From NCBI GenBank assembly GCA_019096065.1, contig JAGUCH010000006.1:4980001-5044000 (forward strand): DNA of 64,000 nt, read 5' to 3'. Under the pieces are notes generated by a model that was given only the letters and a program-made list of their open reading frames with translations, searched no databases and had not been told where the DNA came from. The number at the start of each line of letters is the position of its first letter. Position 1 is the stretch's first letter. Below, in pieces: positions 1 through 64,000 of the stretch. The stretch is from Paracyclopina nana (Eukaryota; Arthropoda; Copepoda; Cyclopoida; Cyclopettidae). Both the position numbers and the translations under genes were made by a program.

Positions 1-453
1 ACTATAGACAGTCTGATATGCAGCTTTTTGAAATAGAACTACTAATAAAGTGTTATCAATTCTCTGAATCAGGCTGTTTATTGAGTAGCCTTGAATATTC
101 AAGCTTTTCTTGACGTTATCTATTAGCATTAGGAATTATAGCTTTTGGCACATTGCATTGCGAATATTACATTTGCCCATTACTTGAGATCAACTGACTA
201 TTATTGTGACAAAAGTAAAACGTACTTTTTTATTGCTAGTTGCGCAAAGAGGCTTTTGTAGTAGAAGCAGATCGCAACTGCAGCATTTATGCGTAATGCA
301 ATCTGGCAGAAGCAGCACCATAATATAGACGTAAAACGAGGCTATTTGCTTACGAAGCAACGAAAAAAATTAGGTCATGAGTGTAGTAAACAAGACCGTT
401 CGCAAAAAGGCTTTTTTGGACTCTTGAAAAGAGTTCTCTGCTTCTTCCCAGAC
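1..453. other. Left flank, no gene seen
   Basis: AT-rich sequence outside the large transposon. I see no open frame with protein-like composition and no RNA gene. The last three bases before the element (454-456) are TAA, one half of its target-site duplication. Confidence 0.5.
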
Positions 454-456
454 TAA

Positions 457-513
457 GGCTTAGTCTTTCGTCAGTTTTGGATCGTTACATAGTCACGGTA
501 ATTATGCAATTAA
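457..513 (+). repeat. Left terminal inverted repeat of the Harbinger element
   Basis: Starts GGCTTAGTCTTTCGTC and ends in ATGCAATTAA. It matches the reverse complement of 16223-16279 at 54 of 57 positions, differing at 474, 480 and 491. It is flanked on the outside by TAA. Confidence 0.9.
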
Positions 514-620
514 ATACATGGGTACTTAAATACATGGTATTTAAATAGCTTAGCTCATGTATTTAAATAGCCTATGTATGTATTTAAATAGCTTTTATAG
601 GTAATTAAATACATAGTGAA
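514..620. repeat. Left subterminal AT-rich repeats
   Basis: Short degenerate repeats between the left terminal repeat and the transposase start. The palindrome ATTTAAAT occurs at 539-546, 561-568 and 582-589, mixed with AAATACATG units. One ATTTAAAT also occurs near the other end at 16077-16084. Subterminal repeats are common transposase or Myb-protein binding sites in this superfamily, and this stretch also lies where the transposase promoter must be. Function is inferred. Confidence 0.5.
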
Positions 621-653
621 AAATAAACAAATAAAGCAGCTGAATCATTCAGC

Positions 654-3600
654 ATGGAGCAGTTTCTTCATTTCGTCGATGAATTAGAGAAAATTGAGGA
701 CACCATTGATAAATTTGAAAGTGTGTGGAATGTTGTTCAAGTTCCAAGGCGAACAATTGTGGACCGTGAATCTCCTCTAGAATACTACAGTGAAGAAGAG
801 TTCAAGCAACATTTCACGTTTTCAAAAGATGGTAAGCAAGCAATGAATAACTCATTTATGCAGCTAAATGGACTAAAACAGGTAAAAAAGCAACATTCAT
901 GAACATGAGGTGAATATTGGATGCAAATAATAGTCATAAATAATATTAACTTAACATCACAGGAACTTTAATTTGCAAATTCACCCAACCTCCAAATTTC
1001 TAAAAATTGGAGCTAATAAGCATCTAGATGAATCTGCTTTTTAAAGAATGTTCTGTTCAAATCCGTATCCACAAAAATCTGTATCTGCAAAAATCCGTTC
1101 CATGTCGCTCCTTTAATCTATGTCCATGAAAATGGCTACGTGCATGAGTCCAGCTCCACGAAAAAAGCCAAATTTTTTTTATCATTGCATGTGCCTTAAT
1201 TGTCACATATCATTATGTCCCATTAAAAGTAGCACTAAGCCCTAAAAACTAACCTTCTTTAAGCATCCAGTAATATACCCTGCTGGATTGGGGCTACGCG
1301 CATGTGTCCAGTTTAATTATTAAGTTTATATTCTTTGAACATATTAGAATGTTCCATAGCCAATGAGGTAACAAGTCTATATTGTTTTTACTAAGGAAAG
1401 CAAATTGTCACATAGAACAATGGCCCATAGCAAATTGTCACATAGCAAATTGTCTCATAGCATATTGTCTCATAGCAAATTGTCCCAAAGCACATTGGCT
1501 CATAGCACATTGGCTCATAGCACATCTGATGGGCTACACACATGTGTCCAACTCCACAAAAAAGCCCAAAGTTTTTGATCATTATAGTAATTTGTCTCAT
1601 AGCAATTGGTCACATAGCATACTGTTTCATAGAAAATTGTCTCATAGGATTTTGTCTCATGTGTGACAATTTGTTATGAGACAATTTGCTATGGAACAAT
1701 CTGCTAGATGACTTATTGCTATGAGACAATATTCTATGAGACAATATGCTATGTGACAATAAGCTATGTGACAATATGCTATGGGCCATTGTTCTATGAG
1801 ACAATTTGCTATGAGACAATTTGCTATGTGACAATATGCTATGTGACAATATTCTATGTGCCATTGTGCTATGAAACAATTTGCTATGGGACATTATGGT
1901 ATGTGACAATATGCTATGTGACAGATGGGCTACGGGCATGTGTCCAGCTCCATGAAAAAGCCCAAAGTTTGGATTATTGCAGGTGCCTTAATTGTCACAT
2001 ATCATAATGTCCCATTATAAGTAGCACTAAGCCTTATCAAGTAACATTCTTTAAGGACCCAGTAATATACCCTTCTGGATTGGCCTATGCTCAATGTCGC
2101 ATGGCATAGTGTCTCATGGCAAATTTTCACATAGCATATTGTCCCATAGCAAATGGTCTTATAGCATTTTGTCCCATATCATTTGGTCTCATAGCAAATT
2201 GTCCCATAAGTATTTGTCACATAAGCATCTGTCGGCCTATGCTCAATGTCACATGGCATACTGTCTCATGGCAAATTGTCACATAGCACAATAGCCCATA
2301 GCATATTGTCACATAGCACAATGGCCCATAGCAAATTGTCCCATGGCAAATTGTCTCATAGCATATTGTCACATAGCTTATTGTCACATAGCATTTTGTC
2401 TCATAGCATCTTGTCTCATAGCAAATTGTCCCATAGCAAATTATCTCATAGCAAATTGTCTCATAGCACAATGGCCCATAGCATATTGTCACATAGCATA
2501 TTGTCTCATACAATATTGTCTCATAGCAATTTGTCACAGCAGATTGTTCCATATCAAATTGTCTGATTTTTACAGTGTGGATTTACCCTAAGCAGATTTT
2601 AACAGCGCTGATTTTTGAGGAGTCAGATTTAAACAGACATGCCCTTTTAAAAATAGCACACAGACCAACTAGCACTTTTATTAATCAGTAATGGATTTCA
2701 AAGAGCGAAAAACATGGAATTCAAATTTTATAATTCATAGGATTCCTTCACTTGATGGGTCTTTTTGGCGACAAGATATCTGAAGCGTCTCTTGGACTAA
2801 GTTTGGAATACGTGCCTCCAATTCTACGACTTGCTACAACCCTTTTCTACTTCAGAAGTAATGGTTTTTACCGCTCAGTTGGAGCCCAATTCATTGTTCA
2901 GCTCAGGTAGTGGCAGCTTAATAGATAAATTATTTTGTTAATTGAATGCAATTGGTTACAGTCGAGCCACAATCGAGAAAGTGGTAAACAAAGTGGCACC
3001 CATTATTGCAAGTGGAATGAAGGACCATGTTATTTTTCCTGACTTAACTGAGCAAGATGAAATTGCAATGAGGATCTATGAGCAGTACAACTTTCCAGGA
3101 GTAATTGGTGCGCACAAATTTCTTTACAATTTCTCAAAACTCCCAATTGCACAATGCTTCCAGTCGCACAAAAATCCCAGTCACACAAAAATCCCAGTCT
3201 CAGAACACTTCCAGTCACACAACGCTATCAGCCTCACATTGTTCCCTGTTCCACCATTCTCCCTTTCACACAATGCTCCCAGACACACAATGCTCCCAAT
3301 CACCCAGCGCTTCCAGTCGCACAACACTCACAGTTGCAACAACGCTCCCAGTCACTAATGCAATGCTCATAGTCGCACAACATTCCCAGTCACACAAATC
3401 TCCAAGTTGCACAATGCTCCCAGTCACACAACACTCTCAGTCACACAACGCTCTCAGTCACACAACGCTCCCAGTCACACAATACTCCCAGTTGCAAAAT
3501 GCTCCCAGTCACACAATGCACCCATTCGCACAGGACTCCCAGTCCCACAATGCTCCTAGTACCACAATGCTCCCAGTCGCATAATGCTCCCAGTCACACA

Positions 3601-5003
3601 TTGCTCCTAGACACACACCACTCCCAGTCACAAAATGCTCCCTGTTACTCAACGATCTCAGTCACCCTAGTGCTAGTGCTACCAGTCACTAGCACAATGT
3701 TCGCAGCTGCTCACAAAATGCTCCCAGAAGCACAACACTCCCAGTTGCAAAACGGTCCCAGCTGCACAACGCTCCCAGTTGCGCAATGCTCCAATTCATA
3801 CAACTCTCCCAGTCACATAAAACTCCCAGTTGCACATGGTACAACCAGAACCTAATTTCCCTGGAACAACTCCGATAATAGATCATGCCTGGTGCTACAA
3901 AAGACTCAGTACCTGGTAAAACTGGCAAATACACTGTAACTGGAACTTCAATTAACAAAACATAAGCAAGTTTTTAAGCTTGGTTACTCAAGTCTGGAAG
4001 GGAAATGCTACTCTTTTTGAATACTCAATGATATTAAGCAAAATAAATCAATAACTACCAGTACTACCAGGTCACCAAGCACAATGAATTCTAGGTACTT
4101 TGCATTTTGAAGCACCAAGTACAGTCCATCATGACAGTAGTTCCAGGTGCAATCTGTTTCAGTAGTTCCAAGTGAGATGTGTTCTGGTGGTACACAGTAA
4201 GATTCCCACTCAATGATTTCACTTTGGATGCTTTCATTTTTAGTCATTTCACTCTCGGCATGGTTACACTTTTTAATGATATATTCTTTAGACATTACCC
4301 TCTTTGAATATTTCCGTCTATGGATATCAACATATAAATCAAACTTTCTCTTTTCATTTGAGGGATTATTGATGGGACCTTGATAAAAATCAGCTTTCCA
4401 TTGTGGGCCAAAAAAGAACATCAAGAAAAGTACTACTGTCGAAAGGGTTTTCCTGCATTGAATGCCATGGCTGTTTGCAATGATCAACTCCAGTTTACAT
4501 ATTTTTCGGTGAAATACCCAGGTAGTGCGCACGATTCAAGGATCTTCAATGAGAGCATGCTCAAAATAATGCTGAATGAGCAATTCGATGCCAAGAAGCC
4601 AAAATTTTTGCTATCAGATGAAGGAATCAACACACAAAAAGTTGTGTTGTCACCTATCAGGCAAGACAGGGTGAGAACAACCCCTCAAAAGCGCTACAAT
4701 GATGCACTAAAAAAGCCTCGATGCATGATTGAGCGCACGTTTGGAGGATGGAAAAAAGCATTCCCTATCATATTGTATGGCATTCGAAAACGCAAACTCG
4801 AAAACCTCATGTCAGTTATCTATGCAACTGTTGTTCTGTACAACATCATGAAAAAATTGAATGAACAGGATCCAAATCTGCCTGATGACATAAGTGAAGA
4901 AATGTTTGAAAGGATTGCTGCAAATTCTTCTGATTCATCAGAAACAAGCGATGGTGATTCAAAATATTATCAGAATTTGATAATAAACAATTTCTTCTCA
5001 TAA
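654..5003 (+). CDS. PIF/Harbinger DDE transposase (HARBI1-like), 4 exons
   Basis: Predicted transposase of 381 residues that cuts and reinserts the element. Exons: 654-881, 2776-2906, 2962-3107 and 4363-5003. Every junction is GT...AG and the phases join without a stop; the acceptor at 2774-2775 is weak. The N-terminal part has the family pattern ESPLEYYSEEEF. Exon 2 to 3 gives a helix-turn-helix-like stretch ending SRATIEKVV. Joining exons 3 and 4 restores FPGVIGIIDGT, the first catalytic Asp (codon 4371). The second Asp is in GSAHDSR (4533) and the Glu in MIERTFGG (4731). Length is close to the usual 350-400 residues of the family. Introns 1 (1.9 kb) and 3 (1.25 kb) are filled with minisatellites. 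One departure: where relatives have a GDSGY-type motif, this protein reads LLSDEGIN. The frame looks intact, so the enzyme may be functional. Confidence 0.87.
1399..1930. repeat. 15-bp minisatellite, two halves in opposite orientation
   Basis: Imperfect 15-bp units of the type CATAGCAAATTGTCT run forward from about 1399 to 1660. From about 1662 to 1925 the same unit runs as its reverse complement (TATGAGACAATTTGC type). The array lies in intron 1 of the transposase. A conserved sequence, GGGCTAC..CATGTGTCCA, interrupts or flanks it at about 1289, 1529 and 1926. Open frames rich in SHSIL or CYETI here are only repeat translations. Confidence 0.85.
2090..2560 (+). repeat. 15-bp minisatellite, second block
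   Basis: About 30 units of the CATAGCA..TTGTC 15-mer in one orientation, still in transposase intron 1. The leader before it (about 1990-2090) is a diverged copy of the sequence at about 1195-1285. The block and its leader therefore look duplicated as a unit. Confidence 0.8.
3140..3850 (+). repeat. 17-bp minisatellite in transposase intron 3
   Basis: Roughly 40 degenerate copies of a 17-bp unit (TCAGTCACACAACGCTC type). The 17-bp period is exact at 3437, 3454 and 3471. The array lies wholly between the donor at 3108 and the acceptor at 4362. Because 17 is not a multiple of 3, all three frames translate into similar Ser/His/Thr/Pro-rich repeats that are not genes. Confidence 0.85.
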
Positions 5004-5086
5004 AAATATTATTTAGCTACTTAGTTAGTTACTTATATTGACTAAGCCGGTTTACACCTGTTTTCTCAACAAACTTTACATAAAAC

Positions 5087-7320
5087 TCAATTATCCCAGC
5101 GGAGAACGGGGTGATGAATTAGCATCAAATTCTTCTTAACATATTCGCCCTCTCCAGGAAGTTGGGCAGCTTTACTGGGGGCAGGGATCCATTGGCTTGA
5201 TAATGCGGTACTCCGTGTGAGCTGCACGTTGAAAGATGGCATAGCATTGGCCCTGACGATAAACAATGCGATACATGTCACATAATCATTATTGTGGAGC
5301 CGGGATGTCAGGCGTCCCATGGCAAGTTCAGCACGGAAGTTTTCCATCATGGCCAGCACTGTAAAATGCGTGTGCTGGTCAGCCAGATGGCCCAGTTGTC
5401 CACACAACTTGCAGCAATGATGCAAAACAGGGCAAACATCCCCTATGTGACTGTTCTTTTGGCAGAAGTTGTAGCAACACACCAAATCAAAAGGATTAGC
5501 GGGGCAATCCTGCATCGCGTGGGATTCTTTACCACAGCTGTGGCAGCAATGGGGAAATGTTTTGCCTCTCCTGCCGAACATTAACATACAGTTATAGAGC
5601 TCCCGCTTTACATCTTGGGATAGAACGTAGGGGCATCTGGTCCATTGATGTTTGTTTGAAAAAGATTTAATTGCCCCCGAACTACCCCTGGTGGAACTGC
5701 TGCATCTGCGTTACAAAAAGGGGACATGCGCCGTGTTGAATAGATTCATTGCGGTCAACATCGAAAAAGGTGTCGTGCATAAACCAGTTACCATAAGGCC
5801 TCGCATGCACATCTGTCAGCGAGCAATTGGGGGCGATGTATCTTTCAAGCTGAGGCACTGCAAGGCGATAACATGCATTATGCGTATCACGTTGGTGTGA
5901 TTACCCATTCTTTCGATTGCGGCAGAGTGCAATGCAAGGACTTGAAGCAGTTCAAATATCATGGCTGCGTTGAAGATTTTGAAGAGCTGCATGTCCAATG
6001 TCGAATTGTCAGGGGTGTGGTAGACTGGCGATCCAAGTTGCTCGGATAAGTGTGCGGGGTCCATGCCTGCTTGCACATATACCGCTACAGGGGGAAGATG
6101 CCCTTAAAATGCTGCGGCCCTTTTCTAAAAGTTTGCAGTTTTGCGGCGGCGACCGAAATGGTGTTAAACGCGACGCGAGTGGATCTTTCCATATCAGTTT
6201 AGCAAAGATCTTTTGCTGACAAAACACAGAATTGATCAGCGCATTCAAATCCATCACAATTACCTGTAAAGAACCTTTTTCGATCAATGGCGAGTGGGCA
6301 ATTTGGTGCGGGATTTGGCCCAGTTTGACCCTGCTTGTGGGACTGCACCGACTCAACATCAGAAAACTCGTCATCAGTCTGGAGCACGATCTCATCTTCA
6401 TGTGGCACCTCGGGCAATGTGGTGTGCTACTGCACAACCTTTTTTAATCGTTCCATGTTGACAGGTTGGGAGATGCGCGTTGAAGGGCCAGGCGAGGTTT
6501 GAATGGTTTCCGCCACTTGTCGCCATTGTTCTCATGAGCAGCTGGCATACTAATAATCTTAACTCGCGCTACCGGGTTATGGGTTGTTGCTCGACCACTA
6601 ACAAACCGAGCAGCTTGGCCATACCGAATCATGCCCTATGGTGCGAGCGTGATCTCCCAAGTCTGATCCGTAATCCCTTGAATTTGTATGCCCGCTTCAG
6701 TTAGTTTGTCGTATTGCTCCTGCAGCACGGAATACTCCATGAGCGCGCAACCTAAGGTGTCAGCCTCTGTGGCCAAGCTATGCGTAGCCGAGTCATAAAT
6801 GTGAGGCACTTGATTAGGATTAACCAAGTTACCTGCGATACCTGACACTTTTCCTTGCTCGTGGGAAGCCTGCTGAGCTCAACCTCAACCTCGGATGCAG
6901 CTCTAAGGGCCCCCGTGGTCGGAGTCTTGATGTGTGCTGCCAAGTGTCGTAGCAAGACTGTTTTCCCTTCATGAGCCGCCAGCAGATGACCAAGCGATTG
7001 GTACGAGATGTCGCTCAGCCTTTGTTCCATGGCCTTGGCTTTGGTTGCCTGATTGGATGGTGGCAGAGTGGGGTCCTCGTTGTGCTTGATGCAGCCTTCA
7101 ATCCACAGGTTGAACACCTCAGGGTGGCAGAGGGCAATGATTTTGCTCACCATCTTATTTTCTGCTAGGAGTGTGTCGCGCTAGAAATTTGTTTGTTGAT
7201 CAGCATTACGTGCGTTTTTTGTCAATTTTCTGGCGAGATCCACCATACAGACATAATTTTCGTTTGTACCCGCTACATATACATTTGGATTACTGTAGAG
7301 GCTGCGGACCATTTTGAAGT
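5087..7320 (-). pseudogene. Decayed zinc-knuckle gene of unknown family
   Basis: A minus-strand coding remnant lies between the 3' ends of the two transposon genes. Protein-like frames follow each other from about 7311 down to 5087, broken by several frame changes and in-frame stops, including TAG at about 7183, 6636 and 6410. The last frame (5587-5087) has zinc-knuckle motifs: a classical C-X2-C-X4-H-X4-C (CHSCGKESHAMQDC), a CX3C variant, and a CX2CX4HX4H variant (CKLCGQLGHLADQH). Such knuckles bind nucleic acid and are typical of Gag-like and cellular nucleic-acid binding proteins. The middle part has a helical stretch near 6050-5900, and an acidic segment is read near 6410-6340. Base composition is richer in GC than the flanks, which suggests a foreign origin. 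It could be a retroelement gag, a captured viral gene or a host gene fragment; I cannot name the family. Confidence 0.55.
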
Positions 7321-7375
7321 CACCGGTTATCAGTTTCAACAATTGAGTTATATTTACTGATTGTAATTTTTGAAT

Positions 7376-10300
7376 TCATAGATCATTGAATACATTTTCA
7401 AGCCTAACAGCTGACGAAGTTGAGCTTGGTTGTCTAGAAATATTGCCAAGACATGGATCTTGATGAAAATCTGAAGTCTTAAGGGCTCGCTCATATTTCA
7501 AACGATTAAGGCCAGCCCTGTACTTGGCATCAAGATATTCTTGCTCAGCTTTTTTCTCCTCAAACATAGCTTTGCGCAAATATGATTCAGCTGTCTGTGC
7601 CTCTGCTACTGCTTTCCTCTCCTCTTCAGCCGCCTTTGTAGCTTCTGCCTCTGCTTTAATTGTAAGTGCCTATAAGAGGATATTCAATCATTTTGTTCAC
7701 ACTCAGTCAGCAATTAAAAAATCATATTACTTTAGCTTTTTTCAACTCTTCCTCTTTTATTTGAAGATCAACTTCTTTTGGCTGAGCTAAGATGTGGGCA
7801 ACATCTTCAAGAATTTGGTCTCTCATCTTCCTCCTTGGACCTTTCTTTCGGTTATTGGGAGCTAGAGTTAGATTCATGTTTTGAAAAAAATCACATATCA
7901 AAATAAATTGTCAGCTATACTCAGTCAACATGTAAATTCAAAAATGCTTGATTTATGCTTGGATTAATTCTTCAAAATTTGGCCTGATGGCTTAAGTTGT
8001 AATCTGAAATAACTCTGTTTATGGGCTTTTCTCATTATCAAATTGCTATTAGTGTGTCTGTCATCACTAAATGCATAAAATGAACAAGGTTGACACACCC
8101 TCTCACATTGATAAAACCTACTTTTGTTCTGAAATTATCATTTTTCCCGAAGTGCCCTCTGTTTATGAGTGCAGTGCCATCTAGGTATGATTTGGTATAA
8201 GCAAAGCTTGAGTGAAGCATTGCAAAATAGAAACATTAAATAGGTAAGAAGACCTTACGTGTGATTGGCGCCGCTTCTTCAACAGTTTTTGGAACCTCAG
8301 AATTGACATCTTGAGATGTGTCAGCAAAAGCTGCTGAGGGTCTCTCAAAGATGTCATTTAACCCCTCTTGTCTTAGCCTTTGTGGGTTGGTCCTTCTCTC
8401 TTCGGATTGTCTGTCTTTTTCCAAGCTTTCCACTTGCACTTCTTGTGAAGATTCTAAAAGAGTGAAACATATATACTCCTTCCTAAATATACTAAAAGCC
8501 AAGATACTCCAGTACACTTTAAGGTGCTATAACCTTCAAATTCAGAAAACAAGTCAAAGTTTACCTATATTGTTTGCAACAGAAGTGCTGGATATTCCAT
8601 CAGGAATATAATCAATTTCATCAGTGATGCAAGCATTCGGGGCACCTTTGGTTTGTTCATCAGCAGGAGCAGTCTGAAGAAGAAGAGATAGCGATATTAG
8701 AGTGTCACCAACACCAAGAATCGCTCTGATAGTTATTCAGAAAACGTGTAATTTCCTAGAAGTGCAAGATGCAATGTGTTTTGTAGCGCAAGGTGCTGTA
8801 TGTGTTGGGAGTAGTGTTAGGGAATATGCATTCTGGTATAACAAAGCATGATCCATAGCTGTAACAGCTTCATTATGGATGATACATTCTGGTAGCGCAA
8901 GGGGACTCCTATGCCAATTACAGTCCTTGGATAGACTACGACAAACTGGACTTAGATTGACAAAACAAATCAGCCTTGGATCGACTATGAGAACACAAAA
9001 TCCTTAGATAGACAAAGACTGACTGTACTTGGTTAGACAAGAAAAACACACATTACCTGGATAGACAAGATAAACTGTCCCAGGACTGACAACAAGAATG
9101 CACAGTCGTTGGATCAACAAAATGAATCATCCTCAGGTCTACATATTGGTATCAACTCATTAGGTATGTCTGTGTCCACAAAAATATGTGCTGTTATATT
9201 CCGTTCTGTTATAATCGGTTAATCGGTTTGGTAAAAATCCGTTCTGTGAAAATCTGTTCAGTCAAAATCATCTCAATTAAAAACCATTTTGTTTGTCCAG
9301 CCTATTTTTCAGTAGCATGACAACAAAAGAGTTATGCTGTTGCACGCGCATCTTTTGATAATAGCTGATGCTCAATCACTGTTGCAACTTTTAAAATTGA
9401 ACTCACCAAACCTTCTAAAGAAAACGACCACCCATATGTATTTGAGGATTACCGTAAACGGATTTTTACAGAGCGGAATATAACAGCACGGAGCTTTACG
9501 AAATGGAATGTAACGGCATGGATTTTTGCAGACACGGATTTGAACAGTACATTCACTCATTATCTTGGTCAAGCTTAGTTAGTCAAGCTTGGTAAGTCTA
9601 GCTTGCGCTTGGTCATCCAATAAATCATAGTTATTTTTTTTGTATTCTCAGTAGTATCATGTTAGTTCCAGTCTTTCCAGATACAGTTCATTGTCAAAGT
9701 TGATTCAAGGATGATCCGTTTTTCAATGCAGGTACAGTGTGTACCGCTAGTCTATCCAAGTACAGTTCGTTCTAGTTGACCCAGGTCCTTCTCTGTCATG
9801 ACTGTCGATCTAAGTACAGTCCTGTCTTGTCGATCCTTGGATAGTGTTTTCTCATAGTCAGTCCAGGGATGATCTGTTTAAGTCTATCCAGGAAGAGTAT
9901 GTTCTAGTCGATACAAGTACGGCTGCCCGTGCTAGGCGTGATCCATAATTGTAACAGCAAGTCGCACCCAAAAAGTGTCTCCTATAAAGAATGCCTCTGA
10001 TGTTGATGCAAATGCAATTCTCCCATTTCATTCAAAAAAGAACTCTAACAACATAATTGTGCTCAACCATCAAATTGTTTACCTATGAAGACTGCTTTTG
10101 GCGATGAAAAATATTTAGGTGGCATTCACTGTCATATTCAACCTCATGAGTGATGTCAACTTGATTGAACACATCCAGTTCACGCTCTTCCTGGTCATTA
10201 AGTGGTGGGTGTGGATTGTTGCCACCCCCTGTTTTTTTCCTTCCCTCTTTATTCTTTGATCGCTTAACCTTCAGTCGGGCCATTCTAGTGCAAAATAATA

Positions 10301-11223
10301 TCAAATATTCACAAAGTTATTCAACAGAGAGCAAGTCACTCAAATTTGACATGGTTTCTGTGATGCTCAAAGTTTAGTGTTGCACGTGTCTCAGCGTAGC
10401 AGCATTTTCATGAACATACTGCTCTTACTGATTGAGTCATAGAAACAGGTTATGCGCTATGGTTAATTTGACCAATTTTATACGCACTTTTAGTGCAACA
10501 GTGCAGCCAGCCCATACCATTTCTCAAGAATGAATCAATATGTTGTAATATGTTTGCAAAAACAAAAGTGTGTAACCCACTCTTTAATATTTTACCTTGT
10601 ACGCCATCGATTTGCTAGGTTATCCGCTGATATCATATGACCTGGCAAGAAAAAATGACATAGCATTTAAATAAATAAATAGAGAGATAATTTCATGGAT
10701 TGAGAAAATTACATCACTGTTATGAGCAAGCTTTTGTGCTGCAACTTTGAAGTGAGACTTTCCTCCACTGGACTAATTGCCCACAAAGTATTGATACAAG
10801 GCCCCCAGGGGCTTTCATGGAAGCTCAAAACACTTGTTTCAAGGCCTCCTGGAGGCAGACAAATTGATTTTTTAGTTTTACTAAAGCACTGTGTTATGTT
10901 TTTTATGGCCATCATCATGATGCTAAAGATGTAAGGAAATCATTGCATATATTTCATGAAATATGAAAATAACATTATTTCACATAGCTCATTGATACTG
11001 TCTCTGATTCATCAAAAGGGCGCACTAATTACCCTAAACCACAGAGACTATAAATAATTAAAAATAAATTACCTGTCAAGGCAACATATTCAGCAGTGAC
11101 TTTAACCCAAAGTTCTTTTCGCAATTGTTTATTGCTGATTTTGCCCATTGAATGCTTCTCATATAAATCCACCACAAGGTCATAGTTAAGGTTAGCTGAT
11201 TTAGGACCTGACTTAGGAGGCAT
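7376..11223 (-). CDS. Harbinger Myb/SANT-like accessory protein, 7 exons, one in-frame TAG
   Basis: Second gene of the transposon. In this superfamily the Myb/SANT-like partner binds the terminal region and brings in the transposase. Exons on the minus strand: 11223-11073, 10641-10596, 10284-10083, 8673-8565, 8453-8259, 7861-7731 and 7669-7376. All junctions are GT...AG and phases agree throughout (1128 nt, 376 codons). Exons 1-3 give the zeste/Myb-type domain: N-terminal SGPKSANLNYDLVVDLYEKH, the split helix ADNLANRWRTRMARLKVKRS, then a TGGG spacer and PPLNDQEERELDVF. The C-terminal exons are charged and helical, with a likely coiled coil from EEEERKAVAEAQ-type sequence to LNRLKYERALK. The one defect is a TAG as the last codon of exon 3 (10085-10083), directly before the splice donor. 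It would truncate the protein to about 130 residues unless bypassed. Confidence 0.75.
8847..9958. repeat. Nested inverted repeat array in an intron of the Myb-like gene
   Basis: The left arm (about 8925-9120) carries degenerate GGATAGAC units. The right arm (about 9750-9920) carries the reverse complement, GTCTATCC. Inside these lie a second pair of inverted arms, about 9180-9225 and 9455-9500, sharing GCTGTTATATTCCG. Near-identical GATCCATA..TGTAACAGC occurs at 8847-8868 and 9937-9958 in direct orientation. The structure sits in the intron between exons 3 and 4. It may be an independent foldback element or another bipolar minisatellite. Confidence 0.6.
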
Positions 11224-11582
11224 CTGAAAACATGAATTTTCAGTTATACTCTACAAGTGGAAACAAAAACTTTGAATAATTGGGTGAAGACAAGGTTGGG
11301 GAATATTTTTTGCCCAAAAATCTAGTTGTAAAATCTCTGAAAAGTTGAGTTGTTTTATGCCCAAAAAGTTGAGTAGCACTATGTCCGACCAATTATGCAC
11401 AGTTGTAAAAATGTCCAAACTTGCCTAGTTGTACTATCTCCAAAATGTTTTGAAAACCTATGCTGATTGTGAAATTTTAAAGCAATGCGGGCAGTAATGA
11501 GACTCTTTCCTACAGCATGTTCTTATGACTGCTACACAGCACATATTCAGTGTATGTTGTTGGAGTCCACCACCAGCAGGCT
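11224..11582. other. Upstream region of the Myb-like gene, degenerate repeats
   Basis: No gene seen. From about 11300 to 11450 there are loose repeats of AAAAGTTGAGT and AGTTGTA..ATGTCC. The stretch contains the presumed promoter of the divergently placed Myb-like gene, but I see no clear core promoter motif. Confidence 0.4.
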
Positions 11583-13620
11583 TAAGTTTCAGTGGATCCT
11601 CCTTAGCTTGGCCATTGAGACTGTGTACCCAGGTATCAGTGATTTCTCTACCAGGAAAAGTTGTAAGCCAATGACTAACCATCATTCACAGACGTACCCC
11701 AACAGCTACCCCTGAGCATTACAATCTGTAGAAGTGAATGCTATCTTATATTCCTGATCTTGTAAAAGTCATTAGTTTCAGTACTGGCCTAGTTTGAACA
11801 TTGAGACTGTGTACCCAGGTATCACTGATGTATCCGCCAGGAAAAGTTGTTAGCCAATGACTAACCGTCATTCACAGACGTACCCCAACAGCTACCCCTG
11901 AGCATTACAATCTGTAGCAGTGAATGCTGTCTTATATTCCTGATCTTGTGAAAGTCATTAGTTTCAGTACTGGCCTAGTTTGAACATTGAGACTGTGTAC
12001 CCAGGTATCACTGATGTATCCGCCAGGAAAAGTTGTTAGCCAATGACTAACCGTCATTCACAGACGTACCCCAACAGCTACCCCTGAGCATTACAATCTG
12101 TAGCAGTGAATGCTGCCTTATATTCCTGATCTTGTAAAAGTCATTAGTTTCAGTACTGGCCTAGTTTGAACATTGAGACTGTGTACCCAGGTATCACTGA
12201 TGTATCCGCCAGGAAAAGTTGTTAGCCAATGACTAACCGTCATTCACAGACGTACCCCAACAGCTACCCCTGAGCATTACAATCTGTAGCAGTGAATGCT
12301 GTCTCATATTCCTGATCTTGTAAAAGTCATTAGTTTCAGTACTGGCCTAGTTTGAACATTGAGACTGTGTACCCAGGTATCACTGATGTATCCGCCAGGA
12401 AAAGTTGTTAGCCAATGACTAACCGTCATTCACAGACATACCCCAACAGCTACCCCTGAGCATTACAATCTGTAGCAGTGAATGCTGTCTTATATTCCTG
12501 ATCTTGTAAAAGTCATTAGTTTCAGTACTGGCCTAGTTTGAACATTGAGACTGTGTACCCAGGTATCACTGATGTATCCGCCAGGAAAAGTTGTTAGCCA
12601 ATGACTAACCGTCATTCACAGACGTACCCCAACAGCTACCACTGAGCATTACAATCTGTAGCAGTGAATGCTGCCTTATATTCCTGATCTAATAAAAGTC
12701 ATTAGTTTCAGTACTGGCCTAGTTTGAACATTGAGACTGTGTACCCAGGTATCACTGATGTATCCGCCAGGAAAAGTTGTTAGCCAATGACTAACCGTCA
12801 TTCACAGACGTACCCCAACAGCTACCCCTGAGCATTACAATCTGTAGCAGTTAATGCTGTCTTATATTCCTGATCTTGTGAAAGTCATTAGTTTCAGTAC
12901 TGGCCTAGTTTGAACATTGAGACTGTGTACCCAGGTATCACTGATGTATCCGCCAGGAAAAGTTGTTAGCCAATGACTAACCGTCATTCACAGACGTACC
13001 CCAACAGCTACCCCTGAGCATTACAATCTGTAGCAGTGAATGCTGTCTTATATTCCTGATCTTGTAAAAGTCATTAGTTTCAGTGCTGGCCTAATTTGAA
13101 CATTGAGACTGTGTACCCAGGTATCACTGATGTATCCGCCAGGAAAAGTTGTTAGCCAATGACTAACCGTCATTCACAGACGTACCCCAACAGCTACCCC
13201 TGAGCATTACAATCTGTAGCAGTTAATGCAGTCTTATATTCCTGATCTTGTAAAAGTCATTAGTTTCAGTACTGGCCTAGTTTGGGCATTGAGACTGTGT
13301 ACCCAGGTATCACTGATGTATCCGCCAGGAAAAGTTGTTAGCCAATGACTAACCGTCATTCACAGACGTACCCCAACAGCTACCCCTGAGCATTACAATC
13401 TGTAGCAGTGAATGCTGTCTTATATTCCTGATCTTGTAAAAGTCATTAGTTTCAGTGCTGGCCTAGTTTGAACATTGAGACTGTGTACCCAGGTATCACT
13501 GATGTATCCACCAAGAAAAGTTGTTAGCCCTGAGAATTACAATCTGTAGCAGCAAATGCTATCAGTGCTGGCCTAGTTTGAACATTGAGACTGGTACCCA
13601 GGTTTCACTGATGTATCCAC
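11583..13620 (+). repeat. 186-bp satellite, about 11 copies
   Basis: The marker GAGACTGTGTACCC recurs at 11617, 11803, 11989, 12175, 12361, 12547, 12733, 12919, 13105, 13291 and 13477, a spacing of exactly 186 bp each time. The next marker is at 13587, after a truncated 110-bp unit. Interior copies are nearly identical; the first and last are more diverged, the usual sign of unequal exchange within the array. Each unit contains the short inverted repeat AATGAC-TAACC-GTCATT. No open frame of note runs through it. Confidence 0.95.
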
Positions 13621-13946
13621 AATGCCCTTGCGGCAACCTCAACCTTACCCGTTCCAATGCAGCAACCTCTCCCCTTCTGTTGCGTGACCTCAACCTTTCC
13701 CTTTTTTTATGCAGCAACCTCATTCTAGCCCTTTTCTGATGTGGGGTCATTACCCTTTCCGATGCACAACGTCGACCCTGCCCTTTTTTAAATTTGGGGC
13801 TACGCGCATGTGTCCAGCTTTAGAAAAAAGTCAAAATTTCTATGAAGAGAGTCCCCTAAATTGTCACACATTACGATGTCCCATAACATCTGGCTGCATG
13901 AATAATTATAAAGTAACATTCTGTGCTACATCAGGCTACATGGGCC

Positions 13947-14735
13947 CACACATAATGTCACATAGCATTCTGTCCCATAGTATTTTGTCTCATAGCATTC
14001 TGTCCCATAGCATATTGGCTCATAGCATAATGTCACATAGCATAATGTCTCATACCATATTGTCACATAGGAATTGTCGAATAGCATTTTGGCTCATAGC
14101 ATAATGTCTCATAGCATAATGTCTCATACCATATTGTCACATAGGAATTGTCACATAGCATTTTGGCTCATAGCATGATGTCTCATAGCAAATTGTCACA
14201 TAGCACAATGTCACATAGCATAATGTCTCATACCATATGTGCACATAGTGAATTATAAAAAAGCCAATTTAACTAAGCATGCTAATATGCATATTGTCTC
14301 ATAGCATGTTGTCACATAGCATTATATCCTATGAGACCATTTTGCTATGTGACAAATGCCTATGAGACAATTTGCTATGAGACAATTTGTTATGTGACGA
14401 TTTGCTATGAGCCAATATGCTATGTGACATTGTGCTATGTGAAATTGTGCTATGTGAAATTGTGCTATGTGAAAATATGCTATGAGACAATATGCTATGA
14501 GACAATATGCAATGTGACAAATGCCTATGAGACAAATGCCGTTGAGACAATTTGCTATGAGACAATTTGCTATGAGCCAATTTGCTATGTGACAATATGC
14601 TATGAGACATTATGCTATGAGCCAAAATGCTATGTGACAATTTGCTATGTGCCAATATGCTATGATACATTATGCTATGAGCCAATATGCTATGGGACAT
14701 TATGGTATGTGACAATATGCTATGAGACAAGGTCC
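13947..14735. repeat. 15-bp minisatellite, second bipolar array
   Basis: The same CATAGCA..TTGTC 15-mer as at 1399-1930. It runs forward from about 13947 to 14325 and as its reverse complement from about 14330 to 14735. The leader at about 13796-13880 and the reverse copy at about 14843-14872 carry the GGGCTAC..CATGTGTCCA flank seen around the left arrays. Two such arrays therefore lie in the left and right parts of the same transposon. Confidence 0.85.
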
Positions 14736-14939
14736 TTTTTTCAAATCAGTAAGTATAATATAACCTTGTAGCCTTATTGGCTATGGAACATTTTGTTATG
14801 TTCCAAGAATATAAAACTATTAGATTGCAATTTTTTTGTAAAGCTGGACACATGTGCGTAGCCCAATTTGGCGACCTCCACCTCCATTTTTACTAAATAA
14901 ACTTAAAGAGAGGACAAAAAAATCCGCAATTTTGCGCTT

Positions 14940-15830
14940 GTTCCTTTCACGTAACCTTTTCTGATGCAGCAACCTCAACCTCACCCTTTTATGATGCGGC
15001 GACCTCAACCTCACCTTTTCAGATAGGCCAACCTTGCCCTTTAACTTTCTTATGCGCAACCTTGACCTCGAACTTTATAATGACGCGACCTCGACCTCGA
15101 CCTCGCCTTTTTCTGATGCAGCAACCTCGATCTCACCTTTTCAGATGAAGCGACCTCAAACTTTCAGATGCGGCGACCTCGACCTCGCCCTTTCCTATAA
15201 GGTGGCCTCAACCTCGCCCTCTTCGATGCGGCGACCTCAAACTTTCCAATGCGACGACCTCAACCTGTCCTTCTAAGTTATGGCGACCTCGACCTCGAAC
15301 TTTTCAATGCCGCGACCTCGACCTCGTCCTTTCCGATGCGGCAACCTCGACCTTGCCCTTTCCGATGTGGCGGCCTCAACCTCACCTTTTCCGATGCGGC
15401 GACCTCAGCCTTGCCCCTTTCTGATGCGGCGGCCTCAACCTCGCCCTTTTCGGCGACCTTGACCTCGAACTTTTCGATTCGGCGACCTCGACCTCGTCCT
15501 TTCCAATTTGGCGACCTCGACCTCGCCCTTTCCGATGCGGCGGCCTCGACCTCGCCGTTTCCAATGCGGCGACCTCGACCACGCACTTTTCAATGCGGCG
15601 ACCTCGACCACGCACTTTTCGATTCGGCGACCTCGACCTCGTCCTTTCCAATTTGGCGACCTCAACCTCGCCCTTTCCGAAACGGCGGCCTCAATCTCGC
15701 CCTTTCCGATGCGGCGACCTCGACCTTGCCCTTTCCAATGCGGCGACCTCGACCTCGCACTTTCCGATGTCGCGACCTCGACCTCGAACTTTCCGATGTT
15801 GCGACCTCGACCTCAAACTTTCTTGATGCA
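14940..15830 (+). repeat. 29-bp GC-rich minisatellite
   Basis: About 30 units of a 29-bp repeat with core GCGGCGACCTCGACCTCGCC followed by CTTTCCGAT. The period is exact at 15481, 15510 and 15539. Weaker copies also appear before the 15-bp array at about 13625-13790. Since 29 is not a multiple of 3, all frames translate as Arg/Pro/Ser-rich low-complexity sequence; these are not genes. CpG content is much higher than in the flanks. Confidence 0.85.
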
Positions 15831-16222
15831 CTTGATATTACATATTGAAATGCGCAAACTTGCGAGTTGCGAGAACGAGAAGCGAAACATGTGTTGATTG
15901 TTGTATCAGCTGACGGCCGACGGCGGCATTCAGTTTGAAAATAACAGCGCAACCTCGGTATCCTCAACAACAACGCTGCTTACTTAACTTTGTTGTTATA
16001 GCTTCTATGAGAGGCATTACTTGAAAACATTTTCGTGATTTCTGTGTTGATGATCTGGTAGACATAGTCACACAGTATTTAAATACATTTTGCAATAATG
16101 TAGCAGAAGACAGAACAAAAGTTACATAGTCAGCCATGCACTGTTTATTATGTTATACAGAGTACATAGTCACTTATTTTGCTTCAATGAAATGACAGAC
16201 TCAGGCTGACTATCAAAACTGC
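15831..16222. repeat. Right subterminal region with ACATAGTCA repeats
   Basis: The 9-mer ACATAGTCA occurs at 16062-16070, 16124-16132 and 16164-16172 in the same orientation, and once inside the left terminal repeat (487-495). The palindrome ATTTAAAT is at 16077-16084. These are candidate binding sites for the transposon proteins. No gene is seen here. Confidence 0.5.
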
Positions 16223-16279
16223 TTAATTGCATAATTACCGTGACGATGTAACGATGCAAAAGTGACGAAAGACTAAGCC
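16223..16279 (-). repeat. Right terminal inverted repeat of the Harbinger element
   Basis: The reverse complement starts GGCTTAGTCTTTCGTC, as at the left end. The next three bases outward (16280-16282) are TAA, matching the left flank at 454-456. Confidence 0.9.
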
Positions 16280-16282
16280 TAA

Positions 16283-19200
16283 GAAACGAACAGAAGAATC
16301 CACTTTATTTAGAATGCACGCAATTTCACACAAGAAAACGGAAAAATAAATCTCTCCACAACGGCAGCCGAGAATGTTTTTTAAAGTTCTTCTTACATAA
16401 GTTCTCACGTTATGAAAATAAGCTAGGCCTCGTATAGTGCTACGGTTCTATATGTTATATTGGCAATTTTATTGGACGGTCACACTCTGCTACCTTGAAA
16501 GGAAGCATTTCGAGAATGAATGGATCATTATTATCAAAAAACCTTTTACAAATATACTATATTCTTTATACTGAAATATAGCTCTGACGCAAATAAGCCT
16601 TTTAACTGATACAAAGACAGTGTAATTTAGAAGCTAATATTTGAACAAAAACCAAACTTGGACATTTACTACGACCGAATCGGCAAACAGGCAGGTTTTT
16701 TTATATTGGATAATTCCTGCTATTAGCAAGTGCCTTCAATAACACGAATTTACCTCAATCATTTTCAAACGTGTAGTTTACGTCATTGAGACACGAATGC
16801 AGTACATATGGCTTGAAAAACGGTAGGGCTTCACATGGATCTATTTCTCATTAGTGAAATACGAGATGGTAAAACCGCCGTAGGCTCACACAGACCAAGC
16901 TCAGTTTTGAGTTTTCAAGGACTATTTTTATAGGAAATATCGGTATCCCGTTAGATCCGATAATCCAAAGGATCGTTTTTCACTCTAAATCAACCATTTT
17001 GATTGATTCCCCCCAACCAGTGAAAGAAATCAATTTCTTAGCTTAGCACCCAGGTTGTATTTGTAAAATGTAATTATTTACGTTTTTGGAAAGGGCCTGC
17101 GCAATGTATTCGCGTATTGGAAGGCGTACTACTACATTTGGTGAGTGATTGAGGTTGGTAAAAGAGGCGATTGCAGTTCCCATTTATTTCTCTGAGAAAA
17201 AAGTTGCATTCTCTCTCAGGAGCAATAAAAGACATGGAGAGTTCCTTTTCGCCATGGACTGTGTACATTTCATCCTTCATCGATCTTCCTACAGCTATAC
17301 TATACATGGCCTTCTGGCCTTCATTCAAGAATCACAAAAAAGTGCATTAAACCGAGATACTGCAGCATTGTAGCAGTGAATTTGATTTACTTGCGAGTCC
17401 ATCTGGAAAATGGTGCTGTTGGCAAGAAGCCTTTCGCAAAAATACCCAAGGTTGAGTTTGAGTGCTCATTTTTTGCATAAAAAGCTCAGAAAGTTGTGCC
17501 AGCAATGTAATGAAAAATTGGGGTAAAATATGCATCTCAAGCACGCCGTCACGCACATAGCAAAAAGCTTATTATTCCTGTTGTTCCTTATTCTGGCGCA
17601 GGATATGGCTTGAAAAAAAGCCTTAAAGTTTGCATCAGAGTGCAAGCCAGATTTCAAGAACTTGTCAGTTGCCTGATGTAGGAGATATTTTTACGGGCGT
17701 TATGGCAAGCTGAATAACTTTTCTTTTTTATGATGTCATTTCGGATAGAGCCGTTTGCTGTGGCTTTCCAAAGCATCATTTATATGGCTTAGAACGCCAC
17801 AGACATATTTTGACAGCGATCTAATAGGTTGCAATAAGCAATTTTGCCCTAGGCGAGACTTTCCCGAATAAATTATGAAAGGAGCTGAAATTCTGCTTGA
17901 AGGAGAATTCAGTGAGGCTCGATCCCTGAATTAACATGACCCTTCTCCATTTTGTTGTCAGTTTTTAAGTGGGATTATTAAGGGCGTTGGTTGATAGTAG
18001 AAAATAAAACTTTACAAGCCAATAAAGAAGATGTAGAAGTTTATAGAGCAACCCTTTTGGATGCCACAACTTTTAGCGGAATTCCCAAGTGACCCAATGA
18101 GGTCAAGGATTTTTCTTTGATCTTTTTTTTTGATGGGCCAGAAACCCACTGGACTACCCTAAAACTATCTCCAAGTTATTGGAAACCAATTTGCCAGAAT
18201 GGTTCTTTTTGCAAAGTTGTAGCAGGAGGCTCCATTGCTAAGAAATATGGTGTGACTTTCTTAATGGAGGTGGGCAAGGTGAACCTAAAGTTGGAGCAAA
18301 CTTCATCAGTATGCATTCCATGTACCAGCTCCATAAGCACTTTCAGAGCAATGATTATGCACACAGCCTTGATTCCCAAGAAAACTCTCAATGTCTGGAT
18401 GCTCCAAAAAAGCTTGTAGATTTCAACTAAGTTGGCAAAAAAACTCAGCTAGATAAATCACTTTGCCAGACAATTAATGAAGTCCATGTTATTCTGTAAG
18501 CAGTATTGGCCAAATTGGCTGCCACTTTTTTGCTTTTCAAATATTTAGGCTAGGTAAGCATGTATTGGCAAAACCATTAGTAAAAGGTGTCCCATTAATT
18601 ATGGGACTGCCTGTACCATGTAGCAGTATACAAATGCAATGGCTCAGTATGTCTGCAGAGTTGCTTGGAAGAAACGTTGGCATAAAAATTCCCTTTGTGA
18701 CGATTGATTGAGTCTTGCATGGCTATTGATGCCAAGGGCACAAATGTGCGGATTGCGGCCAAAAAATTGCATTTTTCATACATTAGGGAGAACGCCTTTT
18801 GGCCTTCATAAAATATCCCAAGGCTCAAAGTACAGTCATCAACACCAACCTAAATAACTGAATGAAAGTCTGATATATACGCATTTTCCTTTTTTTTACA
18901 GCCATTCATTCCCTACTACGAGCAGAAACAGAAGTTGCTATTCCACGAACATTTTTTAGATGTTGTGCAACGTATTTTCTAGCTCAAAAGAAAACGAATT
19001 ACCTGATGTTTCTTTTGTCCCTGTTTCCCTCACAAACCACGAACACTTTGCATTTTTCTCTATCTTAATCGTCAGTTTCTCTTATGTCCAAAGCAGCTGT
19101 AGTACGAACGATACAATGCGCAATTTTTTTGAGTTCGCAGCTGAGAGTCAGCTCGGTGAGTGATCGAAAGTGATGCTTGATCCCCGAATTGAATTTGAAA

Positions 19201-22200
19201 CCTACCTAAATTGCCAAAAACTTAAAGTAGAATCAACTCTGAGAATAAAGCTTACATTTTCTTGCATTCCAGGAGAGCTTAAAGCTCCATGAATCGAATG
19301 CTCATGCTTTTGACTGTAAATATATTTCTTCGCTAACCTTAGATTTCTCGATTCGAGTTCTTAAACAAGCTCACGCTCACGCAGAAATATCGCATGAGCG
19401 CACGCTCTTCACTATCTGGCTACAGAGCGCCGGTCATCTGCATAATAACCTCAAAAATTACCAATTCTTAACTGAAAATTCATGATCCTTCATCGAGTCT
19501 TTAGTTTAATTTATATTAGCACAAATCCAATTTAAGGAATGTCTGACCTTGCGTGGTTTTTTCATCTGTGTTAGCTAGAAAACTCAATGCAATTCCAGTG
19601 TACTCCACATCCTCAGCAAATTATATGAAATCTTATCATCAAAAGTTCTTATTCTCATGGGAGTAGTAGGCCTACTCTTACGCGTAACTTCGTAGCTATA
19701 GAATGTATCCTATACACATTTCAGTGCAGCAGAGCGATTGAAATCAATTTTGATGTTGAAGCTTTTATGGGCATGATGAGCTCGATTCCAGCATGAAGAG
19801 ACTTTTACTCATTCATCCCTTTAGAAGAGAACTTTAGAATAAATACAACTTCAAAGCAAATAGTGTTTCATTCTATTCAAAATGGAATCGAGCCTTTGTT
19901 GGCTGAAGAAAGCTCAAAGATTAATTCTCTGTGGATTTAAAAGTTGAGATAAGACTTGCTATGTTGGGCTCTGCTTAAGAACTCGTACTGCTACAGCAAT
20001 AAATCTTGATTGGTGCAAAGGGCCAAGAAATCTAGAGAAAGTCATGATTCAATTTTTAACTCAGTCTCACGTAGGGGGAGTGGAAAAGTAGAGATAAGCA
20101 AATAATGCCCTGAAATTGATCGAAGTAGTACATTCATCCAATCGCAGTACAAATCCTTTGTAATAACTAGAGAACAATCCTTGAGCTGAGATATGGAAGA
20201 TTGAACAAGTTCTTTGAGAAAAAAGAGGCCTGGACTTACGCAATAATTCCCATCAAGAATCACGAGGAAGAAGTTGGTGGGAAACGAGTCGTACAATTTA
20301 AGGCTCATCAACTTGGAGAAGCTTGCGCGTTCCTTGAAGTGGAAAAGCAGCTTATTCAATATTGTTGCGGCCCATATTCACCACTCACTGCTATTGGATT
20401 TATAAAAAGTGCGGGCTGTAAATCACAATACAAGTACAAAAAAGTAATTGACCATGTAGGTGCTTTGAAAATACAGCCATTTACCGAGCACAGCACGCAC
20501 CAATATTTTAGCCTGTGCCACGGCTCAATATTGGATACTTCCCAGACTTCCTCATATTTTAACATACCAAACATTTACAAGGTGCCAGGCTGCTTTTTGA
20601 TAAACTCTGTTATGAATATTTGATTTCCAGTGTTGCTTTTCACTTTTTTCTTCAGGGTGAACACAATTTTCTGAAAGGCTGCTGGAATATATCGGATTAC
20701 GGGCAAGGCGAAGAACTCTACTGTAGTAAATTCATATATGTCCAAGTAAAGGATTTTTGTTACCTTAAACCTACGCAAAGTAAGCTCAATTCAACTTTTT
20801 CTTAGCGTTATGCTAGCTGTGATAGTATCGTTGTATCTGAATAGTATTTTCAAATTTGAATCATCTTTCGACAATCACAATAATTTTCTTATTGCGAGGA
20901 GGATAAAAAGGTGTTCAAAATGTGCCACTTTGCACCTTCAAGGCCTTCCTTTTTGGGTGAAAGCTGCCATAGTTGTCTGCTTCTTTGCTCTCTTGCTTTA
21001 AAAGACTGAGAATGAAAGTAGCCATTCTCCTATAGCGGAGAGCACACACTAAAGGTGCCAACGTGAAAGGGTCCAAACCAAAGGCTGCTCGTCATGTGTG
21101 GTCACCACATGCATTGCAATACAGAAGATGAAAGAAAAGATGCGGATTTCCAATCCATTAGTGGGCAAATGCATTGCTTTCGTCCATATTGCAGAACTTA
21201 CGCTACTCATCTCTGCGTATCTTATTGCGTCATTTTTTGTCCTGTATTGGACCGAAATAAGTGGTATTTGGTAATTTATGGTCCCTGGGGGCGGTCTTTT
21301 GCTGCATTGGTTTCATGTGATTAAAAGGTTTTTTCCTGTGCTTCCCAAAGCTTTCGCGGGAAACGCGCGCGTGCATTACATTGCCATGTTTTAATGGTTC
21401 TGTGGAGAAGTAATTTTGGACCCATGATTTATCTTGAGTAGAAGCACGAATACAGCTCTGTATTTTTGTGCCCCTTTCATTTTGTGGACCATAAATAGCG
21501 AGGATTTCAGCACTGATGATATTTTTTCGTAAATTAGGAAATATCTGTAATTGGAATGGGCCCATAATTTGCAGAGGGACTTTGAGCTTAATTCAATTCT
21601 TCTTTCTGTGTAGCCCCTGATGATAGTTAAGGAAATATTCTACCTCAGTAAACATTGTAGATCACAATAAATGTCAATGTTGGACGTGCGGACAATAGGC
21701 TACATGATCGATCTTTGGTGATAGCGTAGTCGCTTTTTCCATCATTTCTGTATACCATTTAGGTCGCTTTTGTCTGATCCTCTTAGGCCTTGGAAGATCT
21801 ACTCAAGGGTCATCATCATCTTCTTGCACATAGGTTTTTTTTATTTTCAAAAAGAGCAACATTCTTTGTGGAAACAAAATGAGATTTTAGCTTGTTGCTG
21901 CATTCATCTCATAACGAGAAATTCCTCGTGGACGGTTCTGAAGAGAGCAAAAAGGAAATAATTAAATTGATGATGTAACCCTTGCTCGTACTACACGAAT
22001 CCAGCTTTGGGAGCATAAAATAAGGGGAGAAGATCATACTCGAAAGAAGCTTACTTTACATGCTGATCAATGAGGAAAATGTGTGGCTGTAAAAGTATGG
22101 CTACAGTTGATCTCCAGTTACTTAATTACAAAATACGTATGGAAGTAATTCATTGTAATTACAAGGTGGGTACAGTTGTTTCTGTAACAGTGGATCATCA

Positions 22201-25200
22201 GGGTTAATTGGATAGCCTGATTTTCATTACATTTTCAGAAGGTCAAAAAACATATCAATCAAATGTATTTTCTACTGTCTTATTAACTGGGCGTACTGAC
22301 AGCTTTCTGTCTACTTGACTAATACAGGAGCAATTACAAAGCATGATTTAATAACAACCCATTGGCATTTTCATTTTTAAATCGAAAATGCGCGCAAAGT
22401 AACGAAAACGAAAATGTCACTCAATCTATCATAAGAAGACTCCCAAATTTGCATTCGGGCTTTTTTTGCCCAACAACTCCTGAGAAAATATTGTTGTTCA
22501 CCTCATTCTGCATTTCGCAGAATTTGCATAACATAAATCACAGTTCGCATTTCGCACCCATGACATCCGTTTGTCAACTTTTCTGCTTATGAGATGTCAG
22601 CGAGCAAGAAAACACAGCGGCACAAAACAACTTCATCCAAACCAGGCCTGAACAGTAGCATTACTTTGGCATTCATTATCAAAAAAGTACCCAATATTAA
22701 ATATTTTATTAAGGCCACGTAAAAGGAGTTTTCAGGACATTTTGCTCATTGTGAATAGCAAGAGATATTTGATCCTTTCATTCTTGAAGGGGGAAAAGAA
22801 TAAGAAGAGCTGAAACACAGCGAGGTCTGGCTCCATTTTCCTTTGATGTCTCGCTACAGTTTCAAAAGAAAGTTTAATAACCATTTTGAATATAGGGACA
22901 TCATCACAGCAGAGGCTACTGCAATTTTTTAACTTTGCTTGGAAGCCACAGTAAAAGTAAAATGACCTTAATTCTGCTTTGGAAGTTTACTTGCAGAGTT
23001 GAGGCCTGAGACGAGCAGAAGAGGAAGCCTTTTCGTGGTTCCTTTAATCAAGGAGACTGCAAAATTCACCACATTTGAATAAAAGTTCTGCTAATGGTAT
23101 GCGAAAAACGAAATGCATATAATACTGGAGGATAATTATGCAAATTGAGCGCAATGCCTGCAATTACTCACAGTCCTTTCACTCAAGAAAATTCCCCAAG
23201 TCCATTAAATTGCAATAATTCAAGCTGTATTTCCTACCTCAAAAGCGGGATCAAAATTAAGCTTCTTGAAACATGAATATTTTGACTGACTAATCTGCTG
23301 AGATTAAATTGAAGTAATGAGTACCATCATATAGAATTAATTTAAAATGATGAATATAGCATTTAAGAAACTAGGCTTAGCACTTTGAGGAAAGTTTTAT
23401 TAATAAGAATTTTTGGCACAACACTGTGCTTTAAGTATATGGGCTTTTGTTGTTAATTTGTAGATGGAGAGAGTGCAAGGCGTACCTTCGGCAAACTTTT
23501 TCCATTAATTTATTAGGAAAAAATCTCACTGCATCTTGTAGTATAATTATGTTTCCAATCAGGCTTGTTGTGTGTGGATGCTAAAAAAGCTTGGGAAATG
23601 GCACTGCTGCAATAATGAAAGTATATTGTTCTTCGCACAAAGCAAGTCTGCGAAAGAAGGAGGAGAAATAGGAGTTGCAACGTTCAAGAAACGAGTAAAA
23701 AAGTGAGGAAATAAAGGTAATTTCTCATGTCAAGCCACTGAAGCATTTTTCAACTTGCAATCAAGCTTTCTGAAAAAATGAATGAGAGAAAAGATGGAAC
23801 TTCTTACAAAAAAGATGCTCATTCTTGCAAAAAATCAAGATTTTAAAAAAAAAAAAAAGTAATGCTTTAATTATACTTTTCATTGGAAAAAAGTGTACCT
23901 TCTCCTTCACGAGCTGCAAGCTTTTACCTGATTGCAAAAAATGCTCACAGAAACAATACAGGCTTATTTTCCCAAAAAAAGGGCTTGATCCAGGCCTTGG
24001 TATTGACGGCTTGACCCCGAAATCGATCCATTGCCAGGACTGGCAATGTTTTGAAGTCAATGCTGAGGCTGAGTGACAGCGGCAGCAGCAGAAGAAGCAA
24101 ATATAAAAAAGTCCAAGTAGGTATTTTCCGCAGTAGCTAAGGGAAGGAGAATGACTTGGAGGCCGCCTTGAAGAAGGACCTCGCGGCCTCGAAGACGACG
24201 GCCTCGAAAACGGAGCAAATAGCGGCCTCGCACTCACTTCTAGGGCTTAGTTTGCTATCATATGCTTAGCTGACTAAAAGTGTGCAAAGAGGAAATATAT
24301 AGTGAAGAATCTTCACCGAAAGTGTCATGGCAGCCGGCCCAAAATTCCCCGGGGAGCTGGTGATGAATGAAACGGTTTAAAGGGCGGAAATAAGTCAAGG
24401 AAAAATGGCCTTGCTGGTGCTTTTCAGGACCTTGACAAAGTTGGTGCCATTTCGGATGTCGAATGCTATGATTGCTGCCTCTCTTCACCAACTGCTGTAA
24501 GTTTTTTTCTTTGTTATGATCCATTTCTGCAAACGTAAACAAAACCCACGTGTTATTTGTTGTCGCGCGCCCACACCCGAAAATTGAAATTAATTATGCA
24601 AAAAATGCATTTCCACAAACTTTTTTAATTCCCTTTCGGTTGAAGATTCTTACAGAGAAAGTATTTTTTTTCCCCTTGGCTCATTTTTCAAGCGAAGGAA
24701 TGGAAAAATACGGGTTTCAGGTTATTCTAAGCTCAGGCAACCCACTTGTGAGTAGAAGCACTTTTGAAAGTCTTGAGGCATGGCATTTTGAAGATAAAAT
24801 TGCCACTGCTTTTCCCACCTACTGCCAACAAACAGCAAGAGTTGAAAAGGTTAAGCCTAAAAAGTGCTAAATCAAGCAGGGTTCAGCTTACAAAACTCAG
24901 AGTGAAGTGTCTCTTTTTCTAATGCTAAAGACTGCATGAAGGGCTTCTTTTCCTACTCTAGCTTGGAATATCTTTAACACTTCGAAGTTAAATCCTCTTG
25001 AAAAGGCCTGCTGCACATGGTGATAAGCCCAAAGGTTCCCTTTTATTTTTCTCTGTGAAATTGAAAAAATCAACCTCTCTATATTCAATGACTTCTACTT
25101 CCACTTTGTTGGACATCCTTTTGGTAATTCAATTTAAAGTACCTTTTTCGCAAAACCAATTTTTCACACCAAGATAAAAAAATTGAGGGAGCCAAGTGGG

Positions 25201-25763
25201 ATTTTCCCCCATCTTTGTTCTTTTTGGTTAGCTTCTACAAGTACTATGGAGGCTCTCTAACGATTTTGGTCATGATATGGAGACCACAAGGCTTCTTTTT
25301 CTTCTTCTGCATAATTGCATTATTGCTCCAACAAAAGTAGGGAGAAAACCATGTAACTAATAAAGCTGTGTTTGGTTTAATGAGCCATTCTGCTCTTCCT
25401 CATATACCATGTTTAAATTTGATTGCGGAGTTGCCTTAACTTTCCTTTATGAGCTAAAAAATAAGCTTTTACTTTCATGGAAAGTTTTTTCAGCCCTGCT
25501 TGTGAGTTTTTGCTGCTTTTTCGGCACATAAATAATTAATGACAGTAATTCGAGAAGAGAATGCCATCATTTTCTAAATGGAGCTATTCAAGGCTTCATT
25601 TGCTGAAAAGTGAGTGGGGATGAACAAGGCTTTCGAATTTTAGAAAGCATCACGCTTAAATTAATGTAGAAAAGCCTCGCATCGTTTGAAAGCTCCCACT
25701 TATTTTCGTGAATCGAACAGATAGGCGAAAATTCAGTTTATTTTCAGATTGAGGAGAAACTAG
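16283..25763. other. Gene-free stretch
   Basis: About 9.5 kb of AT-rich DNA. Open frames here are short, lack recognisable motifs and do not join into plausible spliced genes. The longest (20201-20623, 140 codons) has no motif I recognise. I see no tandem array or RNA gene. Confidence 0.5.
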
Positions 25764-25766
25764 TTA

Positions 25767-25988
25767 GGCCTGGTTCACCTGCGATATTATGATCAAAATA
25801 TCGAGCGATATTATTCTGATATTTGCAAATATCAGGTACTTCCACAAACATTTTTTAGATTTTTTCTTCGTATTCGGTCTTTTGGTACCAAAAGCCATCC
25901 AACAACAATATCTAAATTCTCAGTTTCTCAGTATTTCGCTCCAATATTTTGACAAAATATCAGATATTATAAGCAGGTGAACCATGCC
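25767..25988. mobile_element. MITE with TTA duplication, Harbinger-like
   Basis: The left end GGCCTGGTTCACCTGC pairs with the right end, whose reverse complement reads GGCATGGTTCACCTGC. TTA lies immediately outside both ends (25764-25766 and 25989-25991). At 222 bp with no coding capacity, it fits a non-autonomous PIF/Harbinger element. Its end sequence differs from that of the large element beyond the initial GGC. Confidence 0.75.
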
Positions 25989-26196
25989 TTAAAGGAGTGC
26001 CTAGAAAAGATGCGCAGTCATAACTGTTCTGGTGCGGTTGTTTGAGACGCTTTAGACGAAATTGATGGCGCGAAAGACATTTCCAAAGTACCTCTTTATA
26101 TTCTAACGAGCAGTAGTTTCTAAGTGGGAAGAAAGTTTACTCTGAAAGCAGCAGCCTATATTTTTGCAACATAAAAATCTTGAAAAAATATACTAC

Positions 26197-26341
26197 GGCT
26201 CATTATCTTCCGCGTCTTTGATCGTAACATGCTTACGGTTGTTATCGCTTCTTATTTACTGACGTCGCAACCTCGTCAGTAAATAAGAACCGATAACAAC
26301 CGCAACCGTGCTACGATCAAAGACGCGGAAGATAATGAGCC
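26197..26341. mobile_element. 145-bp foldback MITE related to the large Harbinger ends
   Basis: Two arms of about 66 bp form a near-perfect inverted repeat around a spacer of roughly 11 bp. TACTAC flanks both sides (26191-26196 and 26342-26347), so the duplication is 3 or 6 bp. The arm begins GGCTCATTATCTTCCGCG. Further in, it has GATCGTAACAT and TACGGTTGTTAT, closely resembling GATCGTTACAT and CACGGTAATTAT in the terminal repeat at 457-513. Transcribed, it would form a stable hairpin. Confidence 0.8.
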
Positions 26342-26347
26342 TACTAC

Positions 26348-28661
26348 TATTGTAGGGATGGCCGAAGAAAAGTTGGTCTGCAAGATAACACAGATTATTT
26401 TCGTCATTTAGTTGCTGCTTCTTCTGCCTTGGAGAAAAAGTTGTTAAAAACCTCAGCCCATCTTGCGGCTAGATTGTCCGTAGCAAATTGCCATATCTGG
26501 CATGTTTTCTGCCTCATATTTCGTGCGGGGCTTTGATTGCAACTGCACACAATGCGGAGAGGAGACATTTATTTCTTGTTGGCTGTTTTCGCAACAATTA
26601 CAGCTCTACTTTTGTGCATGCTAGAGTGACGTCATTAATCTACACCAAAGGCTCCATTTTAAATTATGAAATGGCATGTTGAATTATTCTCTTGTTCTCC
26701 ATGGCCTCTTTCACTTCTAAGGGAGATGATTCCGTACGGCCTCTTTTTTGCTATCTCATATCAAGTAAGAAAGAGTTGATAAAAAACAATATACTATACG
26801 GGTTTCTGCTTTGATGATGAAATACCTCCAAAGTCTAAAATATTTCAAGGTTTCAGGTGTCTCAGCTTTAAAATGTGATGACTCGCCAACCCTTAATGTT
26901 TTACGCAACTTTGGCTCCAGTTTTAATTTAAAAAGCCAGAAATGTTCACAACTTGATTGAAGGAGTGATTTTATTGTTGAATATGCAGCTCGAGAACCAA
27001 AATAGATGTACATATGCGTACTATATAGTAGATTCACCAAAACAATATTTTCATAAGTAGGTTTCCTTTTTTCAGACAGATGAAACGTGCCTGCCAAAAA
27101 ATAGCTCTTAATTTGCCAATCTCTGAAAGAGATATTGGGATTCTTTTGTGAAAGCCTTTCTAGTCATGCATGGGTTGTTTTTCTAACACTTGGAAATTCG
27201 AAAGTATTTTCAGCAAAAGTTGTAGTGAAATGGCTTCAAATGGAATAAAGGAGCATAAATTATTTGAGACTACAATAAGAAATTCAAAGTCGTAACTCAT
27301 CCCCAATAAAATAGGAGGAGCAAGGGCATATTTTAGTGCTCCCATGGGGCAGAAGGAAGCACTTCCAGTATTTTTTAAAATCCTATTGGAATAGCAAATA
27401 TCCCTTGAGTAATGGAAAGTACTCCATGCTGTTCGTGTTCCATGCAAAAGTTCCTCGAAATCTTTGCCTGATGAGTTGAAAATATGCGCACTAATGGAGT
27501 CAGGAAAAAGTGCCTTTCCAAGGAAATGTTTTTAACCTCAAGTGGCAATAAATTTCAAACCACTTTCGAAGCACAAAAGCGGAAAAGGGCTCAATGAAGA
27601 CCCATTTTCCAGTCACCTATAAAGTATATTTAAAGTATATTTTCGAATGTATGGCCTCGGTCAAACACGAGAGTAAGCACGGTTTCTTTTTCACATTTTT
27701 TCGTTCTCTTTCAAGCTTAGTTAGGTGCGTTGCGCATTGTTGTCGTGCTTGCAGCAGCGGGTGAGGAATTGATAAGGCGTGCAGCAAATTGTGCAAAAGT
27801 ATCCTAGAAAGGAAGAACAACTTGTTTTCGTTCAGAAGATAGGGCCATAAAGGTGTCAAAAAGTTCCCACACTCACCCACCTTTTTCGTCTTCGATATGT
27901 GGCCCAGAAAATGTAAACATATGATGCAGATCGAAGGGAAAAAATGGCCTTTTGTTTTTGCTATATGTTTCTACAGTATGCCATATGCATTCGGAGGATT
28001 TTCACTCTTTTATTGCCCTGGTGACAATATGCTTTTTTCTCAGAGAATATGCACTATATTTTCTATCAAATATGCAAGCATGCAACACTTGTACTGCTCT
28101 TCAATCTGCTATAGTAGGGTGTTCTGGCTTCCCTTCCCCATTGTGTAGTTTTATTGCATTTCCAAAACTTGGCCCCAGATAAAATTGGAAGTGGCGTCTT
28201 CAGGCCACATTTTCTTAGGGGCAACATCAGCTCTCGAGATGGCTCCCATATTCTGTAAAAAGTATAGCAAAGCAAGATGTCAAAGTCTATTAAGAAAGCA
28301 GAGCCTATCTTTAATATTCGATGAATACAAGCACACGTGATGACTGGGAAGCTTTCAAGCACTCCCATTACATGCAGATGTTGGCAAAGTTTTCCCAAGT
28401 TCAATCACGACCATACGCAAGAGAAAATATTGGCAATTGACAATTACGAGCCATAAGCATAAATAGCTATCTAGAGCATGAATTGAATTTTGTCCCAGCT
28501 TGACTTTTGTAAGAGAATGAGCTCGCATATTTAGCTTAGGCCCTCACAAGCTCCCAAACTAACCTGGGGGATTAATAAGGGCTCATCCAGACAACTTTGC
28601 ACACAGTGGTATTCCTTAGGCTGTTGTTGTTGATTATAACTGAGTACGATCTCTTTTACAG
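26348..28661. other. Gene-free stretch before the channel gene
   Basis: No supported gene. The first exon of the channel (start codon, most of the signal peptide and 5' UTR) must lie here or further upstream, but I could not identify it. Open frames of 60-113 codons show no recognisable motif. Confidence 0.4.
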
Positions 28662-31600
28662 ACTTCTTTCTTGCGTCCTTGGTGAGGCCAGTCAAGGCCA
28701 ACAGCAGCAGCCTCAAAACCAGCAAGAAAATCCATTGGAGTTGAGTGACATCATGCCATTGGCTCACAAAACCTATGACAAAATGAGACCACCCAAGTAT
28801 AAAGGTAGGATTAGCTAATGGCTCCTATCCCCCACAGAGATTATTGCTTTTGTTTACACCACAAAAAAGTTTTTTTATTATTGAACGCCAGGTGGCGTGC
28901 AGAGGACAAAAACAAATTCTGATTGCAAATCTGGACAGTTGTTGTCCACTCGGGGCCTGGCAGCTAAGTAGAAGCCATTTCCTGAGCAAGATATTTTTTG
29001 ATTGTTTCAAGAGCTGAGTCTTGTATTGTATTGCCATCCCTGTTTTTATGGGTTGAGTGCACTATATTTTTCGAGAGAAAATCCTTAAAGCATCATTTAT
29101 TTTGATTGCCGCACTGCGGTTAATTCCAGGGATCTTTACTCCACGAAAAAAAGAAGATGCTATAAAAATCTCTAGGAGAATTTTCTGGGGAAAAGTTTAT
29201 AGTCTGTGTCTACAACACGATCAAACGCAAAGCTCCATTTCTGCTTTTTTATAGCACAGATCCTACTTTCTTTCAAAAGTTTTCAAAAGGATCTGTTCAA
29301 CTTCAACGGCCTATCATTAGCGTCAAAAATCCGTCAAACGAGCCGGACAAGTTAAGAATAAGCTAAAACTAGGATTGCTAGGGTTGATTCAATCCTTTTC
29401 GCTTTTTCGCAAGTTTGTTTGTCCTAACCTGGCACGAGTCTGAAAGCAGCTAAAAGCCTAAAACATGCGTGCTAGGGTTGACCAAAACTTATGCCAAATT
29501 GGTCGTTGTGGGAACTTTTCTTCAAAAAATCACTGTTTTAGGCAGCCCTTGAAATCTGCAATAGTAGACCAACTCTAATAGGTTGCGAGTTGCGACTGAT
29601 CTTAAAAGAATCAAGATGATAATAGAATGTTCCTATTATTTCTTATTTTGTCGCATAATTCAATACATAATTTATTTTGTCCGTCAATTTTTCAAGGAGT
29701 GAGCAAAAACCAAATGAATGCAAAGCTCAGTTAATCTAATCTCGACCAATATCTGAATAAATGGAATACGCAGGCTTTCTGCGGTATGCGTTGGAAGTAG
29801 CGTATCAAGGCCAAATGAATGAAAAGCCCTAACTTTTCTATTTTTCAGCGCACAGTTGTGTCTGTCTCCATTATTTGGAAGCCAGGGCAGAGTGGAAAAA
29901 GTTGTTTCAAATGAGCCTGGCCTGCTCCTTTGGCAGCCTCATTAAATTGTCTTAAAATACTACTCCACGAAAAAAGGCTTTAGCGTGCTTTTTTGCTACT
30001 TGTAAATCTCGAGTCGAGTGGAAACCGCGTCTCTATTTGATTATAGTGAGAAAGGTCGTCGTCGCCTTAGTTTTAGCATATTGATTGCACTCAAAGCTTC
30101 TCAATCATGGCTGAGACAAGCAAACATACTTGGCTGGTTTTCATGCGGGTTTTTCTCACATGCTCAGATTACCAAACATTGCACTCCAGGGCATTTATGT
30201 ACCCTCTCTTGGTTTTGTTTATAGCTGGAGATGTCTAGAGGTCAGAGATATCTTGCAGTCAGCTGAGATTAACTAGCTAGCCAATAAAAGTCTTTTTCTC
30301 CTCTTTTGAAGTTAAGAAACTTGTTCTAAGCAATAATTAGTATATCCATGATTATTAACCTGATTCAGTAAAATCTGAACGCAAAGATAGGTTGAAAAAA
30401 AGTTTTGCTGGGGACGACCCTCATTATACTGTCAGCTGATTTGCAGTTAATAGTAAATCCCAAATTGGCTTTCTAAATGTCATTACAACTTATTGCTTTA
30501 TTCTGTTTCTTGCAGGCAATGCCACAGAAGTGCTTTTTCATGTGACAGTGATGAGTCTGGACACCATTGACGAAAGTTCCATGGTAAGTCACTCAATATT
30601 AACTACGACAACAAATGGTGTACTACGTACAAGCTACTACTTCCTTTTTTGCCATTACTTACTTGCACTGAGCTCAATTGACAGTTCAATGGCTTTGTGT
30701 GATAGGCACATGGGGCCCACTTTGTGCCTTTCTCTTTGATCTCAGTTAATTTATTTGTTTGCAAGCTTGCCTTCTTTGATTATCTCTGGAAAATTTGCTT
30801 GAAATCGAGCATCCTAGGGTTATCAATCAAAAAATTATGTGGCCTAAGCCTTGCTTGACAAGCCACCAAAGTGGAAATGTTTTGGCAACTTTTTCGCCGG
30901 ACTCTTCTCTCGTCGAGGTTGCTGGTATGGTTCTGTGGTGGCTGTAGTAGTCGGAGCAAGTTTGTTGGAGGGGTTTAGGCTCTCGAGGTTCCATATTGGA
31001 CTTGCTGCCAAAGTTGGAGGGAGGCTCAACTGGATTTGACAGCGAATATGAAAAGGAGGCCTACGCTGTTCGGAGTAGCATAACACTGACATTGCGAAGG
31101 AGTAACTATGCCATTGGTGGATTTTGTACCGAAAACGCGGCCGAATGGAAGTGGGAAAAGAGTGTTGGCTGCCACTTTCAAAGAGTGGGCATTGTAGTTT
31201 GCAGGTCAACAACAGCTAAAATCTTGGTGAAAGCCCAAGAGCGGCAGCTCGCAGATTGATGTACTCCGCTCGGGCTAAATGCCCTCGTGAGGCTTTATCT
31301 AAACGAGCCGATTTAACAGGGCCAACTGGGCTTGTTTATGTTGTCAGCAATGCTACTTACAGACATTTTTATAGGGTGTTTACCCACTTCTGAGCCATGG
31401 AAAGCTGCTGTGTATCTATTATTGGTTTATTTGCAACGTTTTTCTTATTAGCGAGGTTGAGTGACATTATTCGGAATTGCTGAATAAATCTCTGCCACTC
31501 TTGGGATCCTTCAGCCTTTAGATGCAGGCCTCTCTATAGGCTTCCACAACTATCCCTCTGCTGCTGGCCAAAGTCCATCAAAGTTGGGAGGAACATTGTG

Positions 31601-34600
31601 CCACAAAAATAGATATCCTGATGGCCTTGCAGGTTGGATCCAATATAAGGTTATTTAGTTACTTGATTATTGAAGACTACAATGCAACAACATACCTACA
31701 GCATACAATGGATTCCAATTGGAATTTTTCTTCCCGATTGGCTTACCTAACAAACCCACGCGTTTCATAAACCACGTGGCGCACTGCATACCTTTGTTCC
31801 GTTTCCGCCGCGTCAGCTGATGATCTCTGTCAACAACTGTTTTTCAAACTGCATTACTCTTTTCTGCTTTATTGCATTGCCAAAGTTGGCTAGACTTTTC
31901 TGTGGATGACTTGCCATGAAAATAAATGTGTATTCTTTCCCTCCCTTTAACTTGCTTGTTGCTCCAAATTGTTTCTTCTTTGTCAGCCCAAGGACCTCAA
32001 TTTTTTTCTCCTGAATAGAAGCAATTTCCTTCCTTCATCGGGTTTGCTCTAGCACTTCTCATTAGAAGCAACGCTGTGGCCCTGAGGTCATTTTTTATCT
32101 GCTCATAAAATACACTGTGTAAATACAGCAATAAAACGCAGTGTAAATACAAAAATATAGCTCTTCTCATTTTCTTGATCAGAGCTAGGTACACAAAAAC
32201 TCTCTATATACCGAGCTGCGTTAGGCAAACAAAAACTTTCGAGAACAGCTAAAGCTCAAGAACCCTGGAATCTTCTTCTGCTCCAACAAAATTGAGCTCC
32301 TCTCCAAAATGTAATTTTGGATTTTATTATGGCCAAAGAAAATGGAGGCCCTCAATAGCGATTTGTGGTAAATGGTAATAAATAAGTGTGGCACAGAAAT
32401 TACCTTCATGTATTGTATGTCTGGCTTTCTGTGATGACTTGATTGCTTGAAAATAATCAGAAATTCCTAGATAATTTGACAAGATTGATGAGCCTATTTT
32501 ATGAATCAATACAGACATTTGATAGATGGTCTACTGTCACGCCATATTTGGAGCCATCTTTTTATGATGTTTGCCTTCTTGAAATCCTGCTGTTGTGCTT
32601 GATGTTTCATTAAAAGCCACAAGTTCAGCAAGACAGCTGTGGCTATTCAAGCAAATTGGCTACAGTCATCATTATCTTGTGGCAGCGAAAGGTGCACTTG
32701 TTTATGGCTAGTAGCAAATGAACAAAGGAGACACGAAGAAAGCAATTTCCATGCTTTTTCCCAATTACGTTCCTTTTTCACACTTTTTCAATTACTCCAC
32801 CCGAGCAAGATAGTTTCATGCTTTCCTTTTTTTGGGCAAAAATTATTCTTGAATGTTGGTTGTGAGCTCAAAATGTAACAACCTCTCGATTCCTTATTTT
32901 TCAGACCTACACTTGCGACGTGTTTTTCGCTCAGAGCTGGAAGGACAACCGCCTTAGGTTACCCGATAACATGACCTCCGAATACAGACTTTTGCCAATC
33001 GAGTGGTTGACCGAAATATGGAGGCCTGACTCATTTTTCAAGAACGCCAAAAGTGTCACATTTCAAACGATGACCATACCTAATCACTACATATGGCTTT
33101 GGAAAGACAAAACCATTCTCTATATGGTCAAGTAAGTCATTTCCTACTTATATAGTGAAATCAATACACATTTGTACGCACACTCGGCTGTCCGATACAT
33201 TTCCTGTATTCCTCAAATGTATATTGGGCAAATATATATTGTGCCATGCCAGTTTATATTGAAAACAGGGAAAATGTTGTTTTGCAGTACAAATACTTTT
33301 GTTTCGCCTGGTTTTGTGCTACAGAGTACAAATTCCGTGTTGCAATATACAGAAAAATACCTTTTTTCAGGCTAACACTCGTGCTCTCGTGTCCGATGCA
33401 CTTCAAAAATTACCCTCATGACACCCAAACATGCAATTTGGAGATTGAAAGTAGTAAGTGAAGGGAAAAATAACAAATGCCTTACCTTAAACCACTCATG
33501 CTATGTCTACAGTTTCGCATACAACAGACGATCTGGTATTCATTTGGGATCCACAAATGCCATTGGATGTGGACAAGGGCATCGAACTGCCACAATTGGA
33601 ATTAATTTCGACCAAAAATGACGATTGCACAACTGAATATTCCACAGGTACGTAACGAATTGCTTTTTATCCGTTTCGTACATGTCAGCATGGCCCCAAG
33701 CCATTCTCTCGCTGTATTTGCCCAACAGTCAAGTTCTTTTGATGCTTACCACAAAAACACGCTGATCTTGCATCCATAATTTGGGAATAATAAAGAAAAT
33801 GTGCTACAGCTGATGATTGGTGATTACGCAATAACGTTTGATTTTTGCAGGCAAATTCACGTGTTTGGAGGTAGTGTTCTCATTCAAGCGTCGATTGGGC
33901 TACTACCTCTTCCACACCTATGTGCCAACCTGCCTGATCGTAATCATGTCCTGGATTTCTTTCTGGATCAAGCCAGAGGCCGTGCCCGCCAGGGTGACCC
34001 TTGGGGTGACCAGCTTACTAACTCTGTCCACGCAACACGCAAACAGTCAGAAATCCCTGCCCCCGGTGTCCTACATCAAAGCCATCGACGTTTTCATGTC
34101 AGGGTGTACAGTTTTCGTGTTCCTCTCGCTTATGGAGTACGCTCTGGTCAACATTGTCATGGGCGACATTGCTGACATTGAGAAGAAAAAGTCCATGGGC
34201 ATCAGTAACCTCATTTTGGGCTCCAGAGGGCTACCAATCAGGCAGAAGGAAGGCGGCATCAATCAAGAGGTAAGATCTACAATAAGCAGTAGTTAGAAAT
34301 AATTTGACTGCAACAGATCAGCGAAAGTTTGCGAGCTAAGCATTTGTGTCAATCCGTCTGCAGCATTACATGGCGAAATTGCATTTTATTTCATCCTATG
34401 TAAGCTTGGTAGCTAGCACCCACATCCACACACACTGCTGGCTCAAGCTGAAGACGGAGAAGAAGGTCTATGCTTTTTCGGCTTTTTCTTGGTAATTTGA
34501 TAAGCTACTAAAGAAGGAGCAGAAGCAGCAGCAGCAAGCTGCTTGTTGGAAGCTTCCCTCCCCTATATGGCTCTATGGCCACTTCCACAATATGGGCTTT

Positions 34601-37166
34601 TTTCGGAGAAAAACCAGAGTGCATTCGAACCAAAATTCAGTCATTGCTAAGCCAGAAAAAAGATTGCTTTTAATCCTTATCAAATATGCATTAGTTTAGG
34701 TTTAGGATTTTATAAGAAAGATTTTAAGCTGACAAGTATGTTTTATTTTTGGATTTTTGGATACAGCAGTAGTTGAGTCACTTTTGAGGGTTGGAGTAGC
34801 CACTGTGCTTCTATCTTCCACCAGAGCTCCTTTAGAACCTCTTCTTCCTTTTAAGAGGCTCTTCAAACTTCAAAAACTTTCGTCATCCTTCTACGAGTGC
34901 TGCTATGGTAGTAGCTTGGCCGCGAAGTCATAATTCCGCGACTGCACAAATGAAGTTTTCTGCTGGTGCGTTCTTCTTCTTGCCTCAGCATGAATTGAGG
35001 CTGAAAAGTGGTAATTTCACGACGACGACAAAATTAATGAGGGTCCAGAAAGCAATGAAGAGGAAATGGGGGCCCATTAAATTCCTCATTTAACCCAAAT
35101 AGGTTTCGTGAGCGAAATTGCATTTTTCCGTGACATTTTCGAATAAATTGTCACCTTGGCGGCTTAAAACACACACATTATCGTCTGCTTAGACCAGCTC
35201 TCATATTTACTATATTCTGCTGGGGGAGAACATCGGACAAATATTATAGAGGCAAACATTTGCCCTTTCACCATTTAGGAAATGGATCACGTCCCACTGT
35301 CTATACTGGCTGTTAGGATATAAGTATGCCTCTGAGGTCAAGATGCCTTGCATCGATCATAAATCATGTTTCTGAACTGTAGTATCATAATGCAGGTACA
35401 GCGATAATTGGGCCTACTTCCATTCCTTTCAATGTTATGCATGTTATGGTGTTTTTTCCAATCAATTTCTGCTATAGTTGACTCCCGATGAGCTATTACT
35501 CTACTGCAATGTACATACATATAAATAGGTTGAAATGGAACAGATCTTTCGAAAATTGAGTGACTGAGCTGAGGTCCGTTCTCATTTCAGGAGGTGCTAA
35601 AGTGCGCACGAAAGCAAGAGCAGCGCAGGTTTGCATCCTTCTTCTCCGGATTCCCAAACATGATGAACCGAAGCCACAATGGTGGCACTTCCATACCCAT
35701 GACCTCTCCTCCCCAGCCTCCAATGACCTCAGCTCACTCAGCAGGTGTCAACCTGAATGTTAACAACTTGATGGGGAACAACTTGCATGCAGCGGCTCGC
35801 AGCCAGGGAATGAACCACATCGAGGCCGCGGAGATCACAAACCTCATCGAGGACGCGGGTCACACCACATACTTCATGAACAGGGATGGGTGCATGGAGA
35901 CAACCACTGCACCTGTGGATGCCTTGCCAGCAGCAATGTTGATGGGTGGTGGTTTACCTCCACCCCCACCCCCACCTCTCGGAGCAGTTCCGGGAGCTCC
36001 CAATGTGATAAATCCTCAAGGCATCAAAAGCCTCGTTCATGATGTGCAGCTCAAGCGACAGAAGGAGATTCGTGATTTGATGAAAAAGAAACGCGAAAAA
36101 GCTGTTTTGGTCGACCGGATCTCACGTTGGCTCTTCCCCACCAGCTTCATCTTGCTCAACATTGTCTACTGGGCGCTCTTTGGTGACCATGACTTGTGGT
36201 AGACTGCAACATGCCTCGCTCTTCTTCTTTCCATTGACTGTTTGAACGGTTTTATAATGGGTCACACTATTTTGACAAATTGCATGAGATCCACTCCATT
36301 GTAAAATCCTTACGAATAATATCACGTACACGCTGTATTTGATTGCTGCATTATTGGCTTGGAAGTACCTTAATTACAAGGAATAAAATGCTGATCTGTG
36401 TTAAATAAGAAATTGAGTAGCTTTTATGTACCCTTGGTTAGCTTAGCTCAGGGACTTAATCTGTGGACGTTCAAAATGCCACTTTGTAGCATGACAAGCC
36501 TCAGCTCTTGATCCTCTCTCATTTCAGGAAGTGATAAAGTATGCGAGAAAGCAAGAGCAGCGCAGGTTTGGATCCCTGTTCTCGGGATTATCGAGCATGA
36601 GGAACCGGAGCCACAATGGTGGCAACTCCATACCCATGACTACAAAATACCAGCAACAGCATCCATCGACTCCAGGAAACGCTGCCAACTCCGCTGGCAT
36701 CAACCTCAACGTGAACAATTTGATCACGAACAACACCTGCATACACACTCAAAACCAAGCAGTCAATCACATTGCAGCCAGCGAGATCTCACACTTGATC
36801 GAGGATGGTGCCTCCACCACGACATATTTCATGAACAAGGATAGCTGCTTAGAGACAACCACCACAGGATTACCTGACAATGCCTCATCCATGCTGCTGG
36901 GAGCTGGCCTACCTGCTGCCCCGCCCCCGCCACCTGGAGCAGTTCCGGGAGCTCCAAATGTGATCAACCCTCCCAGTATAAAGAGCCTCGTTCAAGATGT
37001 GCAGCTCAAGCAGCAGAAAGAGATTCGGGAAGTGATGAAGAAGAAGAGAGAGAAAGCCATGTTGGTCGACAGGATTTCACGTTGGCTTTTCCCCACCAGC
37101 TTCATCTTGCTCAACATTGTCTACTGGGCGCTCTTTGGAGACCACGAATTATGGGAATTGAATTGA
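28662..37166 (+). CDS. pHCl-type Cys-loop chloride channel subunit, first exon missing
   Basis: Subunit of a pentameric ligand- or pH-gated anion channel of the plasma membrane. Exons: 28662-28804, 30516-30583, 32905-33131, 33371-33453, 33513-33647 and 33851-34269, then either 35591-36202 or 36528-37166. All phases agree, giving about 561 or 570 residues without the first exon. The extracellular part has a Gln-rich start after a hydrophobic LLSCVLG (probable signal-peptide end), then WRPDSFFKNAKSVTF and the Cys-loop C-PMHFKNYPHDTQT-C with 13 residues between cysteines. A second Cys pair follows (DDC...FTC). Exon 33851-34269 carries M1, M2 with the PAR motif that marks anion selectivity, and M3. 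The sequence resembles the arthropod pHCl/SecCl group more than GluCl or GABA receptors. Subgroup assignment rests on remembered motifs only. The introns contain no further gene that I can support. Confidence 0.87.
35591..36202 (+). CDS. Alternative terminal exon A of the channel gene
   Basis: A phase-0 exon after acceptor CTCATTTCAG, encoding 203 residues and a TAG stop. It begins EVLKCARKQEQRRF and contains a Met/Pro/Asn-rich M3-M4 loop with a run of seven prolines, a basic amphipathic helix (KKKREKAVLVDRISRW) and the M4 segment, ending GDHDLW. A poly(A) signal follows at 36382, so this exon can end a transcript by itself. Confidence 0.85.
   Translation, partial: EVLKCARKQEQRRFASFFSGFPNMMNRSHNGGTSIPMTSPPQPPMTSAHSAGVNLNVNNLMGNNLHAAARSQGMNHIEAAEITNLIEDAGHTTYFMNRDGCMETTTAPVDALPAAMLMGGGLPPPPPPPLGAVPGAPNVINPQGIKSLVHDVQLKRQKEIRDLMKKKREKAVLVDRISRWLFPTSFILLNIVYWALFGDHDLW
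36382..36387 (+). other. Poly(A) signal AATAAA for exon A
   Basis: Canonical hexamer 180 bp after the stop codon of exon A and 140 bp before exon B. Its place between the two exons supports their use as alternative 3' ends. Confidence 0.55.
36528..37166 (+). CDS. Alternative terminal exon B of the channel gene
   Basis: A tandem paralogue of exon A, also phase 0, with the same acceptor sequence, encoding 212 residues and a stop. It is roughly two-thirds identical to exon A by eye: nearly invariant at the start (ARKQEQRRF) and from GAVPGAPNVINP through M4. The middle of the loop differs (KYQQQHPSTPGN, TTTYFMNKDSCLE). It ends GDHELWELN. Both exons look under coding constraint, so neither is a dead copy. 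Confidence 0.85.
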   Translation, partial: EVIKYARKQEQRRFGSLFSGLSSMRNRSHNGGNSIPMTTKYQQQHPSTPGNAANSAGINLNVNNLITNNTCIHTQNQAVNHIAASEISHLIEDGASTTTYFMNKDSCLETTTTGLPDNASSMLLGAGLPAAPPPPPGAVPGAPNVINPPSIKSLVQDVQLKQQKEIREVMKKKREKAMLVDRISRWLFPTSFILLNIVYWALFGDHELWELN

Positions 37167-37253
37167 CTCTAATTTGCTTTTTGTGAATGGGACACAATGT
37201 TATATCAACTATATATACACTGCATGGTTTCGATCAAAATTTCTGAAAAAAAT

Positions 37254-37259
37254 AATAAA
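37254..37259 (+). other. Poly(A) signal AATAAA for exon B
   Basis: Canonical hexamer 88 bp after the stop codon of exon B, upstream of the convergent integrin gene. Confidence 0.5.
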
Positions 37260-37858
37260 CCAGGTCTCAATGCACACAACCATCTATGCCTTTTTTACAG
37301 AGAACAAAAAGCAGCCGTCCGCGGCTGTTGATAAACTCAGGCGCTTACAGGGAACAGCAGAGCAAAAAGTTTGACGCGTACATTATCTACGATCAAGCTT
37401 GGCACATGTTGATTAAGAATTCCATGTAGGACCAAAACTGCTTCTCTTCTTGAATGAAGCCAGATTTACTTCAGCTTATTTAATTTAAAATGTTTTACAA
37501 CTTAATGGCCATAAAAGTACTTTTAAAACACTGAGTATAGAAAATGCCCCAGCAGCTTACTGCAAGCAATCTAATAGCTGATACATTTTGGCAAGCTTTC
37601 TTGGCAGAACTAACGGAGCCTTTTTTATCCTTGAATGATCGATTTCAGCCAAAGTCAATCTTAGCTGACAATTGATGGGTCTGACAATACAAAAAAACCA
37701 ATCAACTTGTGCATCGAGCGTTTTCTGTAAATGATTTTAGCAAGATCAATATTAATTTCATAAAGTGAGATCAAGCGTATTTGTGTATTTCCTCAATGCG
37801 TGCGTAACGCTTCCTAAAAAAACAACGAACTCAATTATGGCTGAATGTAGAAATGTAA

Positions 37859-40800
37859 TCACGAGATGTATTCATCCCCTCTTGCGGCTCTTGACCTAGC
37901 ACCATTGGTAGAGGTTGCCGAGGTCACCTTTGCTGAGATCATCACGTCCTCGGGGACTCGATTGCGCCTGAAAAAGCCCAACTTGTACAAGGTGGCCGCT
38001 ATCAGCGAGACAACTACGAGGCCGGCCAACACCGACACCACTATGATCCACGTGGGCACAGTGTCCAGCCCCACCCCATCACCAATGAGGCTGGCATCAG
38101 GAAAGGCCAGCAGTGTGGCCACAGTGAAGTCATCCGCCAGGTTCTCCTGGTGGATGTCAAGCTCTTCAGGTATCTCGAGGTGAGCCTTGGCATGAATGGC
38201 TATGGTGGAGGTCGCAGAACCGAACTCTTCAACCAGAGTGGAATTCCAGACCCTCGACCTCAGACGGATCACCGCGCTCTCATTGGCTTTGAGGCCGCCA
38301 TGGATGCGACACGTGAAAATATGGCACTGGACGACGTTATCGTCTGCACAGTCTAGCACAACGTCTGCTACGGCCTTGGCAGCCTTCATGGCATCGGCAG
38401 CCACTTCTGTCCAATCACGGTTGATCACATTATCACTCGAAGAAGAAGAGGACTCTGACACCTTTCGTTTTTTCCTTTTGGAAATCACCAACTTGTCTCT
38501 TAGGTAAGGCTTGGGTGGCCTTCTATTTGTGTAAAGTGGCGGCCTGCGAACCGCATCGCGGAGGCCGAGAGCGTTCACGCTGCGAGGATTGACAAAACAC
38601 TCTCCAATTCCCGGAGGCGTGACCTCCGGAGCCTCAGTTAAGTAGAGAAGCCATTTAATTTGCGGATTGTCTTTGGAGGCCGAAAACACTCGGTGAGGCC
38701 ACTCGATGAGTACGTTGAAGTCGTCCACGTGCCAAGGCCCATCGTTTGTCACTTGGAAGGTGTGGGTCAGCTTGGAACCAATGTCGGACATGATTCGCAT
38801 TGAGGACTCGGATCGCACAAGCCCGCCGTACCAGATTTGATCTGGCTGCAGGAGCGACCTCATCGACATTTCGGCTCGTTTTATCACGCGGACCTGAAAT
38901 AATGAGCATTGGTTTCAGTGAAAAAAGAACACCTCGTCGGCGGGAGTTGGAAATTGTGCTAACTTTGCGAAAGTAGATTAATGATGTCGGGGCAATTTTT
39001 TGCCATCTCCGCGGAAATTACACTCTGGTCACTCTCGGCCTTTTACAGGGCATTACAGAAATGGGAAGAGGAGCTGCTCTCCAATGTAATTTTGCATCAA
39101 GCCAGAAATTCATGTAGTATGCATTGCAGTATTTTTCGTCTATGATCCCTGAAGGGACTAGAAAAATTTCCCCTGGGACATACTTACACGAAGCTTTGGA
39201 AATTTAGATCTTTTTTTTTGCTAGCAGTAGCCCAAATGCCTGGATTAGCTACGGAGGTCAAAATTGTCTGCTAGCAACAATTTACCCAACAGTTCTTTTG
39301 CAGAAAGTTTAAGCGACCGTTGAGAAACCATGACTCGAGATTGTGGAGTTTTCGAGACTTAACAAATAGGTCAGAAACCGAAATTGGCAAAAAATGACGA
39401 AGCGCTGGCTCGGCAAGCTTCAAAAGGCTCAAGCAATGTATAGAAATTTGATTCCGACATAGCTGTCAATTAATGTCAACTCGCTCAAAATAGTAAATTA
39501 GCAGCCTTCCTCTTCCGTAGCTTTCCAAAACACGTGGCACGTGCTTCTCAAGACGTTCAAGGAATCCTTATAAATGTGAAGTATTCATGTACGAAATTGC
39601 ATTTTGCAAAATTTGTGCTATTCCCCATGGGAGCAGCTTTCCCCTAATTAATTACCTGCAAATCCTGAGAGCGGTCTGAGAGCAAGCCAACATCCTCTGA
39701 GGACGTGTTGGTGACCACACTGAATTTGGCACCTTTTTGCATGAAAGGACTAGACTGGTTTGGCACCACTCGAAACAAGAGAACATCTGTGCGATTGCTG
39801 GCATAGGGATTGCCCAATTTGCATCGCACTCCGAGGCCATGGCCCTTGAAATCGCAATGTATATCAGAGACATCATCTGAGCGGCCGACATATACGAAAT
39901 TCGGGTCAATATGTAGCATTAAATCTGCAGAGTAAGCCGGCTCTCCTTGATTGGAAATGGTTACTGTCAGGTTGATTTCTTGACGGTTTTGCACTTCAAG
40001 CAGACTCTTTTCCGAGTCAAAACCAGGGCCAATATCTAAGCTTGCCCTCAACTTGGAATGGCACAGTTCGTCATCACCACAGGACTCGTGGAACTTGATT
40101 TTGAGAAGTTTCAGAGACTCGGCTCTGTTCAAAACAGGGAAGTAGTTGATATTGCTAACAGAGGATGATTCTCTATGTTGTCGTGGCTCATCCTGGTCCA
40201 GTTTAAGCTTTAGTTCGAATAAAACCGGGGTGCGAAGGTCCACTGTGCCCTCTTTGAGATAGGCAGTTTCGTGGAAGCAGCCTACAAGAAAATGCATAAA
40301 ATCGCTGATCAAAATGCTTACCATAAAAACATCAGCAATCTTTTTTTCTGCAAAACACTTCATAAATTCGTACATTGCCAAGCATTGTAGTACCTGTAAG
40401 TTTTCCTTTTTCGACAAGAACAGTTTTCTCGCTGACATGCGTGGCATTGCTACGTGCATCTCCGAATCTGATTCTGGACACTCTACGCCCTCCTGGGAAT
40501 ATTTCGGCACTCAACGTGTATCTCAGATGGATGGAGGCAATATTGTGGGGGAAATTCTTGATCAGAAAGCAAGACTCGATTGCGAAGCAGAACTCGGACG
40601 AGTAGACGTCTGCCTGGCAACCATTCAGCGAGGGATCAATGGATTTCACGCGTCTATCCTTGAACCACGTGACAATATCGATCACCGGCCTTGACCTCAC
40701 GACAAAGGCCGCGTCCGACGCGAAAGCACCGACCACGATGTCGCTGTGGTTGTTCATGTCCAGGTCGTATCCGCCGCCGAGGCTGTACCCGAAAGTCTTG

Positions 40801-43800
40801 ATGTTGGCCACGGGCAAGTCCTTCGCAGCGATGACTTGGCTCGGAATCAACGAGTCAAAATTCCGGGCTCCGTTAAACACGTAAACGCGCCCTGAGCCCT
40901 CATACGGGGCACCGACCACGAGGTCGCTGTAGCCGTCGTTGTCGAGGTCTCCGGCGTTGGCCATGGCGAACCCGAACCGGCCCTCGATTTCCTGGCCCTC
41001 GATTTTGAACCTGGGCGTTAGCTGTGGGTTGTTGGTGACGCCATCGGGTCCGTTCATGTAGATGTAGATGGCGCCGGTGGCCTCATAGAACGGGGCCCCA
41101 ACCACGAGGTCGGTGTACCCATCACCGTTCAAGTCCACAGCTGCGAGGCTGTAGCCAAAGCTGCGAAACGAAAAAATAGCGATTCAAGTCATTTAACGCG
41201 AGTTGATTTGGCGGACTTTTCATAACTTGCTATGATTTCAGATTTGTTTACATTTCAAGTTTCAACCCGAACGGTTTCGCGAGATGTCAGCTGTTTGTTT
41301 ATAGCCGCACTTCCAGAATCCAGATAAATTCAGAACTCGGAATCCACTCACCTCGATGCAAATTTCTCGCCTTTGAGGCTTTGATCCACCCTCATCTTTT
41401 GATATTTGCATTTGAAGAAAACGAAGACTACGCCAACGCCTAGAGATCGTGGAGCTCCGACGGCGTAGGAGAGCCGATGACCGCACGTGCGGGTCGACGG
41501 CACGAAGTTGCCCGAGGCCAGGGACATGCCCAAATAGGCATATTTCTCCACGGGGGCCTCGCCCTGACCCACCGGGATGTAATAGTGAGTTTTGTCCCGG
41601 AAGAGGTAGTCGTCCTCCACGGAGAAGGCGAACGCGGTGCCCCGCCAAGTGTACGGGCCCGGGGCTCCAATCAGGGCGGAGTTGTCCTCCGTGATCAATG
41701 CCGAAATGCCGGCTTGGCAAAACCCCCATTCCTCGTGAGCCCTGAGCAAAATAAGGCCGTTTTAAAAGACGTAGAGGTTGCGAGAGCATGCCGCCGTTAT
41801 TTCCGCCGGAACTTGAGGTAAGCCTGGTTTTCTTTTTATGATGCGCATTCTTTAGGCAAATTACAATTTAGAGGGAGAAAAGCAGGGAAAATTGAGTAGC
41901 AGCTAAAGGAAACTCCATGCAGTTTTTTGGGCTCTCCACACAATAAAAGCTGAGAGCGAGTTAATTTCAAATTCTTGACATTGCTGATGATGTTAAAAAG
42001 AAGCATGTCAAGTAGCGCAAAAAGTGCGAGATCCTTTTCATGATTTTTAATCGAGTTGGACAGCCGTTGATGGCCGCATCTTGTCCATTTTGTCATGATG
42101 CTCGTTGACAAAAACACTTTTAGCGGGTGCCCATGTATGGGATATTGCATGACTCGCGAGAGCCTTTTGATTACCTGTTTTTGGCCCTGCCCTCGCAAGG
42201 GTCCCACGTGGCCGAATGCTTCAGGTCTTGCGTCAACGTGAAACATTGTCCGTTGCCCCATCTTTTATCGGTCTCGTTTCTCACGTAGCGATGCGCGCAG
42301 ACGATGACTTGCTTGCCTGCAAACAGATATAATAAAATATATGCAGTGTAATCGCCTTCATTAGGGGATCCTTTCAGGGCTGACGCCCACGGGATTTTTG
42401 GAGGCAAATTTCAGCGTCGTTCGTGACATTGACTCTTGCATGATTCATGCGCGAGTAATACCGAGAATTAGCCAAAGCCAGTATATACTATATTGCGAGA
42501 AGATTAACTTGCGTGGGAGATAAATGTGTCGCACATGCTATAAAATCGTACCATAATTCGGACTTAAGCCCCTATTAAGGTGGATAAACAAGGCAAAAAT
42601 CGGGTCCATCCACGGTCGATCAGGGCAAATGCACTTTCCAAAGTGGCAGGTTGAATAGCAATAATGGGCACTACTGAAGGCTTTTTGCATAGTTGACTAT
42701 CTAAATCGCAATTCCTTTCGTTAATTATGCCGTGCGACCTGGATTCGCAGAAACGCTCGCAATCAGAAATTCAATTTCCTCCCTGAGGAAGTTGATCGAT
42801 CTTGATGCGCTTTTAACGAAGACAATGAATGGTAAAAAAATTTAGATGCGATCATCCAAATGAAAACCGTAACGAGTTAAAGCCACAGCTCAGCCTTTTT
42901 CCCGCATGACACTGCATTGATTGATATAAATGATAAAATGTCTTCGACATGGGCCACTAAAAAGTAAGTGGATAGAAAACATTTCCAAACAAGTCTATCT
43001 GATTGGCGGCAGTCAGTTTTTCCGCACATTCCAACTCTCGAACCATTGCAAAAAGCCTAGTACAAATTCTTCATCAAACACAGATATACCATATTTGATA
43101 TTTGAACACGTGCACGCAGCAGCTATAGCTGAGCAATATTTACTTTCCATCTAGTCTCAGCTTATCGTTGTTGTCTCGGTTTTTGGGGATCTCTTTGCTG
43201 GAGCAATTAAACCGGTGTAAATGCGCGTGCTTGCACTACAAAGCTGCTTAGTATGTAAAAATGCCAATGCTAGTGCTCTATGTAATGTGCACATTAGGTT
43301 AAGCCAGGCAGGGATTGAGCCCACGTGTTTGAGGCTGAATAATGTCGAGTGCTTTTTTCCACCCCTTCTCCATATAGCTGTGCTCAACAAATAAAATCTT
43401 GTTTTTACCATATGATTCTTATCAGCAGCGGACAAGTAGATTCTATGCAGCAGATAAGCCCAAATCTCATGAGAAAATTCGCACACATGTCAATTGCCAG
43501 TGAGAGAGGGTGAAATTCACAAAAGGGTGCTGACTCCCATTGTGAAGCTTCGTTTTTTTTCTCGAAATGCTTACCAGGTCCTTGCGAGCTGACCGTCACG
43601 CCGAGCCATTGACCGGCGGCCTCGGCTAAACTTCTGCTGTCTTTTGTGCTTGGAATATCCGTCACTCGTTCACAATCTCTGGTGGTGCTCGTGAAAGGGC
43701 ACTGGTACAGCACCCCTGTGGGGGCCTGGGGTGTCCCCCCAGAATCTGGGGAATAGGTGTCCAAAGGCGCTCCCACGAGCAAGGCTGAGTCGATTCGGTT

Positions 43801-43962
43801 GTCGTTGACGAGAATCTGGTGCGGGCTGACAGAGAGGCCAAAGTAGGAGCCTGGCGGGCCCAGTTTCACCAGGGCAATTTTGGGCTCGAGGTTGAAGGCC
43901 GTGTGAAAGGCCGCCCTGGTGCACAGGAGGCACACGAACAAGACTGCTCTGCTATTGCTCAT
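37859..43962 (-). CDS. Integrin alpha subunit (PS2/alpha-V-like), complete, 6 exons
   Basis: Cell-surface adhesion receptor chain that pairs with a beta integrin. Exons on the minus strand: 43962-43575, 42316-42175, 41741-41352, 41160-40394, 40281-39656 and 38893-37859. Phases join exactly, giving 3348 nt and 1115 residues, normal for the family. The start at 43962 is followed by a hydrophobic signal peptide (AVLFVCLLC). The beta-propeller carries EWGFCQAGISA and three cation-binding repeats (DLNGDGYTDLVVGAP, DLDNDGYSDLVVGAP and DLDMNNHSDIVVGAF). Thigh and calf domains follow, with a basic KRKKRK site near residue 912 that could be a furin cleavage site. One transmembrane helix lies near residues 1052-1075, then GFFRRNR and a tail of about 32 residues. 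I see no inserted I domain. The PS2/alpha-V assignment is tentative. The gene converges with the channel gene, about 690 bp apart. Confidence 0.9.
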
Positions 43963-45130
43963 GGCCTCATGATTTCCACCTTGGTGATGTTCTTGACACC
44001 TGACATGGGTCGGGACTGAGGCCAGGTGTGCGTGGCCGCCGCTGCTGGTGTGTGTGTGTACCTGTAAACGAGTTCCCTCACTTCACTTTCAAGTTGAGCC
44101 GGGCTTAGAGATCGCTGCAGTGGCGGCCGCATCCGCAGATATGTACTACGTGCACACTGGGGGCAGGAATTGAGAAAAAGCTCAAAAGAAGCTGATGAAG
44201 GGTACGATAATTTTGGTATGAGTAATTTTCCTTTTTTGATGACAGTTGTTGGATTTTTGGCATGTTTTGCTCCTTTGTGCAATCAGTCAGTCAGCAAGCC
44301 CATTTTCATTTTGTGGCCACAGCCAGCTGCCCTGGGTGGCATGGCCCAACCGCCCGACAGGCCGAGCTCACCTGCAGCACTTTTGAGCGCTCCCCATCGC
44401 ACATTTTCCCCCAGACAACCCGCGAGAGATACTCCATGCATCGCACCCCATCATCAAATCGCGGACATTTCATAAATCAGGGGCCTCTTTAAGTGGCTTT
44501 TTTGCCCTATTGAGAGCACCTGCTCTTTACGCTAATGGTTAGTAGTTTGATTGATTTAGAGAGAGGCTTTTTACAGGGGAACCTCCTGGTTGGTCCCAAC
44601 TTGTAAATAAAGTCAAGTGAGGATCAATTTTGGCAGCTTTTATTTTTCCCTATGCTTCTTAGTGAGAAGTGTTTCTATTTTTGAATGAATATTTGAATTA
44701 TAGTCAGTTGTGTGGCTGAGGACCAGCTTGAAAATGGGGGACTAAATAGGATATGATTGATGCTCGGTGGCTGCCATTCCAAAAGCAATTTTCCCACCTT
44801 TGGACACCTATAGCTCGTTTTTTGCTGATGCAGCCAGAGACTCAGTCAAGGTTTGTTTTGTGCCTGATTGATTAGCAGTAAAAAGTTAGTGGAGCAAATC
44901 AAGATTTTCAACGTTTTATCAAGGCTGAGACGATAGTTATCAGTCCACTCTTTTTCCAAGTGGCCTTTTTATTTCGGCCCTGTGTGCAAAATTGACATTT
45001 GAACCTATTTTATTTATAGCCTTCTGTCATGAAGCCAGATTGCCTTTGACTTGTTCTGAATATGAAATGGGCTACCATTTTACATGTGCACTGGCAAAAA
45101 AGTGTGATTGTTAAATTTCAAGTCTTCATG
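43963..45130. other. Region upstream of the integrin gene
   Basis: No gene seen. The 5' UTR and promoter of the integrin gene must lie in the first part, which is richer in GC (about 43963-44470). I see no convincing TATA box. Confidence 0.4.
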
Positions 45131-47030
45131 CCCAACCAAACAAACGATCCGTAGTTTATCCGTAGTAAACGGATCTGAAAATTAAAAATGTTAATTTTAA
45201 AAAAATATCCTCACATATTTATTCTCCATGGTATTTAGTATACACAAATGTAATTTTTACTTAAATATCATTTCAAACATAAGAGATATGAATTTTTTAA
45301 AAACTTGATTTTGCGTCATTTTGGCTCTTTGACAGACTCTTCTAATTTTTTAGGAAACCAATTTTTTTTAACTTATATCATGTTGCTAGGATCAAGCGAA
45401 GAAAAATAATTGATTTTTTTTTTTAATATTGTTAATTTTTTAAGTCAGTATTATTAAAGTATTAAATTAGGTTTTGACAGTTGTACTACTTATATACTAC
45501 TGTAAAATTTTTATCAGTAGTAGGAATAAATTTTATTTGCCATACATATATATATTAAATCAGTAGTTAATCCATTTACTACTTATTTTAAAATCTGGTT
45601 TTTATCGGTACTCACGTTCAAGTTAAGTAATAATTATTTGTGTATTATATCTGCATGAAATCAGTCTGAACCGGATTTACTGCAGCAGTAGTAATTCGGT
45701 AAAGTGCATCTTTTCACATGGCTGTCGCCACCAGTCTTATATCGGCAGTTAATACATTTTCTACTGCCACCTAACTCGGTAGTGCGCTTTTTCATCCTTG
45801 CTAAAAAATCTGTACTATATCTGCATGAAATCAGTCTCAAACGGATTTACTGCAGCAGTAGTAATTCGGTAAAGTGCAACTTTTCACATGGCTGTCGCCA
45901 CCAGTCTTATATCGGCAGTTAATACATGATCTACTGCCACCTAACTCAGTAGTGCGCTATTTCATCCTTGCTAAAAAATCTGTTCTGAATCAGTTTGAAA
46001 TCAGTCTGAACCGGATTTACTTGGTCAGTTGTAAATCAGTATTTTATCTGTTTTCATGAATTAAATTTAGTAAACTATTCAGAGATGGCGCTGCTTACAT
46101 ATCATTATATTGTGAAAATTGTCTTGTAAATAACTTTTGATGAGTTATAGATTTTGAAAAAAAGTATTAATAGCTTTTAGCTATAAGTCTCTAAATATGC
46201 TATTGAAAATAGCATTCATGCTTATTTTTGAATAAATAAGTAAAACTTCATAAATAATCAAATGTATTGTAGGAAAGAAGGTATTGCCTTAAGTGCTTAT
46301 TATTCACATGACCACATGTATGATCACCAATCATCTAGTCTGATGAGTGGAACAAGTTCTCTGAAGTAGAGAATTGAGTCATCAAATCTAAGGCATGTAA
46401 AGTTTCTAGTTTCACCGTCAATCAGACGGGTAGATATTCAGTAGTTTTGTGGCAGAAATAGGGATTTGGATACAGATATCCTGCTGTAGGCGGGTGTGGT
46501 GGAAATCAGCAGTTTCAATGTCAATCGCCGATAAAGGACGGGTAGATATTCAGTAGTTTGGTGGCAGAAGTAGGGAAATGGATACAGATATCCTGCTGTA
46601 GAGTTGGGTGTGGTGGAAATCAGCAGTTTCACCGTACACTACAAATAAAAAACAGTTTTACTACTGATAAAATACAGGCTTGCATTCACAAAAATTAGAA
46701 AAAAATCCAGGTTTTAATAAGTAGAAATCAAGTCTTTGACAGATTAACTACTGAATAAAATTTTATATTCAAAACTTAAATCATTGTTAACTTGCAAATG
46801 AAACATTTTTTGAAAAAATTAACTACATATTTGGCATTGCTAGAGTGCCATGAAGCCAATAATAATGATTAGAAATCTGTAACATTAATTTTACAAATCA
46901 GTATTTTGAAAAGCTTATATTTTATGATATCGTTACAAATTAATCAGTAGTAAACCGGGAAAATACGGATGATAATACTGGTAGTAAATTTGTATTAAAT
47001 CAGTAGTTTTTTTGTTTTTGTTTGGTTGGG
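45131..47030. mobile_element. 1.9-kb non-autonomous element with CCCAACCA ends
   Basis: Starts CCCAACCAAACAAA and ends with its inverse TTTGTTTGGTTGGG, flanked by TG on both sides (45129-45130 and 47031-47032). The interior is very AT-rich and has no coding capacity. It holds a 170-bp tandem repeat (45651 to about 46020; markers at 45661, 45831 and 46001) and a 112-bp repeat (46428 and 46540). CAGTAGT/ACTACTG words recur in both halves in opposite orientation. Superfamily is unclear. Confidence 0.65.
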
Positions 47031-47032
47031 TG

Positions 47033-49651
47033 CTGAGAGGAGCCCTTTTTACCAGGCTAGAATCTCAGCAAAAACAATTCTACTAAGAGGATAACTCCAA
47101 ATAATGCAGTATGCGCAATTCTAATGGTATGGCAGGTATTTGTAGTGGTGAAAATGACATTCTCTGAATTACATCCAATTTTGCCAACCTGGCCATGCTA
47201 GGCAACCTGCAAAAAATCCACCACTCATTTCCGACATTCTTAATTAAAATCCACAAAGAACCCTGACATGGCAACTCTCATACCATTGCAATTAGATTAG
47301 GGGTAAAAAACAACAACCCATGTTTTTTTGAGGAAGTGCTTGTTTCCATATTTCCAAGAATTGAGCATAAATATGGACTTTTTTCTATGTGGCAAATAAG
47401 TTTATGGGCGCTATTCAATTTCCATTGAGAAAAGCTATTTGAAATTCACGATTTTTGTGGGCTGCTCCATCATTTCTGGGCAACCACAGAAGTTGGGATT
47501 ATCTCGTATGGAAAAAAAGTGCACTGCTTCAAAATAGTATATGTGGAATCATTGACCGAAAATGGTAAAAATGTAATTATTATTCCGACTTTTTGACAAC
47601 CGTTCGTAATGCTACGTGATGGACGCTCAAAATTAGGCTTAAAAAAAATACATAGCAACAACAAAGGCTTGAGCTATGCGATAAGATAACGATTTTGTGA
47701 GGAAAACCGACCTAATGATCATGGCCATTCTTGTCTAATGACGTTGATGGACTTTGGTTTTACCGTTTTTTGACACATCATGCATTTTAGCGGAATTTAT
47801 TCAATAAAATGCTGACACGGCACGGTAGGTATTTACACAGAATGAGCCACGCCCGCCATAGGCTAAAGTTGCCGCATAATAATGAGAGGAAATTCCGCGC
47901 ATGGCAGCACAGTGGGGGCGGAAAAAGTCACCGTGATTTGGTGAGAATCTCAACTTTTTTGTGCCCCGAATTCCCAACGTTTTCTCTTGAGCATGATGCA
48001 TCTTTTTAAAGTTATCCTTTAACCTCTGTGGTTTCGCATGTAGATCTGAATTGCCTCGTATAGAGGCCGTGATATGTCTTTTTATTTTTACGATGTCCCC
48101 TCCTTTTATACTGACGTTTATTGCCAAGCATACAAACAAACCACTCCATATGCACTTTCAAAGACAATTGTGGTAGCCATAAAGCCTAAATGTGAAAATT
48201 TACCTTCACGTCATGCAAACTTTGACTTTTTGGGCCAGATCTGGATCTCGTTAATAAGTGCAGAGGAGAATCGTGTCTTGCCAGTAAAAGTGGCCGGTTT
48301 GGCGTTTTTTGCACCTCGCTCGATGGATCCACAGTAATGTGGTGCATTTGTTCCAATTTGTAGTAGTAGAGCAGAACTGGAGAAAAGAAGTACCTGGCCA
48401 CTTCATAAATTGCAATTTTGGAAAAAGCTGCAATTATCTGTCAGGAGCCAATTTTGATGGACATGAATGAGGCCAAAACGAGCCATCTGAGATGTCACTT
48501 TTAAAGACTCCCATGTTCTGAGCAATTCCTATTTGACAAGTCAGTAAAATTGGCCCCTGGCATGGCGGTCGGAAAAAAACGCATCAAAGCCTTTTCGTGT
48601 GTATGTTGTACATTTCGAATGTAAAGGAGATAGGGGCTATATAATTCAAATGCCTTTGAGGTGTTTTCATTTTTTTAAAGGGCCATAATGAAAATGGACG
48701 TAATGATAGGTCATCAATGTGCAAGAGGTTAATTGCCCTATGTCCCGATCGCCGATGGTCATCCAGGTTAAAAACGAGTGCGTGAGAGAAACCAAATTAG
48801 CAGGTTGTCGCCATAAATTCGCGGATTTTCTGGCCAAAGTCCTTACTTTACGGGCACAGTGTGAAATTGGGGAGCCACCTCCTCTTCTCAGCAGCAAATA
48901 AATTCCCCTTTTTTCACGTGTGTTTTCATTTCCAAATTGCACATAATTGAGCTAGGTTCTTGTAAATTATCATGAGCATGCCACCATCAGATGAAAAGTG
49001 GCTTGAAAAGCTGGTGTTTTTGATTACTTTCGACGATGGTCTAGTTTTGATTCCGCGGATGATAAACGGCCTCATTGCACCCTTAATGTTAATTCATATT
49101 GTGTGGAAAATTGAGTTTAAAATGCAACAGCAAAGCTACTAATGATGTCGTTACTCATATCCTACAATTCAGCACGTTGGAGCAAAGGAGCTTTAAAAAC
49201 CTGGATTTTCCGCAATGCTCTGTAGCGCTCGGAGTTCATCCTCCCTATGCAAATTCTTAATTGCAAAAAAGGCAAAAGCTAGGGGGCTCCCCTTTGTGAT
49301 CTCAATGGAACGATCTCATTTAGAAACAAATGTAGGCAATCTAAGAAAGAAAATGGCATCATTTGCTCCGCTCTTTGTAGGCGTGACCTTTTATAACGAC
49401 TTGCAACTTGATCATCTCTAAAAAAAACTTATTAGCCAGCCCAGGATCGGATTGCGCTTTGCTGAGGCTAAAAAGCTTTTTAATAATGATGATGGCCGTG
49501 TACGTGAAAATGGGGGCTGGCTTGCAGCCCACCAATCTGTCGAGTCATGTGATTGACAAATAGTGTCAAATTTCCTGAGCAGTAATAAGAGCCTGACAAA
49601 AGCCCAAGAATTTGCCTCGCATAATTACTGCTTCAATATTATGTAGGTTTT
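47033..49651. other. Gene-free stretch
   Basis: AT-rich DNA without a supported gene. The open frames on both strands at 47801-48433 lack recognisable motifs. Confidence 0.4.
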
Positions 49652-49654
49652 TTA

Positions 49655-49815
49655 GTACACCCCATATAACAAATCATGGCTTTTTGGAGATCTTTTCAGT
49701 ATGGGGGTGCGTTAATTCTAAAAGGAACTGCTACTATGTGCATAGTTCCTTTTTCAGTTAATGCCCCCTGCATCAAAAAGCTCTTAAAAAGCCATGATTT
49801 GTTTTGTGGGGCATC
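49655..49815. mobile_element. 161-bp foldback MITE with TTA duplication
   Basis: Arms of about 70 bp pair imperfectly. The left arm has ACAAATCATGGCTTTTT near 49669; the right arm has its inverse before 49815. Ends read GTACACCCC and, inverted, GATGCCCC. TTA lies immediately outside both (49652-49654 and 49816-49818), as for PIF/Harbinger-type insertion. Confidence 0.7.
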
Positions 49816-50242
49816 TTAGGCTCCGAATCAGAAATTCGGCCCAAAAACTGAATTTCTCTTTTCTTGCAGTGTATAATGCCCTATACTAATTTATTGCAAG
49901 GCAAACAGTGTTTGGCCTTTGACCAATCGTGTCCAGGCAAATTCCTCAGTGGAAAGATTCTCCTGAGGAGCTGACAGAAGAGTCAACTCTTGTGTGAAGC
50001 TGGAAGACAAGAAGAGGGCAAATATACAGATTTTGAGCGAGTGCCATGATTATGTATGCCATGTTGTTTGTCGGGAAGTTTGCTCTTGCATTTCTCTCCT
50101 CATGGTCAGGATTGATGATGAGAGCGCAATTTCTCCTCAAGCAGAACAACTCTTTTTTTTTTCAACCCACCTTTGGCATTTTTTCACCCATTCGTCATCA
50201 TCACATTCTTGAGGCTCTCAGGTGTTCCCAATGAGATGCATA

Positions 50243-51287
50243 CCCAACCAGAATTTTAGTTACCGATTCGGGTCTGAATAGTTCCCGAATTGGCAAAATG
50301 AGCTTTTCGGGTGCTTTTCATCCATGAAAACTTCTTGACTACTCGGGCACAAATCAGGAACTTAAAGGTCAATAACTTTTTAACCATTACTTTGTGTGAA
50401 AAGTTACTGATTGTTCGTGAAGTATTCAAGAGCTTTTGCTCTGTAACTTTTCAATAATGAATACTGCTTGACTATTCAAGAACTATTCAGGAACTTCTAT
50501 TTCAGGAACTTTTCAATAATATATACTTCTTGATAATTCAAGAACTATTCAAGAACTTTCAATCAGTAACTTTTCAATAATGGATTATGCTTGATTTTTC
50601 AAGAACTATTCAATAAGGTTCATTTAAGCAACTTTTCAACAATGAAAGCTTCTTGATAATTCAAGAACTATTCAAGAGCTTATGTTCAGTAACTTACAAA
50701 AAACCTTTTCAATTATGAATGCTTCTTGAGCAGTCAAGAGCTATTCAGTGACTTCTGGACTTACAAAAAATTCCAAGTACTCTAAGAATTTAAGCTAGCT
50801 CCATCTAGAGCATTTTCTACACAATATTGTTGCTAAAAATAGTGCAAATTATAGTCAGACATCTGTGGTCTAGAGGCAAGGCACTGGATTTCAAATCTGA
50901 GGTTCGTGGGTTCAAATCCGCCATGGGTAAACTTTCTTTCTAGCTTTTCTAACTTTCTTTCATTCACTTTAAATCCATCATTGTCTACAGAAAGAGAAAG
51001 CTTAAACAAAAAGCTAGAAAGCTCCCAAAAAAATTAATTTTTGGCAGGTCCTTGAATAATAACTGAAATCAAGTCCTTGAATATTAGCTGAAGTCAATTC
51101 CTGAAAAGTTGCTGAATAGTTACCAATATTTGAGAACTTAACTTGATAACTTTTAGGTAACTTTAACAATTCTCAGCATTGATTTCCGTCACGCTATAGT
51201 TCTCTATTCGAGAGGTATTTGAGAACACAATTCTTCTCGATTAGTTCTCGAATACTTACCAAAGTTTTGTCCAAAATTCTGGTTGGG
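50243..51287. mobile_element. 1-kb non-autonomous element with CCCAACCA ends
   Basis: Ends CCCAACCAGAATTTT and AAAATTCTGGTTGGG, flanked by TA on both sides (50241-50242 and 51288-51289). It shares the first eight bases with the element at 45131-47030. The interior has degenerate repeats such as TTCAAGAACTATTC and GTAACTTTTCAA, with the opposite orientation (TTGAATA, AGTTGCTGAATAG) towards the right end. It carries the tRNA-like sequence at 50859-50929. Confidence 0.65.
50859..50929 (+). tRNA. Degenerate tRNA-like sequence (pseudogene or SINE head)
   Basis: It has an A box (TGGTCTAGAGG) and a B box (GGTTCAAATCC) at normal spacing. The D stem pairs (GTCT with AGGC), and an anticodon stem-loop can form with loop TTTCAAA, giving anticodon TCA. 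The T stem has two mismatches and the 5' and 3' ends do not pair into an acceptor stem. It is therefore probably not a working tRNA. Its place inside a transposable element fits a tRNA-derived promoter or captured tRNA. Confidence 0.5.
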
Positions 51288-51289
51288 TA

Positions 51290-54200
51290 CTGGTTTCCTT
51301 GCCTACTGCACAATGCGATTTGAGCTTTTTTTCCGGACCTCAATTTGGAATTTTGATAGATTGGTGTGAGCAGCAGCAGCACATTTTTGTGTACACTACA
51401 CTATTATATGTGTACTGTAATCCCTTTAGCCTGAGGATTTTGAAGCTGAAATTCCAAGAGATATTCACTTTTCTAATGGATCATCATAGTAGGCATTGCA
51501 TAAGGTATTTGATAGGATGCCATCCATCCATTTCTTCCCGTCAATTCCATGTCAGGTCTCGTATCACAAGCCCAATGTAATTATTGGCTCTGACGGGCAT
51601 TTAAGGACATTTTGTCAATTATCTTGTCCATCGCCTGGAGTAATTTCTTTGGTGTAGAAAAGAACAGCCACCAGATTTATGCGGCCAATATCTCTTGCCA
51701 GAAAGTCAAGAATTAATTACAAAAGTACAAAAAAAATATTCTGTGGCCATTTTTCCTCTCTCTTTTGGAAGCTTGTAAAAGTGAGGGTAAAACAATCATA
51801 TGGCTAAAGGGCACACAACTTTTTAAAGCTGTCCAGTCTGGTATAATTTGCTTTGACCTGTAGGCTCAAAAGCTGAGCCCCACTTATTCCCAAGTGTTTC
51901 GTTATTTTAACGGTATTTTTTGATAGCTTAGCTTTGGATCTTCTTAAAAAGGAACCAAAAGCTGGATTCGAGATAAATGTGGATTTATCGGTGTCAATCT
52001 CATTTGTGAAGACCCCTGTGGTGAAAAATGGCCTTTTCAGTTTTTATGCCACTCTATAAGTAGAGAAACATCAGCTGTGTGGAATTTCGTTAAACCATCC
52101 ATTGATAACGGAAGAGTCGTGACTCGGGAGCCGTCCGGGACACAATTAGTCACTCTCACGATGTGACAGGACTCTGGGCTTGTTATTTTGCTACTGAATT
52201 TTCACCTCGTCATCCAGAAACAACTTGGTATGCATTGCTGCTATGGCCTTCGCGCAGCTCGTATGCTAAAAAACCACGTTGTGCTTCACCTAATGGGTTT
52301 TTCATATACCTACATGCTAAGTGAGCTGAAGTTGTGCTAAACGATGAAAATGCCACGAATTCTTAGCCACTGGAAATATTATTCTCAAGACAATGGGTGC
52401 GATGCAATGTTGGAAATTTTTCCCTTTTTTGGGGGTAATTTTAGCCACCATGGCAAAGTTATGTTTGTGCAGCATCAAAGCGTGACATACTAACTTGAAA
52501 TGGTGAAAAAACTCATTTTCTTCCCTGAGGAAGTCGCAATGCATTTGCCATGCTTTGCTCAGAGTCTAAACTCATGAATGACACAATCATAGCTCATGAT
52601 GCCAAGATGACCTGCCAACATGCTCAGTGCAGTGGTGAGAAAATTCTGCTCGCAGATGAGAAGGCCAAAGGGTAACAAAATAACAACCATAACTGAATTC
52701 TTCTTCGCTGAAATGTCAAGGAAATTGAGGCAAGACGTGCATTATGGGTCCTGTTTTGACCACACATTTCACCACCAAGGTCTTATGCTGGAAAAAAAAT
52801 TCGGAAGCCTTTTACTTCTTGCGTCAAATTGAGGCAAAAAATTTTGCTTTATTTAAAAATGTTTATTTTTTGAAGCCTTGAGGAAATTCAGCATTCGCTC
52901 TCCTTTTTTTGCGTGTGTGGTCCATATTTTGAGAAAAACGCCTCCTAATAAAAATCTCGACGCAGTGCATGTAATCTTTGGCGTTTGAAAATTTTCCATA
53001 ATTTGGCAAGCTGCTGATTAAAAATCTCCGCGTTTTGGACATATTCCGCTTTAATGGACCCTAAAATTGTTCGTTAAACCGTGACATCAGAATGTTTATG
53101 AGCCGAAAATGAGCGAAAAAGCTTCTTTGCCGCTTGGTGCACTGTTGAAAAAGTAGCTAGTTTCATTTTCTGAATATTCTGTTGCGAACCTTGGGGATTT
53201 TGCATTTTTGTTGGCTATAGAGCGGTTTTTGCAATAAACAGGCAATAAAAGTTGCTTTTAACACATGAAGGTGTCCCCATTTTATTTAAAAAATCATAAC
53301 TTGACTGACATTTGATTATAAATTAAGGAAATTTCAAAGGAATGAAGATACTTTGCTCATTGCTGCCAATAAAACCTGCTCCAAGTAAAATGTGATAAGA
53401 TTGCTATTTTATATTAAGTGAGACTGTTTCATTAATCTATATTAAAATACGTGGGATTCTTAAGCGAAACAGTTAACCGAAGCTATTTGCTTGGGGAAAA
53501 TCCACTCGCATTTGCGAATTTGCTGGGGATGCACAAATAAGATGATGCTCTAATTTCCTTGGGGAAATGTGCTCAGATGCAAATCTACTCCATAAAAAGA
53601 ATAGAAAATCCAGCTTCCTCTACCATCAACTTGCTTGTGGAAGCCGAGGAATTTTAGGCAAATGAAAGATGGTGGCAAAATAACCCTTTGAAAAGGATGA
53701 AATGAGTAGGGGCCATACAAAAATTACTCGGTTGTTTTCCATGCCCATATTATTGTGTCTAGCAAAAGCTGTTTGTAGGAAAAATGGCGTGCATTTCTGC
53801 GTTTCCTCGAGGTGCACGTGACCACACATCCACGATGATCCGTAAAAAAATGGACCACCTCACGACCGCAACCGGGGAGCATGCATTTTGTTGGAATACC
53901 AAGATGGCGACCCAATTTTCTAAACCAGATATAGCATCAAGGGCAAAAAGGCATCAAATCATTATTGCGTGGTTGCGTGAGTGACTAATTAATGTTGCGC
54001 GCCAAGTGCGCGCCAAAAGATGATGTCAAATCAAGCAAAAAGTGACTACTAGCTTTCTAGGCTTGATTTAATGCGGGATTAGTGGAACCGAGTGGAACTA
54101 TTTTGACCTTTTTTTGTAAAGTTGCGTGGTTGTGACTTGATGCAAGTTGCGCGTCCGGTACATGAAAACGCGCGCAAAAAGGCTGGAATTCATCCGAACA

Positions 54201-57200
54201 ATTTGCTATTGTATAAGGAACGATGGCTTCTGTTACGTAGTACAGTCAGCGCACCCTAGTGTGAAAAGCCGTGTAGTATGCTCACTACAGAGGCAGCTAC
54301 ATAGCGATTCGTAATTTGCCAAAAAATTGGCCTTCCCTTCTGATTTATCAAAAATTCATAGAATAATAATGAATTCTTATGATATTTCATGCTACTATGT
54401 GAACAAAAAATCAGGCCAATCAGCTAAAAAAAACCGGGGAAATGCTGGTTCTTGAATTGCAATCTAATTTGAAAATTTCCGCCTTTTTTTAGACCAATCA
54501 GAGCAGAGTTAAAAAAATGTTGGCTTTTATGGTGCTACCAGATAAAAACTTTTGTCAACACGTAATGAGTGATTCGGACTGTTTTATGCAAAAACTGGCA
54601 ATTTATAAAAGCTCTTAGCATGTAGTCCAAAAATGATTTTTTTTCACTTTTCCGTCAAAGCGTCATGCGTAAACAGCTGTACTACCTTACTGTGGCGCCA
54701 TCTACCATGATAAATTTCAAAATCAGCTCCTATTCCCACTTTTTTCCTGATTAGAGCCTTGCCATGAAAGGAAACCGACACTTGGCTTCTTTTGAGTTTT
54801 AATGCTACATAAAAAACTGGGCAGTAAATCTGGGTAAACGAGGGCATTCCAAACCGCATTTTTCAGCAGTAAAAAAGTTACGTCACCGTGGCTGCCTTTT
54901 AGCATAATTCCAAGTTAATTCAAGCATACCTTTGTACGATTGGTTGGCAGATTTGACGCAAAGGACAAGTGAAGTGGATGCAAATCCAAGGTATTTTTGA
55001 CCTGGAATTTGACGGAATCCAGTACTCAGTTGAAGGCTTCTGACGCGCCCTTTTCCAGTTAGGTGGTGCAGGTCAAGCCAGATTTCTTCTACTTAAAACT
55101 GACTAATTGAAAAGATGGCTCCAGGCAGGCCTGGTAAGTCTGTAAAGTTTTAAGTGCCACAGCCGACAAATGGGGCTCTTTTCATGAAACAAACAAGCTT
55201 GCCAACTTGGAAAAAGTGGAGCAAAAAAATATTTTTAAGTGGTCTCTAGCTAAAAAAGATACTGCCTAAACCATTGCATCTCTTTTGGGGTAACGCGTTC
55301 AGGAAAAAAGGGTTACCAGAGAAGGAGGAAACACTTGAGGAATCCAATTAGCACGTTTTTTAAATGGACAAGCTAGAAAAATGTGCAGAGAATTGAGCAA
55401 ATCTCTCGATGAGGTAAGGGTCACAGTCGGGAAGCTTCTTGTCGAAGTTGAAACCTATAAATCCTCATTTGCTTGAGGTCGAGACCCCTTGTAACTAGCA
55501 CGAGCAAGGTGGCCTCAGGGGGGCTCCTTGATTACCCAGAAACTGAAGACCTGAATTTTTAGCAGGCTCTGCTATTCTATTATGAGGCTTGAGGCATGCC
55601 AATGTCATCTTTTCCATTCTCCCAACAATAATTATCCCGAAATGGCAAGGTGAGAGTCAAACAAATTACGGCCAAAAGTCAGTCATTTTTGGCCATATAA
55701 AAGTGGGGCAAAACATCAGTTCAACTAACAGCATTCCTGACTCGTGTCGTTCTCTCGGGGAAAAACTTCTTGCTCTTCTTGGAATAAGTGACAAAGTGGC
55801 CATTAAAGATTCGGATGCCTTGTCATGATGCCTTCAATGGGCCATTTATTGTTTTGGCAGTCAAGTCGCTTTCTACGCCATCCATCTCAGCTGGCATAAG
55901 AATGAACAAAGAAAAACTAACTGCCCTACTTGCAGCAAAAAAGCAAGGGGGTTTGGTAATTGAAAAAAAGTTGAAAGATGGTTCGACCTGATTGGAAGAA
56001 GGCAAGCTAGGGATATATATGAGACAGGTGGGGGGTCACGTTGCCAGTAAAATCACAAATTACCCACAAAACTACGTACGTACGTACAGCAACGTGTTAA
56101 AGGTCATGATTCTAGAAATTAATGGAATTGAGGGGACTTCACCTTCTTCCCACCAAGAAAATGTGAAAGTACGACGACGACGACAGCAAGAATTTTTGTG
56201 AGCATAGCTATATGGAACGAAAAATTTATTTAAGCAGGCATATCAAGATCCTCCTTTTTCCCAGCCACAAAAGTGGGCTTGGCTGGCTGATGAATTTACG
56301 AGAAGAAGACTTCTAGCTGAATACGAATTGGTCTAGTTTTTGCATCCTCATGTCTTCATACTATACCAAGGAAAATCATCTGAAGAAGAACAAACGGTGG
56401 GGTGTCAACGGTTACGCCCACCTACCAATTAACCCATTCTTAGACATGCTACTAGACTATAGCTCCACTCTTGATTCCACTCTGAGCCACCAACTCTCAA
56501 AAGATACAGACCCTCTCATGTTTGCCCTCAATCATCCCCCACAGTGCTCCTTCGCTGAAAATGCAAACGCTTCCAAATTCTTTCAAGCCTTTGTGTGAGT
56601 GTTGCCACAAATGTTGAACTATACATTAATTGCTCGGAACATGTAAAGCATGGCCTCAAGAGAAGTCTGACATTTTGTTATTGCTCCAGCTAATAAATGC
56701 CTTATTATACTGGCATGGCCGCTGTATGTGCCAGCTGTGACGAATTGATTCAAAAAAGCCCAATTTTCATTCCAGGAAGCTCAGATTTGGGGCTATTGGG
56801 TGTTGCCTTTGATTATGTGAAATTATTGCAGTCATTTTTATCAAAGGGCTTGGACCGTCAGCATTGAAGATTTGCAGCAAATTCACCATTATCTTCACAG
56901 ATGTTGGGCACTTTAAAGCTTCATGGGCTGAGCTGCACCTACTTCATATGATAAGGATGGTCAAAATGTTTCCTCCTAAAAGGGCAATATCCAAAATGGT
57001 AAAATAGCTACTTAGTTATTGCTCTCATCTACAGTGTAACTGAAGTTTGCAGGTTGCGTGACTAAAACTCGTGAAAATTGAGCCCCGCTCAAGCCCGTCT
57101 CCTTTTTTAATGGCTTTTTGCAAAAGCGCGAGTGCTGCGAATTAATTAAATGTGGAGCTTTTGAAATATGGAATATGGGCAATTCAAAAGTGGTATCTGG

Positions 57201-60200
57201 TTGCCATTAGCATAATCCAAGCCAAATTTAGCTCGGACCACATACAAAGCGAGAGAGTAAAAATCAAGCTTATTTATAGCGCGTCATTTTGGCGAAAAAA
57301 TCTAAAAAAGGATTTATGGGCAGTGAAAGGGATATCCGTAAATCACCCATTTTCGATCTTAATCTCACCTGGAGGCAAGAAAAGAAGCAAATCATGCTCG
57401 GAAGAAATGTTTTCATGCATGATTCAATTTGATTGGGGAGGATTAGCATTTGATTAAACTTGATTGCTGACTTTGCAAAAAAGGTCAAAAGTTGCCAACT
57501 TCGTGGGTGAAATGTATGTCAATAAGCATCAAGTCGATATCGTGGGCTTTAAAGATGGGGGCAATAAAAATATCTACTCATAAAAAGTCGATTCATGGCT
57601 TAAAATGCATATGTATAGCTCTTGCTAGATATCTTATACAGGATAAGCGAACACTTGCCGCGGAACAAATCAAAACAAATAGCGCGCAACCTTCCACAAC
57701 AATCGCCATAGTTGAGCCTTTATTAGCCTGTTCTTATCACTGTCTTTTGTTTCTGACTTTGCTGGCATGAATTGTTATGAATTGAGGTGGCCAATGCGTG
57801 TAATTTTATTAATGACCACAAGAGCCAGAAAAAGTGACAGTCACCATGAAATTACAGTTCAAGAAGGAAGGCTTGAGCAAAAAACCTTTTCAAAAAGTGA
57901 AACTAATTAAGCAAAGCAGCTCAAAATAAGAAGTACTAGTACACTGAGCAGTAGAAGAGTGGTGAGAAAAATAGCGTTTCACTTGCATGTGTCAGCCATA
58001 AAGACAAGGATCTCTAGCGAGCAAAATCAATTGCTGCAGGCAAAGAGCATTGTTTCACGAAAAGTTCACGTCACATGGAAATTAGGCAGCCAGAAAAAAG
58101 CCAGGGTTGAAATTGTGTCTTGAACATGTAATCGATTGACCTCCCACGAGTCATATCATATAACGCAGTGGACCACCTAGGGCGCCATTTGACCCCAGAT
58201 AGTATTTTGTCACTTTTAAAGGTCACCCACAATGAAAGTTACATTTTTCAAAAATTCCTCAGGATGCTTTTTATACGTCGGTTATTTCAGCACCAGACGC
58301 TTGTAGACAGTTCACATATTTCACTGATAATCACGCAAGACGCTAATTTCTAATCCTCTCTGGGGGAAAAAATTATCATGGAAAAGTACCCTTTTTTGAG
58401 CTGATCCAGCAGGGTAAAAAAGGCCATGAATAATTTTTCACCCAAGGTGATTAATTTCAAGGTGAGGCCGAAATTCATTATGTTTGGTAGGGCAGCTTTA
58501 ATGATGCACAGTGATTGGGAAAACATCTAAATAACTTGGCTGTGGTGAAATGCGAGTATAAGTAAAATATTGCTCTTTTGTATCGAGTTGGTGAAAAGTA
58601 GCGAATTTCATTTCGTTTGTGTATTTAACGTCAAAAGTTCGGGAGAATGAACGTACGCAGCGGGAGCTTTTATGGAAAATCCACCTTGGCTCAATGATCC
58701 AATAACAACAATGAACATCTGTAGAATGCGCTTCAATGAGCAACACCATGGGTAAAATGACCCCAAAAAGCCATGAATGGCTAATTAAAATTCTGCAGTT
58801 TAGTCTGAAGTTGCGTGTGTCTTTCGAGTAAAAAGTTGCGGGAATTTCCGCCGCGGCTAATCCCCCTCAGTGCAGATATTATCACAAAAGCTCAGAAATT
58901 CAGGTAGCCATAGCGATGAAAAATTATTATTTTGGCCTTACCTTGAGAGATTTTGTCATCATCATCATCATGAAATTGATCAAGATTTTTGCGCGCGCGT
59001 TACGGCGGCCGCGCCCAATTCTTCATTTGGGCAATTGAGCAATTTTCCCTTTAATTTGTTTTTAATTCACTTTCACTTCTCAACTCAGATTGAAGAAAAG
59101 TTTCAATATTGCCAAGTCGAGCTCATTTACTATTTTCACTCGTATTTTCTCTAGCCATTTTTGATGACATTGCAGAAAAGCCAATTGGAGCAAAAAAGGG
59201 GAAAAACCAAAAGCTTTAAGCAGGCCCAGCAAAGCTACATACATTCAGTTGGCTAATAGTTAATAGTTATAAGGGGAAATATTAATCAATGACTTTTGCA
59301 ATATGCTGCCCTCCAGAAAAAAAGAACATCATCCATTAAAGCTCATGAAAAGCCTTTTGAGAAGAGAAAACTATTAAGGTTTTGCTGCTACTGCTTCTTC
59401 ATTCAGGTCAAAATTCATTGAGCTTGTCTGAAAAAATGTCCAGCGAGTGGTGGATGCTGGCCCATTTACGACAACTCACTTTTAATGGGACAAAAGTAAT
59501 CAGCTGGTCACATCTTCTGAGCCACCAGCTTAAAACCAAATCTTCCCTTCGAATTTTGAAAAGCTAGCTTTTATTGCCCCTTGTTACAATGTTTTCCATC
59601 CTCCTCCACTTTAACATGCTCACTGTGGGGCTTATGTAGCAAAAAAACCATCTTTTCCTTTTTTGAATTAGTCGAGTCTATCTAATAATAAAAAGTGCTG
59701 GAAATTTAAGTTATCATACACTTTTATGAACCTTGAGATGATTTTTATTTACATGAGGCTGACGAAAAAGCCAAATGTTGAAAGGCCGAGCACTTGTTTG
59801 TATGGGAAAACTGGAGATATTTTTTAATCTCATTTTCCTCTGTGCTCAAGTGAATGGAAGAGACAACTGTATACACATTTTATGACCCCCTAGATTATTG
59901 CTGGCAGCTTCACCTGAAACAGTCGAAGTTTCAAAGCATTCTTCCCCAAATCCCAGCCAGCAATTCGCTCGTAAAATTCGATCATTATTCGCCGTACAAA
60001 ATCCCAAGGAACTTCTGTTGCAGTTCACCAGACTGATCATTATGCGTGAAATGCTTAGCTTTTCCACATGTTTTCCGTAGTACTCCTACAGCAGCCCTCA
60101 AGAGTAACGCAGAAACTGAGAAAGATATGAAAATGGAATTCAGTGTACTCCAGAAATATCAGAGCCAGTCATACTTTGTAAATTAAACAGCTCTATGTTG

Positions 60201-61784
60201 GGGAAATGAACTTGCGCTCAGTTTTTTCTCCTTGGAAGAAGTAAACAAACTCTGAACAGATGCTGACCCCAAAATTAGATTGGAATTCAGATGTAGCCTT
60301 GTTTCAGCTATTTGTACATGTCAGAACTCTGCATGTATCCGTTTTATGGGGCTGGCTTTAGCGCTAAGGTCTGATTGATTTTGACTCATTTTTCTCTTTA
60401 CAAATGGCCCTGTCAAAGTAGGGAAGGTGCCAAGAAACACTTTTTTCAAGTGCAAGTTTTGACTTTTATGCCGGAGACAGATGTCAGGGGTCAATTCTTT
60501 TGTGGGCACAGTGGGGCATCAAAAATAATCCTCCCTTTATATTTCAAGATGAAAAGCTGTAAAAATTGAGCAAATTTTTTTATGCTCCAAGACTCGCGCA
60601 GAGCTTGGTGAAGGTGTTCAAAATTGATTTTTACCATTTAGTTAACGGTTGATTTTATTGGCCTGCCTCGAAAATGAGCCATGAAATATGAGTCATCAAA
60701 AAATGTTGAATAGCTGAGAATTAAACTTGCAGAAAGTGAGCATATACTTTAAAGATGCAAAATTGGGATTTTTCTCCTTTGCTCTTTTGCCCCTGAGGAA
60801 GCTTTGGTGCAAAGTTTTCTTTAGCAATTTTGCAATTTCGCATCAATAACAAACTTGACTTTTTAAAAGCTGTGAAAAATGCATCTATATGAGCTCGTAA
60901 AAACTGCGGAAAAGTGGCCATAGAAAATCTTTTTCCCCCGCTTATGCATTGTGTTAATAGCGTTTTAAATTCAATGAAATTCTCTGTTAATACGTTTTAA
61001 AATTGGCATAACCTTGCACATATGCTAATATGGTGGCGATGAAATATTACCTTGCGCACTGAAGAATTACAAAAGAGATGAGTTTGGCATCTGCATCAAT
61101 TCACACGTCATATCTGAAAATAGTGGGGAAATATCGTATCAAAAGCTGCTCGCAGGAGCTCTCAAATAATAAACATGTCCAACCCCATTGTGCGAAGAAA
61201 AGTTCAGCTCCACCAAATAGAGCCATTTCCCAATGCCAATGCGCGTGTGTGTGTGTGCTCTATGATGTGTCCGTTTTTCAGTAGCCCAGGCGGCGTCCCT
61301 TGCACACTGGGGCCACCAGACGAAAAACGTCCCAATGTGTCCTCCTCGACACTTGCTGATTTGGTAGCATGGACATTTTACTATTAATATAGATTGGTTT
61401 TAGCAGCTATCTAAAGATGAATCCCGTAGTGGCTTTGTCGCCTTGGTCCGTCGGGAGAGCTCCATACAAAAAAGCACAGCGTGGAAAAATGGCCAAAAAC
61501 TGCATCGTTTTTTTAATAGCCATGTATTTTCGCACTATTTTCAAATCCAAATGTCCAAGCAATGGCGACCGAAAAAAGATACTTGGTTCCCTCTGGCAGT
61601 TTTGCCTCTCCCATCTCCCCGTAGTGTTGAGTGCATTCAATCTGCACTTCCACAGAGAGTTCCAGTAAGCTGGTGTCAACCAAATCGGCGACGACGACGT
61701 CGACCCTAGCGACCCTCTTCACCTTCTAACGAGCATCACCAGTGACCCGACTCGCATGTGAAGCTTTCCTGCTGCTACTACTAC
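51290..61784. other. Gene-free stretch
   Basis: About 10.5 kb of AT-rich intergenic DNA. No open frame has recognisable motifs, and I found no tandem array, tRNA or clear inverted-repeat element. The longest frames (about 90-101 codons) have biased, non-coding-like composition. Confidence 0.45.
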
Positions 61785-61791
61785 ATAAAAG
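61785..61791 (+). promoter_or_regulatory. TATA-like box of the runt-family gene
   Basis: ATAAAAG, 70 bp before the start codon at 61861. That leaves room for a start site near 61815 and a short 5' UTR. Identified by position and sequence only. Confidence 0.35.
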
Positions 61792-61857
61792 CAGCTAGCT
61801 TTCTCCTGCTAAAACTATATACATACAGGGAAGCGTTTTCAGCTGAAGAACGATTGA

Positions 61858-62913
<1,056 letters not shown>

Positions 62914-64000
62914 AAAACTGATATTATTGACTGTAATGTCCACATCAAGGAGTTTTTGAGTCGAGCACAACATCCGGATTTTAACACTCAAACAATATGT
63001 AATAATTGCGAAAATGCAATATGATAATTTCAGTTTCTTCATAATATTAAGTTAGGTTGACTCAATACTTTCTGTCTTGAGATCCAGGTTTCAGTATTGA
63101 AAATGGCAATTTCTGGATTATTGTGTGACGAACTTATGATAATTTGCGTGTAAATACAGAACGACTTTAACCTCAACAATCCCTGCTTAATGTCACGTTC
63201 AGGGCCGAAATTAGTCCGTTTCTGAACAGAGGAAATCGTGAGAAGTGATAACAGTTGCTAAAAATGCACAGTGGGATGAATCTGGACGAAAGGCATGGCC
63301 GCGGCCATTGTGGATTTCCGAATGTGCCCCCACTGTGCGCCAGTGATTAAAGTCTTTAGTTGAGCTAATAAATAGGATGCAAAAATGACCTTTGTGAATG
63401 GCTGTGAATTCAAGGAGAAAAGTGGATTAATTTTCTGCGGTTGACGCAGAATGAGGTCATTTAGCAAAGCTGCCATTGTTTCCCCGCGATGCAAAAATGG
63501 AAACCGACAAAGTACTTTTTCATAAAAGCCTAAAGGAAAAATGCGCAATAACTTTTGAACCGTAATCCCTCAAAAAAAAAAAAAGGAATAAAACTTGACT
63601 TTTGACCAAAATAGCTTTTGGAACGCCCAAGCAATTCTGCCGCCATTTCTTCCTGAAAAATTGCCAATTACAGAAAATGAATTATGGTTATATGGGGCAA
63701 AAAAGCGAGGAAAAGCATCGTTTCTCTTGCTACCAGATATATACTATAGCAGTGTAGTACCCTTGATAAAGCTGCTCTTTTTGCGAATAATCCATCACTC
63801 CCTCGAAAAAGTTATTCTGGGTATTTTTTGCCATTTGTTCACGCGCGTACTCCTTTTCAAGAAAACTTTTTGATCCGTCTTGTCAGCTACAGAGAAAAGT
63901 ACTTGATTATTAGCATGCCGGGAATAATCACAGATTTCGATTTCCGATGTCATTTTGCACAGTGTGCAGATCTTCTTTTGCTGATGAAGCCATTCCTGAT
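62914..64000. other. Downstream of the runt-family gene
   Basis: 3' UTR and intergenic DNA. A candidate poly(A) signal AATAAA is at 63367-63372, about 450 bp after the stop codon. No further gene is seen. Confidence 0.4.

Follow-up and report, generated by a model that had tools for sequence, protein, structure and literature searches.

Can a PIF/Harbinger-type cut-and-paste transposon, usually a few kilobases long, exist as a unit of 15.8 kb, and what would make it so large? The question is raised by an element, hereafter W, on contig JAGUCH010000006.1 of the copepod Paracyclopina nana, where it occupies positions 457-16279 of the window, the 64,000-nucleotide stretch of DNA analysed here. 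A first-pass annotation had described one very large, apparently recent element with matching 57-bp inverted ends, TAA flanks and two partner genes. From the ends, the target site duplication (TSD), the transposase domain and the relatives that share its plan, we consider it likely that W is a probably autonomous PIF/Harbinger-type cut-and-paste transposon, belonging to a lineage that is large partly because satellite arrays travel with it.

The ends of W form a genuine pair

The boundaries of W are as first annotated: inverted ends with three mismatches on opposite strands, flanked by exact TAA duplications.

454..456, left TSD, TAA, read from the sequence
457..513, + strand, left terminal inverted repeat (TIR), 57 bp, 3 mismatches against the right end
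510..611, + strand, left subterminal repeats, TTTAAATA-type, units of 15-21 bp
16010..16222, + strand, right subterminal region with ATAGTCA motifs, common to W2 (82%) and the T elements (74-75%)
16223..16279, - strand, right TIR
16280..16282, right TSD, TAA

A query of positions 457-516 matched the right end on the opposite strand (95% over 57 bp, E 2.9e-18) and was found in at least four places in the 92-Mb genome, forming two end pairs. Since a 6.3-kb copy, W2, shares both ends (left 76% over 160 bp, right 82% over 270 bp), the left and right ends of W belong together. TIRs are likewise present in a second large element on another contig, the C1 element, at 52 bp. Subterminal motifs cluster near the ends: ATAGTCA, a motif picked after inspecting the ends, occurs 5, 5, 6 and 6 times in the terminal 800 bp of W, W2 and two smaller relatives, T5 and T8, and 2, 1, 0 and 0 times in their interiors; the C1 element has no ATAGTCA site. 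Repeats similar to the TTTAAATA-type units are found at the left ends of W2, T5 and T8, and TTTAAATA end-enrichment is weak in the C1 element (1 vs 2) and W2 (6 vs 4). The flanks of W in the window hold open reading frames resembling, by eye, integrin alpha, Runx and a Cys-loop-type receptor.

W carries an open transposase frame and a Myb-like gene

Two convergent genes lie between the ends.

654..831, + strand, transposase exon 1
2741..2906, + strand, transposase exon 2
2962..3107, + strand, transposase exon 3
4363..5003, + strand, transposase exon 4, DDE_Tnp_4 domain and stop codon
11073..11223, - strand, Myb-like exon 1, start of SANT-like domain, ATG at 11223; C1 counterpart E 3e-13
10596..10641, - strand, Myb-like exon 2, end of SANT-like domain; C1 counterpart E 5e-4
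10083..10284, - strand, Myb-like exon 3, last codon in-frame TAG, then GT
8565..8673, - strand, Myb-like putative exon 4; no significant C1 counterpart found
8259..8453, - strand, Myb-like putative exon 5; weak C1 counterpart, E 7e-5
7731..7861, - strand, Myb-like putative exon 6; weak C1 counterpart, E 0.004
7376..7669, - strand, Myb-like exon 7 with stop, coiled-coil-like by eye; kept in C1, E 7e-23

The four transposase exons, with GT/AG at all three introns, encode 376 amino acids in a stop-free frame, and DDE_Tnp_4 (PF13359) was detected at window positions 4362-5000 on the + strand (E 6.3e-25, 88.1 bits against a cut-off of 24.8). Candidate catalytic residues are D167, D249 and E287 (positions read off the 376-residue frame), which we take to be the DDE motif. 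Compared with the C1 transposase, 265 of 376 aligned residues are identical (70%), with pN 0.18, pS 0.77 (saturated) and pN/pS 0.24 (bootstrap 0.19-0.29). The transposase frame is open and bears the signature of purifying selection. No close copy of it was found in the genome, and exon 4, used as a query against PDB sequences, gave two matches, both weak and with unrelated names.

The Myb/SANT-like gene was traced through seven putative exons on the - strand, from 11223 to 7376, with AG/GT at each inner exon boundary. Myb_DNA-bind_5 (PF13873) matched exons 1-3 weakly, under the cut-off (E 0.0047, 17.3 bits against 21.7). Counterparts of exons 1, 2, 3, 5, 6 and 7 exist in the C1 element in the same convergent layout, those of exons 5 and 6 being weak. 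Because exon 3 ends on an in-frame TAG and the frame of its C1 counterpart runs into a stop slightly further downstream, with no GT there, the gene as predicted from sequence may be shorter or broken. The earlier description of two partner genes with traceable frames holds for the transposase; the Myb-like frame can be traced but contains an in-frame TAG. The proposed coding total of about 2.3 kb was reproduced when every exon of both genes is counted (1,131 + 1,128 bp).

Relatives of W share its size, layout or arrays

The C1 element (C1:12924795-12941262) is 16,468 bp long, has TIRs that are 100% identical to each other and the TSD TAT, and carries both gene types of W, the transposase again in four exons; introns are long in both elements. 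Its TIR came from a separate inverted-repeat search, and the W TIR has no match longer than 10 bp in it. W, first annotated as unusual, is indeed very large with an open transposase frame, but its size is not unique. A nearly identical second full copy of W was not found in the genome.

Five further elements of 4.3-9.9 kb, the T elements, contain the right subterminal sequence of W but have other ends; four match it at 74-75% and the fifth, in a separate comparison, at 74%. Two of the five, T5 and T8, were taken whole. No transposase remnants were detected in W2, T5 or T8, the best match being no better than E 1.3.

Target site duplications were compared across the lineage, leaving out L061, L062 and L063, each of which has several nested or tandem ends. 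Exact 3-bp TSDs flank 9 of 14 copies, compared to 5 of 182 mismatched pairings. The nine are TAA, TAT, TTT, AGC, AAC, TCT, ATT, GTT and GTT; a matching TSD is absent in W2 (CAT / ATT), two of the five T elements and two of the six C1-type simple copies. TWA is the usual target of the PIF/Harbinger superfamily, and W itself has TAA, but only one of the nine TSDs is TWA-type and TWA is not the rule of this lineage. TAA flanks W as annotated but is not diagnostic, since several 3-bp targets were observed. The target of mPing is TTA (PMC2836001), and since PMC9710019 gives the PIF/Harbinger TSD only as typically 3 bp, we treat non-TWA targets as a variant trait.

Arrays and nested inserts account for much of the length

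The main tandem arrays of W sum to 5,178 bp, 33% of the element.

1291..2563, 15-bp minisatellite arrays running in opposite directions, members of a dispersed foldback-like family, transposase intron 1 (outer insert borders only approximate)
3150..3836, 17-bp array, transposase intron 3
5030..7324, - strand, decayed retrotransposon-like piece with broken frames
8920..9930, dispersed repeat with inverted arms, CCTTGGATNGACAA-type units, Myb-gene intron
11613..13529, + strand, 186-bp satellite, 10.3 units, 97% matches, related to W2 and T5 satellites
13797..14864, nested foldback-type insert with 20-bp inverted ends, palindromic 15-bp array and 6-bp duplication AATTTG
14954..15814, + strand, GC-richer minisatellite, CGACCTCG-type, about 29 bp, 57% GC

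The non-coding remainder had been attributed to satellites and a passenger gene. The first attribution is correct for the main arrays, though part of what had been called satellites, including the 15-bp arrays, is a dispersed foldback-like repeat. The second did not survive: the piece at 5030-7324 has broken frames, includes a zinc-knuckle-like part (5087-5710, by eye) and is 73-76% similar to the nearest match found. In a Pfam search of three pieces of W nothing rose above the cut-off for it. In a relative at C2, the reading frame adjoining the matching one has DUF5641 (E 1.5e-12, above the cut-off) and rve (E 0.0082, under the cut-off). DUF5641 is associated with BEL/Pao, and the supposed gene is probably a decayed retrotransposon piece of this type. 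The claim that W is recent is unsupported, since no close full copy or empty site was found, the two TIRs have 3 mismatches over their 57 bp and this inner piece is decayed; joined W flanks matched just the two known flanks in the genome, and no empty site with a single TAA was recovered.

Array order was compared in four elements, W, W2, T5 and T8, and is common to all: a 149-186-bp satellite plus a GC-richer minisatellite, near the corresponding end, which in W is the one on the Myb-gene side. The W satellite has relatives in W2 and T5; a direct W2-T5 comparison gave no significance. Outside W, the 186-bp satellite itself turned up only in W2 and a single W2-like fragment. The shared order and the satellite relationships suggest that a common ancestor already carried an array. 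Homology between the W and C1 satellites is not claimed. Under lenient scoring, block shuffles reached the observed value in 0 of 200 cases each for W-C1, W2-C1 and C1-T5 and in 34 of 200 for W2-T5, but under a stricter test the counts per 1000 shuffles were 448 (W-C1), 80 (W2-C1), 89 (C1-T5) and 239 (W2-T5). No GC-richer minisatellite adjoins the C1 satellite.

Origin and movement of a large element

Several histories could produce such a locus. A compact Harbinger may have landed and then swelled locally by nested insertion and satellite growth, never moving as a giant. The retrotransposon-like piece, the foldback-type insert bearing its own 6-bp TSD and the further dispersed repeats in W are all consistent with this history, which we regard as possible but doubtful: the C1 relative is likewise giant, with identical TIRs and a TSD, introns are long in both, and the array order near the corresponding end recurs in W2, T5 and T8, with satellites of W2 and T5 akin to that of W. 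Judged by these relatives, being large and carrying repeat arrays would be a trait of the lineage, not a single accident. Retention by the host of an immobile or domesticated transposase-Myb pair with relic ends would fit a transposase under purifying selection with no close copy, and co-domestication of both proteins is known (PMC9710019); it is nonetheless quite improbable, as W and C1 have TIRs and TSDs, which the domesticated pairs described in that paper lack. Chance flanking of unrelated genes by two separate elements or MITE ends is very improbable: searches with the TIR cannot by themselves link ends 15.8 kb apart, but the two subterminal regions are unlike one another and pair with their respective W2 counterparts, the TSD is exact, such ends are few (at least four) in the genome, and C1 holds matching gene content between its own. 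Assembly artefact around the satellites is equally remote: misassembly is a general risk with tandem arrays, but the assembly consists of 10 contigs and the array order recurs elsewhere in W2, T5 and T8.

We therefore favour a mobile element that is itself large. The Myb-like protein would bind the repeated subterminal motifs and recruit the transposase, which would excise the entire unit and insert it at a 3-bp target with little sequence preference. W2 may have been moved in trans by W or a close relative, and the T elements may likewise have been moved in trans. Foldback-like repeats and the retrotransposon-like piece would add length and may postdate the last move. Because neither a near-identical full copy nor an empty site was found, we infer rather than observe the mobility of W as a 15.8-kb unit.

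W resembles PIF/Harbinger elements such as Harbinger3_DR and Ping/Pong, as described in PMC9710019 and PMC2836001, in its DDE_Tnp_4 transposase, separate putative Myb/SANT-like gene, TIRs, 3-bp TSD and clustered subterminal motifs. It differs in the size of about 16 kb shared with C1, in TIRs of 52-57 bp compared to the roughly 15 bp given in PMC9710019, in TSDs beyond TWA and in its internal satellite arrays. Internal tandem repeats also occur in the Tetris foldback elements of Drosophila virilis, where repeats of about 220 bp can seed satellites (PMC4079207), and in Helentron-type elements of oysters (PMC7492417). However, Tetris is apparently non-autonomous and foldback-like and the oyster elements are reported as non-autonomous, whereas W and C1 combine arrays with an open transposase frame. 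Mavericks and Teratorn, both giant DNA transposons, likewise reach at least 15 kb, but Mavericks carry 5-10 ORFs (PMC6431247) and Teratorn is reported to be largely virus-derived (PMC5601938), while most of the length of W lies in introns, nested inserts and non-coding arrays. No giant or satellite-carrying Harbinger is described in the titles and abstract openings among the matches listed, a survey in which subscription literature is thinly covered and which is weak evidence of novelty.

A further, speculative idea that we consider unlikely is that the two arrays near the Myb-gene end, the 149-186-bp satellite and its GC-richer neighbour, are working transposon parts whose position and order have been retained despite long divergence, possibly because they offer a platform for binding or chromatin with which a Harbinger transposase could join ends 16 kb apart. 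If true, the giant elements would form a Harbinger lineage of their own, dependent on satellites and relaxed in its 3-bp target. Two diverged 16-kb Harbinger-type elements with open transposase frames, along with the satellite carriers of 4.3-9.9 kb, would suit the study of a two-protein transposase acting on distant ends, and the relaxed target bears on site choice in the PIF/Harbinger superfamily. The lineage would also allow us to ask whether cut-and-paste elements bear, move and keep satellites.

W, the 15.8-kb element at window positions 457-16279, is a real, large, two-gene transposon of the PIF/Harbinger type

The inverted ends of W are 57 bp long with 3 mismatches between them, and TAA lies directly outside the element on either side. 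A search of the genome (92 Mb, 10 contigs; C1, C2 and so on denote contigs of this assembly, the window being C6:4980001-5044000) returned at least four ends of this type, two being W's own and two those of W2, a 6,267-bp copy at C6:5482251-5488517, ~486 kb from W. W and W2 have 160 bp of left-end sequence (76%) and 270 bp of right-end sequence (82%) in common, and since these shared left and right regions are unlike each other, W has the true left and right ends of one family.

Transposase and Myb/SANT-like gene of W (window positions)
654-831, + strand: transposase exon 1, GT/AG splicing
2741-2906, + strand: transposase exon 2, GT/AG splicing
2962-3107, + strand: transposase exon 3, GT/AG splicing
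4363-5003, + strand: transposase exon 4, GT/AG splicing
11223 to 7376, - strand: Myb/SANT-like gene, seven putative exons, every inner border AG/GT

The open transposase frame described in the first-pass annotation was confirmed: the four exons splice into a stop-free 376-aa frame that matches DDE_Tnp_4 (E 6.3e-25 with exon 4 alone, E 2.6e-24 with the whole protein). Exons 1-3 of the Myb-like gene gave a weak, sub-threshold Pfam match. Exons 1, 2, 3, 5, 6 and 7 have counterparts, weak for exons 5 and 6, in a second two-gene element on C1 (the C1 relative), where no significant counterpart of putative exon 4 was found. Exon 3 closes with an in-frame TAG as its last codon; the exon 3 frame of the C1 Myb-like gene likewise stops, some codons later, without a GT there. 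Either the W Myb protein ends at this TAG, with the later exons belonging to another transcript, or the true junction lies elsewhere, or the gene is damaged.

Dispersed and decayed inserts account for part of the interior

The 15-bp arrays of W (13797-14864 and 1291-2563) belong to a dispersed, palindromic, foldback-like family with the end motif GGGCTACGCGCATGTGTCCA and at least 110 genome matches, drawn from 109 candidate places of which 40 were scored; many of the matches listed form inverted pairs. One copy, at 13797-14864, is bounded by inverted ends of 20 bp and flanked by a separate 6-bp duplication, AATTTG. A second dispersed repeat with inverted arms and CCTTGGATNGACAA-type units occupies ~8920-9930 (at least 49 matches, 40 of 223 candidate places scored). 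Neither repeat is intrinsic to W.

The supposed passenger gene at 5030-7324 proved to be a retrotransposon-like piece broken over several frames, three parts of which gave no Pfam match above the cut-off. It is 73-76% similar to a stretch of C2 and more weakly to one of C9. Within the C2 match region an open frame of 926 aa overlaps one of 188 aa, zinc-knuckle-like by eye, and the adjoining frame matches DUF5641 (E 1.5e-12) and, below threshold, integrase; 5030-7324 is probably a decayed BEL/Pao-type fragment. At C2:6465525-6471257 the 926-aa and zinc-knuckle-like frames come directly after the integrase/DUF5641 frame; they may represent a gag-like gene lying downstream of pol, an unusual order if this is one element.

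The proposed recent origin of W is not supported: its ends differ at 3 of 57 positions and the inner retrotransposon-like piece has decayed. No near-identical copy was found in the assembly, and the suggested search there for an empty site found none. W may have been a smaller unit when it made its one move and have grown later, a reading we consider rather unlikely.

Elsewhere in the window, two adjoining similar ORFs (209 and 223 aa) at 35573-37166 look by eye like the final exons of duplicated genes for Cys-loop receptors, and integrin-alpha-like (37859-44082, - strand) and Runx-like (61858-62913, + strand) coding stretches were also recognized by eye, which points to a host that is probably an animal and has a compact genome.

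Related elements carry other ends

A genome search with transposase exon 4 gave 15 matches including W, the next best lying on C1 (75% over the exon). An inverted-repeat search around it revealed 52-bp ends, 100% identical, bounding the 16,468-bp C1 relative (C1:12924795-12941262) with TAT on either side. Its four-exon transposase is identical to that of W at 265 of 376 aligned residues (70%), with pN 0.18, pS 0.77 (synonymous sites saturated) and pN/pS 0.24 (bootstrap 0.19-0.29). The saturated pS and low pN indicate two old sister lineages, both ~16 kb, with the transposase kept under selection in both. Searching with the end of the C1 relative gave 11 matches, its own two ends and nine elsewhere. 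The loci of these nine were read as five 158-bp copies, one 1,149-bp copy and three places where several ends are nested or lie in tandem. At C7:2270005-2270721, two 158-bp copies lie in the same orientation with starts 664 bp apart, one with a GTT duplication and the other without.

A third end type (GGCCCGATCCG, 53 bp) flanks five elements of 4.3-9.9 kb, the T set.

Elements of the T set
C8:4201413-4205671: T8
C1:15260021-15266004: T element
C3:9575386-9585319: T element
C3:6273792-6279436: T element
C5:5818980-5827171: T5

The right subterminal sequence of W matched four of the five (74-75%) as a query and the fifth (74%) by direct comparison. T5 and T8 were examined at full length, the other three at their ends, and no transposase remnant was found in T5 or T8.

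Tandem arrays follow a common order in four elements

Tandem repeats make up 34% of W, 50% of W2, 29% of the C1 relative, 68% of T5 and 50% of T8. The order is identical in W, W2, T5 and T8: TTTAAATA-type left-end repeats, interior, satellite (unit 149-186 bp; two units only in T8), minisatellite (unit 14-29 bp) and, 333-578 bp further on, the right end. The minisatellites have a GC content of 49-58% versus 41-44% for the whole elements, and T5 and T8 additionally contain a 71-bp array. The C1 relative has 4.15 kb of a 160-bp satellite on its Myb-gene side, where no GC-richer minisatellite was found.

Against 1000 dinucleotide shuffles, the satellite of W was related, on the same strand, to those of W2 (z 24.9) and T5 (z 5.8), whereas the other four pairs were not significantly similar; 0 of 15 control pairs were significant. 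A 170-bp tandem repeat outside W (45641-46021, 2.2 copies), compared as a control, was unrelated to the element satellites. A genome-wide search for the 186-bp unit found it in W, W2 and a W2-like fragment at C6:6542453 only. The W minisatellite had no match beyond itself and one weak place on C2, so the minisatellites are alike in position and style, not in alignable sequence. Satellites within transposons are described for other elements (PMC4079207, PMC12628747); the part of the literature covered held no mention of a giant satellite-carrying Harbinger-type element.

Subterminal motifs and target sites

The Myb-like protein of Harbinger3_DR recognizes a subterminal motif of 9 bp and also interacts with its transposase (PMC9710019). 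By analogy, the W Myb-like protein would bind a subterminal motif and interact with the transposase, and the W proteins may carry out binding, excision and insertion. For ATAGTCA, a motif chosen once the ends had been viewed, W, W2, T5 and T8 have 5, 5, 6 and 6 sites in their terminal 800 bp, versus 2, 1, 0 and 0 in the interior. TTTAAATA is concentrated at the ends of W (8 versus 1), T5 (3 versus 0) and T8 (5 versus 0), less so in W2 (6 versus 4) and the C1 relative (1 versus 2). ATAGTCA is absent from the C1 relative, whose binding motif would therefore differ; GGTAACGG has two sites there, one in each terminal inverted repeat.

Exact 3-bp duplications flank 9 of 14 copies (W, W2, the C1 relative, five T elements and six simple C1-type copies, the three messy loci being excluded), versus 5 of 182 mismatched pairings. 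Their length agrees with the 3 bp given for PIF/Harbinger (PMC9710019, PMC2836001). The duplicated letters (TAA, TAT, TTT, AGC, AAC, TCT, ATT, GTT and GTT) depart from TWA, so the TAA of W is by itself no family signature. W belongs to a lineage whose members are large, carry satellites and show a relaxed 3-bp target.
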